In this document: positions 1 to 64,000 of the stretch, piece after piece | Numbering within the stretch: position 1 is the first letter of the stretch | How the letters are laid out: each line of letters begins with the position of its first letter | Notes under the pieces: model-generated | Told to the model about the DNA's origin: nothing | The model's database searches: none | What the model saw: only the letters and a program-made list of their open reading frames with translations | Made by a program: the position numbers and the translations under genes | NCBI RefSeq assembly: GCF_007483665.1 | Contig: NZ_ML660185.1 | Location: forward strand, 224,178-288,177 | Source: Catellatospora sichuanensis | GTDB lineage: Bacteria; Actinomycetota; Actinomycetes; Mycobacteriales; Micromonosporaceae | DNA: 64,000 bases | Reading direction: 5' to 3'

Positions 1-22
1 TGGGGCGTGCCGCACGCGATGC

Positions 23-1183
23 TCACGTCTGCTGCTGCGGCAGGTACTCCTCCGGGGTGAGGCCGAACGTCCACGCCACGCCCTCCCGCGCGGTGCGCAC
101 GGTCGGCGGCACCCGCAGGAAGTACGTGCGGAAGCTGCCGTCGGGCTCGGGGCTGGAGTTCAGCACCTCCACCATCACCAGTGGCTCGTCGCCGGGCAGC
201 TCGACCCGCCACAGCGTGCCGCACACGTCGGACTGCGTCTTGGACGCCCCGGACTCGCGCAGGTAGCGGTCGAACCCGAAGTGCTCCAGCATCACCCGGC
301 GCATCTCGGCGTTGGACTCGCGCCGGATGCGCGCCACCGTCAGTGTCGGCAGTTCGGCGGCGATCTCCGCGGGCATCGGCATGCCGCTCCACGCGTGCAG
401 GCCGAATCCGTCCGGGTAGGACAGCGCCGGGCCGTCGCCGTGGTGCAGCCGGCCCAGGTTGTCGCGGTGCACCGCCCGTGGGCGCTCGGTGAGGATCGCG
501 ACCTGTTCGAACGCCCACCACCAGCCCGCACTGCAGGCCACCCGGGCCAGGCCGTCGACGTCGGGGTGGCTGTCGAACGCGCCCAGCCAGGCCGCGTCGT
601 GCTGGCCGTGGATCACGTCGAGCAGCGCGTCCTGCTGCGCCTGGCCGAGCTCGCCGCCCCGCGTGCCGAACTGCTCCGTCAGCCGGGTGCGCAGCGGCGT
701 GGCCAGCTGGTCGACGAGCTGCTGCCAGGGCCGGCGGGCGGTGGCGGCCCAGTGCCGGGCGAAGCCGACCCCACCGAGCCGGGTGGTGAGCGCGGCGCGA
801 GCCTGCGCCCAGGGGCGGGTGCGCACCTGCGGGCGTACGCTGCGGCCGAGCTGGAGATCGCCCGGCCGGACGCCCTGCGCGGCCAGCGCCTCGCGCACCT
901 TCGGATCGCCCGCCGACCCGGTGCGCAGCATCGCCACCGCCGTCGCGCCCGCGGCGGGCGAGCCCAGCCACAGCATCCGCCGTGGCGCGGGCAGCCCCGC
1001 CAGGGAGTACGCGATTCCTACCCCCGCCTCGGCGCCCGCCCGGTCGGCCGGGTCGGTGCTCAGCCCGGTCGCCAGCCAGCGCTCGGCCCGCTCGGCCAGC
1101 GCCATGTCGGCGTTCTTCCGCGCCTCGCGCCGGTTCAGCGGCTGCTCGCCGCTCGTGCTGTGTGCCTGTCGAGTCGTCGTCAT
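23..1183 (-). CDS. DUF6745-type protein of unknown function
   Basis: The product has 386 residues. The C-terminal half carries the segment LHHGDGPALSYPDGFGLHAW (about residue 250), which I associate with the DUF6745 family; no enzyme motif is evident. The N-terminal half is Ala/Arg-rich and helical-looking, with no signal peptide or membrane span. An in-frame GTG-type start 20 codons upstream exists, but the ATG at 1183 is preceded by GGGAG at a good distance and begins 20 nt after the stop of the small upstream gene. The two are therefore probably co-transcribed, small gene first. Function is unknown; in my memory this family often sits beside a short conserved partner, which fits here. Confidence 0.8.
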   Translation of the reverse strand: MTTTRQAHSTSGEQPLNRREARKNADMALAERAERWLATGLSTDPADRAGAEAGVGIAYSLAGLPAPRRMLWLGSPAAGATAVAMLRTGSAGDPKVREALAAQGVRPGDLQLGRSVRPQVRTRPWAQARAALTTRLGGVGFARHWAATARRPWQQLVDQLATPLRTRLTEQFGTRGGELGQAQQDALLDVIHGQHDAAWLGAFDSHPDVDGLARVACSAGWWWAFEQVAILTERPRAVHRDNLGRLHHGDGPALSYPDGFGLHAWSGMPMPAEIAAELPTLTVARIRRESNAEMRRVMLEHFGFDRYLRESGASKTQSDVCGTLWRVELPGDEPLVMVEVLNSSPEPDGSFRTYFLRVPPTVRTAREGVAWTFGLTPEEYLPQQQT

Positions 1184-1202
1184 CTCCCAGCTCCCGCCGT
1201 GC

Positions 1203-1523
1203 TCAGTCCGCGACCGGGCGGATCGCGCCGGGGAAGTACTCACGCTGGCGGACCACCCGGTATGCCCCCGCGGCCAGCGCGATCGGGCCGTGCTCCTCGT
1301 GCACGAGCCGGCCGTAGCCCTCGATCAGCAGGAACAGCCGGCCCGGGTCGTCGGGCGGGCACAGCATCGCCACGCGCTCGCCGGTCACCACGTGCGCGTG
1401 GCCGGTCGCCTCGCCCAGCGCCAGCACCATCCGGTTGCGCCGGTCCCGCGGCGCGGGCATCAGATCGGGCGGCAGCTCCTCCCGCGCGATCGGGACCACC
1501 AGCACATCACCCTGCCGAAACAT
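1203..1523 (-). CDS. small conserved partner of the DUF6745 gene
   Basis: A 106-residue soluble protein beginning MFRQGDVLVVPI and containing the block VLALGEATGHAHVV around residues 33-46, followed by a Pro/Asp segment and an acidic-basic C-terminus. The QGDVL plus GE-TGH-H pattern is one I recall from small proteins of unknown function linked to phage, plasmid and DUF6745 loci. GGAG precedes the ATG by about 6 nt. The gene ends 20 nt before the DUF6745 start, so the two form a likely bicistronic unit. No catalytic motif can be named. Confidence 0.75.
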   Translation of the reverse strand: MFRQGDVLVVPIAREELPPDLMPAPRDRRNRMVLALGEATGHAHVVTGERVAMLCPPDDPGRLFLLIEGYGRLVHEEHGPIALAAGAYRVVRQREYFPGAIRPVAD

Positions 1524-1561
1524 GATCAGCTCCACAACCGACGGACGAGTCGCGGGCGACG

Positions 1562-2377
1562 CTAGTGGGTGGGTACGACACCGCCTGTGGGGAACAGCTC
1601 CTCCAGCACCGCGGCCACGCCGTCGTCGTCGTTGCTCGCGGTGACGCGGTCGGCCCCGGCCAGGGCCTGCGGATGGGCGTTGGCGACGGCGACCCCGGTG
1701 CCCGCCCAGCGCAGCACGGGGACATCGTTGGGCATGTCCCCGAACGCGATCACCTGGTCGGCCGCGACGCCCCAGCCCGCACACAGGCGGGCGAGAGTGT
1801 CCGCCTTGGACACCGTCGCGGCGCTGATCTCCAGCATGCCACTGCCGCCGGAGTAGGTGACCATGACGTCCGGCACGAGCGCCTGCAGCCGCGCCATCAG
1901 CTCCTCGGTGACCGGGGCGGGAGACCAGGCCAGCAGCTTCACGCAGCTCTCCGCCCCGGTCCACAGCTCGGCGAGCGAGGCCGTGGGCACGCGTATCACG
2001 CTGCGGGAACTCACGTGATCGAAGCCGGGTCCGGTCAGTGCCCGGTATCCGGTCTCCACCGCGAAGCCCACGCCGTCCAGCGCCGAGGTGAGCACGGCGG
2101 CGACCCGCTCGGCCAGCGCGAGCGGCAGCGGACCGACGATGGTGATCTCGCCGGTGGCCAGGTCGTACGTGGCGGCGCCGTTGGAGCACACGGCGACACC
2201 CGTGATGCTTGCCGCCCCGGCGATATCGTGGATCTCCCGGGGCGGCCGCGCGGTGCAGATGACGACACGGGCGCCGGCCCGCGTCGCCCGGCGCAGCGCG
2301 GCCACGGTGCGGGCGGTGAGGGTGCCGTCCGAGCGGAGCAGGGTGCCGTCCAGGTCGACGGCGACGACGCGGATCAC
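1562..2377 (-). CDS. HAD superfamily (Cof-type, IIB) phosphatase
   Basis: The 271-residue protein starts with VVAVDLDGTLL, the HAD motif I with both aspartates, has a Thr in motif II (VICTAR), and ends with motif IV GDMPNDVPVL near residue 215. The spacing between motifs leaves room for the large C2-type cap of Cof/YidA-like sugar-phosphate or nucleotide phosphatases. The substrate cannot be read. It starts at GTG with no Shine-Dalgarno sequence, but TAGGGT lies 6 nt upstream (2384-2389), consistent with a leaderless transcript. It is divergent from the membrane-protein gene at 2591. Confidence 0.88.
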   Translation of the reverse strand: MIRVVAVDLDGTLLRSDGTLTARTVAALRRATRAGARVVICTARPPREIHDIAGAASITGVAVCSNGAATYDLATGEITIVGPLPLALAERVAAVLTSALDGVGFAVETGYRALTGPGFDHVSSRSVIRVPTASLAELWTGAESCVKLLAWSPAPVTEELMARLQALVPDVMVTYSGGSGMLEISAATVSKADTLARLCAGWGVAADQVIAFGDMPNDVPVLRWAGTGVAVANAHPQALAGADRVTASNDDDGVAAVLEELFPTGGVVPTH

Positions 2378-2448
2378 CGCCGGACCCTACCGCCCACCAC
2401 CGCGCCCGCTTCCGACGGGCACGGGGCCGCAGTGGTGCCTTGACCGCT

Positions 2449-2509
2449 CGATTTGCCAGGCAAGCGGGCGTATAGGCGGTCAAGATACGCACACGTGCCT
2501 GGCAAATCG
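2449..2509. repeat. nested inverted repeat in a divergent intergenic region
   Basis: Perfect 14-bp arms at 2449-2462 and 2496-2509 (CGATTTGCCAGGCA and its complement) enclose a second 6-bp pair, GCGTAT/ATACGC, at 2468-2473 and 2485-2490. An alternative 7-bp pair, TGACCGC/GCGGTCA (2441-2447 and 2476-2482), overlaps it, so two structures could compete. It lies between divergent genes and so is not positioned as a terminator. It could be an operator or a dispersed palindromic element. Confidence 0.7.
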
Positions 2510-2590
2510 CACGATCTTCGCGGGCTCACGCGGGCAAGGCCGACGGCGTCGGAGTACGGCGCAGCCCGCCGTCCGTGGCAGACTCGGGGC

Positions 2591-3130
2591 ATGTCGATGT
2601 CCGGGCTGCGGATGGTCGTGTTCCTGTGTGCCGGTGTGGCCAGTGCGGCGATCGGCCTGCTCGCCCTGGTGACGAACGTCGGCACCGGCTATTACACGGT
2701 CTTCGGGATGGTGCTGGGCTGTGCCGGCGCGGTGCTGGCCTGGCTCGGCCTCGCCGGGCTGCGCCCCGGCCCGATCGTGTGGGCCGCGGTGGCGGTGCTG
2801 GCGGTGGCCGGTCTGCTGGCGGGTCTGCTGGTGGTACGCGAGGACGTGTGCTGCATGTTCGGCTACCGGCGCGGGCTCGGTTATCCCTGGGCGTGGTTGG
2901 ACAGCTGGGCCGACGCCGAAACCCTGGACGAGATCGAGGAGATCGCCGCCGCCCCCGAGCGCCTGCCGCTGCACCTCGATCCGGCGAAGCTGATCCTCGA
3001 CGCCCTGTTCTGGACCCAGGCCGCCGTCCTCGCCGTGATTCCCGCGGTGCTCGTGCTGCGCGGCGCCCGGCCCGACCACCCGGATGACCATGAGGTTGTG
3101 CCGCCGACACGCCGTCGAGCCGTGCCATAG
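2591..3130 (+). CDS. small integral membrane protein
   Basis: The protein has 179 residues with three N-terminal hydrophobic helices (roughly residues 6-27, 35-57 and 61-82), a polar central part containing a double-Cys VCCMFGYRRG segment and an acidic helix, then a fourth membrane span near residues 141-160 and a charged C-terminus. I do not recognise the family. ATG 2591 was chosen over upstream GTGs because it begins the hydrophobic protein; CAGACT lies 6 nt upstream, a weak leaderless -10. It converges on the gene ending at 3160 with a 29-nt gap and no convincing terminator. Confidence 0.7.
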   Translation: MSMSGLRMVVFLCAGVASAAIGLLALVTNVGTGYYTVFGMVLGCAGAVLAWLGLAGLRPGPIVWAAVAVLAVAGLLAGLLVVREDVCCMFGYRRGLGYPWAWLDSWADAETLDEIEEIAAAPERLPLHLDPAKLILDALFWTQAAVLAVIPAVLVLRGARPDHPDDHEVVPPTRRRAVP

Positions 3131-3159
3131 GTTCATGATCACCCGGGTGGGGGCGGGGG

Positions 3160-4479
3160 TCACCAGTCGGAGTTGGCTGCGCCCAGGCCCAGGCGGATCT
3201 GGTCGAACTGGTTGCCGTCGTTGTCGTCGGTGAAGGTCAGGGCGATCTCGCCCCAGGGGGAGACCGCCACGGCGGGTTGTTCCTGGCGGCCGGTGGTGAC
3301 GTCGGTGTAGAACTGGGCGGGCAGGCGGCCGGCGGCGGTGCCGTCGGGGTTGAAGCCGCGGGCCCAGACGTCGAGGCCGTTCGCCGGGATCGTCCAGCCG
3401 ACGACCACGTTGGCCTGGTCGTCGATGCCGGTGGCGGGTGCGGTGGCACCCGGCTGCGGGGACACCTCGACGTCGGCGTGGCGTGCCGTGCCGGCCGAGG
3501 TGAACGAGCGCGTCCAGACCGTGGGTGCCGCGGTGTGGTCGGACTCCCAGGCGACGGTGAACTCGCCGGTCATGTTGACCGCCACGGACGCGTTGCGCTG
3601 CTGGCCGTCGGCGGTGGCGTTGGCGGTACGCCGGGACAGGGCCACCGCACCGTTGGCCTTGGCCAGCCGGACCAGGCCGATGTTGTCGAAGCCGTTGCCG
3701 TCGCCGTCCTCGTTCCACACGATGGTCGCGTCGCCCGCGGCGGACACCGCGACGTCGGGCCGGTGGTGCGCGCCGGTGGTCTGGCTCGCGGTCACCTCGT
3801 ACGCCTTGGTGGTCACGTTGGTGAACCCGGCGGCCTTGACCGTGGCCGGGTTCGGGTCCTGGCTGTCCTCCCAGACCACGGTGAACGCCACCGCACTCGG
3901 GTTGCTCGGCGTGCCGTCAGGGTCGACCGCGACCGCGGGCTGGATCTGCTGGCCCGCGGCCGAGGCGTTGGCGTTGCCGGAGCCCAGCACCGTGCCGGTC
4001 GGCGAGACCACCCGGTAGGGGATGTTGTAGAAGCCGTTGCCGTCCGGGTCGTCCGCCCAGACCACCACGGCGTTGCCCTTGTCGTCGAGGCCGACGTCGG
4101 GGGACAGGTGCCGCCAGGTGGTGCCGGCGGTGCCGCCCGCGGAGAGCTTCAGCTCGTACACGGCGACGCCGTCGCGGAACAGGCGCAGGAAGATCTCGGT
4201 GTGGGCTGCGTCCTCGGGGCCGGTGCTGTCGCGGTCGTCCTCCCAGACCACGGCGACGTGGCCGGACCGGTTCGCGGCCACGGCCGAGACGTCCTGGTCA
4301 CCGGTGGCGGTGCTGTTGGCGGTGGTCCAGCTGACCGACGTCGGCGTCAGCGCGGCTGCGGCCCGCACGGCGGAGACGGGCACGGTCGATGTCACGGGCG
4401 CGGCGGACGCCGGGGTGGCCACGGTGGCGGCCACGAGCGCCGCGGTCGCGGACAGGGCCAGGGTGGTGAGGGCTCTCAT
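3160..4479 (-). CDS. secreted repeat protein, beta-propeller-like
   Basis: A 439-residue exported protein with a Sec-type signal peptide ending in TPASAAP at about residue 28. The mature part is built of repeated units of roughly 45-60 residues, each with a conserved core of the form D-V-A-V ... G ... VVW-D ... N-D (for example DVAVSAAGDATIVWNEDGDG). This suggests a propeller or BNR-like fold. AGGAGA precedes ATG 4479, and the start lies 11 nt after the stop of the PhoD gene, so it is probably the second gene of that operon. Binding partner or substrate is not readable. Confidence 0.82.
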   Translation of the reverse strand: MRALTTLALSATAALVAATVATPASAAPVTSTVPVSAVRAAAALTPTSVSWTTANSTATGDQDVSAVAANRSGHVAVVWEDDRDSTGPEDAAHTEIFLRLFRDGVAVYELKLSAGGTAGTTWRHLSPDVGLDDKGNAVVVWADDPDGNGFYNIPYRVVSPTGTVLGSGNANASAAGQQIQPAVAVDPDGTPSNPSAVAFTVVWEDSQDPNPATVKAAGFTNVTTKAYEVTASQTTGAHHRPDVAVSAAGDATIVWNEDGDGNGFDNIGLVRLAKANGAVALSRRTANATADGQQRNASVAVNMTGEFTVAWESDHTAAPTVWTRSFTSAGTARHADVEVSPQPGATAPATGIDDQANVVVGWTIPANGLDVWARGFNPDGTAAGRLPAQFYTDVTTGRQEQPAVAVSPWGEIALTFTDDNDGNQFDQIRLGLGAANSDW

Positions 4480-4489
4480 GCGGATTCTC

Positions 4490-6028
4490 CTAGACCTGCT
4501 GCAGGCCGGGCAGGCCGTCCTGGATGACGTACGAGCGCAGCGTGGACACCGCAGCGCCGTGCTCGGTGACCGCGCCGACCGCGCGGAAGTCGGCGCGGAC
4601 CTGCGCCGGTGTGATGGTGGTGCGCACGTAACCGCGCCGGTCCGCGTAGAACTTCAGGTGCGGGTTGGTGGCCACGTTCGGCACGGTCGTGGTGGCGCTG
4701 CCGTCGCCGCCGGAGCTGATCGACGTGCACACCAGCTCGGTGCCGATGGTCGCCGAGTTCGGGTTGGCATAGTCGGCCTTCAGCTCGTTGGCCCAGGACT
4801 TGTGCACGTCGCCGGTGAGTACGAGCGGGTTGCGCACGGCGCGGTCGCGCCAGCCCTGCTGGATGCGGGCGCGCGAACCGCGGTAGCCGTCCCACGCGTC
4901 CATGCTGGCGGCACCGGCCGCGTCGAACTGGCGGGCGAAGAAGACCTGCTGGCCCAGGACATCCCAGGTGCCGTAGTGCTGGGCGAGGCCGTCGAGCAGC
5001 CACGCCTCCTGCGCCGCGCCGGTCAGGCTGCGGGCGGGCAGGTCGGCGTCGGCGCACACCTTCCAGCCGTCGCTGCAGGCCTGGTCGTCGCGGAACTGGC
5101 GGGTGTCGAGCATGTGGAAGGTGGCCAGCCTGCCCCAGCGGATGCGGCGGTACAGGGGGATGCTGTTGCCGTCGGGCGTCGAAGCCGGACGCAGCGGCAT
5201 GTTCTCGTAGTAGGCGCGGTACGCGGCGGTGCGCCGGGCGGTCCACTGCGCCGCGGTCAGCGCGGGGGAGCTGTCGGCGCGCACGTTCGTGGCGTAGTTG
5301 TTCTCGACCTCGTGGTCGTCGGGCACCACCAGCCAGGGCGCTGCCGCGTGCGCGGCCTGCAGGTCGGGGTCGGACTTGTACAGCGCGTAGCGGCGGCGGT
5401 AATCGGCCAGCGAGACGATCTCGGCGCCCACGTGCTCGCGCACCGACCCGGCCGTCGCCCCGCCCTCGTAGATGTAGTCGCCCAGGTGAAGCACCAGGCC
5501 GGGGTTGTCCTCGGCCAGGCGGCGGTACGCGGTGAAGTAGCCGGCCTGCCAGTTCGAGCAGGACGCGAACGCCATCACCAGGTCGCGGCCGAACGCGGTC
5601 GGCGCCGGGGCGGTGCGGGTGCGCCCGACCGGCGAGAGGTGGCCCTGTGCCCGGAACCGGTAGTAGTAGTCGGCGTCGGCGGCCAGCCCGCCCGCGATCA
5701 CGTGCACCGAGTGCGCGTCGGCGTAGCGGGCGGTGACCGAGCCGGAGGCGGCCAGCGAGCTGAACGAGCTGGTGGTGGAGACCTGCCAGTCGACGACGAC
5801 GTCGGCGTTGGCCATGCCGCCCTGGCCGTCGGCGTTGAGCGGGGTCGGGGCCAGGCGGGTCCACAGCACGACGCTGTCGGACTCGGGGTCGCCGGAGGCC
5901 ACACCGAGCTTGAACGGGTACGGGGCGGCGGCGAACGCGCTCCCGCCGGCCAGTGCGGTCCCCGCGATCGCGAGTCCGCCGAGGACGAACGTACGGCGAT
6001 GGAGTGATCTCATGCGCCGGACATTCAT
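4490..6028 (-). CDS. phoD: Tat-exported alkaline phosphatase D (PhoD family)
   Basis: The N-terminus carries a twin-arginine signal (LHRRTFVLGG) with an Ala-rich cleavage region. PhoD landmarks follow: an N-terminal Fn3-like domain (SGDPESDSVVLWTRLAP), FASCSNWQAGYF, HLGDYIYEGG (metal ligand Asp), VPDDHEVENNY and LTGDVHKSW. PhoD enzymes are extracellular Ca/Fe-dependent phosphodiesterase/monoesterases used in phosphate scavenging. The length, about 512 residues, is usual. The start is uncertain: ATGs at 6028 and 6013 both keep the Tat motif and neither has a clear ribosome site. It is followed 11 nt later by the secreted repeat protein. No Pho box could be confirmed by eye. Confidence 0.92.
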   Translation of the reverse strand: MNVRRMRSLHRRTFVLGGLAIAGTALAGGSAFAAAPYPFKLGVASGDPESDSVVLWTRLAPTPLNADGQGGMANADVVVDWQVSTTSSFSSLAASGSVTARYADAHSVHVIAGGLAADADYYYRFRAQGHLSPVGRTRTAPAPTAFGRDLVMAFASCSNWQAGYFTAYRRLAEDNPGLVLHLGDYIYEGGATAGSVREHVGAEIVSLADYRRRYALYKSDPDLQAAHAAAPWLVVPDDHEVENNYATNVRADSSPALTAAQWTARRTAAYRAYYENMPLRPASTPDGNSIPLYRRIRWGRLATFHMLDTRQFRDDQACSDGWKVCADADLPARSLTGAAQEAWLLDGLAQHYGTWDVLGQQVFFARQFDAAGAASMDAWDGYRGSRARIQQGWRDRAVRNPLVLTGDVHKSWANELKADYANPNSATIGTELVCTSISSGGDGSATTTVPNVATNPHLKFYADRRGYVRTTITPAQVRADFRAVGAVTEHGAAVSTLRSYVIQDGLPGLQQV

Positions 6029-6182
6029 GGACGATGATGAACGTGATCCGTTGTGGCGTTGAACCACGGATTACGGGCGGCGGTCACTCCGTCGTGTCAT
6101 CTCGTCATGTCCGACCCTTCTGCGAGGATGCTGCCTGGACCGGCGCGATCCACGCGAACCATGACGATCAAGGAGGATTCGA

Positions 6183-6590
6183 ATGGCGTCCCGACTCAAC
6201 CCGTACATCAGCTTCAACGGCAACGCCCGCGAGGCGATGGAGTTCTACCAGGGCATCCTCGGCGGCAACCTGACGATGAGCACGTTCGGCGAGTTCGGCG
6301 ACAAGGACGCGCCGTACGCCGACCAGATCATGCACGCGATGCTGGAGTCCGACGCCGGCTACACCCTGATGGCCTCGGACACCCCGCCCGGCATGGCCTA
6401 TCACCCCGGCGACAACATCACGGTCAGCCTCAGCGGCGACGACGGTGACAAGCTGCGTGGCTACTGGGAGAAGCTCACCGAGGGCGGCACCGTCGGCGTG
6501 CCGCTGGAGAAGCAGATGTGGGGCGACGAGTTCGGCGCCCTGAAGGACCGCTTCGGCATCAACTGGATGGTCAACATCGCCGGCTCCTGA
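6183..6590 (+). CDS. VOC-fold (PhnB/glyoxalase-like) protein
   Basis: A 135-residue protein opening with LNPYISFNGNAREAMEFYQ, the typical beta-alpha start of PhnB-like vicinal-oxygen-chelate proteins, and ending with WGDEFGALKDRFGINWMVN, the usual closing motif of that family. One domain contains two beta-alpha-beta-beta-beta modules. Members are often mislabelled as demethylubiquinone methyltransferases; the true ligand is unknown. The gene has an excellent Shine-Dalgarno sequence (AAGGAGGA, 6182 region) and is monocistronic, ending at the palindromic terminator at 6632. Confidence 0.88.
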   Translation: MASRLNPYISFNGNAREAMEFYQGILGGNLTMSTFGEFGDKDAPYADQIMHAMLESDAGYTLMASDTPPGMAYHPGDNITVSLSGDDGDKLRGYWEKLTEGGTVGVPLEKQMWGDEFGALKDRFGINWMVNIAGS

Positions 6591-6631
6591 AGCCGCATTC
6601 CGGGCGGGCGGCTGTCGGCCGCGTGTCCTGG

Positions 6632-6679
6632 AAAGACGCAGGCCGACCTGGCGAGCTCGCCAGGTCGGCCTGCGTCTTT
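6632..6679. terminator. perfect 48-bp palindrome, bidirectional terminator
   Basis: Two 24-bp arms meet with no spacer (axis between 6655 and 6656). The outer ends are AAAGACGCAGG and CCTGCGTCTTT, so a T-run follows the stem on both strands. It lies between convergent genes ending at 6590 (+) and 6690 (-), the expected position for a shared intrinsic terminator. Confidence 0.88.
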
Positions 6680-6689
6680 GCGTCGATCG

Positions 6690-7403
6690 TCAGCTGGTCT
6701 CGCCCGCGACCGAGAACGAGCGCAGCCGCTGCGTGGCCAGCCAGGTGCCGACCGCCGTGATGAGCACTGCCATCACCGCCGCGACCCCGGTCGAGACCGT
6801 CGTCCCGAACAGCGTCGTCCCGGACAGCTCGGCGGCGAACTGGATGACGTAGTGCTGCACCGAGATGGTGCGGGTGCCGGCCACCAGGTTGCTCACCAGG
6901 CCCTCCCAGATCACCACGTAGAGCAGACCCACCAGCACCGGCCGCCGGGTCACCACGCTCAGCGCCAGGAACAGCGCGCTGTACGCGATCGCGCCCGCCA
7001 CGCACGCCAGCGCGAGCCCGAGGCCGAGTCTCGTCCCGTCCACCATGGTGCCCGCGACGAACATCGGTACGCCGGTGGCCACGGCGCTGACCACCGACGC
7101 CACGGCCAGCTTGGCGAGGATGATCCGGCTGCGCGGGATGGGCTTGGTGAGGATGTGCACCACGGTGCCGTCGTCGATCTCCGAGCCGAGCACGCCGGTG
7201 CCGACGATCAGCGACACCAGCGGCAGGACCGTGGCGACACCCAGCCCGACCAGGACCCCATCGGCCAGGTCGATGGTCGGCGCGTCGAAAGCGATGCCGA
7301 CGGCGGTCAGCCCGATCAGGATGACCGGCATGGGCAGCAGCAGCCAGGACCGGCGGCGGCCGAGCAGGCCGCGGGCGGTGATCCAGGCAATGGTCATGTT
7401 CAT
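6690..7403 (-). CDS. ABC-2 type permease (third transporter membrane gene)
   Basis: A 237-residue polytopic protein with about six hydrophobic segments, beginning MNMTIAWITARGLLGRRRSW and containing the IDDGTVVHILTKPIPRSRI segment after the second span, typical of ABC-2 permeases that move from membrane to cytoplasmic coupling helix. It is the last gene of the operon 10161 to 6690, 11 nt after the ATPase stop, and terminates at the 6632 palindrome. It presumably pairs with the ATPase encoded immediately upstream. The substrate is unknown. A second start (ATG 7397) is possible. Confidence 0.85.
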   Translation of the reverse strand: MNMTIAWITARGLLGRRRSWLLLPMPVILIGLTAVGIAFDAPTIDLADGVLVGLGVATVLPLVSLIVGTGVLGSEIDDGTVVHILTKPIPRSRIILAKLAVASVVSAVATGVPMFVAGTMVDGTRLGLGLALACVAGAIAYSALFLALSVVTRRPVLVGLLYVVIWEGLVSNLVAGTRTISVQHYVIQFAAELSGTTLFGTTVSTGVAAVMAVLITAVGTWLATQRLRSFSVAGETS

Positions 7404-7414
7404 CGCGGTGCTCC

Positions 7415-8322
<908 letters not shown>

Positions 8323-8326
<4 letters not shown>

Positions 8327-8385
8327 AGGGCTGCCTTTCGTTCGCGGCTTGCGGTGCTCCACTTCGTTGCGCTCCTCGCGCTCAC
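8323..8385 (-). CDS. 20-codon coupled micro-ORF between ABC genes
   Basis: GTG 8385 overlaps the TGA of the permease gene (GTGA), and its own TGA overlaps the GTG of the ATPase gene (GTGA), so the peptide MSARSATKWSTASRERKAAL exactly bridges the junction. The peptide is Ser/Arg/Ala-rich and hydrophilic. It resembles a short repeat sequence read in frame more than a folded protein. A likely role is preserving translational coupling across an inserted repeat; a functional peptide cannot be excluded. Confidence 0.5.
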
Positions 8386-9236
8386 AGGGACACCTTCCGG
8401 TAGCGCAGCACGAGCAGCGAAGCGCAGCCGGCCACGAGCAGCAACATCACCAGGCCGTACACCGGACCGAACGGGCCCACGTCGGTCGACGAGGTGCCGT
8501 ACAGCCACTCGCGCACGCCCTCGGGCAGCGTCAACGGGCTGAACAGCGCCGCGATCTGGGAGGCCGTGCCGCCCTTGCCCAGCTCATCCATCAGCGCGAC
8601 GACCGGCGTGGTGACCATGAAGACGACCACGATCGCGCCCGCCGCGAAGGCGCGTCGGCTGGCGATCGAGGCGATCAGCAGCGCGAGGCTGCTGAAGACC
8701 AGCGTGTAGCACGTGGCGACGACCCAGCCGCCGAGCATGCCGCGGGCCTCGGCCCCCACGCCAGAGGCGCCGTCGGCGGTGAACGCCGAGCCCAGGAACA
8801 TCACGGCCTGCGGAGCGGCCATCAGCAGCCACACCGCCGTGGCCATCGCGGCCAGCTTGGCCAGCGCGTAGTCCGAGCGCCGGATCGGCCGGGAGAAGTA
8901 CAGCGGCAGGGTCTGGTTGCGCAGGTCGCGGGAGACCAGCTCGGGCGCGACCACGGCCAGGAACACCATCACCACCACGCTCGCCGCGCCCGGCAGCTCC
9001 TGGTAGGTCAGAATCATCTCGCCCGACTGCGCCTTGACCGCGACGACGACCACGGCCAGGGCCATCACCAGGCCGATCACGATCCACGGGAAGATCTTGG
9101 CCTTGGCGCTGCGGCCCAGCCCGAACGCGACGCGCAGGCCATGTTCGAACAGCGAGCGGGCGGCATAACCGCGGCCCAGCCGGGGGCCGGTGTAGCGCTG
9201 GTAGCCGATGTCGTGGATGACGCTCTGCTCAGACAT
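8382..9236 (-). CDS. ABC-2 type permease
   Basis: A 284-residue membrane protein with about six spans. Its N-terminal cytoplasmic motif IGYQRYTGPRLGRG is one I recognise from actinobacterial ABC-2 permeases, and the central RDLRNQTLPLYFSRPIRRSDY forms the cytosolic coupling helix region. It starts 8 nt inside the end of the upstream ATPase gene (stop 9229), which implies coupled expression, and is followed by the micro-ORF at 8385. It is expected to pair with the ATPase 9229-10161. Confidence 0.88.
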   Translation of the reverse strand: MSEQSVIHDIGYQRYTGPRLGRGYAARSLFEHGLRVAFGLGRSAKAKIFPWIVIGLVMALAVVVVAVKAQSGEMILTYQELPGAASVVVMVFLAVVAPELVSRDLRNQTLPLYFSRPIRRSDYALAKLAAMATAVWLLMAAPQAVMFLGSAFTADGASGVGAEARGMLGGWVVATCYTLVFSSLALLIASIASRRAFAAGAIVVVFMVTTPVVALMDELGKGGTASQIAALFSPLTLPEGVREWLYGTSSTDVGPFGPVYGLVMLLLVAGCASLLVLRYRKVSL

Positions 9237-10161
9237 GGCTCACCTCCAGGGACGGGGTCGGGGTGGCGGTGGAGAACAGCTCGGCCACCCGGTGGCGGCG
9301 CTGGTCGAGGCGGTGCAGCGGCAGGTCCAACTCGGCGACGGTACGCAGGACCAGGTCGTAGGTGGCCTCTTCGGTCAGCGGCACCAGCAGCATCCGGCCC
9401 TCCGCGGTTGCGGCCAGCCCCCGCTGCGCCAGCGCCGCCGACAGCTCCGCGGTGCCCTCGGCGACCTCGATGGCCAGCACCTCGGTGCCGGTGGTCATCG
9501 CGTCGATCCGGTCGGCGCGCAGCAGGCAGCCGCCCTCGATCGCGATCAGCGAGTCACAGATCCGCTCGATCTCACCGAGCAGGTGCGAGCAGACCACCAC
9601 GGAGATGCCGAACTCGGTGCCGATGCGGTGGATCAGCGTCAGCATCGCGTCGCGCCCGGCCGGGTCCAGACCGTTGGTGGGCTCGTCGAGCAGCAGCAGG
9701 TCCGGGTCGTGCACCAGTGCCTGGGCCAGCTTCACCCGCTGCTTCATGCCGGTGGAGTAGCCGCCGATCTGGCGGTAGCGCTCCTCGTACAGCCCGACGT
9801 GGCGCAGCGCCTCGGAGGCGCGCTCGCGGGCGACGGTGCGCGGCAGGCCGGTCATCCGGCCCATGTGCGTCACGAACTCCGCGGCGATCATGTCCGGCGG
9901 CAGGCAGTCGTGCTCGGGCATGTAGCCGACGCGGGCGCGCACCTGCTCACCGGCGGTGGTCGGGTCGAGGCCGAGCACCTCCGCCCGGCCGCTGGTCGGC
10001 GACAGCAGCCCGAGCAGGGTTTTTATCATCGTGGACTTGCCGGCGCCGTTGGCGCCGACCAGGCCGATGATGCCGGGCTCGACAGACAGGGTCAGGTCGG
10101 ACAGGGCGGTCACCCCGCCCGGATATGTCTTGGTCAGCGACTGGGTCGCGATGAGGGCCAC
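9229..10161 (-). CDS. ABC transporter ATPase, first gene of a four-gene operon
   Basis: A 310-residue ATPase with Walker A GANGAGKST, signature YSTGMKQRVKLA, Walker B LLLDEPTNGLDP and H-loop VVCSHLL. A C-terminal extension follows the nucleotide-binding domain. It begins the operon ATPase-permease-(micro-ORF)-ATPase-permease. GTG 10161 lacks a Shine-Dalgarno sequence, but TAGGTT lies 6 nt upstream (10168-10173), consistent with a leaderless start. Two ATPase/permease pairs suggest either a heteromeric exporter or two related exporters; no antibiotic, bacteriocin or lipid substrate is indicated by neighbours. Confidence 0.92.
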   Translation of the reverse strand: MALIATQSLTKTYPGGVTALSDLTLSVEPGIIGLVGANGAGKSTMIKTLLGLLSPTSGRAEVLGLDPTTAGEQVRARVGYMPEHDCLPPDMIAAEFVTHMGRMTGLPRTVARERASEALRHVGLYEERYRQIGGYSTGMKQRVKLAQALVHDPDLLLLDEPTNGLDPAGRDAMLTLIHRIGTEFGISVVVCSHLLGEIERICDSLIAIEGGCLLRADRIDAMTTGTEVLAIEVAEGTAELSAALAQRGLAATAEGRMLLVPLTEEATYDLVLRTVAELDLPLHRLDQRRHRVAELFSTATPTPSLEVSHV

Positions 10162-10352
10162 GCCGCCAACCTAGACCCCTGCCGCGATCGGCAGATCAGG
10201 TGTCAACCCTGGTCTCGACCCTGAGGCTGACCCGAGCCGCCGGCGCGCCCTGCCGCGGGTCCGGCCGTGGCAGGTGCTCGGCGCGCCCGTGGCCGTCATG
10301 GTGTGCTCGGACCGGACCGCGCATCGTCGAATGCGGATGGAACAATGCGTAC

Positions 10353-11225
10353 GTGACGGAGCAGCAGAGCAGCCCGGCCGCGCCGCTGCCCGCGGTCGAG
10401 GCCGGTGAGCGGCACGGCTTCTACCTGGGCCTGGTGTCCGCCGCGTTCCCGGCGATCCTGGCCGGGGTGCGGCTGTTCGTGCTGTCCGACGGCGACGACG
10501 CGACGCTCAAGGCGCTCGCCCAGCACACCAGCATGCAGGCGCTGCTGATCGGCAGCTACGTCCCGTTCCTGCCGCTGATCCTCATCCTCGCGGCCTACCT
10601 CGCCCTGTCCGAGCGGCGGGCCGCGGTCCGCGGCGCGGTGTTCCAGCCCACGGTGCTGGCCAGCCTGCCGCCGCCGGTGGCGCTGATGTTCCTGGTCGTC
10701 GGCCTGCTCACCGCACCGGTGTACCTGCTGCTCCTGCTCCTGGCCGCCGCGGGGCTGCTGGCCGTGATGCTGCTGTGGCGGCGCGGGCGACCGGCCCCGC
10801 CGCGCCAGGGCGACCGCCCGCCCAGCCCGCTGCTCGGTGGGCGGGTGCCGAACCGGTGGGTGGACGGGCTGACGCTGACCCTGGGCGTGGTGCTCGCCGG
10901 CATGGTCACCCTGCAGGGCATGTGGCTGCCCGCGACCGCGCTGACCGTGGACGGTACGACGAAGGTCGCCTACCTCCTCGGACAGAACGAGGACCTGGAG
11001 ACCGTGCTGTACCGCGACGGCGGCGGCCCGCAGCAGTTGAAGTCCGATCAGATCACCGCCCGGCGGATGTGCAGCGAGCGGAGGGCAGGGGTGCTGCGCC
11101 GGCCGCTCGCCGCGCTGATCTTCGTGCCCGACGTCAAGACCTCGGACGTGCCGTTGTGCCGTGACCTGCTGCAGCCGGGCGGCGGGCCGGTCAGGTCCGC
11201 GCCGGGCGGGCCAGCACCTCGCTGA
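10353..11225 (+). CDS. multi-span membrane protein with extracytoplasmic tail
   Basis: 290 residues from GTG 10353. After a Glu/Pro-rich cytoplasmic start there are hydrophobic spans near residues 21-38, 60-78, 95-112 and 114-130, then one at about 175-193. A C-terminal domain of about 100 residues follows, containing two Cys in short polar segments (RRMCSERR, VPLCRDLL). I do not recognise the family. AACAAT lies 6 nt before the GTG, a poor leaderless -10. Its last 35 nt overlap tail-to-tail with the Band-7 gene, so at least one transcript reads antisense into the other. Confidence 0.65.
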   Translation: MTEQQSSPAAPLPAVEAGERHGFYLGLVSAAFPAILAGVRLFVLSDGDDATLKALAQHTSMQALLIGSYVPFLPLILILAAYLALSERRAAVRGAVFQPTVLASLPPPVALMFLVVGLLTAPVYLLLLLLAAAGLLAVMLLWRRGRPAPPRQGDRPPSPLLGGRVPNRWVDGLTLTLGVVLAGMVTLQGMWLPATALTVDGTTKVAYLLGQNEDLETVLYRDGGGPQQLKSDQITARRMCSERRAGVLRRPLAALIFVPDVKTSDVPLCRDLLQPGGGPVRSAPGGPAPR

Positions 11226-11733
11226 TCCGCACGCTGCCGACCTCGGCCCAGCGACCTGCCTGCTCGGTGATGGCCGCCGACAGCGCCTGGTCGAACGCCG
11301 ACCGGCTGGTCATCGCGGTCTCCTGGGTCATGGCCCCGATCAGCCGGCGCAGCGTGGCCGCGGCCAGGTCGTCGATGGCCCCGCGTGGGCCGCGCGGCTG
11401 ATATGCGGCGCCGACCGGATCGATGACCCGCCACAGGATGCGCAGCCTGACCTCGACCGCGCCGCCGTCCTGCGCGTCGAACGCGTCGGCCGCCGGTTGC
11501 TCGTTGCTGCCCTCCGGTGGCGCCGGCGGCCACAACAGCATCTGCGGGGTGAGGTCGACCTTGGCTTTGACCCGGTCGAACAGGGGCACCGCCAGGCGTC
11601 GGCCCGCCGCCAGCGCGCGATGAAAGCGCCGGTGGCGCTCCACGATCCATACCTCGTCCTCCGGCACCTGCCACAGCGCCGTCCAGGCGGCCAGTGACAG
11701 GAGTGCGACCACGATGAAGGTGAAGAAGCCCAT
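11191..11733 (-). CDS. short SPFH/Band 7 domain protein
   Basis: 180 residues: one N-terminal membrane anchor (FFTFIVVALLSLAAWTALW), then VPEDEVWIVERHRRFHRALAAG, the Band-7 opening, LFDRVKAKVDLTPQ, a low-complexity insert, and the SPFH core VEVRLRILWRVIDPV...AIDDLAAATLRRLIG. Stomatin/flotillin proteins usually continue with a coiled coil; here the protein stops right after the SPFH domain, so it is an unusually short form. It probably organises membrane protein assemblies. It is divergent from the DrrAB operon; the 3' end overlaps the convergent gene ending at 11225. Confidence 0.75.
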   Translation of the reverse strand: MGFFTFIVVALLSLAAWTALWQVPEDEVWIVERHRRFHRALAAGRRLAVPLFDRVKAKVDLTPQMLLWPPAPPEGSNEQPAADAFDAQDGGAVEVRLRILWRVIDPVGAAYQPRGPRGAIDDLAAATLRRLIGAMTQETAMTSRSAFDQALSAAITEQAGRWAEVGSVRISEVLARPART

Positions 11734-11779
11734 GCGGCACAGCGTGCGTCATCCGGGCGAATTCCGCGCGCTCGACAAT

Positions 11780-11808
11780 CGCGTACGGCGTACGGTACGG
11801 TGTACGCG
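11780..11808. promoter_or_regulatory. candidate operator of the DrrAB-type exporter
   Basis: Arms CGCGTAC (11780-11786) and GTACGCG (11802-11808) flank a core with repeated GTACGG words, giving a dyad rich in CGTACG. It lies between the divergent Band-7 and ATPase genes, 22 nt before the ATPase start and partly overlapping where its leader would be. The pattern resembles operators of TetR-type regulators in front of DrrAB exporters, but no regulator gene is adjacent. Confidence 0.45.
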
Positions 11809-11829
11809 ACGAGTGGGAGGAGCCTGCAC

Positions 11830-12792
11830 ATGGCAGAGCCGGCGATATCGGCGGACGGGATCCGCAAGACCTATCGAGGAGCGCAGACCCCGGCACTCGA
11901 CGGATTCGACCTGGAAGTGCCCAGGGGCACGGTGTACGGCCTGCTCGGCCCGAACGGGGCCGGCAAGACCACGGCCGTGCGCATCCTGGCGACGCTGATG
12001 CGCCTGGACGCGGGGCGCGCGGTCGTGGCCGGGCACGACGTGAGCACCCAGGCCGCCCAGGTGCGGCAGCGCATCGGCCTGGTCGGGCAGTACGCCGCGG
12101 TCGACGAGATCCTCAGCGGCCGGCAGAACCTGGTGCTGTTCGGCCGCCTGAACCACCTCGGCCGGACCCGCGCCGCGACCCGAGCCGACGAGCTGCTGCA
12201 GCGGTTCGGCCTCGCCGAGGCCGGCGGCAAGCCGGTCGCGAAGTACTCCGGCGGCATGCGCCGGCGGCTCGACCTCGCGGCAAGCCTGATCGTCTCGCCC
12301 GAGGTGCTGTTCGTGGACGAGCCGACCACCGGGCTGGACCCGCAGGGCCGCCAGGAGGTCTGGTCCGCGCTGCGCGAGCTGGTCGCGGGCGGCACCACCA
12401 TCCTGCTGACCACGCAGTACCTGGAGGAGGCCGACCAGCTGGCGAACCGGATCGCCATGCTGTGGCACGGCCGCGTGGTCAGCGAGGGCACCCCCGACGA
12501 GCTCAAGGCCACCATCGGCGACGACTGGATCGACCTGGCGTTCGCCGACGCGGACCAGGCAAGGCTGGCGCTGCCCACGGTGGCGGCGCACGCCGACGGC
12601 GAGCCGCGCACCGAGGAGCACCGGATCAGCGTGCCGGTGCGGCAGCGCACCAAGGCGCTGATCGCCATCAGCACGGCGCTGGCCGCCGACGGAGTCGAGC
12701 CGGTCGAAGTCAACCTGCGCCGGCCCACGCTCGACGAGGTGTTCCTCGACCTTCACCGCAAGCAGGGCGACAAGCAGGAGGTGGCGGCGTGA
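11830..12792 (+). CDS. DrrA-type drug-exporter ATPase
   Basis: A 320-residue protein with the layout of daunorubicin-resistance ATPases: Walker A GPNGAGKTTAVR, Q-loop region GQYAAVDEILSGRQNLVLFG, signature YSGGMRRRLDLAASL, Walker B LFVDEPTTGLDPQGR, then the DrrA C-terminal domain ending PTLDEVFLDLHRK. GGGAGGAG precedes ATG 11830. It is coupled to the permease through a GTGA overlap. Such pairs export lipophilic compounds from the membrane; the substrate is unknown and no biosynthetic genes are next to it. Confidence 0.94.
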   Translation: MAEPAISADGIRKTYRGAQTPALDGFDLEVPRGTVYGLLGPNGAGKTTAVRILATLMRLDAGRAVVAGHDVSTQAAQVRQRIGLVGQYAAVDEILSGRQNLVLFGRLNHLGRTRAATRADELLQRFGLAEAGGKPVAKYSGGMRRRLDLAASLIVSPEVLFVDEPTTGLDPQGRQEVWSALRELVAGGTTILLTTQYLEEADQLANRIAMLWHGRVVSEGTPDELKATIGDDWIDLAFADADQARLALPTVAAHADGEPRTEEHRISVPVRQRTKALIAISTALAADGVEPVEVNLRRPTLDEVFLDLHRKQGDKQEVAA

Positions 12793-13544
12793 CGGCCGTG
12801 CTGGGCGAGACGTGGGTGCTCGCGCGCCGGGAACTGACCCACTGGCGGCAGCAGCCCGCCGGAGTGATCATCAACTGGCTGTTCACCGTGATGGTGGCGC
12901 TGATGTTCGGCGGGCTGTTCGGCGGGGCGATCGGTGACGACTACTTCGACTACCTGATGCCGGGCATGTTCGCCCTCGCCATGTTCTTCGGCGTGGAGGC
13001 GACGATGACCGCGGTGTCCTCCGACGCGGCCAAGGGCGTCACCGACCGCTTCCGGTCGCTGCCGATCCATTCGGCGTCGGTGGTGCTGGGGCGCTGCCTG
13101 GCCGACCTGATGAACTCGGCGGTCGGCCTGGTCGTGCTCGTCGGTGCGGCCGCGGCGCTGGGCTGGCGCTGGCAGGAGGGCCTGGGCCGTGCGCTCGCGG
13201 CGTTCGGGCTGCTCCTGCTGCTGCGTTTCGCGCTGCTGTGGGTCGGCATCTTCCTCGGCCTGGTCGTGAAGGGTCCCGAGTCGGTGACCATGGTGCAGAT
13301 CCTGGTCTGGCCGGTGGGTTTCCTGTCCGGTGTCTTCGTCGACCCGGCGACCATGCCGACCTGGCTCGGCACGATCGCGCAGTGGAACCCGCTGTCGGCG
13401 ACCGCCGCCGCGTCCCGCGAGCTGTTCGGCAACCCCGGCCTGATCCCCGACCACGCCATGCTGCTGGCCGTGCTCTGGCCGCTCCTGCTCACCGCGATCT
13501 TCCTACCCCTATCGGTCCACCGCTACCGCCGCCTCGGCTCCTGA
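12789..13544 (+). CDS. DrrB-type ABC-2 permease
   Basis: A 251-residue six-span permease of the ABC-2/DrrB family. The N-terminal amphipathic helix ARRELTHWRQQPAG is followed by spans, and KGVTDRFRSLPIHSASVVLGR is the cytosolic coupling segment characteristic of DrrB. GTG 12789 overlaps the ATPase stop (GTGA), so the two subunits are made together. It ends 4 nt before the palindromic repeat at 13549, which probably serves as terminator. Confidence 0.93.
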   Translation: MTAVLGETWVLARRELTHWRQQPAGVIINWLFTVMVALMFGGLFGGAIGDDYFDYLMPGMFALAMFFGVEATMTAVSSDAAKGVTDRFRSLPIHSASVVLGRCLADLMNSAVGLVVLVGAAAALGWRWQEGLGRALAAFGLLLLLRFALLWVGIFLGLVVKGPESVTMVQILVWPVGFLSGVFVDPATMPTWLGTIAQWNPLSATAAASRELFGNPGLIPDHAMLLAVLWPLLLTAIFLPLSVHRYRRLGS

Positions 13545-13548
13545 CAAA

Positions 13549-13594
13549 GGAAGGGCACCTTCTTATCGGTTTCCGATGTAGAAGGTGCCCTTCC
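13549..13594. repeat. palindromic intergenic repeat, copy 1
   Basis: 15-bp arms GGAAGGGCACCTTCT (13549-13563) and its complement (13580-13594) enclose an inner 5-bp stem ATCGG/CCGAT around TTT. It lies between convergent genes and is well placed as a bidirectional terminator. A second copy at 53142-53187 has identical arms and a compensatory change in the inner stem. Confidence 0.85.
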
Positions 13595-13609
13595 CAACAA
13601 CGGGGTACC

Positions 13610-14785
13610 TCAGGCCCTGGCCAGGGCAGCGTCGAGGACCTGCTCGTACGTCGCCCGGGACGGCAGGTGGGTCAGCAGGTGCCGCATGTTGCGGTCCGCG
13701 TACCGTTCGTCCTGCTCACCGTGCGCGCTCAGCGCCACGTCGAGCTGCCCGGCCACGTAGTTCAGCAGGCCCGTCGCCGCGCCGCGGAACGTGTCGACGC
13801 TCAGCGGCGGCAGCGCACCGGCCCGCTCGCGATAGCCGGCCAGCAGGGCACGGGCGCCGGCGGCGTTGACGCCGCCGTTGGGGTCGACCGCCCAGGAGGC
13901 CAGCGCCGCGCACAACTCCCAAGCGGGTGGCAGCCCGGCGGCGTGCTCCCAGCCGGTGAGGATGAGGCTCCCGCCGGCGCCGAGCCGTACGTTGCCCGGG
14001 TTGACGTTGTTGTGGCACTGCACCGGCTCCGGCACCGTCGCGCCCTGCCCGACGGCCGCCAACCCGGACAGCACGGGCACCGCCGCGGCCAGCGCCGGAG
14101 CCCATTCGACGCCCTTCGCGGCGACGAGGTCGGCCAGTTCCGACCAGCTCGTGGTCCACAGCCGTACCGAACTCCACGGACAGACGCCGCTCGCCGGGAA
14201 GCGCAGGCCGTGGATCACGGCGAGCGTCTCGCCGACCACGCGGGTGATCGACGCGCTGACCGGCGCGGCCAGCGGCGGCCCGGAGTGCCGCCACTCGTAG
14301 ACGCGCCACCGGCTGCCCTCGACCAGCTCGACCGCGGCACCGGAGACGCTGCGGACCGGGGCGGGCAACGCCACGCCCGCCCGTGCCGCGGCCTCCTGGA
14401 ACCTGGTGTTCTCCTCGCCGTCGGTCACGGGGAACACGTCGTCGACGGTGCGCGGCGCCCACCTGCCGCGATCGGTGTCCAGCGACCAGCGCCGGCCCAT
14501 CTCGTCGGCCCTGGCCACCGAGCGCATCGGACCGGTCACCTCGCCCAGGCCGAACCGGGCGGCGAGCAGGCGGGCCAGCACGGGATCGGCGACATCGCCC
14601 TGACCTCGCCGTCGATCGACCTCGGCCTTGAGATCGGCCCAGGTGCGAAACCCGTACTGCTCGGCCAGAGACGCCTGCGCGTCGGCGAGCGCCGCCCGCG
14701 GATTGCCGTCGCGCAGTCCGGCGAGCAGGTCTTTGGCCTGCTGGCGCAGGTGGTCGAGGTCGGGATCGTCGGGCAGAGTCTTCAT
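13610..14785 (-). CDS. APH-like phosphotransferase fold, probable pseudokinase
   Basis: 391 residues. Residues 1-60 form a short helical domain (DPDLDHLRQQAKDLL ... YGFRTWADLKAEV) of the kind found at the start of ankyrin-type or DUF-type actinobacterial proteins. The rest looks like an aminoglycoside phosphotransferase/choline kinase fold, but the catalytic loop reads CHNNVNPGN, where the usual HxD Asp is Asn. The metal-binding segment reads ILTGWEHA, where an Asp-Trp pair is usual. Both key acids appear lost, so catalysis is doubtful. ATG 14785 opens MKTLPDD. It is convergent with drrB and not obviously in an operon. Confidence 0.75.
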   Translation of the reverse strand: MKTLPDDPDLDHLRQQAKDLLAGLRDGNPRAALADAQASLAEQYGFRTWADLKAEVDRRRGQGDVADPVLARLLAARFGLGEVTGPMRSVARADEMGRRWSLDTDRGRWAPRTVDDVFPVTDGEENTRFQEAAARAGVALPAPVRSVSGAAVELVEGSRWRVYEWRHSGPPLAAPVSASITRVVGETLAVIHGLRFPASGVCPWSSVRLWTTSWSELADLVAAKGVEWAPALAAAVPVLSGLAAVGQGATVPEPVQCHNNVNPGNVRLGAGGSLILTGWEHAAGLPPAWELCAALASWAVDPNGGVNAAGARALLAGYRERAGALPPLSVDTFRGAATGLLNYVAGQLDVALSAHGEQDERYADRNMRHLLTHLPSRATYEQVLDAALARA

Positions 14786-14970
14786 CTGAGCACCCTCCAC
14801 GCCCGGACTCGCACAGGCGGATGAGAGCGTCGGCAAGCGTCGCCCAACCTGATGTCAGGCGGGGTGGCTTCGAGCCTTCCGGCGAGTCTCGGCGCGTACC
14901 CGAACGCGCTGGATCGAGGCTAACCGAACCCACCGCGGCATTGTCAAGTGGAACGACTGCGCCGGTGCGG

Positions 14971-15405
14971 TCATGGAAGAACCTCGACGACGTCCTGGGG
15001 CAGTCGCGGCCGCACATCGTCCAGGATGGTGCGGTAGTGCGCGCCCGTCGGGTCGGCGAGTTTCCGGTGGGTGCCGTCGCGGACCGCGTACACCGCGTCC
15101 TGGGTGACTCGGAGCACGGGGTGGGAACCGCTGCCCGGCGTGACGACGAACCCGCGGAAGCCGAGCGGGGCGGCCGGTTCGGGCACGTCCTGGAACTCGG
15201 CGGCCCGGCTGTCCAGGTCCGCGTAGATCCGCTCGGCGACCGGGGCGCTCAGCGCGGTTTCCGGGTTCTCCCGACCCGAGAACACATCCACCGACACCTG
15301 GTACGCGGTCGGCCGTGGTTCGCTCGTCGCGGGTGAGCACGCGGTCGCGCCGGCCGCCAGGCCCAGTGCGAGCAGACCTACGGTGATCGTCTTCGAACCT
15401 GACAT
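14971..15405 (-). CDS. small lipoprotein of unknown function
   Basis: 144 residues with a lipoprotein signal (hydrophobic stretch then GATAC at the Cys, residue 23) and a mature domain of about 115 residues containing VDVFSGRENPETALS and a Pro-rich middle. No family is recognised. A purine-rich GGGGAACC stretch precedes the ATG. It is followed in the same direction, after 185 nt, by the APH-like gene; that gap (14786-14970) holds no gene. Confidence 0.75.
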   Translation of the reverse strand: MSGSKTITVGLLALGLAAGATACSPATSEPRPTAYQVSVDVFSGRENPETALSAPVAERIYADLDSRAAEFQDVPEPAAPLGFRGFVVTPGSGSHPVLRVTQDAVYAVRDGTHRKLADPTGAHYRTILDDVRPRLPQDVVEVLP

Positions 15406-15477
15406 GGGCCGGTTCCCCTCACTGGTCCGCTCCTGCCGACGCCGTCCAGTATGGGAGCTCGGTTCCTCGAATGCAGG

Positions 15478-15891
15478 TCACGGTCTGACGGTTGCGATGG
15501 TGACGTGCTCGCTGCCGGTCGCCCCGGCCAGCCGCCGCCCGATCGACCCGGCGATTCGGCCGGCCTGCGTCTTCGCCAGCTCGGCGACGGGGCCCGCGTG
15601 GCGGTCGTCGACGGTCGTCCGCCACAGCAGCAGCCAGCGGTCGAAGTGGGCCTGCTCCAGCCGCACCAGCCGGTTGAGGTCGAAGTGCGCCTGCAGCGCG
15701 TTGCGGCGGTAGCTGCCCGTGCGCAGCAGCACCGTTTCCCAGAAATCGCACATGATCGGCAGGTGCGCGGGGAGGTCCATCCGGGCCACGTCGATGAAGA
15801 TCGGGCCGAGCAGGTCGTCGGCGTACACCCGGGTGTAGAAGTCGGTCACGACGCCGGTGATGTCGCCGCGGTCGGTGATGTCGGTGCGCAC
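15478..15891 (-). CDS. group III truncated haemoglobin
   Basis: 137 residues with the group III truncated globin pattern: VVTDFYTRVYADDLLGPIF, HLPIMCDFWETVLLRTGSY, the proximal-helix segment ALQAHFDLNRL, and FDRWLLLWRTTVDD. These globins bind O2/NO/peroxide haem ligands and usually act in nitrosative or oxidative stress. I chose GTG 15891 over ATG 15918 because it is preceded by AAAAAGGAGGAG at ideal spacing, while the ATG has none. It is divergent from an HTH regulator only 43 nt away, which suggests a sensor-effector pair. Confidence 0.86.
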   Translation of the reverse strand: MRTDITDRGDITGVVTDFYTRVYADDLLGPIFIDVARMDLPAHLPIMCDFWETVLLRTGSYRRNALQAHFDLNRLVRLEQAHFDRWLLLWRTTVDDRHAGPVAELAKTQAGRIAGSIGRRLAGATGSEHVTIATVRP

Positions 15892-15918
15892 GGGCTCCTC
15901 CTTTTTTACTATCGCCAT

Positions 15919-15934
15919 CGTATATATTCGGAGC
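15919..15934. promoter_or_regulatory. overlapping divergent promoters, AT-rich core
   Basis: The TCGTATATATTCGGAG segment is the only AT-rich stretch between the globin and regulator genes. TATATT (15923-15928) sits 6 nt before GTG 15935, giving a leaderless start for the regulator. The complementary strand offers TATATA for the globin gene, with a short leader containing its Shine-Dalgarno sequence. One bound regulator could control both. Confidence 0.55.
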
Positions 15935-16633
15935 GTGGCCGACGATATGACCTACGGCGCACTCGCGGTGGCCAGCCGCCGGCGCGTGCTGGAGGTGCTG
16001 CGCCAGGCCGACGCGCCGCAGGACGCGGTCGCGCTGGCGCAGGCCACCGGTCTGCACCCGAATACGGTGCGTTTCCACCTGAAAGTGCTGATCGAGGCCG
16101 GCTACGTGGTACAGGCCACCGTGCCCCGCAGTGGTCCCGGCCGCCCGCAGGCGGTGTACACCGGTGTGACCCCGGCCGCCGAGGCAGGCGGCTACGCGCT
16201 GCTCGCGGAGATGCTCGCCGGTCAACTGGACGACCTCGACGGCTCCGCGCTGGCCCAGCGTGCGGGCCGCCGCTGGCTGCACCGCACCGCCCCCGCCGGG
16301 GCGGGACCCGCTGCTACGGACCCGGCCGCCGCGCCGACGGGCGCGGGCGCGACGGCCACGCTCGATGAAGCCGCGCTACGGGCCACTGCCCTGTTCGCCG
16401 AACTCGGCTTCGATCCGGTGCGCACGCCGCACGCCGGGGCCGCCCGGATCGAGCTGCACGCCTGCCCGTTCCTCGACGTGGCACGGCGGCACCCCGACGT
16501 GGTGTGCGGCGTGCACCTCGGGCTGCTGCGCGGCACCGTGGACGGGCTGGCGCCGCAGGCGTTCGACACGGAGCTGTATCCGTTCGTGCGGCCCGGCGTG
16601 TGCGCCGCCGAGATCCGGCGGAGGCAGTCGTAG
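15935..16633 (+). CDS. winged-helix regulator with C-terminal Cys domain
   Basis: 232 residues. The N-terminal winged helix (SRRRVLEVLRQADAPQDAVALAQATGLHPNTVRFHLKVL) is ArsR/DeoR-like. The C-terminal domain contains HACPFLDVARRHPDVVC and FVRPGVC, three cysteines spaced as in SufR-like Fe-S or metal-sensing regulators. This invites the inference that it senses NO, O2 or redox through a cluster and controls the divergent truncated haemoglobin. Starts at GTG 15935 (leaderless) or ATG 15947 are both possible. A low-complexity Ala/Pro/Thr linker lies near residues 110-130. Confidence 0.8.
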   Translation: MADDMTYGALAVASRRRVLEVLRQADAPQDAVALAQATGLHPNTVRFHLKVLIEAGYVVQATVPRSGPGRPQAVYTGVTPAAEAGGYALLAEMLAGQLDDLDGSALAQRAGRRWLHRTAPAGAGPAATDPAAAPTGAGATATLDEAALRATALFAELGFDPVRTPHAGAARIELHACPFLDVARRHPDVVCGVHLGLLRGTVDGLAPQAFDTELYPFVRPGVCAAEIRRRQS

Positions 16634-16696
16634 ATCATGCCGGCGGCCCGCCCAGGCACACCCGAATGAGTCGGTGGGTCTTGGTAGAACGCCGGA

Positions 16697-17488
16697 ATGG
16701 ATTCCACGGAAACTGATCCGGGACGACCGCGCGTGGTGGTGTCGTCGGTGGTGTCGGCGGACGGCCGTCTCACGCTCAGCAGCGATCAGCTGCTCCTGCA
16801 CGAGGGGGCAGGCGGCGTCTGGCGATCGCTGCAGCCGCCGAGCACGCACGCGGTCGAGCAGGCGCGTGCGGCGCTGCTGGAGCGGCTGTACCAGCCACAG
16901 GTAGTGCTCGAAGGCAGCGGCACCTTCGTCACCCACGACACCGGTCCGGTGACCGGGCTGCCCGCCGCCGACCCGGCGCTGGAGCTGCACACGGACTTCC
17001 TCCCCGACGATGTGGCCGGTGCCAGGTGGTTCGCCGTCGTGGACAGCCGTGGACGCGTGCGCTGGAGCGTGAAGAGCAGCGGCGACCACCGGCTCCTGAT
17101 CCTGGTGGCCATGGCGACACCGGCGGACTACCTGGCCTTCCTGCGCCAGGAGGGGATCCCTTATCTCGTCGTCGGTCAGGATCGGGTCGATCCCGCCACC
17201 GCGCTCGGCCGCCTGGCCGACAAGCTCGGCGTCACCTGCGTCGTCTCGCACGCGGGCGGCGAACTCAACGGCGCCCTGCTGCGTGCCGGACTCGTCGACG
17301 AGCTGCACGTCGTCATGCTTCCCGCCCTGGTCGGCGGCAAGGGCACGCCTGCCCTGTTCGACGGCGCTCAGCTGACGCCCGGCGAGCTGCCGACACCGCT
17401 ACGGCTGCTTTCCATTCACTCCGAATCCGACGGGCTGCTCTGGCTGCGTTACGAGGTCGTCCGGACCGGCACGACGGCAGCAGACTGA
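16697..17488 (+). CDS. RibD C-terminal-type pyrimidine/dihydrofolate reductase
   Basis: A 263-residue reductase. It opens with RVVVSSVVSADGRLT, the family's first strand/Ser-Asp-Gly loop, has VVLEGSGTF in the middle, and ends with HAGGELNGALLRAGLVDELHVVMLPALVGG, the classic RibD C-terminal signature (GG-LN--LL---LVDE). Such enzymes use NADPH to reduce a riboflavin-pathway pyrimidine or a related compound; a stand-alone copy outside a rib operon may have another substrate. TAGAAC lies 6 nt before ATG 16697, so the transcript may be leaderless. Confidence 0.87.
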   Translation: MDSTETDPGRPRVVVSSVVSADGRLTLSSDQLLLHEGAGGVWRSLQPPSTHAVEQARAALLERLYQPQVVLEGSGTFVTHDTGPVTGLPAADPALELHTDFLPDDVAGARWFAVVDSRGRVRWSVKSSGDHRLLILVAMATPADYLAFLRQEGIPYLVVGQDRVDPATALGRLADKLGVTCVVSHAGGELNGALLRAGLVDELHVVMLPALVGGKGTPALFDGAQLTPGELPTPLRLLSIHSESDGLLWLRYEVVRTGTTAAD

Positions 17489-17596
17489 GAATCAGGCCGC
17501 TCGCGTCGGACTACGAGCCTGGTGCCGCATCGGGCGAACCTGCCTGCCGCGCGTAATGCCGTTGGCGGCGCTCGGCGAAGCGCCGATACTGTCGCG

Positions 17597-18325
17597 ATGA
17601 TCTCCGATGCCGACGCTGCTGCCCTGTATGACCTGCTGAACCCCTGGGACGGGACGAGGTTCGACAGCGACGCGTTCTATGACGACCTGGTGATGTCCGC
17701 GGACGCGGTGCTGGACGTGGGCTGCGGCACGGGCGGCATGCTGCACCAGGCCCGCGAGGCCGGCCATCGAGGCCGCCTGGTCGGGCTCGACCCGGACCTT
17801 GCGGCACTGGACCGGGCACGTCGGCGCACCGACGTCGAGTGGGTGGCCGGGGTGGCCGCCGAGGCGCGCTGGGACCGCGAGTTCGACCTGGCGACCATGG
17901 TCAGTCACGCGTTCCAGTTCCTCGTCGGTGATGACGACCTACGCGCGTCGCTGGTCGCCATCCGGGCGGCGCTGCGTGACGGCGGCCGGTTCGCGTTCGA
18001 GACGCGCCATCCGCAGGCGCGGGCGTGGGACGACTGGAACCCGTCGAACGTGTCGGAGGTCGTGGACGCGCAGGGCCGTACGTTGCGGGTGTGGCATCAG
18101 GCCGAGCAGGTCGGCGACGTGGTGAACCTCGTCGAGACGACCAGCGGGTCCGACGGCGCCGTGCTCCGGGTCGATCGTTCCAGCCTGCGCTTTCTCGACG
18201 TGCCGACGCTGGCGGCGTTCCTGGCCGAGGCCGGTTTCGGGATCGAGGCCCAGTACGGCGACTGGCAGCGCGGCCCGGTCACCGACACGAGCCGTGAGAT
18301 CGTCACGATCGCGCGCCGGATCTAG
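17597..18325 (+). CDS. class I SAM-dependent methyltransferase
   Basis: A 242-residue Rossmann methyltransferase with motif I VLDVGCGTGGML near residue 39, the acidic strand-2 end LVGLDPDL, and the post-I segment FDLATMVSHAFQFL. The C-terminal half (RTLRVWHQAEQVGDVVNLVE) looks like a small-molecule substrate cap. The substrate is not readable. ATG 17597 has GATACT 6 nt upstream and no Shine-Dalgarno, so leaderless initiation is likely. It is followed by the terminator at 18363. Confidence 0.85.
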   Translation: MISDADAAALYDLLNPWDGTRFDSDAFYDDLVMSADAVLDVGCGTGGMLHQAREAGHRGRLVGLDPDLAALDRARRRTDVEWVAGVAAEARWDREFDLATMVSHAFQFLVGDDDLRASLVAIRAALRDGGRFAFETRHPQARAWDDWNPSNVSEVVDAQGRTLRVWHQAEQVGDVVNLVETTSGSDGAVLRVDRSSLRFLDVPTLAAFLAEAGFGIEAQYGDWQRGPVTDTSREIVTIARRI

Positions 18326-18362
18326 GGCCGCGAGATCACGGCTGCCTGGGAGTTCGCGCGAT

Positions 18363-18409
18363 ACGCCCTGCCGGGCGAGCCTGCACCCGAGGGTCACCCG
18401 GCAGGGCGT
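18363..18409. terminator. bidirectional intrinsic terminator
   Basis: Perfect 13-bp arms ACGCCCTGCCGGG (18363-18375) and complement (18397-18409) with a 21-nt loop, between convergent genes ending at 18325 (+) and 18420 (-). It lacks a long U tract, as is usual in GC-rich actinomycetes. Confidence 0.75.
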
Positions 18410-18419
18410 GTCCGCCCGA

Positions 18420-18746
18420 TCAGCGGTCGCCGGTCGTCTCGGCCTGCTCGACCTGCTGGATGAGCTGTTTGAGGTGGGCGATCTCCGCGCGCAGGGCGGT
18501 CTGCCCGGCGGGGGTGAGGGTGACCCAGGTGCGCGGGCGCTTGCCCTCGTAGCCCTTTTCGATCTGGATCAGCTCTGCCTTCTCCAGCACGGTCAGGTGC
18601 TGTCCGAGGTTGCCGGCGGTCAGCTGCAGGGTCGTACGCAGGAAGCCGAACTCGACCTGGCGGGCCTGGTGCGCGATGGCCATGATGCCCAACCGGACGC
18701 GCTGGTGGACCACGTCGTCGAGGCCGTTGGCGGGATGCTCGGTCAT
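18420..18746 (-). CDS. small winged-helix transcriptional regulator
   Basis: 108 residues: FLRTTLQLTAGNLGQHLTVLEKAELIQIEKGYEGKRPRTWVTLTPAGQTAL is a MarR/PadR-like winged helix of the HTH_34 type, followed by a C-terminal helix likely for dimerisation. ATG 18746 overlaps the stop of the membrane-protein gene (ATGA), so regulator and membrane protein are co-translated. This arrangement is common where a membrane protein and its regulator form a control unit; the regulated target is probably this operon. Confidence 0.85.
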   Translation of the reverse strand: MTEHPANGLDDVVHQRVRLGIMAIAHQARQVEFGFLRTTLQLTAGNLGQHLTVLEKAELIQIEKGYEGKRPRTWVTLTPAGQTALRAEIAHLKQLIQQVEQAETTGDR

Positions 18747-19465
18747 CGCGGCTGCGCCTCGCCGGCCGGCCGGAACAGGGCGAAGGCGGCACTGCCCAGC
18801 AGCAGCACCGCCGCCGGGACGAGCAGGTACGGCAGGAAGAACCACCGCGACGACGACTCGATGACCTGACTGCCCTGTACGAGCGCGATCGACAGGTAGA
18901 CGGCGGTGTAGGCCAGCAGCGCCCAGTGGCGTTCCACCCAGGCCAGCACCAGCAGCGCCAGGCCGATCACCGTGAGGGGGGAGACCAGAAAGGAGACGGC
19001 GTGCATGGTCGGGGTGAACTCGCTCGGGGCGGCGGAGAATGGCGCGAGCGGGTGGTACGCCAGCCACAGCGACGCGCCCGCCAGCAGGACGGCGAGGACG
19101 ACGCCGACGACGACATAGGGGCGGATGGGGGTGCCCAGGCCGCGCTGCCTGGACTGGCGGACGTAGAAGGCGGCGATGGCCGCGTAGGCGAGCATCAGCG
19201 CGATCGGCCAGTACACCGCGGTGGAGGCGACCGAGGCGACGCAGACGGTGGTGCCCTCCTCCGGGCCCGGCCGGCACGGGCCGAGCTGGGGGGCGTACCG
19301 CTCGACGGGGATCGCGACCAGGGTGATCACGGCGAAGGCCAGCAGCGGGAACCAGGTGCCGCGCTGGGCGACACGGACGCGGCGGGTCAGTTCACCCACG
19401 GTCGTCAGCAGCTCGCGAGGGCTGTCCGCCGATGGCACGGATTCGTCATGCAGGTAGCTTTGCAT
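18743..19465 (-). CDS. polytopic membrane protein paired with regulator
   Basis: 240 residues with about six hydrophobic spans after a short cytoplasmic N-terminus (MQSYLHDESVPS). One extracytoplasmic loop contains two Cys (GPCRPG, TTVCVAS) that could form a disulfide. No transporter or enzyme motif is recognised. It is translationally coupled to the downstream winged-helix regulator by an ATGA overlap. It is divergent from the methyltransferase gene at 19548, with 82 nt between. Confidence 0.72.
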   Translation of the reverse strand: MQSYLHDESVPSADSPRELLTTVGELTRRVRVAQRGTWFPLLAFAVITLVAIPVERYAPQLGPCRPGPEEGTTVCVASVASTAVYWPIALMLAYAAIAAFYVRQSRQRGLGTPIRPYVVVGVVLAVLLAGASLWLAYHPLAPFSAAPSEFTPTMHAVSFLVSPLTVIGLALLVLAWVERHWALLAYTAVYLSIALVQGSQVIESSSRWFFLPYLLVPAAVLLLGSAAFALFRPAGEAQPR

Positions 19466-19547
19466 TACAGACCTTTCTGTGCAAGAGACGGCTCTCCGTT
19501 GATTCGAGGGTGCACCTGTCGACGGTGCGGCCACTAGGGTCTCGGTC

Positions 19548-20192
19548 GTGGACGCCAAGACCGACGAATTGAGGGCCGCGCACGATGCGCTCGCGGCGTG
19601 GTACGTGGACAACCTGGACGGACTGCTGGAGGCGTCCCCCGTCGAGCGGGCGGTGCTCGACCTCTTCTGCGAATTGACCCTCGCCTCGCAACTGGGCGGC
19701 GTGGTCGGGGACGTCGGCAGCGGAACCGGCCGGCTCGCTCCGTACCTGGCGGCACGGGGGCTGACGCCACACGGGGTCGACCTGTCTCCCGAGATGGTCC
19801 GCATTGCCAGACGTGACCACCCGGACTTCGCGTTCGACGTCGCCGACCTGCGCGAGCTGCCCTTCGAGGACGCCTCGCTGTCCGGCGTGGTCTGCTGGTT
19901 CTCGCTGATCTTCCTCGCGCCCGCCGACCGGGCGCCCGCGTTCGGCGAACTCGCTCGCGTCGTCAAGCCCGGCGGCCACCTGGTGACCACCTTCAAGCCC
20001 GGTGACGGCACGCTGCGACGCGGCGGTCGCAGGGCCGGCCTCGGTGTCGAATACGACGGTTACTGGATGTCGGCTCAGGAGATGGAGGACCGGGTCACCG
20101 CCGCCGGTTTCGCGACGGTCTTCCGGGGCAGCCAACCCAGCTCGGATCAGGAAGCCTCCACGCAGGACTTCCTGCTCGCCCGGCGAACGTGA
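19548..20192 (+). CDS. class I SAM-dependent methyltransferase
   Basis: 214 residues with motif I GDVGSGTGRLAPYL, acidic residue in GVDLSPEM, motif II region FDVADLRELPFEDASLSGV and LARVVKPGGHLV, typical of the UbiE/ubiquinone-type Methyltransf_11 family. The substrate is unknown. GTG 19548 has no Shine-Dalgarno sequence, but TAGGGT lies 7 nt upstream, consistent with leaderless translation. It ends at the hairpin 20220-20253. Confidence 0.88.
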   Translation: MDAKTDELRAAHDALAAWYVDNLDGLLEASPVERAVLDLFCELTLASQLGGVVGDVGSGTGRLAPYLAARGLTPHGVDLSPEMVRIARRDHPDFAFDVADLRELPFEDASLSGVVCWFSLIFLAPADRAPAFGELARVVKPGGHLVTTFKPGDGTLRRGGRRAGLGVEYDGYWMSAQEMEDRVTAAGFATVFRGSQPSSDQEASTQDFLLARRT

Positions 20193-20219
20193 GCACTGCG
20201 ACGCCTGCTTCACGCATGA

Positions 20220-20253
20220 AAACGCCCCCGGCCGTATCGGCTCGGGGGCGTTT
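20220..20253. terminator. bidirectional intrinsic terminator
   Basis: AAACGCCCCCG (20220-20230) pairs with CGGGGGCGTTT (20243-20253), with a small inner GCCG/CGGC stem. The stem ends in A and T runs on the two strands. It lies between convergent genes ending at 20192 and 20264. Confidence 0.88.
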
Positions 20254-20263
20254 CCGTGGCGGG

Positions 20264-22213
20264 TCACTCGGTCGCGGCACCCGCGAACTGGGCCTCGTAG
20301 AGGCGCGCGTAGGCGCCGCCGGAGGCGATCAGCTTGTCGTGCGAGCCGTGCTCGACGATCGAGCCGTGCTCCATCACCAGGATGACGTCGGCATTGCGGA
20401 TGGTGGACAGCCGGTGCGCGATGACGAAGCTGGTCCGCCCGCTGCGCAGCGAGTTCAGCGCCCGCTGGATGAGCACCTCGGTGCGGGTGTCGACGGAGCT
20501 GGTCGCCTCGTCCAGGATGAGGATGCTCGGCTCGGCGAGGAACGCCCGCGCGATGGTGATCAGCTGCCGCTCGCCGGTGCTGAGGTTGGTGCCGTCCTCG
20601 TCGAGCACCGTCTCGTAGCCGTCGGGCAGCGTACGCACGAAGCGGTCCACGTGGGCGGCCTTGGCCGCCTCGATGATCCGCTCCCGGGTGGGGGAGTCCG
20701 CGCCGTACGCGATGTTGTCGGCGATGGTGCCGCCGAACAGCCAGGTGTCCTGCAGCACCATGCCGGTCTTGGACCGCAGGTCCTCGCGGTCCATCGCGGC
20801 GATGTCGACGCCGTCGAGCGTGATCCGCCCGCCGGTCACCTCGTAGAAGCGCATCAGCAGATTGACCAGCGTGGTCTTGCCCGCGCCGGTGGGGCCGACG
20901 ATGGCCACCGTCTGGCCGGGCTCGACGACCAGTGACAGGTCCTCGATCAGCGGCTTGTCCTCGGTGTACCGGAACGCCACGTGCTCGAAGCTGACCTGGC
21001 CGCGCAGATCCTGCACCCGGGCCGCGGGGACCGGCTCGGGGCTCTGCTCCTGCGCATCCAGCAGCTCGAACACCCGCTCGGCCGAGGCGACACCGGACTG
21101 CACCAGGTTGGACATCGCCGCGACCTGGCTCAGCGGCTGGCTGAACTGGCGGGAGTACTGGATGAACGCCTGCACGTCGCCCAGCGACAGCGTGCCGGAC
21201 GCCACGCGCAGCGCGCCGACGACCGCGACCAGCACGTAGTTCAGGTTGCCGATGAAGAACATGGCCGGCTGGATCATGCCGGAGATGAACTGCGCCTTGA
21301 AACCGGCCGTGTAGAGCGCCTCGTTGTGCTCGCGGAACTTCTCGGCCGCCTCGTGCTGGCGACCGAACACCTTGACCAGCGAGTGGCCGGTGTACATCTC
21401 CTCGATGTGGGCGTTGAGCTTGCCGGTGGTGGCCCACTGCGCGATGAACTGCGGCTGCGCCCTCTTGCCGATGCGCATCGTCACCCACACCGAAACCGGC
21501 ACGGTGACCAGCGCGATCAGCGCCAGCAAGGGCGAGATCCAGAACATCATCGCGAGTACGCCGACGATGGTGAGCACCGAGTTCATCAGCTGGCTCAGCG
21601 ACTGCTGCATCGTCTGCGCGACGTTGTCGATGTCGTTGGTGGCCCGGCTGAGCACCTCGCCGCGCTGCTGGCCGTCGAAGTAGCTCAGCGGCAGCCGGGA
21701 CAGCTTCGTCTCGACCTGCTCGCGCAGCGCGTAGACGGCGCGCTGCACCACGGTGGTGATGATCCGGAACTGCATCAGGGAGAACAGCGACGCGGCGACG
21801 TACACGCCGAGTGCGATCAGCAGCACCCGGCCCAGCGCGTCGAAGTCCACGCCCTGCCCGGGGACCAGGTCCATCGCGGCGAGCATGTCGGCGAGCGTGC
21901 CGTTGCCCTGGGCGCGGACCGCGTCGACGGTCTGCGCCTTGGTCACGTCCGGTGACAGGTCGCCGCTGATGATGCCGGTGAACAGCACGTCGGTGGCGTG
22001 GCCGAGGATGCGCGGGCCGATCACCGACAGGCCCACGCCGATGACGCCCAGCGCCACGGCCGACCAGACGGCGGCGCGGTGGGGCGCCAGCAGTTTCAGC
22101 AGGCGGCGGGTGGACTGCTTGAAGTTGAGCGACTTGCCCTGCGGCGGGCCGGCCATCATCGCGCCGGGACCGAAACGGGGACCGCTGTCGCGGCGCTGCG
22201 CGGGGGCGGTCAT
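20264..22213 (-). CDS. ABC exporter half-transporter (catalytic subunit)
   Basis: A 649-residue fused membrane domain plus ATPase. The N-terminus is Arg/Gly/Met-rich, six spans lie in about residues 40-350, then Walker [10 protein letters not shown], signature [14 protein letters not shown], Walker [13 protein letters not shown] with intact Glu, and H-loop VIAHRLSTI. It forms a heterodimer with the product of 22343-24076, whose own site is degenerate. ATG 22213 overlaps the stop of a micro-ORF (ATGA). Multidrug or lipid export is likely; the TetR gene upstream suggests inducible efflux. Confidence 0.93.
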
Positions 22214-22260
22214 GCCGTCACCTCGCTGCGCTCGGCTCCGTCATGACGGGTAATGCTCAT
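22210..22260 (-). CDS. 16-codon coupled micro-ORF, second copy
   Basis: ATG 22260 opens [16 protein letters not shown] and its TGA overlaps the ATG of the ABC gene (ATGA). It differs from the first copy at one residue (Ile for Phe). Part of a 71-bp tandem duplication. It probably couples translation across the junction; no protein family is recognised. Confidence 0.45.
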
Positions 22261-22342
22261 GGTTCGCTCGCTGCGCTCGTTCACGCCGTCACCTCGCTGC
22301 GCTCGGCTCCGTCATGACGGGTAAAGCTCATGGTTCGCTCGC
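22214..22342. repeat. 71-bp tandem duplication between ABC exporter genes
   Basis: GCCGTCACCTCGCTGCGCTC begins at 22214 and again at 22285; the copies are nearly identical for about 58 bp before the second runs into the end of the upstream ABC gene. Each unit carries a CGCTCGCTGCGCTCG-type word, a sort I have often seen upstream of genes in Micromonosporaceae-like genomes. The two micro-ORFs are a consequence of, or reason for, this duplication. Confidence 0.8.
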
Positions 22343-22346
22343 TCAC
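22281..22346 (-). CDS. 21-codon coupled micro-ORF, first copy
   Basis: GTG 22346 overlaps the TGA of the upstream ABC gene (GTGA). The peptide ends [16 protein letters not shown] (an internal ATG at 22331 matches the start of the second copy). Its stop lies 20 nt before the second micro-ORF. With the second copy it forms a chain stop/start - gap - stop/start linking the two transporter genes. Confidence 0.45.
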   Translation of the reverse strand: MSERTMSFTRHDGAERSEVTA

Positions 22347-24076
22347 GCCGCCTCCTCCTCGGTGAGCTGGGACAGCACGATCTCGCGGTAGGTCACGTTG
22401 CTGTTCATGAGTTCGCTGTGGGTGCCGGTGCCGACGACCTGCCCGTCGTCGAGGACGAGGATGCGGTCGGCGTCGCGGATGGTGTTGACGCGCTGGGCGA
22501 CGATCACGACCGTCGCGTCGGCGGTCTCCCGGGACAGCTCCCGGCGCAGCGCGGCGTCGGTGGCGTAGTCCAGGGCCGAGAACGAGTCGTCGAACAGGTA
22601 GATCTCGGGTCGGTTGACCAGCGCGCGGGCGATGGCCAGGCGCTGGCGCTGGCCGCCGGAGACGTTGGTGCCGCCCTGCGCGATCGGCGCGTCCAGGCCC
22701 TCGGGCATGGCCTGCACGAACTCCTTTGCCTGCGCCACCTCCAGGGCCTGCCACAGCTCCTCGTCGGTGGCGTCGGCCTTGCCGTAGCGCAGGTTCGAGG
22801 CGACGGTGCCGGAGAACAGGTACGGCTTCTGCGGGACGAAGCCGATGGCCCGGGCCAGCGCCTGCGGCTCGATCTCGCGCACGTCGACGTCGTCGACCAG
22901 CACCCGGCCGCCGGTGGCGTCGAACAGCCGCGGCACCAGGTGCAGCAGCGTCGACTTGCCGCTGCCCGTACTGCCGATGATCGCGGTGGTCTCGCCGGGC
23001 AGGGCGGTGAAGGAGATGCTGCGCAGCACCGGCTCCTCGGCGCCCGGGTAGCTGAACTCGGCGTCGCGCAGCTCCAGGTGCCCGCGCAGGCCTTCCGGGG
23101 TGACCGGTGCCGTCGGCGGGACGACGCTGGACGCGGTGTCGAGCACCTCCTCGATGCGCTCGGCGCACACCTCGGCGCGGGGCAGCATGACGAACATGAA
23201 GGTGGCCATCATGACCGCCATCAGGATCTGCATCAGGTAGCTCAGGAACGCGGTCAGCGCGCCGATCTCCATGCCGCCGCTGTCGATGCGGTGCGCGCCG
23301 AACCACAGCACGGCCACCGTCGAGACGTTGATGACGAGCATGACGAACGGGAACATCGAGGCCATCAGCTTGCCGACGGCCAGCGCGACGTCGGTCAGCT
23401 CGGTGTTGGCGCGGGCGAAGCGCTCCTGCTCGTGCCGGTCGCGGACGAACGCCCGGATCACCCGGATGCCGGTGATCTGCTCGCGCATCACCCGGTTGAC
23501 CTCGTCGATGTTGGTCTGCATGGCCCGGAACAGGGGCCGCATCCGGTAGACGATGACGCCGATGCCGAGCACCAGCACGGGGATGACCGCCAGCAGCAGC
23601 CCGGACAGCTGCACGTCCAGCTGCAGGGCGAGCACGATGCCGCCGACCATCATGATCGGTGCGCTGACCATCATGGTGAAGGTCATCAGCGCCAGCATCT
23701 GAACCTGCTGCACGTCGTTGGTGGTACGCGTGATGAGCGAGGGCGCGCCGAAGTGGCCCACCTCGCGGGCGGAGAACGACTGCACCCGGTCGAAGATCGC
23801 GGCCCGGACGTCGCGGCCCAGCGCGCTGGCGACCTGGGCGCCGACGTAGACCGCGCCGATGGAGCAGATGATCTGCACCAGCGAGACGCCGATCATGGCG
23901 GCGCCGATGCGCATGATGTAGCCGGTGTCGCCCTTGACCACGCCCTGGTCGATGATGTCGGCGTTGAGCGTGGGCAGGTAGAGGTTGGCCAGCGTCTGCA
24001 CCAGCTGCAGGAGCACGACCAGGGAGATCTGTCGCCGGTATGGCCGCAGCTGGCGGCGTACGAGTGTGATCAGCAT
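22343..24076 (-). CDS. ABC exporter half-transporter (degenerate-site subunit)
   Basis: 577 residues: six-span membrane domain (MLITLVRRQLRPYRRQISLV at the start) then Walker A GSTGSGKST, signature VSGGQRQRLAIARAL, a Walker B of LFDDSFSALD with Asp where the catalytic Glu belongs, and an H-loop reading VAQRVNTI with Gln for His. This is the pattern of the non-catalytic partner in heterodimeric exporters such as BmrC/BmrD or TM287/288. ATG 24076 overlaps the end of the TetR gene by 7 nt, so the repressor, this gene and the next form one operon. Confidence 0.93.
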   Translation of the reverse strand: MLITLVRRQLRPYRRQISLVVLLQLVQTLANLYLPTLNADIIDQGVVKGDTGYIMRIGAAMIGVSLVQIICSIGAVYVGAQVASALGRDVRAAIFDRVQSFSAREVGHFGAPSLITRTTNDVQQVQMLALMTFTMMVSAPIMMVGGIVLALQLDVQLSGLLLAVIPVLVLGIGVIVYRMRPLFRAMQTNIDEVNRVMREQITGIRVIRAFVRDRHEQERFARANTELTDVALAVGKLMASMFPFVMLVINVSTVAVLWFGAHRIDSGGMEIGALTAFLSYLMQILMAVMMATFMFVMLPRAEVCAERIEEVLDTASSVVPPTAPVTPEGLRGHLELRDAEFSYPGAEEPVLRSISFTALPGETTAIIGSTGSGKSTLLHLVPRLFDATGGRVLVDDVDVREIEPQALARAIGFVPQKPYLFSGTVASNLRYGKADATDEELWQALEVAQAKEFVQAMPEGLDAPIAQGGTNVSGGQRQRLAIARALVNRPEIYLFDDSFSALDYATDAALRRELSRETADATVVIVAQRVNTIRDADRILVLDDGQVVGTGTHSELMNSNVTYREIVLSQLTEEEAA

Positions 24077-24675
24077 GCGGGCTCTTTCTTCGCCTCGGGG
24101 GAGAGCACGCCGTCCAGGACGACGTCGACGATCTGGTCTTCGGGGAGGATCTCGCTGCGGTTGTTGAAGAACACCATCGAGATGAGCAGGGACGCGACGG
24201 TCGCCGGCGGCAGCCGGAACCGGTCGGCATCGTCCTTGATCAGCTCGGCGACCGCATCCGAGATACCTGACAGCGCCTCGCGGGGGTCGAACACGGGCGC
24301 GGTGGTGACCACGGCGAGGCCGCTGCCGCGCAGCGACATCATCAGCGGGGCGTTGTCGCGGAAGCGGCGGGTCAGGATCCGCACGGCGGTCTTGAGCCGG
24401 AACCGGACATCGGGGTCGCCCGCCACTGCCTTGATCGACTCGATGGTGGGGGCCGGGTCGAAGGCGTGGGCGAGCGTGGCCGAGATCAGGGCGGCCTTGT
24501 CGGGGAAGGCGCGGAAGATGGTCCCCTCGGCGACACCCGCGCACTCGGCGATCCGCTTGCTGCTCACGTGCACGCCTTCGGCACGCAGCAGGGGCAGGGT
24601 CGCCGCGATGATCGCGGCGCGCCGGTCCTCGGGGGTCAACGGGGAAACCCGGCGCCTGGGGGAGGCGTCAGTCAC
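24070..24675 (-). CDS. TetR family repressor of the ABC exporter
   Basis: 201 residues with a TetR N-terminal HTH: RRAAIIAATLPLLRAEGVHVSSKRIAECAGVAEGTIFRAFPDKAALI, then a variable ligand domain. I start it at GTG 24675 because TAGAGT lies 7 nt upstream and an upstream in-frame GTG would place the start inside the operator palindrome. It is the first gene of an operon with the two half-transporters and probably represses itself and them, releasing when a toxic compound binds. Confidence 0.9.
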   Translation of the reverse strand: MTDASPRRRVSPLTPEDRRAAIIAATLPLLRAEGVHVSSKRIAECAGVAEGTIFRAFPDKAALISATLAHAFDPAPTIESIKAVAGDPDVRFRLKTAVRILTRRFRDNAPLMMSLRGSGLAVVTTAPVFDPREALSGISDAVAELIKDDADRFRLPPATVASLLISMVFFNNRSEILPEDQIVDVVLDGVLSPEAKKEPAC

Positions 24676-24691
24676 GGCGGCGACTCTAAAT

Positions 24692-24707
24692 GAGTGAGCA
24701 CTCACTC
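24692..24707. promoter_or_regulatory. TetR operator palindrome
   Basis: GAGTGAG CA CTCACTC is a perfect 7-2-7 dyad. It sits just upstream of the -10-like TAGAGT (24683-24688) of the leaderless TetR gene, where binding would block RNA polymerase. Autoregulation is the direct inference. Confidence 0.78.
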
Positions 24708-24781
24708 CGCAACCCGATTCTCCGCACCCACGCCGTCGGGCGACCGCTCCCCCCGACCCGGCCGCTCGCGGACCCGCCTGT

Positions 24782-24848
24782 CATCGACGTTGGCCTATCT
24801 CATCGAGTCCGGTCGCCGAATACTCGATGTGATAGGCCAACGTCGATG
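24782..24848. terminator. long 27-bp-arm hairpin downstream of crystallin-like gene
   Basis: The left arm 24782-24808 and right arm 24822-24848 pair over 18 bp plus 8 bp with a single T/T mismatch between (24800 and 24830); the loop is 13 nt. It lies 36 nt after the stop of the minus-strand gene ending at 24885 and upstream of the TetR operon, so it can end the former's transcription and insulate the latter. The length is unusual for a simple terminator. Confidence 0.7.
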
Positions 24849-24884
24849 TGAAGCGGGGGTGCGCCGGGCGTGCACCCCACCGGG

Positions 24885-26144
24885 TCAGGCGGCGACGAAG
24901 ATCAGGGAGGTCTGGTCGTCGAGGGCCTTGTCGAGCGTCGCGTAGTCGCCCGCGGTGAACAGCCGGCACGCGCCGACCTCGCCCGGCGCGGTGTCCTCGT
25001 GTTCGCACAGGACCGCCCGGCCGCCGTCGGCCAGCCGCAGTGAGCTGATCGCGTCGTTGCCCACCGGGCCGAGATCGGCGGCCGCGAACATGCCCGGGCC
25101 GAACGCGCCGGACGGGCCGGTCAGCCCGCCGTCGGCGTACGCGGTGAGCACCTGCCCGGTCGACGGCCCGGCCGACACGGCCAGCAGGGAGATGCCGCCG
25201 TCGAGGGCCGTCCCGGCCAGCTCGTGCACCCCGGAGCCGAACAGCGTGCACTCGCCCAGCGTGGCCGGTGCCACGTGGTCGTCGGCACAGGCCAGCACCC
25301 GGTGGCCGGCCGCCACGCGCAGGGAGCTGATCGTGTCGTTGCCCACCTGGGTCAGGTTGCCGGTCGCGGCCTGGTGCACGCCGGGGCCGAACGACTGTGC
25401 CGCCCCGGCGAGCGCGGGTCCGTCGGCCGCGGTCACCGCCGGGCCGCCGACGGCGATCAGGGAGACCGCCCCGTCCAGGCCGGCGCCGACCGACGGGTGC
25501 TCGCCGGGCCCGAACACCTGGCACAGGCCGGGGTTGCCGCCGGCGGTGGCGGTCGAGCGGTCGCTGTCGCAGAGCACGGCCTGGTGGCCGTCGGCCACTG
25601 CCAGGGAGCGGACCGCGTCGAGGCGGTCCAGGTCACCGGCGGCCGCCTCGTACCGGCCGGGGCCGAGTCGCAGCTTGCCGCCGGACAGGGACGGCTCCCC
25701 GTACACGGTGACGCCCTGTCCGGTCTCCTTCGCGGCGACGACCGTCAGCAGCGAGATGTGGTCGTCGAGACCGCCGCCGACCCGGTCGTACCAGCCGGCG
25801 TCGAAGTACCGGCAGGAGCCGAGGCCGTCGACCGCGCCGACACTCTGCGCCGCGGTGCGGTCGCAGGCCAGCACCCGGAAGCCCGCGGCCACGCGCAGCG
25901 ATGAGACGGCGTCGGCGCCGACCGCGCCCAGCCCGCCGGAGTCGGCGTCGAACACGCCCGCGCCGAACGCCTGCGACGCCCCGCCCAGCTCCGGTTCGGC
26001 GTACGCGACCAGCGGGTACACCGCGTCCGGGACCGTCGGCTCCGGCGCCACGGGCACCGGGGCCGGCGCGCCTGCGGCGGCGGTCAGCGGCAGCAGCGCG
26101 TACGCCGTGCCCGCGGCGGCCAGCAGCGACCTGCGAATCCACAT
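24885..26144 (-). CDS. secreted protein of four crystallin-like repeats
   Basis: 419 residues with a signal peptide (RRSLLAAAGTAYALLPL... AAAGAPA), then four repeats of about 85-90 residues. Each has Y-EP-L-G---FG-G, an SLRVA-G--VLAC strand pair, and a second half ending LDD-ISLL-V (for example FRVLACDR, HRVLACAD). The G and S positions fit two beta/gamma-crystallin Greek-key motifs per repeat; many bacterial members bind Ca. Cys pairs recur once or twice per repeat, so disulfides are likely. GGGAG precedes ATG 26144. The role is probably cell-envelope or extracellular. Confidence 0.72.
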   Translation of the reverse strand: MWIRRSLLAAAGTAYALLPLTAAAGAPAPVPVAPEPTVPDAVYPLVAYAEPELGGASQAFGAGVFDADSGGLGAVGADAVSSLRVAAGFRVLACDRTAAQSVGAVDGLGSCRYFDAGWYDRVGGGLDDHISLLTVVAAKETGQGVTVYGEPSLSGGKLRLGPGRYEAAAGDLDRLDAVRSLAVADGHQAVLCDSDRSTATAGGNPGLCQVFGPGEHPSVGAGLDGAVSLIAVGGPAVTAADGPALAGAAQSFGPGVHQAATGNLTQVGNDTISSLRVAAGHRVLACADDHVAPATLGECTLFGSGVHELAGTALDGGISLLAVSAGPSTGQVLTAYADGGLTGPSGAFGPGMFAAADLGPVGNDAISSLRLADGGRAVLCEHEDTAPGEVGACRLFTAGDYATLDKALDDQTSLIFVAA

Positions 26145-26235
26145 CTCAAAGCTCCCCGTGTCACCCCGACGTGCAGCACCACCGGTACCAACTGGCGGCG
26201 GGCCCGCTGGTGATGGACGTGACACGATCGGGCGG

Positions 26236-27909
26236 TCAGCGCCGCCGGTTGCGCATGGTCAGCTCGGTGAGCCCGTCCCGGGTGGCGACGACGGTGAGCT
26301 TGTCGCGCTCGCGTACCCGCCGGGTCGGGCCGGGTTTCCACAGCGGCCGGGGCTCGCCGAACTCGGTGACCGCGACCATCCGGATCGAGCCCGCCCGGTT
26401 CACGTTCTCCGTGGTCGTGCCGGCCAGCGGCGAGCCGGTGGGCACGAACATCTCGGCGATGAGCAGCACCCGCCGGTCGACGGCGATGGTGCCGATCACC
26501 TCCCGGCCCATCAGCGCCTCCGCGAACGCGGGCACCGCCATGTTGGACACGCTGCGCGACAGCGGCAGGTCGAACGTCGTGCGCACCCGGTCGGCGAGGT
26601 CGGGGTCGAACAGGCGCAGCACCACCCGCACCCGCTGCTGCAGCTTGCGGGCCCACAGCGCGGTCTGCAGGTTGGCCATGTCGGAGCGGTCCACCGCGAG
26701 CAGCGCCTTGCACCGGTCCACGCCCGCCTGGCGCAGCGTCGTCTCCCGGCTGGGGTCGCCGATGAGCAGGGGGATGTCCAACTCCCGGGCCAGCGGCACG
26801 CCGCGGGCGTTCTCGTCCTGGGCGATGGCGACCATGGTGATGCCGCGGTCGTGCAGCAGCCGCATGACCCGGGTGCCGACGCCGCCCAGGCCGACCACCA
26901 CGACGTGGCCGGAACGCGGCTGGATCAGCCGTAGCTGCGCCACGGCCAGGCGCGCCCGCACCGTGCCCTCCACCACCAGCGCGGTGACCAGCGGGATGAA
27001 CGCGAGCCCGGCGAGTCCGAGCAGCAGTTGCAGCGCCTGCTGCCGGGGCTGGTAGTCCGGTTCCGGCTGCGGGCCGCCGAGCACGGTGGCCGCGGCCTCG
27101 TAGAACGCCTCCCACGGCCGAAGGTCCAGGCTGAACGCCAGCGCGACACCCGCCGCGACGATGATCGCCAGCACGGCCGTGACGGCGATGCGGGTCTTGC
27201 GGGAGAACAGTGCCCCCAGGAACGACAGCACCAGGCCGGCCCACGACGGCCGCTTCGGGGTGAGCCGGCTCAGGCCGAGCGAGGTCTCCCACAGCGAGGC
27301 CGGACCGCGGTCCTCGGCGAGGACCAGGTCGGCGGTGCGCTCGTCGGCGGGGAGCACCTGTGGTGCGTCGCCGTCGGAGGTGTCGGCGAGCCCGCACACC
27401 ACGTCCTGGGGCACGACGTCGGTGCGTGGAGCGACGACCAGGGTGCGCCGGGCCACCTGCACCGGCGTCGCCGCCACCTCGCCGAGCGCGGTGGCGACCA
27501 GCTCCGGGCCGGCGATCTCCGCATCGGACAGCACGCGCGCGTTGCCGAGCAGCGACTCGATGTCCTGGCCCAGCGCGGTGTGGTACATCCGCAGCACCAG
27601 CCGCAGCCGGGGGGCGACGTCGCGGGCCAGCAGGGCGTGCGAGAGGTTGCCGACGTCGTCCTGCACCGTGAGCGCCAGCCCGGCCGCGGTGCCGACGTCG
27701 ACCCCGCGCAGCGCCTGCTCGTCGATGCGCTCGGCTACCACCAGCGCGACCTGGGCCAGGTCGGTGAAGTCGCGCGCCGTGGCCTGTTCCGCCTCGGTCA
27801 TCAGCACCACCACCTCGGCGCGGTAACGCTCCGAGAGCTGTTGCGCCAGGCGGTAGGTCAGGTCGTCCGATCCATTGAGGACGAAGTGGTTCGTGCGGGC
27901 AACGGGCAT
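26236..27909 (-). CDS. two-RCK TrkA-N protein with two membrane spans
   Basis: About 557 residues. A first Rossmann-like RCK domain (NHFVLNGSDDLTYRLAQQL) fills residues 5-150, two hydrophobic helices lie near residues 232-255 and 295-318, and a second RCK follows with HVVVVGLGGVGTRVMRLL, then TrkA-C-like sequence to the end. The layout matches potassium channel/CASTOR-like proteins, in which a pore helix and TxGxGD filter lie between the spans. Here that region reads FYEAAATVLGGPQPEPDY with no such filter, so it may not be a K+ channel. The start could also be 27933. Confidence 0.78.
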   Translation of the reverse strand: MPVARTNHFVLNGSDDLTYRLAQQLSERYRAEVVVLMTEAEQATARDFTDLAQVALVVAERIDEQALRGVDVGTAAGLALTVQDDVGNLSHALLARDVAPRLRLVLRMYHTALGQDIESLLGNARVLSDAEIAGPELVATALGEVAATPVQVARRTLVVAPRTDVVPQDVVCGLADTSDGDAPQVLPADERTADLVLAEDRGPASLWETSLGLSRLTPKRPSWAGLVLSFLGALFSRKTRIAVTAVLAIIVAAGVALAFSLDLRPWEAFYEAAATVLGGPQPEPDYQPRQQALQLLLGLAGLAFIPLVTALVVEGTVRARLAVAQLRLIQPRSGHVVVVGLGGVGTRVMRLLHDRGITMVAIAQDENARGVPLARELDIPLLIGDPSRETTLRQAGVDRCKALLAVDRSDMANLQTALWARKLQQRVRVVLRLFDPDLADRVRTTFDLPLSRSVSNMAVPAFAEALMGREVIGTIAVDRRVLLIAEMFVPTGSPLAGTTTENVNRAGSIRMVAVTEFGEPRPLWKPGPTRRVRERDKLTVVATRDGLTELTMRNRRR

Positions 27910-27979
27910 GCCGGAATGGTCGGCCCGCCGCATCGACAGGGGGTGACTTCCAGATGGCCGTACGGTGAACTGAGCCGTC

Positions 27980-28444
27980 TCAGCCGCGGCGCAGTGTCAT
28001 GAGCATCGCCGGATAGGGCCCGGCGGCTATCTCCGCCGTGGCCTGGTCGGCGGGGATCACGTTGTCCATGCGCAGCTGCAGGGTGGCGCCCGTCGCGTCG
28101 ATGATGATCCGCCAGCGCCAGCCGCCGCCGTAGTCGGCCTCCAGTTCGGCCACCGCACCGTCGCGCAGGGTGCCGGGCAGCGTGAACGCCGCGGGCTGCT
28201 GGTGCCACGAGTCGCTCCACAGCCCGACCAGGGCGTCGGGCTCCGTGCCCGCGCCCAGGGCGAGCAGGCCCTGCTGCGGGCCGTCGGTCGGGTGCGCCCA
28301 GGTATAGGCGACCGTGGTCATGTGGCCACCCGCCGCCGTGGCCAGCGTCAGCGTGGCGGGCGACTCGGCGAACTGGTCCTGGGGCATCAACCGGAAGCCG
28401 TTGGCCCCGGTCCAGGCCCCGGCCGCGCCCGAGAGAATCGTCAT
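27980..28444 (-). CDS. small DUF1579-like protein
   Basis: A 154-residue soluble protein: WTGANGFRLMPQDQF, a beta-rich middle with TVAYTWAHPTDGPQQGLL, and WRWRIIIDATGATLQLRMDNVIP. This is the barrel-like pattern of DUF1579/DUF1794-type proteins of unknown role. ATG 28444 has TAGCAT 6 nt upstream (28451-28456), so the mRNA is probably leaderless. It lies in the same direction as the RCK gene, about 70 nt away. Confidence 0.62.
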   Translation of the reverse strand: MTILSGAAGAWTGANGFRLMPQDQFAESPATLTLATAAGGHMTTVAYTWAHPTDGPQQGLLALGAGTEPDALVGLWSDSWHQQPAAFTLPGTLRDGAVAELEADYGGGWRWRIIIDATGATLQLRMDNVIPADQATAEIAAGPYPAMLMTLRRG

Positions 28445-28506
28445 TCGCGGATGCTAGCCGGTCGGTGCGTCATCGGCCGGTGACGCGCCTGCGCGACCTC
28501 CGGAGT

Positions 28507-28535
28507 GTGAGCGGTGTGTGAGGACTTCCGCTCAC
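28507..28535. promoter_or_regulatory. inverted repeat upstream of the dipeptidase gene
   Basis: GTGAGCGG (28507-28514) and CCGCTCAC (28528-28535) form a perfect 8-bp dyad in the 155-nt divergent region. It is about 65 nt before the dipeptidase start, in the range of an operator. Function is a guess. Confidence 0.3.
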
Positions 28536-28599
28536 GTCCACGTCGCAGCCGATCGGGTGGACTGGGCGCCGTGACCGACCTGACTAGCGAGGCGGCGGC

Positions 28600-29244
28600 A
28601 TGATCCTGCTGTCCGACCGCCGGATCTCCGCGATCGCCCTCGGCGACACCGGCGAACCCATGATCGACCTGCGTGAGGTGCCGGAGCTGCGGATCGACTC
28701 CCGGCTCGCCGACCCCGCCGGGGCGTACGCCCACCTGCGCGAAGGCGTCGCCCAGCGGCTGCTGGACGCGCAGCGCGCGCTGCCGGACGGGCTGCGGCTG
28801 CTGGTCGTCGAGGCGTACCGGCCGCTGCGCCTGCAGACGACGTACTTCGAGGACTACCAGGCCGAGTTGCGGGCCGCCCACCCGGAGTGGGACGCCGAGC
28901 GGCTGCACACCGAGGCGAGCAAGTACGTCGCGCCGCCCGACGTCGCGCCGCACAGCACCGGCGGCACGGTCGACCTGACCCTGTGCACCGAGCAGGGCAT
29001 GGAGCTGGACATGGGCACGGCCGTCAACGCGAGCCCGCTGGCCAGCGCCGACGCCTGCTTCACCGGCTCGCCGCACATCTCGGCGACGGCCCGTGAGCAC
29101 CGCGACCTGCTGTCGCTCGCACTGTCGGGCGTGGGCCTGGTCAACTACCCCACCGAGTGGTGGCACTGGTCCTACGGCGACCGCTACTGGGCCCTGCAGA
29201 CGCGCTCCGCGCAGACCCGGTACGGCCCGGTCGCGACGGTCTGA
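28600..29244 (+). CDS. VanX-like D-Ala-D-Ala dipeptidase (M15D)
   Basis: 214 residues with the landmarks of M15 dipeptidases: VVEAYRPLRLQ (the catalytic-site Arg loop), HSTGGTVDLTL (zinc ligands His and Asp), and EWWHWSYGDRYW (catalytic Glu and third zinc ligand His). VanX cleaves D-Ala-D-Ala dipeptide in glycopeptide resistance; DdpX-like homologues recycle cell-wall D-Ala. No vanH/vanA or vanRS neighbours are present, so a nutritional or wall-recycling role is as likely. No signal peptide, so it is cytoplasmic. Confidence 0.9.
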   Translation: MILLSDRRISAIALGDTGEPMIDLREVPELRIDSRLADPAGAYAHLREGVAQRLLDAQRALPDGLRLLVVEAYRPLRLQTTYFEDYQAELRAAHPEWDAERLHTEASKYVAPPDVAPHSTGGTVDLTLCTEQGMELDMGTAVNASPLASADACFTGSPHISATAREHRDLLSLALSGVGLVNYPTEWWHWSYGDRYWALQTRSAQTRYGPVATV

Positions 29245-29318
29245 GCGCCGGGCGGAACAAGCGGTGCGGGTCTGCGGTTGATCCAGCGGACGACATCCGA
29301 GATCACCGAGGAGTACCC

Positions 29319-30110
29319 ATGACCAGCTCCGCCGACGCCGTCATCGCCGCGCTGCGGTCCGGCCACGACTCGCTCGCCGCGTACGTGCGCGGCCTGCCGG
29401 AAGCGGACCTCACCGGCGCGTCCGGCGCGTCCGAGTGGGACGTGTCCCAGGTGCTCAGCCACCTGGGCAGCGGCGCCGAGATCCACCTCGGCACGGTCGA
29501 GGCGGCGCTGGAGGGCCGCCCCAACCCCGGGTTCGAGTTCAACCAGGGCGTGTGGGCGCGCTGGAACGCCATGAAGCCCGTCGACCGGGCCGAGGGCTTT
29601 CTCGCCGCCAACGACGCGCTGCTGGACCGGTACGAGTCGCTCGACGCCGGCACCCTGGCGGACCTGCGGATCGACATGGGCTTCCTGCCCGCGCCGGTCG
29701 ACGTCGCCACGGCGGCGAGCCTGCGGCTGAGCGAGTACACCTTCCACTCCTGGGACGTGCGGGTCGGCCGCGACCCGCAGGCCGTGCTCGCGCCGGAGGC
29801 GGTGCCGCTGCTCACCGGCACGCTCGGCGGCATGTTCGGCTGGCTGGCCAAGTCCGACGCGCTCGACGGCAGGGAGCTGACCCTGCGCGTCGAGACCACC
29901 GACCCCGATGCGGTCCACGGGCTCCGGCTCGCGGACAAGGTCGAGCTGGTCGACGCGCCGGCCGAGGCCGACGGGGTGCTGCGGCTGCCCGCCGAGGCCT
30001 GGCTGCGCCTGATCGTCGGCCGGCTGTCGCCGCAGCACAACCCGGCCGGCGTCGAGGCTACGGGCGAAGCCGACCTGGTACTGCTCCGCCAGGTGTTCCG
30101 CGGATTCTGA
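29319..30110 (+). CDS. mycothiol-dependent maleylpyruvate isomerase-like protein
   Basis: 263 residues: an N-terminal DinB/MDMPI helical bundle (HDSLAAYVRGLPEADLTGASGASEWDVSQVLSHLGSG, with a zinc-type His), a conserved YTFHSWDVRVGRDP segment in the middle, and a C-terminal SCP2/MDMPI-C beta domain ending ATGEADLVLLRQVFRGF. The family is confined largely to mycothiol-using actinobacteria. The reaction here is unknown. CCGAGGAG precedes ATG 29319. Confidence 0.86.
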   Translation: MTSSADAVIAALRSGHDSLAAYVRGLPEADLTGASGASEWDVSQVLSHLGSGAEIHLGTVEAALEGRPNPGFEFNQGVWARWNAMKPVDRAEGFLAANDALLDRYESLDAGTLADLRIDMGFLPAPVDVATAASLRLSEYTFHSWDVRVGRDPQAVLAPEAVPLLTGTLGGMFGWLAKSDALDGRELTLRVETTDPDAVHGLRLADKVELVDAPAEADGVLRLPAEAWLRLIVGRLSPQHNPAGVEATGEADLVLLRQVFRGF

Positions 30111-30120
30111 TCCAGGCTCG

Positions 30121-30159
30121 CCTCCCGCCTGCGACCGTCCGACGGCCGCGGACGGGAGG
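30121..30159 (+). terminator. weak nested hairpin after the MDMPI-like gene
   Basis: CCTCCC/GGGAGG ends with an inner GTCCG/CGGAC pairing inside the 108-nt gap after the stop at 30110. There is no T-run, so its efficiency is doubtful. Confidence 0.4.
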
Positions 30160-30218
30160 TACTGAGCTGGTATGAGCTTGTTTCACCGTTTTGATCGCGT
30201 CTGAGCTGTGACACTACG

Positions 30219-32048
30219 GTGGTGACCGGCGTTGACGACCGTGCGGGGCTGCTCGAGGGAGTCGACCTGCGCGCGCTGGTACGGCGCTACGAGCCGGTGC
30301 TGTGCTTCACCGCGGGCGAGATGTTCTTCCCGATGCCCGTCGACACGTACCTGGCCGGGGCGGCGCTGTGGGCCTCGCACCACACCTCGCGCGGCAGCCC
30401 GACGCTGTTGATCGACCACGGCGAGCTGAACCCCGAGCGGCTGGCCGAGTCGGCTCGCGCCCATCCCGAGGCCGCACTGTTCCTGCGCTACGCCCCACGC
30501 GGCCTGCACCGCCGTGAGCTGCGGGAATGGCGGCGCAGGCCGGACCGGCCGAAGTTCACCGGGGTGTCCCGGCTGGCGGCGGTCGGGCTGCTCGGCCGGT
30601 TCATCGACTCCCTGCTGCGCCTGTCGCTGACGCTGCGCGGCCGGGTCCCCGGCGGGCTCACGGCCGCGGTGCAGCGCCAGTACGCGGCCGCCGGTCCGCA
30701 GACCGACGCCTACCACGCCCATGTCAGCTCGGACGGCGGCTACGTCGTCATCCAGTACTGGTTCCTGTACGCGATGAACGACTGGCGGTCGAGCTTCAGC
30801 GGCGTCAACGACCACGAGTCCGACTGGGAGCAGCTGACCCTCTACCTGGTGCCGTCGCCCGACGGGCCGGACGGCTTCGAGCTGGCCTGGGTGGCGCTGT
30901 CCTCCCACGACGAGGTCGGCGACGAGCTGCGCCGCCGCCCCGACGACCCCGACCTGACCTGGGTCGACGGCACGCACCTGATGGCCAACGCGGGCGCGGG
31001 CTCGCACTCGGGGGCCTACCTGCCGGGCGACTACCTGGTGCGGGTGCAGCCGCCGTCGCTGGAGGGCGTCCTCAACACGGTGATCCGGGTCCGCGCGCTG
31101 CTGTTCCCGTGGACGCGCGGCAATGCCGCCGAGGGTCTGGGTATCCCGTACGTCGACTACCGGCGCGGCGACGGGGCGCACATCGGGCCCGGCACGGGCC
31201 GACCGTGGACCCCGATCCTGATCGACTCGGGCACGCCCTGGGTGCGCGACTACCGCGGGCTGTGGGGACTGGACACGGAGGACCCGTTCGGCGGCGAGCG
31301 CGCGCCCGCCGGTCCCCGCTACGAGCGCAGCGGCGCGATCCGTGCCTCCTGGGGCGACCCGGTCGGCTGGGCGGGCCTGGACAAGGTGCCGCCGACGCCC
31401 GCGCGGGCGCTGCGGGCCGGGGCCGACCGGGTGCGCGAGCTGGACGAGACGATCACCGAGCTCGACGGCCGGATCGCCGACGGGCAGGACGAGCTGCGGC
31501 GCATGTCGGCCGGGCTCGAGGTGCTGCCGCCGACGGTGACCGCGAGCCGCCGCGGCGGCGACGGCGCGGCCGCCGCACTGATCGCGCAGGAGCAGGCCAT
31601 GGCACTGCTGCGGGCCCGCCGTCGCGCGGCGGTCAACGAACGCGACCAGCTCCGCGCGGTGGGCGGCGTGCCGCCGCTGCCTCCGCCGCACGCGCACCTG
31701 CGCAACCGCGTCGTGCCCGACGTCGCCGCGCCCGCGGGCGCGCTGCTGCGGTTCTGGGCCGGGGCGTCGCTGTCCGTGCTGCTGCTCCTGCTCGGCTTCG
31801 CGCTGCTGCTGGAGCAGGGTTCGCTGCTGTTCGCGTGCACGCTGGCGGTGCTGGCGGTGATGGGCATCGAGGCGGTGCTGCGCCGCCGCCTGCTGCTGTT
31901 CCTGCTGAGCCTGGTCATCCTCATCGGCGTCGGCTGGCTGACCTGGCTGCTGGTCACCAACCTGCGGATCGCGTTCGGCGTGCTCGCCGTGGCCGCGGCC
32001 GTCGCGATCGGCACTGCGAACCTGCGCAACCTGTTCGGCCGCCGCTGA
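30219..32048 (+). CDS. large Vps62/DUF946-like protein with C-terminal spans
   Basis: 609 residues. The N-terminal two thirds contain YEPVLCFTAGEMFFPM, IQYWFLYAMNDWRSSF and NDHESDWEQLTLYL, which recall the Vps62/DUF946 type (aqueous beta-rich domain with HE-DWE). A Glu/Arg-rich coiled-coil-like helix lies around residues 405-490. Four hydrophobic helices fill residues 505-605, ending LRNLFGRR. It is thus anchored by its C-terminus with the large domain in the cytoplasm or outside. The GTG start at 30219 is poorly supported by a ribosome site. Function unknown. Confidence 0.6.
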   Translation: MVTGVDDRAGLLEGVDLRALVRRYEPVLCFTAGEMFFPMPVDTYLAGAALWASHHTSRGSPTLLIDHGELNPERLAESARAHPEAALFLRYAPRGLHRRELREWRRRPDRPKFTGVSRLAAVGLLGRFIDSLLRLSLTLRGRVPGGLTAAVQRQYAAAGPQTDAYHAHVSSDGGYVVIQYWFLYAMNDWRSSFSGVNDHESDWEQLTLYLVPSPDGPDGFELAWVALSSHDEVGDELRRRPDDPDLTWVDGTHLMANAGAGSHSGAYLPGDYLVRVQPPSLEGVLNTVIRVRALLFPWTRGNAAEGLGIPYVDYRRGDGAHIGPGTGRPWTPILIDSGTPWVRDYRGLWGLDTEDPFGGERAPAGPRYERSGAIRASWGDPVGWAGLDKVPPTPARALRAGADRVRELDETITELDGRIADGQDELRRMSAGLEVLPPTVTASRRGGDGAAAALIAQEQAMALLRARRRAAVNERDQLRAVGGVPPLPPPHAHLRNRVVPDVAAPAGALLRFWAGASLSVLLLLLGFALLLEQGSLLFACTLAVLAVMGIEAVLRRRLLLFLLSLVILIGVGWLTWLLVTNLRIAFGVLAVAAAVAIGTANLRNLFGRR

Positions 32049-32084
32049 CCCGGAACCGACCCGTCGCGCGTCACGCGCGGTGGG

Positions 32085-33260
32085 TCAGCTCCGGACCTGG
32101 ATCAGGCCGTGCGTGCCGTCCAGGCGCCAGCCGATCCCGGCGGCGTCCAGCGCCGCGACGTCCGGTGCGCCGACCAGGACCTCTGACTTGAGCGTACGCA
32201 GCGCCGCGACCGCCCCGGGGAAGTACGCGGTCACCGCGTCGAACGGGGTGTGCGCGGGCCAGTGGCGGTCACCGACGAGGCGGCGGTAGTTCAGGTCGCC
32301 CTTCACGAGGGTCAGCTTCGCCGACCGGAACCGTGCGGCGAGGTCGTCAGGCAGGTCGTGATAGCTCAACGGCTCGCAGTAGAACGGGTGGGTCGCCACC
32401 TCCAGGGACCCGTCGTTCAGCGCCGTCCACAGCCGTTCGCGCAGCGCGGGCTCCGCGTCCGCCAATCGTCGCAGGCAGGACAGCAGGTCGTGCAGCATGG
32501 CGTCGGAGACGAAGTACGGCTGGGGCTTGAGGTGCAGTTCGACCCGGTCGGTCAGTCCGTTGCGCAGCAGCACGTCGACGAGGACCAGGTCGGGGATGAG
32601 TTCCCGCCCGGCGTTGTCGGCGACCAGGCAGACCGTGCCGCGGGTGCCGGGCGCGAGGATGCGCCGCAGCACCGCGCTGTCGTCGGCGACCAGGTCGGAC
32701 GCCTGCTTGCGGTGCTCGGCCTCCGGGTCGGACACCCGGGTCGCCAGGTCGGCCCGATTGCCCCAGAGCGCGGCGTCCACGGCCGCGGTGAGCTGCTGTT
32801 CGGCGGGGCGGGTGGCCAGGTCGGCCAGTACGGCGAGGTCGGCGTCGAGCGCGGGGTCGGCCAGCTCCGCCGACTTCTGCGGCGTGAACGGGTCCAGGCC
32901 GCGCCACGGGCCGGGGCGGAAGTACTCCACGGCTTCCAGCAGCCGCCGGTAGAAGTAGTTCTCCGACCACAGGAACGGCACGTCGTACCAGCGCATGCCC
33001 AGATAGGGTGCGCTCCAGCAGGCCCAGTCGGCGGCGTCGTGCGCGTCGGCGGGCAGCGGCTCCACGACGCCCGAGACGGCGTCCTCGGCGAGCGCGGCCA
33101 GCGCGGCGCGGATGCGCGGCGGGTAGGGGAATGCGGCGGCCACCTGCTCGATGATCGCCGGATGCCGGTCGTGCAGCACCCGCCAGGTGAACGAGCCAGG
33201 CACGTCGCTGAGGATCGGCGGCGCCTCGGGCAGCACCTGCTTGCGGTCAGCCTCGGACAC
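32085..33260 (-). CDS. DUF89/ARMT1-like phosphatase family protein
   Basis: 391 residues with the DUF89 signatures CLVADNAGRELIPDLVLVDVLL (metal-binding Asp-Asn) and VKGDLNYRRLVGDRHW (the KGDLNYR motif), plus an N-terminal helical region with FLWSENYFYRRLLEAVEYF. DUF89 proteins are metal-dependent phosphatases of damaged sugar phosphates; the eukaryotic ARMT1 branch shares these motifs. It is cytoplasmic. The gene is isolated, ending 37 nt from the convergent large membrane protein gene. Confidence 0.88.
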   Translation of the reverse strand: MSEADRKQVLPEAPPILSDVPGSFTWRVLHDRHPAIIEQVAAAFPYPPRIRAALAALAEDAVSGVVEPLPADAHDAADWACWSAPYLGMRWYDVPFLWSENYFYRRLLEAVEYFRPGPWRGLDPFTPQKSAELADPALDADLAVLADLATRPAEQQLTAAVDAALWGNRADLATRVSDPEAEHRKQASDLVADDSAVLRRILAPGTRGTVCLVADNAGRELIPDLVLVDVLLRNGLTDRVELHLKPQPYFVSDAMLHDLLSCLRRLADAEPALRERLWTALNDGSLEVATHPFYCEPLSYHDLPDDLAARFRSAKLTLVKGDLNYRRLVGDRHWPAHTPFDAVTAYFPGAVAALRTLKSEVLVGAPDVAALDAAGIGWRLDGTHGLIQVRS

Positions 33261-33412
33261 TCGTCGCCCCCGCCGTCGTCTGTCAACCGATCATCGGCAG
33301 TCTAATGCGATGCCAGTGGCCGCCTCTGGACAGGTCGCATCGATCCGGTGTCACGTCGTCCGGGGCGCCTAATGGCGTTGACCGTGCGGTGCGGATGCGG
33401 TTCGCTGGCCGC

Positions 33413-33853
33413 ATGCCTCACCTTCACGTCCGTCCGGTGCGGAGCGAAACCGAGATCGCGGACTGGCGGCACGCGCACAATGTGATCATCCCGGGAGACC
33501 CGCTCAGCCTGGACGAGGTGCGCGAGCGGCTGGGCCGTAACCAGCTTGAAGTCGCGTACCAGGGCGAGGTGCTCGTGGGATGCACCACGGTGCGGCCACC
33601 GGCCGACGCCGGCGCGGCGGCCGTCGTGATCGTCCGGGTGTTTCCGGAGCACCGCGGGCAGGGGATCGGGCGGCAGCTGTACACCCGTGCGCTGGAGCAG
33701 GCGGGGGCGCTGGGTGGGGACGGGATCGAGACGATCGTGTGGGCGGCGAACACCGGCGGCCTGCGGTTCGCGCAGGCCGCCGGGTTCGTCGAGGTGTCCC
33801 GCTATCTGCCGCCGGACGAGGACGTCCCGTATGTCACGCTGCGGCTGACCTGA
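33413..33853 (+). CDS. GNAT family N-acetyltransferase
   Basis: 146 residues with the GNAT acetyl-CoA motif VVIVRVFPEHRGQGIGRQLY, and a C-terminal strand WAANTGGLRFAQAAGFVEVSRY that includes the usual N-x-GG---F-A-GF pattern. The acceptor substrate is unknown. ATG 33413 begins MPHLHVRPV; an upstream start at 33395 would add a few residues. It ends 2 nt before the convergent lipoprotein gene. Confidence 0.85.
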   Translation: MPHLHVRPVRSETEIADWRHAHNVIIPGDPLSLDEVRERLGRNQLEVAYQGEVLVGCTTVRPPADAGAAAVVIVRVFPEHRGQGIGRQLYTRALEQAGALGGDGIETIVWAANTGGLRFAQAAGFVEVSRYLPPDEDVPYVTLRLT

Positions 33854-33855
33854 CC

Positions 33856-34704
33856 TCAGTCGATCTTGGCTGCGGTGATCGCGTTGCCGCCGCCGAGCTT
33901 GCTGCCGCTCACCGTGAACGTCCAGGTCCCGGAGCCCAGCGGCAGGCCGTTCACCCGCACGGTCCACGTGCTCCCGTTCTGGGTGGGCTCGGTCTGGCTG
34001 CCGGTCGGCGGGGTCTTGCCGGTGAACATGTTCGCGATCGACGAGCTGGCATAGCGGGTCATCCGCTGCTTGTTGCCGTCGCCCCAGGCGGCCATGAAGA
34101 AGCTGACGTAACCGGCCGCGTCGGTCGGATACTGCGTGCGGTTGAGGAACACGTCGACGGTCGCCGTCGGGTGGCCGAGCTGGGTGTCCTCCATGGTCAG
34201 CCGGGCGTCGTCGCCGTGCGCGTTGCGGTAGTTGCAGGCGGTGCGCCCGCTGCCGGCCGGTTCGCAGTTCAGCGTGGTCCACTGGCTGTTGGGCTTGCCG
34301 TGGCCCATGAACTGCGACACCGCAGCCTGCGCGGCGTACTGGTCGAGTTTGGACTTGCTGCCGGAGGCCCATGCGGCCAGCGCGGCCAGGCCGTAGTCCT
34401 TGGCCGACTTCGGGAAGGTCGGGCCCTGGTTGCCGCTGCCACCGGTCGACGACGGCTGCGGCGTCGCGGCGGCGGAGCCGGACGGCAGGGCGCTCGCGCT
34501 CGTCCCGGGGCTCTCCGTGATCACCGTGTTGGCACTGGCACTGGCCTGCGGGTCGCCCTTCTTGCCGCAGGCGGCGGTGCCCAGCAGGGCGAAGACGAGC
34601 ACACCGGCGGCGGCGGTACGGGCGGTGCGGTGTGGACGGTCGTGCAGTCTATGGGTTCGCGTGCCGTTGCCCGGGGCGGCGTGGCGCAGCGGAGAGGCGG
34701 TCAT
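33856..34704 (-). CDS. lipoprotein with two NTF2-like repeats
   Basis: 282 residues. After a basic N-terminus comes a lipobox VFALLGTAACG (Cys near residue 46), then a Ser/Thr/Pro-rich linker of about 40 residues, then two similar halves. Each half has AAWASGSKSKLDQYAAQAAVSQF or AAWGDGNKQRMTRYASSSIANMF followed by a beta-rich stretch, suggesting duplicated NTF2-like domains. TACCGT lies 7 nt before ATG 34704 (leaderless). The role is unknown, perhaps ligand or stress sensing at the outer face of the membrane. Confidence 0.78.
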   Translation of the reverse strand: MTASPLRHAAPGNGTRTHRLHDRPHRTARTAAAGVLVFALLGTAACGKKGDPQASASANTVITESPGTSASALPSGSAAATPQPSSTGGSGNQGPTFPKSAKDYGLAALAAWASGSKSKLDQYAAQAAVSQFMGHGKPNSQWTTLNCEPAGSGRTACNYRNAHGDDARLTMEDTQLGHPTATVDVFLNRTQYPTDAAGYVSFFMAAWGDGNKQRMTRYASSSIANMFTGKTPPTGSQTEPTQNGSTWTVRVNGLPLGSGTWTFTVSGSKLGGGNAITAAKID

Positions 34705-34795
34705 GGCGGACACGGTAAGTTGATCGACCGGCGTTGCCTAGGACCCGTCGCAAATCCGACCTCGCACCGACCCCGGCCCGGCGTAACCGGTGCGG

Positions 34796-36571
34796 TCAGG
34801 CGTACGCCTTCGCCTGGAGGGTGAACAGGTCGTGGTAGAGGCCGCCGCGGGCCATCAGCTCGTCGTGGCTGCCCAGCTCTGCGATGGAGCCGTCGCGCAG
34901 CACCACGATCAGGTCCGCGGCGCGCACCGTGGAGAACCGGTGCGAGACGAACAGGGTGATCGCACCCGTGCCCCGGGCGGCTCGCCGGGCCGCCGTCGCG
35001 AAGCGGGTGAACAGCGCGTTCTCGGCGTGGGCGTCGAGCGCGGCGGCGGGCTCGTCGAGGGCCAGCAGCAGCGGCCGGGGCCGCATCAGCGACCGGGCGA
35101 GGCCGAGCGACTGCCACTGGCCGCCGGACAGTTCGGTGCCGTCGGCGTACCCCCGGCCGAGCATGCCGTCCAAGCCGCCGGCCTGGTCGACGGCGCGCCC
35201 GGCACGGGCCCGGTGGATCGCGGCCTGCAGCGCCGCGTCGTCGGCGTGGTGGGTGAGCTCGCCGACGCCGACGTTGTCGCGGACCGTCCAGTGCAGCCGG
35301 GCGAAGTCCTGGAACAGCATGGCGATCCGGCGGTGCCACGACTCGGCCGGGATCCGGCGCAGGTCGGTGCCGTCGACGGTGAGCGTGCCGCCGGTGGGGA
35401 GGTACAGCCCGCAGAGCAGCTTGACCAGGGTGCTCTTGCCTGCGCCGTTCTCGCCGACGAGGGCGACGGTGGCGCCGGCGGGCAGGGTCAGGTCGACGTC
35501 GCGCAGCGTCGGCTCGGCCGCGCCGGGGTAGGCGAAGGTGACGCCGTGCAGGCGGATGCCGTGCCGCAGCCGTCGCGGGGCAGCTGAGGTCGCCGGTTCC
35601 GGGGCGGGTGCGGCGGCGGCCAGTTCGGCGAAGCGGCCCGCGGTGCGCGCCGTTGCGGCGACCGTCGCGTGCAGCCCGATCGCCCCCGCCACCTGCACGC
35701 TGATCTGCACGGCGAGCATTACGACCAGGACGACCTCCCCGACGGTCGCGGTGCCGTCCACGGCCCGGCCGAGCACCAGCAGGATCGCCCCGCCGTACGC
35801 GAAAGCGAACAGCAGCTGTCCACACCCGCGCAGCAGCGCGGCCCGCCACTGCGCCGCCCACAGCGTGTCGGTGGTGCGTGCCCACGTCTGCGCCTGCCGG
35901 GCCAGCAGGAAGCCGTCCGCTCCGCACAGCCGGATCTCCTTGACCGCGTCGGCGTCGGCGGCCAGCGCCAGCAGGTGGCTCGACAGCCGTCCGGCCTCGG
36001 CGGTGCGTTCGCGGGCGCGTTCGGTCAGCTTCGCGGCCCGGCGGGCGACCAGCACCGGCGGCACCGCGGCCAGTGGCAGCAGGGCCAGCCACGGGTCGAC
36101 GGTGGCCAGGATGACCGTGGTCACCGCGGCCCGCAGCACCAGCCCGCCCAGGTGCAGCAGTCCTTCCAGGGACTGCCGGGTCTTCGCGGCGTCCTGGGCG
36201 GCGAGCGCCAGCGTATCGGCGAAGCGGGGGTCGTCGAGGTGGGCCAGGTTCGGCTGCCCGTTGGCCAGCGCCAGCAGCCGCCGGTCGAGCACGGTGCCGG
36301 CCTGCTCGCCGACCTCGAAGTAGGACAGGTGCGCGAAGTGCCCGAGCATCAGCTCCGCGACGAGCAGCGCCGCGACGGCGACGGCCAGCGCGGTGGCGGT
36401 CCCGCTCGCACCGGCGAGCGCGGCGTCGGTGAAGTCGCGCAGCAGGAACCCGATGAACGGGGTGGCCAGGTAGCCGCCGGTCAGCAGGCCGACCGCGACG
36501 GTCAGTCTGCGCGGGTCGGCGGCCCAGGCCAGGCCGAGCACGAAGCCGAGCGCGGTGTGCAGTGTCCTCAT
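34796..36571 (-). CDS. ABC exporter half-transporter, second of pair
   Basis: 591 residues: membrane domain with about six spans (MRTLHTALGFVLGLAWAA at the start), then Walker A GENGAGKST, signature LSGGQWQSLGLARSL, Walker B LLLALDEPAAALD and H-loop FVSHRFSTV. It is coupled to the preceding transporter gene by an ATGA overlap, implying a heterodimer. It is divergent from the glycosyltransferase-like gene at 38428. It is the best candidate exporter for the NRPS product, by position only. Confidence 0.92.
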   Translation of the reverse strand: MRTLHTALGFVLGLAWAADPRRLTVAVGLLTGGYLATPFIGFLLRDFTDAALAGASGTATALAVAVAALLVAELMLGHFAHLSYFEVGEQAGTVLDRRLLALANGQPNLAHLDDPRFADTLALAAQDAAKTRQSLEGLLHLGGLVLRAAVTTVILATVDPWLALLPLAAVPPVLVARRAAKLTERARERTAEAGRLSSHLLALAADADAVKEIRLCGADGFLLARQAQTWARTTDTLWAAQWRAALLRGCGQLLFAFAYGGAILLVLGRAVDGTATVGEVVLVVMLAVQISVQVAGAIGLHATVAATARTAGRFAELAAAAPAPEPATSAAPRRLRHGIRLHGVTFAYPGAAEPTLRDVDLTLPAGATVALVGENGAGKSTLVKLLCGLYLPTGGTLTVDGTDLRRIPAESWHRRIAMLFQDFARLHWTVRDNVGVGELTHHADDAALQAAIHRARAGRAVDQAGGLDGMLGRGYADGTELSGGQWQSLGLARSLMRPRPLLLALDEPAAALDAHAENALFTRFATAARRAARGTGAITLFVSHRFSTVRAADLIVVLRDGSIAELGSHDELMARGGLYHDLFTLQAKAYA

Positions 36572-38370
36572 GCGACGGCGGCCACGTCGTCGCGGAACCG
36601 GCCGGCCTGCAACGCGAACATCTCCGCGTAGTGGCCGCCCGCGGCGAGCAGTTCGTCGTGGTCGCCGCGTTCGACGACGTGCCCGTCGGACAGCACCAGG
36701 ATCTGGTCGGCACGCCGCACCGTGGAGAAGCGGTGCGAGATGACGACGCTGGTCAGGCCCTCGGTCTGGGTGAGGAAGCGGTCGAAGAACTCGACCTCGG
36801 CGCGTACGTCGAGCGCGGCGGTGGGCTCGTCGAGCACCAGCAGGCGGGCGCCGCGGTCGACGGCATGCAGGGCGCGGGCCAGCGCGAAACGCTGCCACTG
36901 GCCGCCGGACAGGTCGCGGCCGCCGGTGTAGCGGGCGTGCAGCGGGGTGTCCAGGCCCGCGGGCAGGTCGTCGAGCACTTCCCCCGCCCCGGCGCGTGCC
37001 GCCGCGGCACGCCAGTCGGCAGGGGTGCCCGTGCCCAGGCCGATGTTCTCGCCCGCGGTCAGCTCGTAGCGGTTGAAGTCCTGGAAGATGACGGCGAGGC
37101 GGCGCTGCCACGAGGCCGGATCGAGGCCGCGCAGGTCGAGGCCGTCGACGGTGATCGCGCCGCGGTCGGGGTCGTAGCAGCGGGTGAGCAGCTTCATCAG
37201 GGTGGTCTTGCCGGCCCCGTTGAGCCCGACGACGGCGGTGCAGCGCCCGGCGGGGATGACCAGGTCGAGGTCGGTGAAGACGCGCCGCCCGCCCGGGTAG
37301 GCGAAGCCGACCTGAGTGAACCGGATCTCGCGCTGCGGAGCGGGTGCCGGGGTGGCCCCGGGCAGGGCTTCGCCGCGTACGGCATCCTCGAAGCCGGTCA
37401 GGGCGGCCAGCGCCCGCCCGCCGAACTGGGTCTGCACGTCGGCCTCGGGGAAGTAGACGCCGAAGCGGATCGGCACCAGCACCGCCTGCACCGCGACGGC
37501 GTACCCGAGCAGGTCGAGTTCGCCGCTCGCGGTGGCCTGGGCGACGGCGGTCAGGGCCAGCGCCGCGCCGACGAGTCCGGTCAGGGCGAAGCCGAGGAAC
37601 GGGCGCAGCAGCAGGCGCCGCCGCATGCTCCAGATCGGATCGAGGTAGCTGCGGTGCTCGCTGTCCAGGCGCGCGGTGAGGAAGTCGAGCAGCCCGAGCA
37701 CCCGGATCTCCTTGGCCGCCGCGGTGCCGGTGGTGAGCGTGCGGGTGTACGCCAGGCGGCGGCGCTGCGGGGACAGCGCGTCCCACTCCGCCGCGAAGCG
37801 GCCCAGCGAACCGCGCTGCCCGAACCGGATGACCAGCGCGGTCGCCGCGACGACGAGGCCGGCGAGCGGGGACAGCACCACCGCGATCAGTGCGACCGCT
37901 CCGGCGAGCCCGGTGTAGCGGGCCAGCAGTGCGGGCAGCGCCGCGGCGGCGTCGCCGGGCGACGGGGCGGCCCGGTCGGTCGCGGTGCGCACGTCGGCCA
38001 GCAGGTCCAGCGTGCCGGGGCGCTCCAGGGCCGCCACGGGCGCGTCGGTGAACGCCGCCCGCAGCGCCCGCTGCACGCAGTGCCCGTCGACGCGGCGCGA
38101 GACCAGCTCGGCCAGCGCGGCCTGCAGCGGGCCGAGCAGCTGCTGCGCGACGAGCGCGGCGAGGGTGAGCGCGACGGCGGTGCCGAGGGCGGCTTCGCCG
38201 CGGGCCACCGCGGGCACCCGGGCCAGCAGCACCGCCATGCTCACGATGAAGACGATCGGGGCCAGCCCGAATGCGGCGCTGACGAGCAGGGCGACCGCGA
38301 CCGGCAGGGTTCCCGCTTGGCGCAGCAGACGGGCCAGGTCGAACCATCGCCGCAGTGCGGGCAGCATCAT
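36568..38370 (-). CDS. ABC exporter half-transporter, first of pair
   Basis: 600 residues: six-span membrane domain (long insert around RDVRTATDRAAPSPG-like linkers), Walker A GLNGAGKTT, signature LSGGQWQRFALARAL, Walker B LLVLDEPTAALDVR and H-loop VISHRFSTV, all intact. GGGAGGA precedes ATG 38370. Both partners appear catalytically complete, unlike the pair at 20-24 kb. The gene begins in the AT-rich divergent region shared with the glycosyltransferase-like gene. Confidence 0.92.
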   Translation of the reverse strand: MMLPALRRWFDLARLLRQAGTLPVAVALLVSAAFGLAPIVFIVSMAVLLARVPAVARGEAALGTAVALTLAALVAQQLLGPLQAALAELVSRRVDGHCVQRALRAAFTDAPVAALERPGTLDLLADVRTATDRAAPSPGDAAAALPALLARYTGLAGAVALIAVVLSPLAGLVVAATALVIRFGQRGSLGRFAAEWDALSPQRRRLAYTRTLTTGTAAAKEIRVLGLLDFLTARLDSEHRSYLDPIWSMRRRLLLRPFLGFALTGLVGAALALTAVAQATASGELDLLGYAVAVQAVLVPIRFGVYFPEADVQTQFGGRALAALTGFEDAVRGEALPGATPAPAPQREIRFTQVGFAYPGGRRVFTDLDLVIPAGRCTAVVGLNGAGKTTLMKLLTRCYDPDRGAITVDGLDLRGLDPASWQRRLAVIFQDFNRYELTAGENIGLGTGTPADWRAAAARAGAGEVLDDLPAGLDTPLHARYTGGRDLSGGQWQRFALARALHAVDRGARLLVLDEPTAALDVRAEVEFFDRFLTQTEGLTSVVISHRFSTVRRADQILVLSDGHVVERGDHDELLAAGGHYAEMFALQAGRFRDDVAAVA

Positions 38371-38397
38371 GCCGACGTCCTCCCGACAGCCGCTATC

Positions 38398-38427
38398 ATC
38401 AATAAACTTAACAGTTAACATACTTAA
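38398..38427. promoter_or_regulatory. AT-rich divergent promoter of the exporter and biosynthetic genes
   Basis: A 30-nt AT-rich stretch in an otherwise very GC-rich region. It holds an 11-bp dyad TTAACAGTTAA (38408-38418) and ACTTAA direct repeats. TAACAT (38416-38421) lies 6 nt before ATG 38428, so the rightward gene is probably leaderless. A dyad overlapping the -10 is suited to a cluster repressor or activator. Confidence 0.55.
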
Positions 38428-39528
38428 ATGCACGGGTTGATTTCCGCCGCGGTGACCACGCACCCGCGCCGCCGTCCGGAGGCCGACGCCCTCGCGGCGA
38501 GCCAGCCGGGGCTGGACTTCGAGGTCGTCGAGGATCCCGAACCCGACGGGCCGCGCAGCGCGCTGCGCACCGCGCGGCTGGCCTGGCGGCGAGCCGATCC
38601 CGGCTGCACGCACCGGTTGCTGGTGCAGGACGACATGCGGCTCGCGCCCGGGTTCGCCCGGCTCGTGCGGGCGGCCGTGGCGGCGCAGCCGGACCGGATC
38701 CTGTGCCTGTTCACCGAATGGGGTTCGCGCACCTCGCCGGCGGTGCGGTTGGCCGCGCTGACGGGCGCGGGCTGGGTGCCGCTGCTCGACCCGTACGTGC
38801 CGACGACCGCCGTGGTCCTGCCCACCGCGGTCGCGCATGCCCTCGCCGAGTTCCCGGCCGAGCCGGGCGAGCCCGACGACGTGCTGCTGCTGCGCTTCGC
38901 CCGGAAGCACGGGATGACGCCGCTGGTCAGCAGCCCCAACCTGGCCGAGCACGAGCAGGGCGACTCGCTGATCGGCAACGACGTGCTGCAGGGCCCGCGA
39001 CGGGCGGCGCTGTTCGGCGGCCCGCCCGGTGACTGGGCAGCCGTCCTGGTCCCGCCGATGGTGCCGCACCTGCTGCTGTTCGACGGGGTGGTGGTGTGCC
39101 AGGTGCCGGACGGCGAAGGCTGGCGGGCGGTGCCGGCCGACGAGTTCCTCGCCCTGTCCGGCCTGTCCGTGCCCGACCTGCTGGACGGGTATGCCGCGAC
39201 GGTCGCCGAGTGCGACCCGGCCGGGCGGATGCGCCGGGTGGTCGCGGACTCGTTGCTGTTGCAGCTGTGGCTGGCCGCCTTCTGCTACGGCGTCGCGGCG
39301 TATCAGGTGGTGGGCGACGCCGCGACGGTGGACCGCGCGCTGCGGACCGTGCGTGGCGCGGCCGCGCTGCGCACCCTCGCGCCGGGCGCGCTGCGCCGAT
39401 TCGTGCCCGGCCACCGGCTCGCGGCGCTGTCCACACTGGTGGCTCCGCTGGTGCGGCAGGCCATATCGGACGGATGTGTACACGCTGGTAAGGCGGGAGA
39501 TCACTTCTGGAAAGGATCTTTCCAGTAA
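38428..39528 (+). CDS. glycosyltransferase-like (GT-A) protein
   Basis: 366 residues, no signal. CTHRLLVQDDMRLAPGFARLV near residue 60 resembles the DxD/EDD nucleotide-sugar site of GT-A enzymes, and LPTAVAHALAEFP...DDVLLLRFARKHGMTPLVSSPNL fits the second half of such folds. The last 20 codons (from ISDGCVHAG onward) are AT-richer than the rest and end in a hairpin. It stands beside the exporters and upstream of the condensation-domain gene. A sugar transfer is inferred, with modest confidence. Confidence 0.6.
   Translation: MHGLISAAVTTHPRRRPEADALAASQPGLDFEVVEDPEPDGPRSALRTARLAWRRADPGCTHRLLVQDDMRLAPGFARLVRAAVAAQPDRILCLFTEWGSRTSPAVRLAALTGAGWVPLLDPYVPTTAVVLPTAVAHALAEFPAEPGEPDDVLLLRFARKHGMTPLVSSPNLAEHEQGDSLIGNDVLQGPRRAALFGGPPGDWAAVLVPPMVPHLLLFDGVVVCQVPDGEGWRAVPADEFLALSGLSVPDLLDGYAATVAECDPAGRMRRVVADSLLLQLWLAAFCYGVAAYQVVGDAATVDRALRTVRGAAALRTLAPGALRRFVPGHRLAALSTLVAPLVRQAISDGCVHAGKAGDHFWKGSFQ
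39507..39525 (+). terminator. hairpin at the end of the GT-A-like gene
   Basis: CTGGAAAG GAT CTTTCCAG is a perfect 8-3-8 hairpin overlapping the last codons, followed by the stop TAA at 39526 and an AT-rich stretch to about 39555. It could be a terminator or part of the regulatory island. The 162-nt gap to 39690 contains no gene. Confidence 0.4.
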
Positions 39529-39689
39529 TCGTAAACTGTGCTATCAGTTATATGCCCATGGATGGATGACCTCCGACCGCGGGGCGTTGCTCGCGCCGAC
39601 CCCGGCGCGCCGTGTCACCCGGTTCCACCGCAGACAGGCAGGCGTCGATGGATAACCAAGCACCGCGCGGCGGCGAGGGGGTGGGCTGA

Positions 39690-41003
39690 GTGCAGGTCAT
39701 CCCGCGTCGCGCCACGCCGTCCGGCACCGCGCCGCTGTCCCTGCTGCAGCAGCGGTGGTGGCACCTGTGCACCGCGTACGAGGGCGGCGCATCGCCGATC
39801 GTGGTGATCGCCGACCGCATCACCGCGCCGCTGGACGTGCCCGCGTTCACGGCGGCCGTCAGCGCGCTCGCCGACCGGCACGACGCCCTGCGCACCACGT
39901 TCGCCGTCGGCCCCGACGGGCCGCGGCAGGTGATCGCACCACCCGGCGGCCTGGTGACGGAGCTGCTCGACGTGTCCGGGGAGGCCGACCCGCCCGGCCG
40001 GGCACGGGAGCTGGTCGCGGAACTGGCCAGGGCGCTGCTCGACCTGGCCGGCGGCAGGCTGGTGCGCTCCCGGCTGATCCGCCTCGGCCCGGCCGACCAC
40101 GTCTGGTGCCTGGCGGTGCACCACATCCTGGTCGACGGCGAGTCGGCCATGATCCTGCAACGCGAGGCCGTGGCGCTCTACCGGGGCGAGCCGCTGCCCG
40201 AGCCGTTCATCGGGTATGCCGACTTCGCCGCCTGGCAGTGCGCCGACACCACCGGAGACGTAGATCTGGCCTGGTGGACCGAGCGGCTGCGCGGCGTGCC
40301 GCCGCTGGAGCTGCCCACCGACCTGCCCCGGCCGCCGGCCAAGACGCTCCGCGGCGGCCAGGTCGACGTGCACGTCGCCGCGCCGGTCGCGGACGCGCTG
40401 GACCGCTTCGCCCGGCAGCGGCGGGCCACGCCGTACATGGTGCTGGCCACCGCCCTGCTGGTGGTGCTCGCGCGGCGCTCCGGGCAGACCGATCTGTGCG
40501 TGGGCATGCCGGTGTCCGGCCGCCTGCTGGAGGAGACCGAGCGCACGGTGGGCCTGTTCGCCAACACGATCGCGCTGCGGGTCGACCTGTCCGGCGATCC
40601 GGATCTCGGCGAGCTGCTGGGCCGGGTCCGCGCCGCGACGATCGACGGGCTGGCCCGGCAGGCGGTGCCGTTCGGGCAGGTCGTCGCCGCGGTCGACCCG
40701 GACGCCGACCGCTCCCGCACCCCGGTCTTCCAGGTGACGGCGGCGCTGCATACGCATACCGCCGCCGGGCCGGTCGATCCGCACTGGCGGCCGTTCGCCC
40801 AGAGCGCCCCGCAGATCCTGCACGACCTGGGGGTGGATGCCTGGCGCGAGCCCGACGGCCTGGAGCTGACGCTGCGCTACGACACCGGGCTGTTCACCGC
40901 GGACACCGCCGCCGCGCTGGCCGACGAGATCGTCGCGGTGCTGCGGGACCTGGCCGAGGGTGCGACGCCGGCAGTGTTCGCGGTGGCGGCACGGCATGGG
41001 TAG
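39690..41003 (+). CDS. free-standing condensation-domain (PapA-like) enzyme
   Basis: 437 residues forming one condensation-type domain: LSLLQQRWWHLCTAYEG (C1), RHDALRTTF (C2), HHILVDGES at residues 144-152 (the HHxxxDG active-site motif), and ETERTVGLFANTIALRVDL (C5). No adenylation or carrier domain is attached. Free-standing members include PapA-type enzymes that acylate sugars or alcohols. Here it overlaps by 8 nt a GT1 glycosyltransferase, so transfer of an acyl or peptidyl group onto a glycoside is a plausible role. Confidence 0.85.
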   Translation: MQVIPRRATPSGTAPLSLLQQRWWHLCTAYEGGASPIVVIADRITAPLDVPAFTAAVSALADRHDALRTTFAVGPDGPRQVIAPPGGLVTELLDVSGEADPPGRARELVAELARALLDLAGGRLVRSRLIRLGPADHVWCLAVHHILVDGESAMILQREAVALYRGEPLPEPFIGYADFAAWQCADTTGDVDLAWWTERLRGVPPLELPTDLPRPPAKTLRGGQVDVHVAAPVADALDRFARQRRATPYMVLATALLVVLARRSGQTDLCVGMPVSGRLLEETERTVGLFANTIALRVDLSGDPDLGELLGRVRAATIDGLARQAVPFGQVVAAVDPDADRSRTPVFQVTAALHTHTAAGPVDPHWRPFAQSAPQILHDLGVDAWREPDGLELTLRYDTGLFTADTAAALADEIVAVLRDLAEGATPAVFAVAARHG

Positions 41004-42231
41004 CCACGTCGCGTTCTTCAACATCCCGGCGCTGGGGCACCTGTTCCCGACCCTGGGCGTGGTCGCCGAGCTGGTGCGGCGCGGGCACCGGGTCAGTTAT
41101 GCGGCGACCGCCGACCGGGCCGCGTACGTGGCCGCGGCCGGGGCGCGGGTGATCCCGTACACCTCGACCCGCCCGGGTGACACCGATCCGGAACCGCGCA
41201 CCCCCGCCCGCGCCGAGCACATCGGACGCAGCCTGCTCAACTTCCTGGCCGAGACCGAGCACACCCTGCCGCAGCTGGAGCCGGCCCTGCTGGCCGACCC
41301 GCCGGACCTGGTGCTGTTCGACCGGATGGCGTTCGCCGGACACGTGTTCGCGCACACCCACGACATTCCCGCGATCCAGCTGTGGCCGATGATCGTTTCG
41401 GCGGGGCCGTGGTCGCTGAACGAGGCGGTCCCGGTCGATTTCGGGCATCCGACGCTGGCCGAGTACACCCTGCGCCTGGAGCGTTTCCTGACCGGGCGCG
41501 GGCTGACCGGGCTGACCACGGATGGCTTCCTCACCCCGCGGGTGGTGCGCCACCTGGCCTTCCTGCCGCGGGCGTTCCAGTACGCGGGCCCGGCCTTCGG
41601 CGACGAGTTCGCCTTCGTCGGGCCGTGCACGACCCCGCGCGCCGGTGATGTGCCCTGGTCGCCGCCTGCCGACGGCGCGCCGGTGGCGCTGGTGTCGCAG
41701 GGCACGCTCAACAACCACTGGCCGGACTTCTACCGCCTGGTGTTCGAGGCGTTCGCGGACACGCCCTGGCACGTGGTGCTGGCCGTGGGCCGCCGCCTCG
41801 ACCCGGCCGCCCTGGGTGCGCCGCCGCGCAACGTCCAGGTCATGCCGGTGGTGCCGCAGCTGGCGGTGCTGGCGCACGCGCGGGTGTTCGTCTCGCACGG
41901 CGGGCTGGGCGGCGTCATGGAGTCCGTGCAGGCCGGCGTCCCGCACGTGGCCGTGGCCCGCACGCTGGAGCAGGACCTCAACGCCGCCCGCATCGTCGAC
42001 ACCGGGCTGGGCGCGTCGCTGGCCCTGGAGGGGCTGACCCCGGCGCGGCTGCGCGACACGGTGCACCGGGTCGCCGAGGACCCCCGCATCGCGGCGGGCG
42101 TCGCCGCGATGCGGGCCGAGGTGCTGGCCGCGGGTGGTCCGGCGCGCGCCGCCGATCTCATCGAATCGTGCCTGCGGGAGCCCGCCCAGCGCGGCGCCGC
42201 AGGCGTGCGGACCCTGGCCCCTCAGGGATAG
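40996..42231 (+). CDS. GT1 (MGT family) glycosyltransferase
   Basis: 411 residues with a GT-B fold: an N-terminal acceptor domain opening GSHVAFFNIPALGHLFPTLGVVAELV (glycine-rich loop with the catalytic His), and a C-terminal donor domain with VSHGGLGGVMESVQAGVPHV, the MGT/UGT donor-sugar signature. MGT enzymes glycosylate macrolides, glycopeptides and lipopeptides. Its translation is coupled to the condensation-domain gene (8-nt overlap). It is followed by a strong terminator. Sugar and acceptor are unknown. Confidence 0.92.
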   Translation: MGSHVAFFNIPALGHLFPTLGVVAELVRRGHRVSYAATADRAAYVAAAGARVIPYTSTRPGDTDPEPRTPARAEHIGRSLLNFLAETEHTLPQLEPALLADPPDLVLFDRMAFAGHVFAHTHDIPAIQLWPMIVSAGPWSLNEAVPVDFGHPTLAEYTLRLERFLTGRGLTGLTTDGFLTPRVVRHLAFLPRAFQYAGPAFGDEFAFVGPCTTPRAGDVPWSPPADGAPVALVSQGTLNNHWPDFYRLVFEAFADTPWHVVLAVGRRLDPAALGAPPRNVQVMPVVPQLAVLAHARVFVSHGGLGGVMESVQAGVPHVAVARTLEQDLNAARIVDTGLGASLALEGLTPARLRDTVHRVAEDPRIAAGVAAMRAEVLAAGGPARAADLIESCLREPAQRGAAGVRTLAPQG

Positions 42232-42233
42232 GC

Positions 42234-42267
42234 AGCGGGCCGCCCGGCGCCCCCCGGGCGGCCCGCT
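42234..42267 (+). terminator. strong GC terminator after the glycosyltransferase
   Basis: AGCGGGCCGCCCGG (42234-42247) pairs perfectly with CCGGGCGGCCCGCT (42254-42267), 6-nt loop, 2 nt after the stop codon. It separates the C-domain/GT1 transcript from the esterase/NRPS transcript. Confidence 0.8.
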
Positions 42268-42296
42268 ACCTCTGCTCCGGCAGATGCCATCGATAG

Positions 42297-42437
42297 ATGG
42301 GCCGGTTTAAATCAACCGAACCGCCAGCCGTGATCGCAGTTATGTACCTAAGAAACTTAACTATTTATTGGCATCGTGGTCGCGTCGGCGGGGAAAGCCC
42401 GCCACATCCCCCTCGGGAATCGATGGAGGTTCCACTA
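42297..42437 (+). promoter_or_regulatory. AT-rich leader of the esterase-NRPS operon
   Basis: After the terminator a stretch around 42297-42375 is distinctly AT-rich compared with flanking genes. It contains CAGTTAT (42337-42343), AAACTTAAC (42353-42361), TATTTATTG and GGTTTAAAT. AAACTTAAC also occurs in the 38.4-kb island, and CAGTTA in all three islands. It is inferred to be the promoter and possibly operator of the esterase-NRPS operon. Confidence 0.5.
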
Positions 42438-43742
42438 GTGATCACAGTTTCGACGGCACGCGGCGACTCGCCCGGCACGCGTCGGCGCGCCGGGACGAGC
42501 CGGGTGCCGAGGCGTGTCACCGCCGGCCTCGCGGCCCTCGGCCTGCTCGCGACCACCTTGGTCGCCGCGGCCGGCCCGGCCTCCGGCGGTCTGCCCGCGC
42601 GCTGGGTGGGGACCTGGGGGACCGCACTCACCGCGCCGAGCCTGGCCAACACCGGCAGCTCGCTCAACGGCTTCACCGACCAGTCGATCCGCCAGCTGGT
42701 GCGGGTCTCCCTCGGCGGGGAGAAGGTCCGGCTGCGGATCACCAACGCGTACGGCACCGGCCCGCTGACCATCGGCCACGCCAGCGTCGGCCTGCCGGTC
42801 TCGCCCGGCTCGCCGCAGCTGCAGCCCGGCAGCATCCGTGAGATCACCTTCAACGGCAGCGAGACCGCCGTCGTCTACAAGGGAGCGGAGCTGCTGACCG
42901 ACCCGATCGACCTGCCGGTGTCGGCGACCGCGGAACTCGCGGTGACCCTCTACCTGCCGACCGCGACCGGGGCCACCTCCTGGCACTGGACCGCCCGCCA
43001 GACCTCCTACGTCTACGCCGGCGACAAGGCCGAGGACCTGACCGGCGCCGGGCAGACCGCCGCCTACAACCACTTCTACTACCTGGCCGGGATCGAGGTG
43101 CTCACCAAGACCGGCGCGGGCACGGTGGTCGTGCTCGGCGACTCCATCAGCGACGGGTCGGGCTCCACGCTCGGCGCGAACACCCGCTGGCCCGACTACC
43201 TCGCCACCCGGGTCACCGGCACCTGGCCGGCGCTGGGCGACCCCGGCGTGCTCAACGTGAGCCTCGCCGGCAACCAGGTCACCAAGGACGGCCTGGCCAT
43301 CAACTCCCCGGCCCTGGGTGACAGCGCCCTGGCCCGCCTGGACGACGACGTGTTCAGCCAGCCCGGTGTACGCACCGTCATCGTCGAACTCGGCATCAAC
43401 GACGTCCACCTGTCCGGCTTCCCGGCCGACCAGATCATCGGCGGGCTGCGCCAGCTGGCGATCCAGGCCAAGGACCGCGGGGTGCGCGTCGTGGCGGCCA
43501 CGCTCGGCCCGTTCGAGGGCTACTCGACGTGGACCGCGGACAAGGAGGCCGTACGCCAGGCGGTCAACACCTGGCTGCGGGGCAGCAACGAGTTCGACGC
43601 GCTGCTCGACTTCGACCAGATCCTGCGGGACCCGGCCGCGCCGAGCAAGGTGCTGCCCGCGTACGACAGCGGCGACCACATCCACCCGAACGACGCAGGC
43701 GCGCAGGCCCTCGCCGCGGCCGTGCCGCTCTGGCTGCTGTGA
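42438..43742 (+). CDS. secreted SGNH/GDSL hydrolase
   Basis: 434 residues: basic N-terminus, hydrophobic signal segment (VTAGLAALGLLATTLVAAAGPASGG), an N-terminal domain starting WVGTWGTALTAPSL typical of actinobacterial secreted SGNH esterases, then the catalytic domain with GDSISDGSG (nucleophile Ser), a Gly and Asn in block II-III (GNQVT, LGINDVHLS) and GDHIHPNDAG (Asp-His). GGAGG is 8 nt before GTG 42438. It is 4 nt upstream of the NRPS gene. It could remove an ester or release and trim the product outside the cell; that link is positional. Confidence 0.9.
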   Translation: MITVSTARGDSPGTRRRAGTSRVPRRVTAGLAALGLLATTLVAAAGPASGGLPARWVGTWGTALTAPSLANTGSSLNGFTDQSIRQLVRVSLGGEKVRLRITNAYGTGPLTIGHASVGLPVSPGSPQLQPGSIREITFNGSETAVVYKGAELLTDPIDLPVSATAELAVTLYLPTATGATSWHWTARQTSYVYAGDKAEDLTGAGQTAAYNHFYYLAGIEVLTKTGAGTVVVLGDSISDGSGSTLGANTRWPDYLATRVTGTWPALGDPGVLNVSLAGNQVTKDGLAINSPALGDSALARLDDDVFSQPGVRTVIVELGINDVHLSGFPADQIIGGLRQLAIQAKDRGVRVVAATLGPFEGYSTWTADKEAVRQAVNTWLRGSNEFDALLDFDQILRDPAAPSKVLPAYDSGDHIHPNDAGAQALAAAVPLWLL

Positions 43743-43746
43743 CCCG

Positions 43747-46700
43747 ATGACGCCCCGCACCCTCCCCGAGCTGCTGGCCGCCCTCGCGGCGGCGCGACCG
43801 CAACACGTCGCGCTACGCCTGGCCGGCGGGGAGGGCGCGGGGCCCACCGATCTGACCGCGGCGGCGTGGCACCGCCGCGCCGTGGCCGTCGGGCACGGCC
43901 TGCTGGGCAAGGGCGTCGCGCCCGGCGACCGGGTGGGTCTGGTGTTCGACGGCACGGACTGGCTCGACTACGCGGTCGCGTACGCGGCGGTCACCGGGAT
44001 CGGCGCGGTCGCCGTGCCGTTGTCGGCGGCGTCGCCCGAGGCCCGGCTGCGGGAGCTGCTCGACCACGCCGGGGCGCGCTGCGTCGTCGGCGCGCGCGGC
44101 TGGTCGCCGTCCGAGCTGGACAACGGCGACCCGTCGCCGCAGCCGGTCGCCGTCCTGCCCGGACAGACCGCGCAGATCGTCTACACGTCCGGCACCACCG
44201 GCACGCCCAAGGGTGTGGCGGCGAGCCATGCCAGCCTCACCCACGGCCTCGACCCGGCGCGGCCGCCGCTGGCGCACTCGCGGCACGCGCTGCACGCGTT
44301 CCCGCTCGGCACCAACGCCGCGCAGACGATGCTGGTAACCGCGCTGATCGCGCGCCCCACCGTGGTCACCGTCCCGGCCTTCGACCCCTGGGCGTACGCC
44401 CGCACCGCGCAGATCCTGCGCGCCGGCACCCTGTTCCTGGTGCCCGCGATGGCGAGCGCGCTGCTGGAGGCGGGCGTGTTCGAGCAGTGCGACCTCGACG
44501 CGGTGCAGCTGGTGTCGTGCACCGCTGCGGCCCTGCCGCCCGCCGTGGCCAGGGCGCTGGCAGCGGTGCTGCCGGAGGCCGTGATCGTCAACAACTACAC
44601 GTCGACCGAGGCCGCGCCCGCGCATACCAGCATGGTCTTCGATCCTGACCGGCCCGGCTCGGTCGGCCGTGCGGAGGGCGGGGCCGAGCTGCGCATCCTC
44701 ACCGCCGACGGAACCGTCGCCGGACCGGGGGAGACCGGAGAGGTCTGGCTGCGCGCGGGGGACGCGGTGCGGGCGTACCACGGCGACCCCGAAACGAGCG
44801 CGGCCGTGTTCCGCGACGGCTGGGTGCGCATGGGCGACCTCGGCTACCGCGACGCCGACGGCTACCTCTTCCTGGTCGACCGCGAGTCCGATCTGGTCAA
44901 CGCGGGTGCGCACCGGGTCTCCACGCTGCGGGTCGAGGCGGCGCTGCACGAGCACCCGGCCGTGCTCGGCGCGGCCGTGCTCGGCCTGCCGCACCCGGTG
45001 CTGGGTGCGACGGTCGCCGCCGCCGTCGAGCTGCGCGACCCGTCCGCGCTGGCCGGGTTGCGTGCCTTCCTCACCGACCGGCTCGCGGCTTACGAACTGC
45101 CGACCCGGATCGTCGCCGTGGCAGCCCTTCCCCGCAACGACGGCGGCAAGGTGCGCAAGTCCGCGCTGCGGGAGCTGTTCGCGCAGGCCCCGGCCCGCGT
45201 GATGCCCCGCACCGCGGCTGAGATCGCGCTGGCCGGGCTGTGGCGCGAGGTGCTGCGGGTGCCGGAGGTCGGTGTCGGCGACGACTTCTTCGCCCTCGGC
45301 GGCGACTCGATGCGCGCCACTCGCCTGGCCGCTCTCGTCACCGCCTGCTTCGGCAGGGAGGCGCCGGTCTCCCTGATCTTCGAGATGCCGCTGCTCGCCG
45401 CCCAGGCCGAATGGCTCTCGGCAGAGCCGGTCGCCGCGGGCGACGATCGCGGTTTCGGGTCGGAAGGTGAGGCCGGACCGCAGGTTCCGCCACGAGACGG
45501 CGATCACGGCGGACCGGTCAGGCTTGGTGGGCTGGGCGATGACCGCGGTTTCGGGTCGGAAAGTGAGGCTGGAGCGCAGGTTTCGCCACGAGACGGCGAT
45601 CATCGCGGGCCGGGCCAGGGCGGCGGGCAGGGTGAGCGCCGGGAGGATGGGGCGGCGGGCCGGGAGATGCCGTTGGCGTCTACTCAGGAGAGCATGTTGG
45701 CCTGGATGTGGGCGACGGGGGAGCCGCGCGACGTCGGGCCGATCAGCGTCGGCATCAGGGTGCGGGATGAGCTCGATCCGCAACTGCTGCACCGGGCGCT
45801 GACCGTGGTGGCGGACCGGCACGAGGCGCTGCGCACCGTGTTCGACCGGGATCCGGCCGGGCGGCACCGGGCCCGGGTGCTCGACCACTGCCCGCCGGTG
45901 GTGACCGCCCTCGCGGCCCGCGACCTCGACCATGCCGGGCAACTGTGCCGCGCCGACCGGGAAGGCGGCTTCGACACGGCCCGCGGGCCGCTGGTGCGGG
46001 CGATGGTCGCCACCGTCGGCCCCGACGACCACGTGCTCGGGCTGGCCGTGCACCACCTGGTCTGCGACGGCGCGTCGATGGGACCGCTGCTGCACGAGGT
46101 AGGCGTCGCGTACGCGGCGCTGCGCCGCGGCACCCCGCTGCCCGCCGCCGCACCGGGCACGCCGCTGCGCGACTTCGTCACGTACACCCGGCAGCGCTGG
46201 CAGGTCACCCTGCCGCACTGGCGGCGGGTGCTCGACGGCGCGCCCGCTCACCTGGCGCCGTTCCGCGGTCGCCGGGAGGCGGTCCGGCTGCGCAGCGCCG
46301 CGCTCGAGTTCCCGCTGCCCGGCACGCTCGGAGACGGGTTGCGCCGGGCCGCCGCGGCCCAGGGCGCGACCCCGTTCATGCTGATCGCGTCGTGCTGGGC
46401 GGCAGCGCTGTCGGAACGCACCGGCACCGACGACATCGTGCTGATGTCCCCGGTGCCCGGCCGCACCCGGCCCGGCAGCGAGGCGCTGATCGGCTGCCTG
46501 AGCCAGTCGCTGCTGCTGCGCGTGGACACCTCCGGCGGCCCGTCCGCCGCCGAACTGCTGGCCCGGACCCGGCGCACCGTCCTGGACGCGCTGGACCACC
46601 AGCACCATCCGTTCGTCGAGTGCTACCTGCGGCACACCGGCGCGGCCTGGCTGCGGGTGGAGACCTGGGGCGGCCAGGCACACCTGCCGGGACTGGAGTC

Positions 46701-46947
46701 GGAGCCGTTCGAGCTGCCCCGGGCACTCGACGCGGACTGGCCCACGCCCGGGGGCCTGCCCGACCTTCAGGCACCCGAGCTCGCCGTCGTCGAGCATCCG
46801 AACGGTTCGCTGGTCGCGCACCTGCTCTGGAACCACCACGCCTTCGACCGGTCCGAGATGGACGTCTTCGCCGGGCGGGTCGTCGAACTGTTCGAGCACG
46901 CGGCGCGCGAGCTCGCCCCCGTACCACCGCAGGAGGTTTTGCGATGA
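43747..46947 (+). CDS. NRPS, A-T-C (acyl/aryl-AMP-ligase-like loading module)
   Basis: 1066 residues. The adenylation domain (about 1-490) has SGTTGTPKG near residue 148, YTSTE near 283, [20 protein letters not shown] near 365 and GGKVRK near 470; its motifs are closer to acyl/aryl-acid ligases than to amino-acid domains. The carrier site GGDSMRA has its Ser at residue 521. A linker of two 32-residue tandem repeats (about 566-629) precedes a condensation domain with HHLVCDGAS at 769-777. The next gene begins in an ATGA overlap. Probably starts the assembly line with a carboxylic acid. Confidence 0.92.
45442..45604. repeat. two tandem 67-bp palindromic units inserted in the NRPS gene
   Basis: Units at 45442-45508 and 45538-45604 recur with a 96-bp period (32 codons), so the reading frame is kept. 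The ends of a unit are imperfect inverted repeats (GATGACCGCGGTTTCG versus the complement of the far end, 13 of 16 matching), as in small palindromic mobile elements. They encode only the interdomain linker and so were tolerated. Confidence 0.75.
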
Positions 46948-49900
46948 GCACCGCCACCCCGGCCCAGCACGGCATGTGGCTGACCGAGCGCCTCGGCCTG
47001 GCCGCCACGGCGTACCACATGCCGCTGCCGGTATGGCTGGACGGCCCGCTCGACCCGGCCCGGCTGGCGGACGCGTGCGCGGCGGCCGTTGCCCGGCATC
47101 CGGTACTGTCGTGCGCGTTCACCGAGACCGACGGGGAGCTGCTGCTGACACCGGCGGCCTGCACGCCGTCGCTGGTCGTGGGCACGGCCCCAGGCGATCT
47201 GGCGGTGTTCGTCCGGGAGCGCACGGTCGCGCCGTTCGATCTGGCCGCGGGACCGCTGATCCGGTTCGACCTGGTGGCGGCCGGGCCGGAGCGGCACCTG
47301 CTGCTGATCGTCGCGCACCACCTGGTGTTCGACGGCGAGTCCAAGGAGATCCTGCTCGCCGACCTCGCGGCGGCCTACTCCGCATCGGACGGTGCGCAGC
47401 CGACGGCGGCAGAGGTCGGCTCGAATGCGCTCGTCGCCGGGGCGACACCGCCACCGACCGCGGAGAACCCCGCGCCGAGCCGGAGCGAGGAGTCCGCCCG
47501 CGTTGCCGCGCTGCTGCCGGAGGCTGTCGCGCACTGGGCGGGGGCGTATCGCGCTCCGGGTGAGCCCAGCCTGCCGGGGCTGCGGGCGATCACCCCGGCC
47601 GGGGCGCGGCCGGGTGTGGTGGTGTCGCTGGATCTGGCTGCCGTGCCGGTCCGGGCGGCCGCGGCGGAAATGGATGCGACGACGTTCGAGGTGGTGCTCG
47701 CGGGGCTGCTCACGCTGCTCGACCGGTATGGCGACCCGCACCCCACGGTCGGCGTCGACCTCGGCACCCGCCCGTCCGACGCGCACGACCGTGTCGGGCT
47801 GTACGTCAACGAGCTGCCCGTCGGCGTGCCCGCGACCGACCCGGTCGACCCGGTCACCGTGCGGGAACGCGTCGCGGCGGTGCGGCGCGGGCTGCGGGAG
47901 ACGTACCCGCTGCGCGCCGTACCCCTGTCCCGGGCCGTGTCCGGCCTGGCCCCGCGAGCCGCGCTCACCCCGGTGTCGATCAGCTACCGCCGCCGGGTCC
48001 GGCCCACGCCGGTGTTCGCCGGTCTCGACGTCCGGGTCCAGTGGACGGCGTACCACCACGCCGCCCGCAACGCCCTGCACGTCCAGCTGCTCGACGACCC
48101 CGCCGGGCCGACCCTGCCGGTCCTGCTGCACGTCGACCCGGCCCGCCTGGACCCCGCCGGCGCCGCCCGGATCGGCACGCACCTGCGTACGCTGCTCGAC
48201 GGCTTCGTCCGCCACCCGGACGCGCACCTGCGCGACCTCGACATACTCGATCCGTCCGAACACGAGCTGCTCGCCGCCTGGAACGCCACCGGAAGGTCCG
48301 TTCCCGGCCCGCAGACGCTGCACGAGGTCGTCGATGCGCAGATCGCCGCGCGCCCCGACGCCATCGCGGTGTTCGCCGCCGACAGCGCGATGACCTACGC
48401 CCAGCTCGACGCCGAGGCCGCCGCGGTGACGGCACGGCTGCGTGAGCGTGGCATCGGCCCCGGCGATCTCGTCGCGGTGTGCCTGCCCCGGACCTCGCGG
48501 CTGCTGCCCGCGCTGCTCGGCGTGCTGCGCACCGGTGCGGCATACCTGCCGCTGGATCCGGAACACCCCGAAGCCCGACGCGACGGCCTGCTCGCCGACG
48601 CGCGCCCGGCCGCGGTGCTGACGGCCGACGGCGATGGGGTGACCGTGCTGGGCGAGGCCGAGGCCGGGGCGGTCGCCGGCCCAGCCGCGCCAATGCGCGA
48701 ACCCGGGCTCTGCTACGTGATCTACACGTCCGGTTCGACCGGTCGGCCCAAGGGCGTGGCCGTGGAGCACCGCGGGGTGGTCAACCTGTTGCACGCGCTG
48801 CCCGAGGTGGTGCCGACCGGGCCGGGTGACGTGTGGCTGGCCGTGGCGTCGGCGGCGTTCGACATGTCGGTGCCGGAGCTGTGGCTGCCCCTGGCCACCG
48901 GCGGCACGGTCGTGCTGGCCACCGCCGAGCAGGCGCGCGACGGCGAGCTGCTGCTGAAACTGCTGCGCCTGACCGGGGTCACCCACGCCCACCTGACCCC
49001 GTCGACGTGGCGGCGGCTGGTCGACGCCGGTTTCGCCGAGCGCGGGGTGGTCGCGGTGTGCGGGGCGGAGGCGCTGCCCGGCCCACTCGCCGCCGAGCTG
49101 CGCTCGCGTACGAAGCGGCTGGTCAACCTGTACGGCCCGACCGAGACGACGGTGTGGTCGACGGCCGCGGACCTCACCGCGGACGGCCCGGTGACCATCG
49201 GCCGCCCGCTGGCCAACACGACGGCGTACGTGCTGGACGCGGCGCTGCGCCCAGTGCCGCACGGCGTCGTGGGGGAGCTGTGCCTGGGCGGGGCCGGGGT
49301 CGCCCGCGGTTACCTGGGCCGCCCCGAGCTGACCGCAGCGCGCTTCGTGGACACGGCCTGGGGGCGGCTCTACCGCACCGGTGACCGGGTGTGCCGGCTG
49401 CCCGACGGGTCGCTGGAGTTCCACGGGCGGGCCGACGACCAGCTGAAGGTGCGCGGCCACCGGATCGAGCCGGGGGAGGTGGAGGCGCACCTGCGGGCGG
49501 CGGAGTCGGTCGTGGACGCGGCGGTGACCGCGTCGGCGGACGGTGCGGCGCTGGTGGCGTACGTCGTCGGCACGCCCGATCCGGCCCGCTTGCGCGAGCA
49601 ACTGGCGGCGGCGCTGCCCGCATACCTGGTGCCGTCGGCGTTCATGCTGGTGGAGCAGCTGCCGCGCAACGCCAACGGCAAGCTCGACCGGGCCGCGCTG
49701 GCCGGGCTGGCGGGTACGCCGCTGGTGCCGCGGGCGTCGCCGCGGCCCTACACAGGGCTGGCGCTGCAGGTGTACGAGATCTGGCGCGAAGTGCTCGGGC
49801 ACGGGGAGATCGGACCCGACGACGACCTGTTCGACCTCGGGGGGCACTCGCTCACGGTTACGAAGATCGCGGCCCGGTTGCGCCGTCGGCTCGGCGTCGA

Positions 49901-49967
49901 CCTGCCACTGCACGTCTTCTTCGACACCCCCACCATCAACGGCATCGTCGCCGCCGCGGACCGGTGA
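46944..49967 (+). CDS. NRPS, C-A-T module
   Basis: 1007 residues. An N-terminal condensation domain (about 1-430) has HHLVFDGES at 125-133. The amino-acid-type adenylation domain has [11 protein letters not shown] near 594, [12 protein letters not shown] (A4, with the Asp that binds the amino group), [11 protein letters not shown] (A5), [18 protein letters not shown] (A8) and NANGKLDR (A10). The carrier reads [10 protein letters not shown] with Ser near 969, and the protein ends about 38 residues later. No thioesterase, epimerase or reductase follows. AGGAGG precedes ATG 46944, which overlaps the previous stop. Substrate prediction needs a structural code comparison. Confidence 0.94.
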
Positions 49968-49997
49968 CTGCAGTTGGCCACATGATCGCGAATTTCG

Positions 49998-50507
49998 ATG
50001 ACGCCGCCCGTTCGCTATCGTCTGGTGGTGCCTGTGCTCTTCTTGACGTGTGGTCTGCAGGGAAGTGGCAAGACAACGCTCGCGAGGCGGCTGGAGCAGG
50101 AGCATGCCGCGTTGCGGCTCACTGCGGATGAGTGGCTCCGTCAGCTGCATCCGGAACTGTCCGAGCCGGAGCTCGATTTTCACCGGGACTCTGTAGAACA
50201 CCTGCAGTGGGCGACTGCCTTGCGCGTCTTGCAGCTGGGCTGCAATGTCGTGCTGGATTGGGGTTTGTGGGCGAGGGAGGAGCGTGATCGCTACCGCTCG
50301 GAGGCCCAGGCGATCGGAGCGCGTGTGGTGCTGTGCCTGCTGGAACCATCCCGACAGGAGATACTCGATCGGTTGGAGCGCCGTAACGCTTCGCCGCCGC
50401 CGGGCGTGTTTCGGATTACGAGGGAAGAGCACGATCAGGCGTGGGACTTCTTCCAACGCGAGCGTCCGACGCGTGCTGAGCTCGATCTGTTCGACCCCGT
50501 GCCGTGA
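49998..50507 (+). CDS. small P-loop kinase (AAA/zeta-toxin-like)
   Basis: A 169-residue P-loop protein: FLTCGLQGSGKTTLARRLE (Walker A), RLTADEWLRQLHPE (acidic acceptor loop), VVLDWGLWAREERD, and the LID-like REEHDQAWDFFQ. It resembles zeta-toxin, chloramphenicol phosphotransferase or gluconate-kinase-like small-molecule kinases; the substrate is unknown. Its codon usage is visibly less GC-rich than both neighbours. It lies 30 nt after the NRPS stop, between that stop and a second copy of the NRPS 3' end (50611-50648), so it may be an insertion. The start could be a GTG near 50025. Confidence 0.75.
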   Translation: MTPPVRYRLVVPVLFLTCGLQGSGKTTLARRLEQEHAALRLTADEWLRQLHPELSEPELDFHRDSVEHLQWATALRVLQLGCNVVLDWGLWAREERDRYRSEAQAIGARVVLCLLEPSRQEILDRLERRNASPPPGVFRITREEHDQAWDFFQRERPTRAELDLFDPVP

Positions 50508-50610
50508 CTCGACCGCGGCGACCTAGGTTTGACTCAGTCGCTGCCCCATGGCAGGCGGCGGCAGCAGCGGCCATCAGCGGCTGAGGTCGGCCGCCCAGCG
50601 TCGTAACCTC

Positions 50611-50648
50611 CACCGTCAACGGCTTCGTCGCCGCCGGGGACCGGTGAC
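50611..50648 (+). pseudogene. decayed copy of an NRPS 3' end
   Basis: 38 nt match the last 35 nt plus stop of the NRPS gene (49931-49968) with three substitutions and no gap; both read (P/S)T(I/V)NG(I/F)VAA(A/G)DR-stop in the same frame. The stretch upstream (50508-50610) has no further similarity that I can see. It is either the remnant of another carrier domain gene or a product of the duplication that brought in the kinase gene. Confidence 0.7.
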
Positions 50649-50651
50649 GGC

Positions 50652-51398
50652 TCAGGTGCAGTAGGTGCCGTCCCACGGTGGCGAGAACATGATGTCCATC
50701 GGGTAGAAGCCGACCCGGGGCATGCCGTGCTCCGCCGTCTGGTCGACCAGCTCCCAGGTGACGTCACCCTCCTGCACCGAGAACGTGCGAATGGCGATGT
50801 CGCCGTACGCGGTGTTGGGTAGGCCGGCGATCAGCTGCTCCCGCAGCTCGTGCGCGTCGTCCAGTACGTCGTTGTGGATCCGGGAGCTCACGTACGTCCC
50901 GGTGTGGTCGAACAGGAACAGCGCCACACCGATGGCGCCGGGCGCGTTGTGGCGGGTGCCGGTGATCAGCGCGAGGAACTGGCCGTCGGCGTACCGGCCG
51001 AGCCGGTCGGTGCGCATCGAGTCCGGGTGGTACTCGATCCGGATCAGTGCGGGCGGCGTGTCCGGCTCCGGCGGCGGCGCAGCCGACCGCCAGTCGCACG
51101 CGCCACGCCAGCCGCCACGGCCGAGGTTCCATGCCAGCATCGCCTCGAACGCGGCGTCGAACGCGACCGGGTGGGCCAGCTCGGCCGGGGTGTCCTGCCC
51201 CTCCTGGGCGAGCAGCCGGTAGCCGTCCGGCAGTCGCCACGCCTGGATGAAGTCGTCGTCGTTCCCGTCGCGCACCAGCGCCACCGAGCCGCTGCCCGGC
51301 AGGTCGCTGAGCTGGTCGAGCAGCACCCACAACAGCCCGCCCGAGGGTTGCTCGTGCGTGCCGTCGCGGTGGTAGAGGGTGATGCGCGGACTGCTCAA
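50652..51398 (-). CDS. hypothetical protein
   Basis: A 248-residue soluble protein. There is no signal or membrane span. Notable pieces are LLWVLLDQLSDLPGSGSVALVRDG, WNLGRGGWRGACDWRSA and IGVALFLFDHTGTYVSSRI. I do not recognise the family. It starts at TTG 51398 with GGAAGGA 5 nt upstream, which supports that rare start. It is in the same direction as the nucleotidyltransferase gene upstream. Confidence 0.7.
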   Translation of the reverse strand: MSSPRITLYHRDGTHEQPSGGLLWVLLDQLSDLPGSGSVALVRDGNDDDFIQAWRLPDGYRLLAQEGQDTPAELAHPVAFDAAFEAMLAWNLGRGGWRGACDWRSAAPPPEPDTPPALIRIEYHPDSMRTDRLGRYADGQFLALITGTRHNAPGAIGVALFLFDHTGTYVSSRIHNDVLDDAHELREQLIAGLPNTAYGDIAIRTFSVQEGDVTWELVDQTAEHGMPRVGFYPMDIMFSPPWDGTYCT

Positions 51399-51460
51399 CA
51401 GGGTCCTTCCGATAGTCGTGGCCGTCGCAGGATAGGCGCGCGGGACGGGGCGCGTGAGCC

Positions 51461-51557
51461 CGCCGCGTCGCGGCGACGGGCCTGGGGTCCGGTATCAGCG
51501 CGCCGCGTCGTCGCGGCGACAGATCTCGGGTTCCGGCTCAGCGCGCCGCGTCGTCGA
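51461..51557. repeat. imperfect tandem repeats over a gene 3' end
   Basis: About 42-bp units beginning CGCCGCGTCG recur from 51461, 51501 and 51545, so the last codons and stop of the nucleotidyltransferase (RLDDAAR-stop) are copied just downstream. Slippage or illegitimate duplication is likely. Nothing else is encoded in 51399-51537. Confidence 0.6.
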
Positions 51558-52290
51558 GGCGGTGCAGGACGTACCGGAGGAAGGCCCGCGCCGCGGTGGC
51601 GTCGGGGGCGAGGCCGGTCCGGCCCCGGCCGTGACCGGCGACGGCCGTGGTGATGAGCGGGCCGAACTCGGGCACGGCGGCGGCTGCCGCACGGCCGGCC
51701 TCCGGTTTGGAGACCCATCGGCGAGTGGTGCGCCAGTGCAGCGCACGGCAGGCGTTGAGCACGGCGTCGTCGCGCACCTCGGGGCCGTCGTTCGCGGCGA
51801 CCGACGCGGCGACGACGGGCTGCAGCAGCGGGTGCGGCAGTCGCGGGGCGAGCGTGGCGAACGGCGGCCCGGTCAGCGTACGGTCCTGCTGGGCGGTGAT
51901 GTCGCGGTCGATGGGATACCAGAAACCGGGCCGCCCCTGTGGCCCGAACTCGGCCAGCGGGGTCAGCTCGCGGCCGGTGTTGAGGTTGAGGGCGAAGCCG
52001 TCCTGGGTGGTCAGTTCGGCCAGTTCGGCCCGGTCGTAGAGCACGAACTCCAGCCCGGCCGCCGGGCAGGGCAGCGCCTCGTGGCTCAGCGCGGCGGCCA
52101 CGGCGGTCACGTCGGCGGCGGTGAGGCGCTCGCCGACGGCGATCAGGTCGAGGTCGCTACGGCCGGGCCGGTAGCCGTCGAGGGCGACGGACCCGGTGGG
52201 GTACACCCCGGTGAGCCGCTCGCCGAGCAGCTCACGCAACCGGCCGGTGACCGCGTGCAGGTAGGTCGTCTCGGCGTCGGGCAGGGTCAT
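51538..52290 (-). CDS. ANT-like aminoglycoside nucleotidyltransferase family
   Basis: 250 residues: the nucleotidyltransferase motif TGSVALDGYRPGRSDLDLIAV (GS-x9-DxD) at residues 30-50, then a helical C-terminal domain of the DUF4111 type with NACRALHWRTTRRWVSKPEAG near 180, as in AadA-like adenylyltransferases. Such proteins modify aminoglycosides, but many chromosomal members have unknown substrates. ATG 52290 was chosen; GTG 52293 is adjacent. Confidence 0.85.
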   Translation of the reverse strand: MTLPDAETTYLHAVTGRLRELLGERLTGVYPTGSVALDGYRPGRSDLDLIAVGERLTAADVTAVAAALSHEALPCPAAGLEFVLYDRAELAELTTQDGFALNLNTGRELTPLAEFGPQGRPGFWYPIDRDITAQQDRTLTGPPFATLAPRLPHPLLQPVVAASVAANDGPEVRDDAVLNACRALHWRTTRRWVSKPEAGRAAAAAVPEFGPLITTAVAGHGRGRTGLAPDATAARAFLRYVLHRLDDAAR

Positions 52291-52315
52291 CACCTCACGA
52301 TCGCACGTCGGGCCC

Positions 52316-52353
52316 GGCGGGTCCCGTCCCCGCGCTGATGGACGGGACCCGCC
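52316..52353 (-). terminator. intrinsic terminator of the lipoprotein gene
   Basis: GGCGGGTCCCGTCC (52316-52329) pairs perfectly with GGACGGGACCCGCC (52340-52353), 10-nt loop, 9 nt after the stop of the minus-strand gene ending at 52363. Confidence 0.75.
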
Positions 52354-52362
52354 GGTTCGCGA

Positions 52363-53010
52363 TCACGGCGTGTAGGGCGCATCCGTGTGGAACTGCTCCT
52401 TGAGGATGCTGCCGTCGGTGGCGTACACGGCGGTGCGCCGGACGCTGACCACGGCAGAGCCGGCGTCGGCGGGGCGGGTCAGGTAGACCAGGGTGAGTTT
52501 CTTGTCGGCGATGCTGACCGACTCGATGGGGTCCCGGTCGTTCAGCACGAAGTGCACCACGCACTGCGCCCGGTCGGGGGCCTTGGTGCAGAGCATGACA
52601 CCCCAGTACCGGCCGGTGGTGTCGACGACGCTGCTCATGATCGTGCCGACGGTGACGGTGCCGATCTCGCCACCGAGGTCGCCGGACGCGCACGGCTTCT
52701 GCACCGCCAGGGTCAGGCCGTCCTCGCCGGAGAACATGCCCTCGGTCAGCGGCGCGCCGTCCTTGCCGAACGCGTAGTACGGGTCGATCAGACCACGCAC
52801 CATCGCCTCCTTCACCTCGGCGCAGGTGGGCACGGGGGTGGCCGGCTTCGCGGGGCTGGGCGAGGCCGCCTCCGGTGACGGGGTCAGCACGGTGACCGCG
52901 CTGGGCGCGGCCGACGGCGGCTCGCCGCCGGACTTGCAGGCGGCCGCTGTCCCGGCGAGGGCGAGGATCGGGATCATCAGCAGGGCGGCACGGCGAGGGT
53001 GGAGCGGCAT
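52363..53010 (-). CDS. lipoprotein of unknown function
   Basis: 215 residues with a lipobox ALAGTAAAC (Cys near residue 25), a Ser/Pro/Ala-rich linker and a mature domain containing CAEVKEAMVRGLIDPYYAFGKD, KPCASGDLGG and MLCTKAPDRAQCVVHF; the four Cys of the mature part probably make disulfides. AAGGA precedes ATG 53010. It ends in a terminator. No family recognised. Confidence 0.78.
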   Translation of the reverse strand: MPLHPRRAALLMIPILALAGTAAACKSGGEPPSAAPSAVTVLTPSPEAASPSPAKPATPVPTCAEVKEAMVRGLIDPYYAFGKDGAPLTEGMFSGEDGLTLAVQKPCASGDLGGEIGTVTVGTIMSSVVDTTGRYWGVMLCTKAPDRAQCVVHFVLNDRDPIESVSIADKKLTLVYLTRPADAGSAVVSVRRTAVYATDGSILKEQFHTDAPYTP

Positions 53011-53141
53011 GGGGTGGTCCTTCTGCGGCAGTGGGATACGGCGTGGGCCACTGCACGATAGGGGCGGCCAAGCGGCACCGGCGACGCGTCGTCGCCAGAA
53101 CGACAGCAGCAGGCCGCGCCGCGGCCGCCCGCGGATCGATG

Positions 53142-53187
53142 GGAAGGGCACCTTCTACATCGCAAAGCGATAAGAAGGTGCCCTTCC
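53142..53187. repeat. palindromic intergenic repeat, copy 2
   Basis: Arms GGAAGGGCACCTTCT (53142-53156) and complement (53173-53187) with inner stem ATCGC/GCGAT around AAA. Compared with copy 1 (13549-13594) the arms are identical, while the inner stem changes G-C to C-G on both sides (a compensatory change). It lies between divergent genes, so it cannot serve only as a terminator. Confidence 0.88.
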
Positions 53188-53277
53188 TTCGGCTCGTCGG
53201 GGGGAACAGTGGGGGAGGCGGGCGTTCGTCGTCGCGGACGAACGCCGGAGACCGGGGCCGACCCTATGGTGTGGCCC

Positions 53278-54660
53278 ATGTCGAAGCTGAGCGAGATCCA
53301 TGACTGGCTCCAGGTGCGCCTGCCCGAGCTGCTCGCCGAGCACCGGGTGCCCGGCGCGGCTGTCGCGGTGTACGCCGGGGGCGAGGTCGTCGACCATGCG
53401 GCCGGTGTGCTGAACACGGCGACCGGCGTGACGGCGACGCCCGACTCCCTGTTCCAGATCGGCTCGATCACCAAGGTGTGGACGGCCACCCTGCTCATGC
53501 AGCTGGCCGACGAGGGCGCGCTCGACCTCGACGCACCGGTGCGCCGGTATCTGCCGGAGTTCGCGCTGGCCGACGAGGCGGCCGCGGCCGCGGTCACGGT
53601 GCGGCAGCTGCTGTGCCACACCGCCGGGTTCGAGGGCGACATCTTCACCGACACCGGCCCGGGCGACGACTGCGTCGAGAAGTACGTCGCCACGCTGGGC
53701 GGCACCGCGCAGCTGTTCCCGCCCGGTGAGCTGTTCTCCTACAACAACGCCGGGTACTGCGTGCTCGGGCGGATCGTCGAGGTGCTGCGCGGCAAATCGT
53801 ACGACGCCTGCCTGCGCGAGTTCCTGTTCGCGCCGCTCGGGCTGAGTCACGCCGCGACCGGCCCGTACGAGGCGATCCTGCACCGTGCCGCGGTCGGCCA
53901 CCTGCAGCCCGACCCGGACGCGGACCCGGTTCCCGCGCCGATCTGGGCGCTGGTCCGCTCCAATGTGCCGGCCGGGGCGATGCTCGCCATGCGGCCGCGC
54001 GACCTGCTGTCCTTCGTCCGCATGCACCTCGACGGCGGCCGCGCCGCCGACGGCACCGCGGTGCTGAGCCCGGCGTCGGCCGCGGCCATGCGGGAGCGCC
54101 AGGTGACGGTGCCCGTGTCGGGGCTGATGGGTGACGCCTGGGGGCTGGGCTGGGAGCTGTTCGACTGGCCGGGCGGCGAGGTCTTCGGCCACGACGGCGG
54201 CACGATCGGGCAGTCCGCGTTCCTGCGCGTCGCGCCGGAACAGGGCGTGGCGATCGCGCTGAACGTCAACGGCGGCAATCCGTTCGCGCTGTACACCGAG
54301 CTGTTCCCGCGGCTGCTGCGCGAGCTGGCCGGGATCGAGATGCCCGCGCTGCCGGTGCCGCCCAACGATCCGCAGCCGGTCGATGCGGCCCGCTATCTGG
54401 GTACGTACACCTCCGAGGTGGGCGAGCTGGTGGTGACGCAGGACGGCGACGGCCGGCTCTGGCTGGAGCAGACGCCCCGCGGCATTCTCGCCGACCTCGG
54501 CGGCAAGTCCGAGCGCAGCGAGCTGGTGCACCTGCACGGCGACGTCTTCCTGCCCGTCGAGCCGACCCACGGCGTGCACCTGCCGCAGGCCTTCGTCGGC
54601 GACGACGGCGGCCGGGCCCGTTACGTCCACAGCGGACGCGCCACCCGGCGCACGGCCTGA
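53278..54660 (+). CDS. class C beta-lactamase-like serine hydrolase
   Basis: 460 residues: GSITKVWTATLLMQLADEG (SxxK catalytic motif), FSYNNAGYCVLG (YxN motif) and GHDGGTIGQSAF (HxG third motif), then a C-terminal beta-rich extension of about 100 residues. The family spans beta-lactamases, esterases and D-aminopeptidases. It is very similar, block by block, to the C-terminal domain of the fusion at 60578-63913. TATGGT lies 7 nt before ATG 53278 (leaderless). No signal peptide is visible. It leads the peptide-uptake locus. Confidence 0.92.
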   Translation: MSKLSEIHDWLQVRLPELLAEHRVPGAAVAVYAGGEVVDHAAGVLNTATGVTATPDSLFQIGSITKVWTATLLMQLADEGALDLDAPVRRYLPEFALADEAAAAAVTVRQLLCHTAGFEGDIFTDTGPGDDCVEKYVATLGGTAQLFPPGELFSYNNAGYCVLGRIVEVLRGKSYDACLREFLFAPLGLSHAATGPYEAILHRAAVGHLQPDPDADPVPAPIWALVRSNVPAGAMLAMRPRDLLSFVRMHLDGGRAADGTAVLSPASAAAMRERQVTVPVSGLMGDAWGLGWELFDWPGGEVFGHDGGTIGQSAFLRVAPEQGVAIALNVNGGNPFALYTELFPRLLRELAGIEMPALPVPPNDPQPVDAARYLGTYTSEVGELVVTQDGDGRLWLEQTPRGILADLGGKSERSELVHLHGDVFLPVEPTHGVHLPQAFVGDDGGRARYVHSGRATRRTA

Positions 54661-54768
54661 CCCTTCGGTCCGGCATACGGAGCCGGCCTGGGCCGGTCGT
54701 CCGGCACGAACCACAGCCGCCGCCGCTGCGGGCAGGCTGCGCCCCACAACCCTGCTACTGGAGGCACG

Positions 54769-56352
54769 ATGAGATCGATAACGACGGTCACGGCGGCGGG
54801 CGCGCTGACCCTGGCGCTCGCCGCCTGCGGCGGCGGTGGGCAGCCCGCGAGCGGCGGGTCCTATGCCGACGGCAAGACTTTCACCCTGGTGCTGGCATCC
54901 GACCCGGGCACCCTCGACCCGCACTTCACCTCGCTGTCCACCGCCCTGCAGGCGGGCCGGTTCCTGTACGACTCGCTGCTCAACGTCGACGAGAAGGGCA
55001 GCCTGGTCGCGGGCCTCGCCGAGAAGTGGGACGCGACCACCACGTCCGCGACGTTCACCCTGCGCAAGGGTGTCACCTGCGGCGACGGCAGCCCGCTGAC
55101 CGCCACCGACATCGCCGCGAACATCACCTTCGTCGGCGACCCGAAGAACGCGTCCACCCGTATCGGCGTCTACGTGCCGCCGGGCGCGACCGCTGCCGGA
55201 GACGACGCGGCCGGCACGGTCACGGTGACCTCGCCCGCGCCCGACCCGTTCCTGGACCGCAACGTCGGCGGGCTGCCGATCGTCTGCAAGAAGGGCATGG
55301 CCGCGCGCGACCAGCTCAAGCAGGGCTCCGACGGCACCGGCATGTTCACCCTCACCGAGGCCGTGGCCGGCGACCACTACACGCTGACCCGGCGCAAGGA
55401 GTACGCGTGGGGTCCCGGCGACTGGAAGAAGGACCAGGCGGGCCTGCCCGACAAGGTCGTGCTGCGGGTGGTCGCCAACGGGACCACCGCCGCGAACCTG
55501 CTGCTGTCCGGCGAGGTGAACGCGGCCGTCATGGTCGGCCCGGACCAGCAGCGCCTGCGGGCGTCGAAGCTGCACGAGCGGGTCGTCGCCGCGCCGCTCG
55601 GCGAGCTGTGGTTCAACCAGAAGAAGGGCATGGCGGGTGCGGACGAGGGTGTCCGGCGCGCGCTCACCCAGGCGCTCGACCTCGACCAGCTCGGCCAGGT
55701 CGTCACCAGCGGCACCGGGCGGCGCTCGGCGGGACTGGTCTCGCCGGGTGGCCCCTGCCCGCCGGGCAAGGCAGCGTCGCTGCTGCCCGCCAAGGACGCG
55801 ACCGCGGCGAAGGCCGCCCTGGACGCCGCAGGCTGGACGGCGGGTGCCGACGGGGTGCGCGCCAAGAACGGGCAGAAGCTCGCCCTGCTGCTCTACTTCC
55901 CGACCAGCGTCGGCCAGGGCACCCAGGCCGCGGCGGAGCTGATGCAGAAGGAGTGGACGGCGCTCGGCGCAGAGGTCACCGTCAAGGGGCTCAGCGACGC
56001 CGAGGTCGGGCAGCTGGTGGTCGGCGGGCAGGGCGCGTGGCAGGCGGCGATCCTGCCGCTCGGGGTGAACGTGCCGACCCAGCTGGTGCCGTTCCTGTCC
56101 GGCGCGACGCCGCCCAACGGCGTCAACCTGGCCTCGATCGACAACGCCGACTACACGGCGAACGTGCAGGCGGCGTCGGCGATCGCGGGCAGCGGTGGCT
56201 GCGACAAGTGGCAGGCCGCCGAGGAGGCGCTGTTCAAGCGGCTCGACGTGGTGCCGTTCGTGGACTCGACGGTGCCGGTCTTCGGCAAGGGCGCCGAGTT
56301 CGAGCTGAGCCAGGGCAGCGTCACCCCCGGCTCGATCCGCATGCTCGCCTGA
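54769..56352 (+). CDS. oligopeptide-binding lipoprotein (SBP family 5)
   Basis: 527 residues: lipobox LALAACGGG (Cys near 20), then the SBP_bac_5 opening FTLVLASDPGTLDPHFTSLSTALQAGRFLYDSLLN, LAEKWDATTTSATFTLRKGVTCGDGSPLTATDIAAN (a family signature), and LWFNQKKGMAGADEGVRRALTQALDLDQLGQ in the second lobe. It captures peptides for the ABC permeases downstream. TGGAGG precedes ATG. An intrinsic terminator directly follows, so part of the transcripts stop here, giving excess binding protein. Confidence 0.95.
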   Translation: MRSITTVTAAGALTLALAACGGGGQPASGGSYADGKTFTLVLASDPGTLDPHFTSLSTALQAGRFLYDSLLNVDEKGSLVAGLAEKWDATTTSATFTLRKGVTCGDGSPLTATDIAANITFVGDPKNASTRIGVYVPPGATAAGDDAAGTVTVTSPAPDPFLDRNVGGLPIVCKKGMAARDQLKQGSDGTGMFTLTEAVAGDHYTLTRRKEYAWGPGDWKKDQAGLPDKVVLRVVANGTTAANLLLSGEVNAAVMVGPDQQRLRASKLHERVVAAPLGELWFNQKKGMAGADEGVRRALTQALDLDQLGQVVTSGTGRRSAGLVSPGGPCPPGKAASLLPAKDATAAKAALDAAGWTAGADGVRAKNGQKLALLLYFPTSVGQGTQAAAELMQKEWTALGAEVTVKGLSDAEVGQLVVGGQGAWQAAILPLGVNVPTQLVPFLSGATPPNGVNLASIDNADYTANVQAASAIAGSGGCDKWQAAEEALFKRLDVVPFVDSTVPVFGKGAEFELSQGSVTPGSIRMLA

Positions 56353-56369
56353 CCGCCGTATCGGCCGAC

Positions 56370-56416
56370 CGTGCCATGACCCGCACCTCAGGGCGGGTCA
56401 TGGCACGGTTGTTTTT
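56370..56416 (+). terminator. intrinsic terminator after the binding-protein gene
   Basis: CGTGCCATGACCCGC (56370-56384) pairs perfectly with GCGGGTCATGGCACG (56393-56407), 8-nt loop, followed by a T-rich tail with TTTTT at 56412-56416. It is the most classical rho-independent terminator in the window and lies within the operon, before the permease gene. Confidence 0.9.
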
Positions 56417-56547
56417 CCGGCCCGCCCCTGACGGCAGTGGTGCGAGCGGACAGGGTCGACCGGGCTGACTTGTGCCGGCGTACCAAGACCGGGCGGCGGG
56501 CGGGCGGGCAGGATCTGATCACCGAACCCGATGACGTGACGGAGGCC

Positions 56548-57546
56548 ATGCCGGTGAGCAGCACTACCGCCTCCACCGCCGTGTTCGCGCACCTGCTCGG
56601 CAACCCCTGGCTCCGCTTCGCAGCGCGCCGCCTCGGTCAGCTGCTCGTCTCGGTCTGGGTGCTCGTCACCGGCGCATTCCTGATGATCCACCTCATCCCG
56701 GGCGACCCGGTCCGGGCCGCGCTGGGCAACACCGCGCCGGTGGAGCTGGTCGAGGCCCGCCGCGAGGCGCTGGGCCTGAACAACCCGCTCTGGCAGCAGT
56801 ACGCCGACTACCTGCGCCACCTGTTCAGCGGTGACTTCGGCACCTCGATGCTGTCGGGCATGCCGGTGTCGCAGGTGATCGGCGACCGCCTGCCCGCCAC
56901 GGCCGAGCTGGCCGTGCTCGCCTTCGCCCTCGCGGTCGTCGTGTCGATCCCACTGGGCCTGGCCATGGCGGTGCTGACCCGGGGCGGTCGCCGCAGACCG
57001 GTGGAGCTGGCGTTCACCTCCGGCAGCGTGCTGCTCGCGGTGGTGCCCGAGTTCCTGGTCGCGGTCGGGCTGGTCTACGTGTTCAGCGTCGAGCTGGGCT
57101 GGGCGCCGGTGGCGATGCGCCAGGGCGCGTCGTCGTACGTGCTGCCGGTGCTGGCCCTGTCGCTCGGCCCGGCGTCGGTGCTGGCCCGCATCGTGCGGGT
57201 GGAGACGCTCGCGGTGCTGCAGGCCGAGTACATCCGCACCGCGCGGGCCAAACGCCTGCCGGATCGGCGGGTCTATCTGCGGCACGCGCTGCCCAACGCG
57301 CTCACCGCCACCATCACGGTGGGCGGGTTGCTGCTGGGCGGGATGGTCGCCGGCACGGTGCTGGCCGAGAACGTGTTCGCCTGGCCGGGCCTGGGCAGCA
57401 CCATCGTCAGCTCGATCCTGGCCAAGGACTACCCGGTGGTGCAGGCCGTGGTGCTGGTGTACGGCCTGGGCGTGCTGCTGGTCAACCTCGTGGTCGACGT
57501 GGCGCTGGCGCTGCTCGACCCCCGTTCCACGATCAGGGAGAGCTGA
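56548..57546 (+). CDS. peptide ABC permease, DppB type
   Basis: 332 residues with the DppB/OppB layout: first span (LGQLLVSVWVLVTGAFLMIHLIPGDPVRA), loop with GLNNPLWQQYADYLRHLFSGDFG, and the binding-protein-dependent permease motif AEYIRTARAKRLPDRRVYLRHALPNAL (EAA loop), then FAWPGLGSTIVSSILAKDYPVVQ. GGAGG precedes ATG 56548. Works with the permease domain of the next protein. Confidence 0.93.
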   Translation: MPVSSTTASTAVFAHLLGNPWLRFAARRLGQLLVSVWVLVTGAFLMIHLIPGDPVRAALGNTAPVELVEARREALGLNNPLWQQYADYLRHLFSGDFGTSMLSGMPVSQVIGDRLPATAELAVLAFALAVVVSIPLGLAMAVLTRGGRRRPVELAFTSGSVLLAVVPEFLVAVGLVYVFSVELGWAPVAMRQGASSYVLPVLALSLGPASVLARIVRVETLAVLQAEYIRTARAKRLPDRRVYLRHALPNALTATITVGGLLLGGMVAGTVLAENVFAWPGLGSTIVSSILAKDYPVVQAVVLVYGLGVLLVNLVVDVALALLDPRSTIRES

Positions 57547-57549
57547 GCG

Positions 57550-59466
57550 GTGACGTCGCGGGCGAGGTGGGCGGGTGTGCTGCGCACGCCGGTGGGCGCG
57601 GCCGCGGCCGTGCTGCTGGGTGCGGTGCTGCTGCTGGCGGTGCTCGCGCCGCTGCTGTGGGGCGGGCGGGCCGACGAGGTCGACACGGCGCGCATCCTGC
57701 AGCCGGCGTCGGCGCAGCACTGGGCGGGCACCGACAACCTGGGCCGGGACATCTTCTTCCGGGTGCTGGTCGCCACACGTACCTCGGTGCAGCTGGCGCT
57801 GCTGGCGACCGCCCTGGGCGTGGCCGTCGGGCTGCTGCTCGGCACCGCGCCGCTGCTGCTCGGCCCGCGACTGGGCCGCCTGGTCACCGCCGCGGTGAAC
57901 ATCGCGGTGGCCTTTCCCGGACTGCTGCTGGCCCTGTCCTTCGCGGTGATCTTCGGAGCGGGTGCGAGCGGCGCGGTGCCGGCCATCGGGCTGGCCATCG
58001 CACCGGGCTTCGCCCGGCTGACGCAGACCCTGTCCGCGACCGTCGCCGGCCGCGACTTCGTGGCGGCCGCCCGCATCGCCGGGGTCGGGCGCTTCCGCGT
58101 GCTGCTGCGCCATGTGCTGCCGAACATCGCCGAGCCGCTCCTGGTGAACGCGACGATGGCGGCGGGCGGTTCGCTGCTGGCCTTCGCGGGCCTGTCGTTC
58201 CTGGGCCTGGGCGTGCAGGCACCCGGCTACGACTGGGGGCGGCTGCTCGGCGAAGGCCTCAACGGCATCTACCTCAATCCGGCCGCGGCGCTGGTGCCCG
58301 GCGTGGCCGTGGTGCTGGCAGGGCTCGCGTTCAACCTGGTCGGCGAGGCCGCGGCGAAGGCCGTCGGGCCGCGTACGCCGACCGGGACCGTTCGCGGCGA
58401 TTCCTTCGAGGACGGTCCGCCCGCGCCGGTGGACCGCACCGGGCAGAGCGAGGCGGTGCTGGTGGTGGAGGACCTGAAGGTCTCCTTCGGCACGGTCACG
58501 CCGGTCCGCGGGGTGGGGTTCACGCTGCGGCGCGGTGAGGCGGTCGGCATCGTGGGGGAGTCGGGGTCCGGCAAGAGCCTGACCGCGCTCGCCGTCGCCC
58601 AGCTGATCGAACAGCCGGGGCGCGTCGCAGCACGGCGGCTGGATTTCCTCGGCGACGACCTGCTGCGGACCCCGCCCCGGGCCCGGCCGCGGCTGCTCGG
58701 CACGTCCCTGGCCATGGTCTTCCAGGACCCGACGACCTCGTTCAACCCGGTGCAGCGGATCGGCCGACAGCTCGCCGAGGTGGCCGAGCAGCACCTGGGC
58801 GACCGGCGCGGTCCGGCGCTGGCCCGCGCCGTCGACCGGCTGCGCGCGGTGCGCATCCCGGGGGCGGCGCGGCGGGCGCGCCAGTTCCCGCACGAGTTCT
58901 CGGGCGGTATGCGGCAGCGGGCCATGATCGGCATGGGCCTGATGGGCGAGCCGAAACTGATCATCGCGGACGAGCCGACGACCGCGCTCGACGTGACGGT
59001 GCAGCGCCAGGTGCTCGCGCTGCTGGCCGCCGTGCGTGCCGCGGACGACGTCGCCATGCTGCTGATCAGCCACGACATCGGCGTCGTCGAGCAGGTCTGC
59101 GACCGGGTGCTGGTCATGTACGCGGGCCGTATCGTCGAGGACCTGCCCGCGGCGCAGCTGCGGGACGGCGCGCGGCACCCGTACACCCGGGCGCTGCTCG
59201 GCGCCGTGCCGGACCTGGCCACCGACCGCGACCAGCCGCTGGTCGTGATCCCCGGCCGGCCCGCGGACCCGGCCGCACCGCCGCCGGGCTGCGCCTTCGC
59301 GCCGCGCTGCCCGCTGGCCGACGACCACTGCGTGCGGGCCGATCCTGCGCTGCTCGACGACGGTCTCGGCGGGCGCGTGGCGTGCTGGCACGCCGGCGAG
59401 CTACCCGAACCGGTGCGGGCCGGCGCAGCGGTGCTGTCCGCCGCGACGGAGGGGGAGGGGCGATGA
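57550..59466 (+). CDS. peptide ABC permease (DppC) fused to ATPase (DppD)
   Basis: 638 residues. Residues 1-275 are a DppC-type permease with WAGTDNLGRDIFFRVLVATRTSVQ and the EAA loop VAAARIAGVGRFRVLLRHVLPNI. A linker of about 30 residues follows, then a DppD ATPase: Walker A GESGSGKSL, signature FSGGMRQRAMIGMGL, Walker B LIIADEPTTALDV, and the oligopeptide-type C-terminal Cys-rich motif CAFAPRCPLADDHC. In most bacteria these are two genes; here they are one. GTG start 57550. Coupled to the next ATPase by an ATGA overlap. Confidence 0.94.
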   Translation: MTSRARWAGVLRTPVGAAAAVLLGAVLLLAVLAPLLWGGRADEVDTARILQPASAQHWAGTDNLGRDIFFRVLVATRTSVQLALLATALGVAVGLLLGTAPLLLGPRLGRLVTAAVNIAVAFPGLLLALSFAVIFGAGASGAVPAIGLAIAPGFARLTQTLSATVAGRDFVAAARIAGVGRFRVLLRHVLPNIAEPLLVNATMAAGGSLLAFAGLSFLGLGVQAPGYDWGRLLGEGLNGIYLNPAAALVPGVAVVLAGLAFNLVGEAAAKAVGPRTPTGTVRGDSFEDGPPAPVDRTGQSEAVLVVEDLKVSFGTVTPVRGVGFTLRRGEAVGIVGESGSGKSLTALAVAQLIEQPGRVAARRLDFLGDDLLRTPPRARPRLLGTSLAMVFQDPTTSFNPVQRIGRQLAEVAEQHLGDRRGPALARAVDRLRAVRIPGAARRARQFPHEFSGGMRQRAMIGMGLMGEPKLIIADEPTTALDVTVQRQVLALLAAVRAADDVAMLLISHDIGVVEQVCDRVLVMYAGRIVEDLPAAQLRDGARHPYTRALLGAVPDLATDRDQPLVVIPGRPADPAAPPPGCAFAPRCPLADDHCVRADPALLDDGLGGRVACWHAGELPEPVRAGAAVLSAATEGEGR

Positions 59467-60470
59467 GCGAGCTGGCCTTCGAGGACGTCACCGTCCGATT
59501 CGGCAACGGGCGGCGGGCCATGACCGCGGTCGACGGGGTGAGCCTGACCGTGCCGTCCGGTGCGGTCGTCGGGCTCGTCGGCGAGTCCGGTTCCGGCAAG
59601 TCGACGCTGGCCAGAGCCGCGGTCGGATTGACTCCCGTGTCCGGTGGGCGGATTCTGCTCGACGGGCGGCCGCTGCGGCCCCGCGGGCGGCGGCCGCTGC
59701 AGATGGTGTTCCAGGACCCGTACTCCTCGCTCGACCCGCGGATGACGATCGGCTCCTCGATCGCCGAGGCGATTCCGCGCGGGGCGGTGCCGGGTGCCGC
59801 GGGCCGCCGCGACGAGGTGGCCAGGCTGCTGGAACTGGTGGACCTGCCTGCCGACCGCGCCGGGTGCTACCCGGCCGAGCTGTCCGGCGGGCAGCGGCAG
59901 CGGGTCGCGCTGGCGCGGGCGCTGGCCGGCCGGCCCGATGTCGTGATCGCCGACGAGATCACGTCGGCTCTGGACGTGTCCATCCAGGGCACCGTGCTGA
60001 ACCTGGTGCGCGACCTGCACCGCAGCCTGCGGCTGTCGATGCTGTTCATCACGCACGACCTGGCCGTGGTGCGCTACGTCAGCGACTACATCGCGGTGAT
60101 GTACCTGGGCCGGATCGTTGAGTACGGGCCGGCCGAGTCGGTGCTGCAGGACCCGCAGCACCCGTACACCCGAGAACTGCTGGCCGCGGCACGGCGGCCG
60201 GGCCGGTCCGCCCCGGCGGACCTGGACACCGCGCCTGCGCAGGTCGCCGATGCCGAACCGGCCGACCCGCACCACCCGCCGTCCGGCTGCCGGTTCCACC
60301 CGCGCTGCCCGGCCGGGCCGCTGGTGCATGCGGACCGCGCGGTGTGCCGCGACGCCGCGCCCACCGGCGACGGCCGCCGCAACCGCGCCGCCTGCCACTT
60401 CGCCGATCGCGCCGCCGACCGGGCGGACACACCCCCGCCCGGCGGTCCGCCGGGCGACCCGCGGTCCTGA
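59463..60470 (+). CDS. peptide ABC ATPase, DppF type
   Basis: 335 residues: Walker A GESGSGKST, Q-loop VFQDPYSSLDPR, signature LSGGQRQRVALARAL, Walker B VVIADEITSALDV, and the Cys-rich C-terminus CRFHPRCPAGPLVHADRAVC that in OppF/DppF proteins holds an iron-sulfur-like site. A Pro/Gly-rich tail follows. It partners with the fused ATPase domain of the preceding gene. ATG 59463 overlaps the previous stop. Confidence 0.94.
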   Translation: MSELAFEDVTVRFGNGRRAMTAVDGVSLTVPSGAVVGLVGESGSGKSTLARAAVGLTPVSGGRILLDGRPLRPRGRRPLQMVFQDPYSSLDPRMTIGSSIAEAIPRGAVPGAAGRRDEVARLLELVDLPADRAGCYPAELSGGQRQRVALARALAGRPDVVIADEITSALDVSIQGTVLNLVRDLHRSLRLSMLFITHDLAVVRYVSDYIAVMYLGRIVEYGPAESVLQDPQHPYTRELLAAARRPGRSAPADLDTAPAQVADAEPADPHHPPSGCRFHPRCPAGPLVHADRAVCRDAAPTGDGRRNRAACHFADRAADRADTPPPGGPPGDPRS

Positions 60471-60577
60471 TCCACGGGTCCGCCGCCGACCCGGCCGCGG
60501 TCCCACCCGACGAAGCAGCCGCCGCCTCACCGGGCGGCGCGACGACACCGACCTGACCGACCTGCGAGGAGATCCCG

Positions 60578-63500
60578 GTGACCACACGCCAGCGAATCGA
60601 CGATCTGACCATGTTCGCGGTGCCCGAGCAGCCCGCACTGTCGCCCGACGGCGGCTCGATCCTGTACGTGCTGCGCACCGCGGACACCGGGGCCGACCGC
60701 AACCGGCACGCGATCTGGCGCGTCGGCACCGGGGAGGGCGAGGCCGAGCAGCTCACGCGCGGGGACGCCGACTCCGCTCCGGCGTGGTCGCCGGACGGCA
60801 CCCGGTTCGCGTTCCTGCGCGCCCAGGACGGCCCGGCACAGCTGTGGCTGCTGCCCGCGGCGGGCGGAGAGCCGACCCGGCTGACCACCCTGCCGCTAGG
60901 CGCGGGGGCTCCGGTGTGGAGCCCGGACGGCACCCGCATCGCGTTCGGCGCGCCGGTGGACGCGCACGCCGGTGCCGGTGAGGACGACCAGGCGCGGGCC
61001 CGCCGGGCCCAGGCGCCGGTGGTGGCGGACCGCCTCGATTACCAGGCCGACGGCACGGGCCTGCTGCGCGCGGTACGGCGGCACCTGCACGTGCTCGACG
61101 TCGTCACGGGCCAGGTGCGCCAGGTGACCGACGGGGACTGGCACGCCGGTGACCCGTCCTGGTCGCCCGACGGCACCAGGCTCGCCTTCGCCGCGGCGAC
61201 CGCGCCCGACGCCGACGTACACATCCGCGTGCCGGTGCACGTCCTCGACGTCACCGACCCGGCCGCCGTCCCGCAGCAGGTCGGGCTCGCCGACGGGGTC
61301 GCGGGACCGGCCTTGTGGACCGCCGACGGACAGAGCCTGCTGGTCGTCGGCGCGCTCGACGGGCCGGTCGGCCACGCCGGGCTGCTGCGGCTGCCGCTGG
61401 ACGGCGGCCCGGTCGTCGACCTGGCCGCGGCGCTGGACCGCAACGTCATGCCGGGCGGACCGGGGTACCCCGGCGCGGTGCCGCGGCTCGTGGACGGCGG
61501 ACGCACCGTGCTGTTCTGCGTCCGTGACCGCGGCTGCACCCACCTGTACGCCGTGGACGTCGACGGCGGCACGCCCCGCCCGGTCGTCGCCGAGGCCGGG
61601 CACAACGTGTCCGGGATGACGGTCGCCGGGGACACCGCGGCCGTCGTGCTCGGCACACCGGCGTCGTACGGCGAGATCGTGACCGTGGACCCGGGCACCG
61701 GCACGCGTCAGGTGCGCAGCTCGCACGGCCCCGACCTGTCCGGTCTGTTCACCCGCGAGGAGCGCGAGTTCACCGTCTCCGACGGCACGGTGGTGCACGG
61801 CTGGCTGGTGCGCGACCCCGCGGCGACCGGCCCGCGGCCGCTGCTGCTGGACATCCACGGCGGCCCGCACAACGCGTGGAACGGCGCCGCCGACGAGATC
61901 CACCTCTACCACCAGGAGCTCGCCGCCCGCGGCTGGACGGTGCTGCTGCTCAACCCGCGCGGCAGCGACGGCTATGGCGAGCGCTTCTTCAACGCCGTGG
62001 TCGGCGCGTGGGGCGACGCGGACGCCAAGGACTTCCTGGAGCCGCTCGACCAGCTCGTCGCCGAAGGGCTCGCGGACCCGGCGCGGCTCGCGGTCGCCGG
62101 CTACAGCTACGGCGGGTTCATGACCTGCTATCTGACCAGCCGCGACGGGCGCTTCGCGGCGGCCGTGGCGGGCGGTGTCGTCAGCGACCTGGGCAGCATG
62201 GCGGGCACCTCCGACCAGGGTCACTTCCTGGCCGAGCACGAGCTCGGCGGCCAGCCGTGGCGCGACCCGGCCCGGTACGCGGCGATGTCGCCGTTCGCGC
62301 AGGTGGACCAGGTGCGTACGCCGACCCTCGTGGTGCACGGCGGCGCCGACCTGCTCTGCCCCGTCGGGCAGGCCCAGCAATGGCACTCCGCGCTGCGTGA
62401 GAACGGCGTGCCGACCAGCCTCGTGCTGTACCCGGAGGGCTCGCACCTGTTCATCCTCGACGGCCGCCCGTCGCACCGGGTCGACTTCAACCGCCGCGTG
62501 GTTGACTGGGTCGAGCGGTACGCCGGGACCGGTCGCCCGCCGCTCGACGCCGCCCACTGGCAGCGCCGCCTGTCCGCGCTGGCCGCCAAGCACAAGGTGC
62601 CCGGCGCGGCGCTGGGCATCCTGCGGGTGGGCGCCGACGGGCGGCCCGACGAGCTCGCCGAGGCCGCGTACGGCGTGCTCAACCGCGACACCGGCGTGGC
62701 CGCCACCACCGACTCGGTGTTCCAGATCGGCTCGATCTCGAAGGTGTGGACCGCCACCGTCGCGCTGCAGCTGGCCGACGAGGGGCTGCTCGACCTCGAC
62801 GCCCCGCTCGCGCAGGTGCTGCCCGAGCTGCGGCTGTCCGACCCGGACGTGGCCAAGCAGGTCACCATGCGGCACCTGCTGACGCACACCAGCGGCATCG
62901 ACGGCGACGTGTTCGACGACACGGGCCGCGGCGACGACTGCCTGGAGAAGTACACCGCGCTGCTGGCCGACGTCGCGCAGAACCACCCGCTCGGTGCGAC
63001 GTGGTCCTACTGCAATGCCGGGTTCTCGCTGGCCGGGTACGTCATCGAGCGGCTCACCGGCGGCACCTGGGACGCGGCGATGCGGGACCGGCTGTTCACC
63101 CCGCTCGGCCTGACCCGCACCGGCACCCTGCCCGAGGAGGCGCTGCTGCACCGCGCCGCCGTGGGCCACGTGGCAGGCCCGGACGGCGAGCAGCTGCGCG
63201 CCCCGGTCTGGGGCCTGCCGCGCGCGCTGGGCCCGGCCGGCCTGATCAGCGCCAGCACCGCCGACGTGCTCGCCTTCGCGCGGATGCACCTCACCGGCGG
63301 CCTCGCCGCCGACGGCACCCGCGTGCTGAGCGCGGACAGCACCGCCGCGATGGCGGAGCGGCACGCCGACCTGCCCGACAAGCACTCGCTCGGCGACTCG
63401 TGGGGCCTGGGCTGGATCCGGTTCGGCTGGGACGGCGCACGCCTGATCGGCCACGACGGCAACACCATCGGGCAGGCCGCGTTCCTGCGCATGCTCCCCG

Positions 63501-63913
63501 CCCAAGGTCTCGCGGTCACCATGCTCACCAACGGCGGCAACGCCCGCGACCTGTACGAGGAGCTGTATCGGGAGATCTTCGCCGAGCTCGCCGGGGTGGC
63601 CATGCCGCACCCGCTGGCGCCGCCGGCCGAACCCGCCGAGTCGGACCTAGCGCCGTACGTCGGCGTGTACGAGCGGGCCGGTTCCCGGATGGACGTGCTC
63701 GCCGACGGGCTGCTGCGAGTGACCATCACCGGGCCGATCGCCGAGCTGATGCCGACGCCCGTGCACGAGTTCACGCTGACCCCGGTCGCGCCGGACCTGT
63801 ACGTGGTGCGCGAGCCGGGCCAGCAGACCTGGACCCCGGTCACGTTCTACGCCCTGCCCACCGGCGAGCAGTACGTGCACTTCGGCGTGCGGGCCACCCC
63901 CAAGGTCGGCTGA
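60578..63913 (+). CDS. S9 peptidase fused to a class C beta-lactamase-like hydrolase
   Basis: 1111 residues. Residues 1-400 form a seven-bladed-type propeller with S9 repeats (SPDGTRFAFLRAQDG, WSPDGTRIAFGA). Residues 410-650 are the alpha/beta-hydrolase: GYSYGGFMTCYLTSR with Ser near 510, then VHGGADLLCP and GSHLFILDGRPSHRV. From about 660 a class C beta-lactamase-like domain follows: GSISKVWTA (Ser near 719), SYCNAGFSLAG and GHDGNTIGQ. Two separate serine active sites lie in one chain. GGAGAT precedes GTG 60578; the next gene overlaps by ATGA. Cytoplasmic: no signal peptide. Confidence 0.94.
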   Translation: MTTRQRIDDLTMFAVPEQPALSPDGGSILYVLRTADTGADRNRHAIWRVGTGEGEAEQLTRGDADSAPAWSPDGTRFAFLRAQDGPAQLWLLPAAGGEPTRLTTLPLGAGAPVWSPDGTRIAFGAPVDAHAGAGEDDQARARRAQAPVVADRLDYQADGTGLLRAVRRHLHVLDVVTGQVRQVTDGDWHAGDPSWSPDGTRLAFAAATAPDADVHIRVPVHVLDVTDPAAVPQQVGLADGVAGPALWTADGQSLLVVGALDGPVGHAGLLRLPLDGGPVVDLAAALDRNVMPGGPGYPGAVPRLVDGGRTVLFCVRDRGCTHLYAVDVDGGTPRPVVAEAGHNVSGMTVAGDTAAVVLGTPASYGEIVTVDPGTGTRQVRSSHGPDLSGLFTREEREFTVSDGTVVHGWLVRDPAATGPRPLLLDIHGGPHNAWNGAADEIHLYHQELAARGWTVLLLNPRGSDGYGERFFNAVVGAWGDADAKDFLEPLDQLVAEGLADPARLAVAGYSYGGFMTCYLTSRDGRFAAAVAGGVVSDLGSMAGTSDQGHFLAEHELGGQPWRDPARYAAMSPFAQVDQVRTPTLVVHGGADLLCPVGQAQQWHSALRENGVPTSLVLYPEGSHLFILDGRPSHRVDFNRRVVDWVERYAGTGRPPLDAAHWQRRLSALAAKHKVPGAALGILRVGADGRPDELAEAAYGVLNRDTGVAATTDSVFQIGSISKVWTATVALQLADEGLLDLDAPLAQVLPELRLSDPDVAKQVTMRHLLTHTSGIDGDVFDDTGRGDDCLEKYTALLADVAQNHPLGATWSYCNAGFSLAGYVIERLTGGTWDAAMRDRLFTPLGLTRTGTLPEEALLHRAAVGHVAGPDGEQLRAPVWGLPRALGPAGLISASTADVLAFARMHLTGGLAADGTRVLSADSTAAMAERHADLPDKHSLGDSWGLGWIRFGWDGARLIGHDGNTIGQAAFLRMLPAQGLAVTMLTNGGNARDLYEELYREIFAELAGVAMPHPLAPPAEPAESDLAPYVGVYERAGSRMDVLADGLLRVTITGPIAELMPTPVHEFTLTPVAPDLYVVREPGQQTWTPVTFYALPTGEQYVHFGVRATPKVG

Positions 63914-64000
63914 TGTCGCTGCTCACGCGGATGCAGGACGCGCTGCCGGGACTGCTGTCGGACATCGGGGAACTCGTCTGCTGCGAGTCCCCGTCGGACG
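63913..64000 (+). CDS. M20-type metallopeptidase, N-terminal fragment at window edge
   Basis: ATG 63913 overlaps the previous TGA (ATGA). The first residues are MSLLTRMQDALPGLL..., with ELVCCESPSSD, the opening typical of M20/CPG2-type peptidases (IxSxSxD around the first helix). The gene runs past position 64000, so the family is inferred from a short fragment. An aminoacyl- or glutamate-releasing peptidase would complete the degradation pathway. Confidence 0.6.
   Translation, partial: MSLLTRMQDALPGLLSDIGELVCCESPSD

Follow-up and report, generated by a model that had tools for sequence, protein, structure and literature searches.

The window, i.e. the whole 64,000-nucleotide stretch of Catellatospora sichuanensis DNA that was analysed, holds at 34796-49967 an eight-gene NRPS locus of about 15 kb, which is a complete and uncharacterised cluster of a soil bacterium of the genus Catellatospora. 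Two ABC exporter half-transporters are encoded on the reverse strand. Transporter 2 (34796..36571, 591 aa) is recognised by Pfam and NCBIfam exporter models, with ABC_tran at 3.2e-29 and ABC_membrane matching the enclosing ORF at 2.7e-4, under the cut-off of that model. Transporter 1 (36568..38370, alternative start 38421, 600 aa) matches NCBIfam MsbA_rel at 8e-60, likewise under its cut-off; the gene overlaps the start of the transporter 2 gene, and its orthologue adjoins the GT-A-like gene in relatives. An earlier note had described the exporter pair as divergent, which holds with respect to the biosynthetic genes and not for the two exporters relative to one another. The forward strand then carries, in this order, a GT-A-like putative glycosyltransferase (38428..39528, 366 aa), a free-standing condensation (C) domain with a GTG start (39690..41003), a GT1 glycosyltransferase (40996..42231), a GDSL/SGNH hydrolase (42423..43742, 439 aa), and two NRPS proteins of the composition A-T-C (43747..46947, 1066 aa) and C-A-T (46944..49967, 1007 aa). 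All domains named in the earlier note were recovered in their places with Pfam and NCBIfam.

Assignment as NRPS follows from Pfam matches above the cut-offs and from the catalytic motifs. A-T-C comprises AMP-binding (1.5e-47), PP-binding (1.3e-10, LGGDS) and Condensation (2.9e-44, HHLVCDG); C-A-T comprises Condensation (3.5e-32), AMP-binding (2.9e-77) and, as its last domain, PP-binding (7.5e-18, GGHS). The free C domain (PF00668, 4.6e-68) shows an intact HHILVDG, in line with the HHxxxDG consensus. With TIGR01733, the A domain of C-A-T scores 401.3 bits, above the curated cut-off of 317.4, and that of A-T-C 151.3 bits, below it. The latter moreover features PxGTNAAQ in all type I clusters compared (13/13), type I denoting the window-type cluster; amino-acid A domains carry Asp in place of this Asn. 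Because of the low TIGR01733 score and the exchange of Asp for Asn, the first A domain does not appear to be of the amino-acid type, and its sequence is consistent with an acyl- or aryl-acid type. The small product proposed earlier fits this picture, as there are two A domains and the first does not score as an amino-acid type.

The GT1 protein is a member of the MGT family (TIGR01426, 349.8 bits vs a cut-off of 260). Its solved relatives include the oleandomycin glycosyltransferase 2iya as the best match (9.6e-80), CalG4, and Kcn28 (6j31, 6.4e-68). Assignment to the OleI self-immunity (NF000362) or macrolide-inactivating (NF033129) glycosyltransferases was rejected, with 265.2 and 272.4 bits vs a cut-off of 700. 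For the GT-A-like protein, neither Pfam nor NCBIfam gave a match; it contains a QDDM motif and a helical C-terminal part, and its predicted model, of low confidence (pLDDT 59.9), weakly resembles nucleotidyltransferase/GT-A folds. The GDSL protein matches PF13472 above the cut-off (2.8e-22) and displays the motifs GDS, GIND and DHIH, with the Gly block read by eye. Its hydrophobic N-terminus looks, also by eye, like a signal peptide, suggesting that the hydrolase is probably exported. It had previously been taken for an ester-forming enzyme; its features rather suggest an SGNH hydrolase that is exported, for which hydrolysis outside the cell would be the likelier reaction.

The gene set occurs in the same order in 10/10 other Catellatospora genomes, contiguous in seven and broken at the GDSL gene in three, one of which yielded no GDSL copy. 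This recurrence as a block excludes a chance neighbourhood. In G001, G003 and G005 the free C domain lies on a contig separate from the NRPS line. Full or partial versions of the cluster are carried by three other Micromonosporaceae genera: G085 has the same gene order as the window, G340 shows the same order in a retrieved stretch that lacked the ABC pair, and G086 contains the GDSL, A-T-C and C-A-T genes, next to which neither GT1 nor the free C domain gave a match. Inheritance of the cluster appears to be mainly vertical. The earlier grouping of the genes as one cluster is thus upheld by an order conserved in the genus and in G085, by largely matching trees of the C positions, and further by the existence of a paralogue that combines the same domain types (type II, see below). 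Between the GT-A-like and free C genes, three Catellatospora genomes (C. tritici and Catellatospora sp. KI3 being P450-bearing examples) as well as G085 and G340 (two other genera) have a P450 gene, which was, most simply, lost in the other eight Catellatospora; GT1 is retained in these eight species. In the window, the corresponding 161-base gap (39529..39689, forward strand) contains a weak remnant resembling a P450 start (22.7 bits; 200 plain shuffles gave 19.2 bits at 95% and a maximum of 23.1 bits).

In agreement with the earlier note, no thioesterase or reductase domain was found with Pfam in 20 ORFs around the locus (26.2-54.7 kb; the exporter-1 and lipoprotein frames were scanned with NCBIfam only). 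The reductase search covered these ORFs and the thioesterase search with PF00975 the whole genome, where 16 matches were obtained, none of them on the contig of the window (C5). As the line ends in a carrier without a thioesterase, release by the free C domain is proposed, and we give the following scheme about an even chance of being right. The locus would be a small assembly line sufficient in itself. The A domain of A-T-C would activate a carboxylic acid of the fatty or aryl kind, as opposed to a regular amino acid, and load its own carrier with it. A single amino acid would be activated by the A domain of C-A-T, and the two units would be coupled by a C domain. The free C domain would then, most likely, transfer the N-acyl-aminoacyl chain to a small amine or alcohol in solution, thereby releasing it. 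After attachment of a sugar by GT1, and perhaps of a second glycosyl group by the GT-A-like protein, the ABC pair would export the glycosylated compound, on which the SGNH hydrolase would act.

HHxxxDG is intact at each of the three C positions in 13/13 genomes, so that all three seem to be used. The A-T-C C domains form one clade, the C-A-T C domains one, and the cluster-type free C domains another. Still, several observations count against the scheme. With two carriers, three apparently active C domains are one more than the proposed reactions would need. Among solved chains the free C domain is nearest to the C domains of Txo2 and Txo1 (Txo2, 2.8e-54), while 4znm, which we take to be SgcC5, follows at 2.2e-30; by sequence, it is closer to ordinary C domains. 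Nor does it track its neighbours everywhere: in G003, the free C domain shares just 74% identity with that of the window, as compared to 91% for GT1 and 89% for GT-A, and G007 holds a lone second copy with 91% identity. Apart from these two odd copies, the trees of the C positions agree to a large extent. The partial G086 locus, lacking a free C match, likewise counts against the model. Acceptor, precursor and sugar-biosynthesis genes were not recognised among the ORFs scanned (26.2-54.7 kb).

The resemblance to ordinary C domains would also suit a route in which a thioesterase encoded elsewhere liberates a free N-acyl amino acid and the free C domain performs the coupling of acyl group and amino acid or a second acylation. 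The PF00975 thioesterases on other contigs of the genome could serve such hydrolytic release. We consider it unlikely, as a free C domain of one clade is kept with the type I line in 13/13 genomes in the tree; the partial G086 locus, outside this set, does not keep one.

A different role for GT1 is suggested by the oleandomycin loop, in which glycosylation by OleI is followed by an exporter and by OleR removal outside the cell. By analogy, GT1 might act mainly in self-protection, glycosylating the compound inside the cell, with the ABC pair exporting the inactive form and the SGNH hydrolase activating it outside through removal of a group. The likeness lies in an MGT-type glycosyltransferase, an exporter and an exported hydrolase being encoded together, both in type I loci and in 6/8 retrieved type II loci, and 2iya as best solved relative of GT1 points the same way, as does the close kinship of the type I and type II hydrolases detailed below. 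Conversely, the OleI and macrolide-inactivating models remain far under their cut-offs, the substrate would here be an NRPS product, and a literature search on OleI/OleR gave no relevant paper. Moreover, cleavage of a glycosidic bond would not be expected of an SGNH esterase, and the analogy holds only if the group removed is ester-linked. Self-protection as the main function of GT1 thus appears improbable, and release by the free C domain followed by glycosylation and export remains the preferred reading.

The paralogous type II cluster, with its domains on separate proteins, was found in 8/11 Catellatospora. Its NRPS parts are only about 44-53% identical to those of the window, whereas the GDSL copy present in 6/8 loci is 83-87% identical. 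The type II hydrolase nests among type I copies, and in G006 the two types of copy are almost identical. It is conceivable, albeit rather doubtful, that the two types are chemically distinct parallel pathways that export glycosylated precursors after release by a dedicated clade of free C domains, and that both rely for maturation on one kind of exported SGNH hydrolase, whose copies gene conversion keeps similar. If true, this would represent an NRPS version of a glycosyl-prodrug loop in which an esterase does the activating. Very unlikely is a function of A-T-C and C-A-T as a starter unit feeding another NRPS, e.g. on contig C7: the larger NRPS locus L036 in the same genome includes a related pair (A domain 51-54%, C-A-T 44%), but it possesses its own starter pair, and type I, which recurs as a unit, brings its own glycosyltransferase, exporter and hydrolase.

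No characterised cluster with the same gene set appeared in the titles and abstract openings of the literature matches listed. Present in all 11 Catellatospora genomes examined, a little-studied genus, this cluster without a thioesterase is a tractable target: it spans some 15 kb with eight genes, comes in nature both with the P450 and without it, and has a paralogue whose domains sit on individual proteins. The small protein set suits tests of free-C release and of the role of the exported hydrolase; even if the chemistry proves ordinary, this is an orphan cluster whose product is worth seeking in Catellatospora. In the glidonins, a C domain releases the chain onto a small amine at the chain end (PMC10587159). 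A comparable release is proposed here; the glidonin C domain is part of a termination module, whereas the Catellatospora free C domain is a separate protein. Stand-alone C domains are exemplified by OaaC, whose motif is noncanonical and whose place is close to starter C domains (PMC13142362), and by SgcC5, an enzyme that makes esters as well as amides (PMC10212144). Like these, the free C domain of the window stands alone and might link an acyl group on a carrier to an acceptor in solution, although it differs from OaaC in its canonical HHxxxDG and in having Txo C domains as nearest solved chains. In kitacinnamycin biosynthesis, the P450 Kcn27 and the MGT-type glycosyltransferase Kcn28 tailor an NRPS product with a macrocyclic peptide backbone (PMC6510318). 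The proposed likeness lies in an NRPS product that has an acyl part and is tailored by a P450 and a glycosyltransferase related to GT1. The differences are the macrocyclic peptide there as against only two A domains here, and the persistence of GT1 in the eight species devoid of P450. The His proposed as catalytic base of Kcn28 may correspond, as aligned by eye, to the His in GHLFP of GT1.

All 11 Catellatospora genomes, that of the window included, have a counterpart of the A-T-C gene, and the whole block is contiguous in seven of the ten others (G002, G004, G006-G010), with cluster proteins about 67-96% identical to those of the window within the genus. In the remaining three (G001, G003 and G005) it is divided over two contigs with the break at the GDSL hydrolase gene, and the best GDSL match listed for G001 is 48% identical. 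Among three further genera of Micromonosporaceae, G085 carries all genes of the block together with a cytochrome P450 gene, G340 carries the block and the P450 with no ABC exporter pair within the stretch fetched, and G086 has GDSL, A-T-C and C-A-T only. An NRPS cluster with a stand-alone condensation (C) domain and a glycosyltransferase is an already known kind of system; no description of this cluster family was met in the literature searched by title and abstract opening, most subscription papers lying outside that scope.

ORF calling with Pfam and NCBIfam searches recovered every domain named in the earlier note. Its claim that no release domain is visible likewise held, as Pfam gave no thioesterase or reductase match in the 20 ORFs searched (26.2-54.7 kb), and none of the genome's 16 matches to PF00975 (E ≤ 0.001) lies on the contig of the window. 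With the starts chosen, free C overlaps GT1 and A-T-C overlaps C-A-T, only 4 bases separate GDSL from A-T-C, and free C and GDSL are preceded by gaps of 161 and 191 bases, respectively. The outer positions, 34796 and 49967, are the stop codons of one exporter gene and of C-A-T. The flanking genes, encoding a lipoprotein and a GNAT protein on the left and lying on the minus strand on the right, adjoin the block in relatives within the genus too; still, none of them has a match in the G085 stretches although the block is complete there, and the borders were therefore placed at 34796 and 49967. Directly 3' of C-A-T is a small AAA_33/zeta-like kinase gene (49998-50507), for which no match is listed at the loci of relatives. 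Past the cluster, three minus-strand genes (50652-53154), one weakly AadA-like, recur in Catellatospora relatives, and no clear family was found for them. Within the T-C linker of A-T-C, a 96-base unit is repeated 1.8 times with 88% matches (45438-45613); as 96 is a multiple of three, the frame is kept.

All three C positions keep an intact HHxxxDG motif in each of the 13 genomes compared (G085, G340 and the 11 Catellatospora). A tree of 72 C-domain rows, for which the program gave a long-branch warning concerning above all the rows of L036, a larger NRPS locus, placed the A-T-C domains in one clade (14 rows) and those of C-A-T in another (20 rows). Free C was the best-match label of 32 rows, 26 of which make up a single clade (support 100/96) comprising the type I block, its type II paralogue and, from further loci, four rows (L097, L102, L104 and L108); the remaining six represent C domains located elsewhere. 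Genome branching is largely alike at the three positions, with G340 and G085 outside, then G007-G009, G001 with G006, and the rest, except that G340 and G085 swap places with weak support in the A-T-C clade. Two free C rows are out of step, which indicates that this gene is exchanged or duplicated at least sometimes. The G003 copy (L117, G003:C47, 5392-6699) is 74% identical to that of the window next to a GT1 of 91% and a GT-A of 89%, a sequence pattern that looks as if the free C gene alone had been exchanged. In G007, a lone second copy (L103, G007:C1, 10936-12246) is 91% identical to that of the window and the cluster copy 68%. The lone copy has an MFS transporter gene on one side and an APH-like gene on the other, with no other cluster gene found nearby except weak ABC matches.

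In G007, G008, G009, G085 and G340, the P450 gene (PF00067, 1.6e-32) separates GT-A from free C. In the other eight Catellatospora this gap is below 200 bases, and the best P450 match elsewhere in these genomes is at most 56% identical; G007 has, besides its cluster P450, a further match of like identity (57%). On the C-domain tree, this absence is most simply explained by a single loss in the common ancestor of these eight. A stretch resembling a P450 start in the gap of the window scored 22.7 bits (200 plain shuffles: 95% at 19.2, maximum 23.1) and is only suggestive of a remnant. As GT1 is kept where the P450 is gone, it is independent of that P450 in those genomes. A further P450-GDSL pair in the genome of the window (L116, G000:C11, 5197-9708), 48% and 47% identical to the cluster types, adjoins an acyl-ligase-like gene, and at the edge lies the beginning of a gene related to GT1 (53% identical over 114 residues). 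Judged by coordinates, a P450-GDSL pair of this kind occurs in every Catellatospora genome (11 of 11) as well as in G085 and G340.

The type II locus was found in 8 of the 11 Catellatospora (G001-G006, G008 and G010) and in all eight fetched loci reads acyl-type A protein, C-A-T, free C, GT1. It was not recognised in the genome of the window, G007 or G009; each of these has one further A match at 1e-100, which either is L036 or lies outside the loci fetched, close to C domains encoded in frames of some 2,065 residues. L036 (G000:C7:352000-371999), in the genome of the window, encodes an A-T-C and a C-A-T protein related to those of the block; the C domain of the former has lost the first His of the motif. 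Related loci outside the genus occur in G085 (L098, without GT1, and L099), G086 (L100) and G340 (L101, without GT1). A carrier protein of 79-87 residues precedes free C in three of six type II-like loci with listed ORFs (L100, L101 and L110; Pfam check in L110 only). A second separate C-like protein, encoded in six loci (L096, L098, L099, L101, L105 and L110), has HHxxxDG in none of them. L110 also encodes a sulfotransferase-like protein.

Compared with the window, the type II NRPS parts are about 44-53% identical (A 52-53%, with one partial stretch at 59%; C-A-T 46-48%; free C 44-47%) and GT1 51-53%, whereas GDSL is 83-87% identical in six of the eight loci (L096, L110, L111, L112, L114 and L115). 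In G003 a GDSL fragment stands at the contig end (L118), and within the stretches fetched for L119 and L120 no GDSL gene was seen. The GDSL tree places the type II copies among the type I copies of Catellatospora, its starred branches require two or more changes of label for type II, and the two copies of G006 hardly differ (branches 0 and 0.0056). The sequences thus suggest GDSL transfer or gene conversion between the two clusters. Such repeats may have caused the contig breaks in three assemblies.

The first A domain falls under the NCBIfam amino-acid cut-off. Its best model is a long-chain acyl-CoA ligase, itself below cut-off, and an Asn stands within its PxGTNAAQ stretch; a fatty or aryl acid is the likely substrate. 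The second is classed as an amino-acid A domain, and its pocket, read by eye, gave no confident substrate prediction. GT1 scores over the MGT cut-off, with solved relatives including 2iya, CalG4 and Kcn28. We infer that free C releases the chain onto a putative acceptor, and the hydrolase would presumably act on the exported product.

Of 354 genomes from the family, 48 have relatives of the GT-A-like protein, mostly distant (five candidates scored per genome). Among 16 scanned GT-A loci outside the block (L065, L066 and L068-L081), none has free C or C-A-T matches and six have a related ABC pair nearby (L068 and L070-L074); GT-A and the exporter may thus form a separable unit. L071 and L073 also show acyl-ligase-like matches (29-38%).
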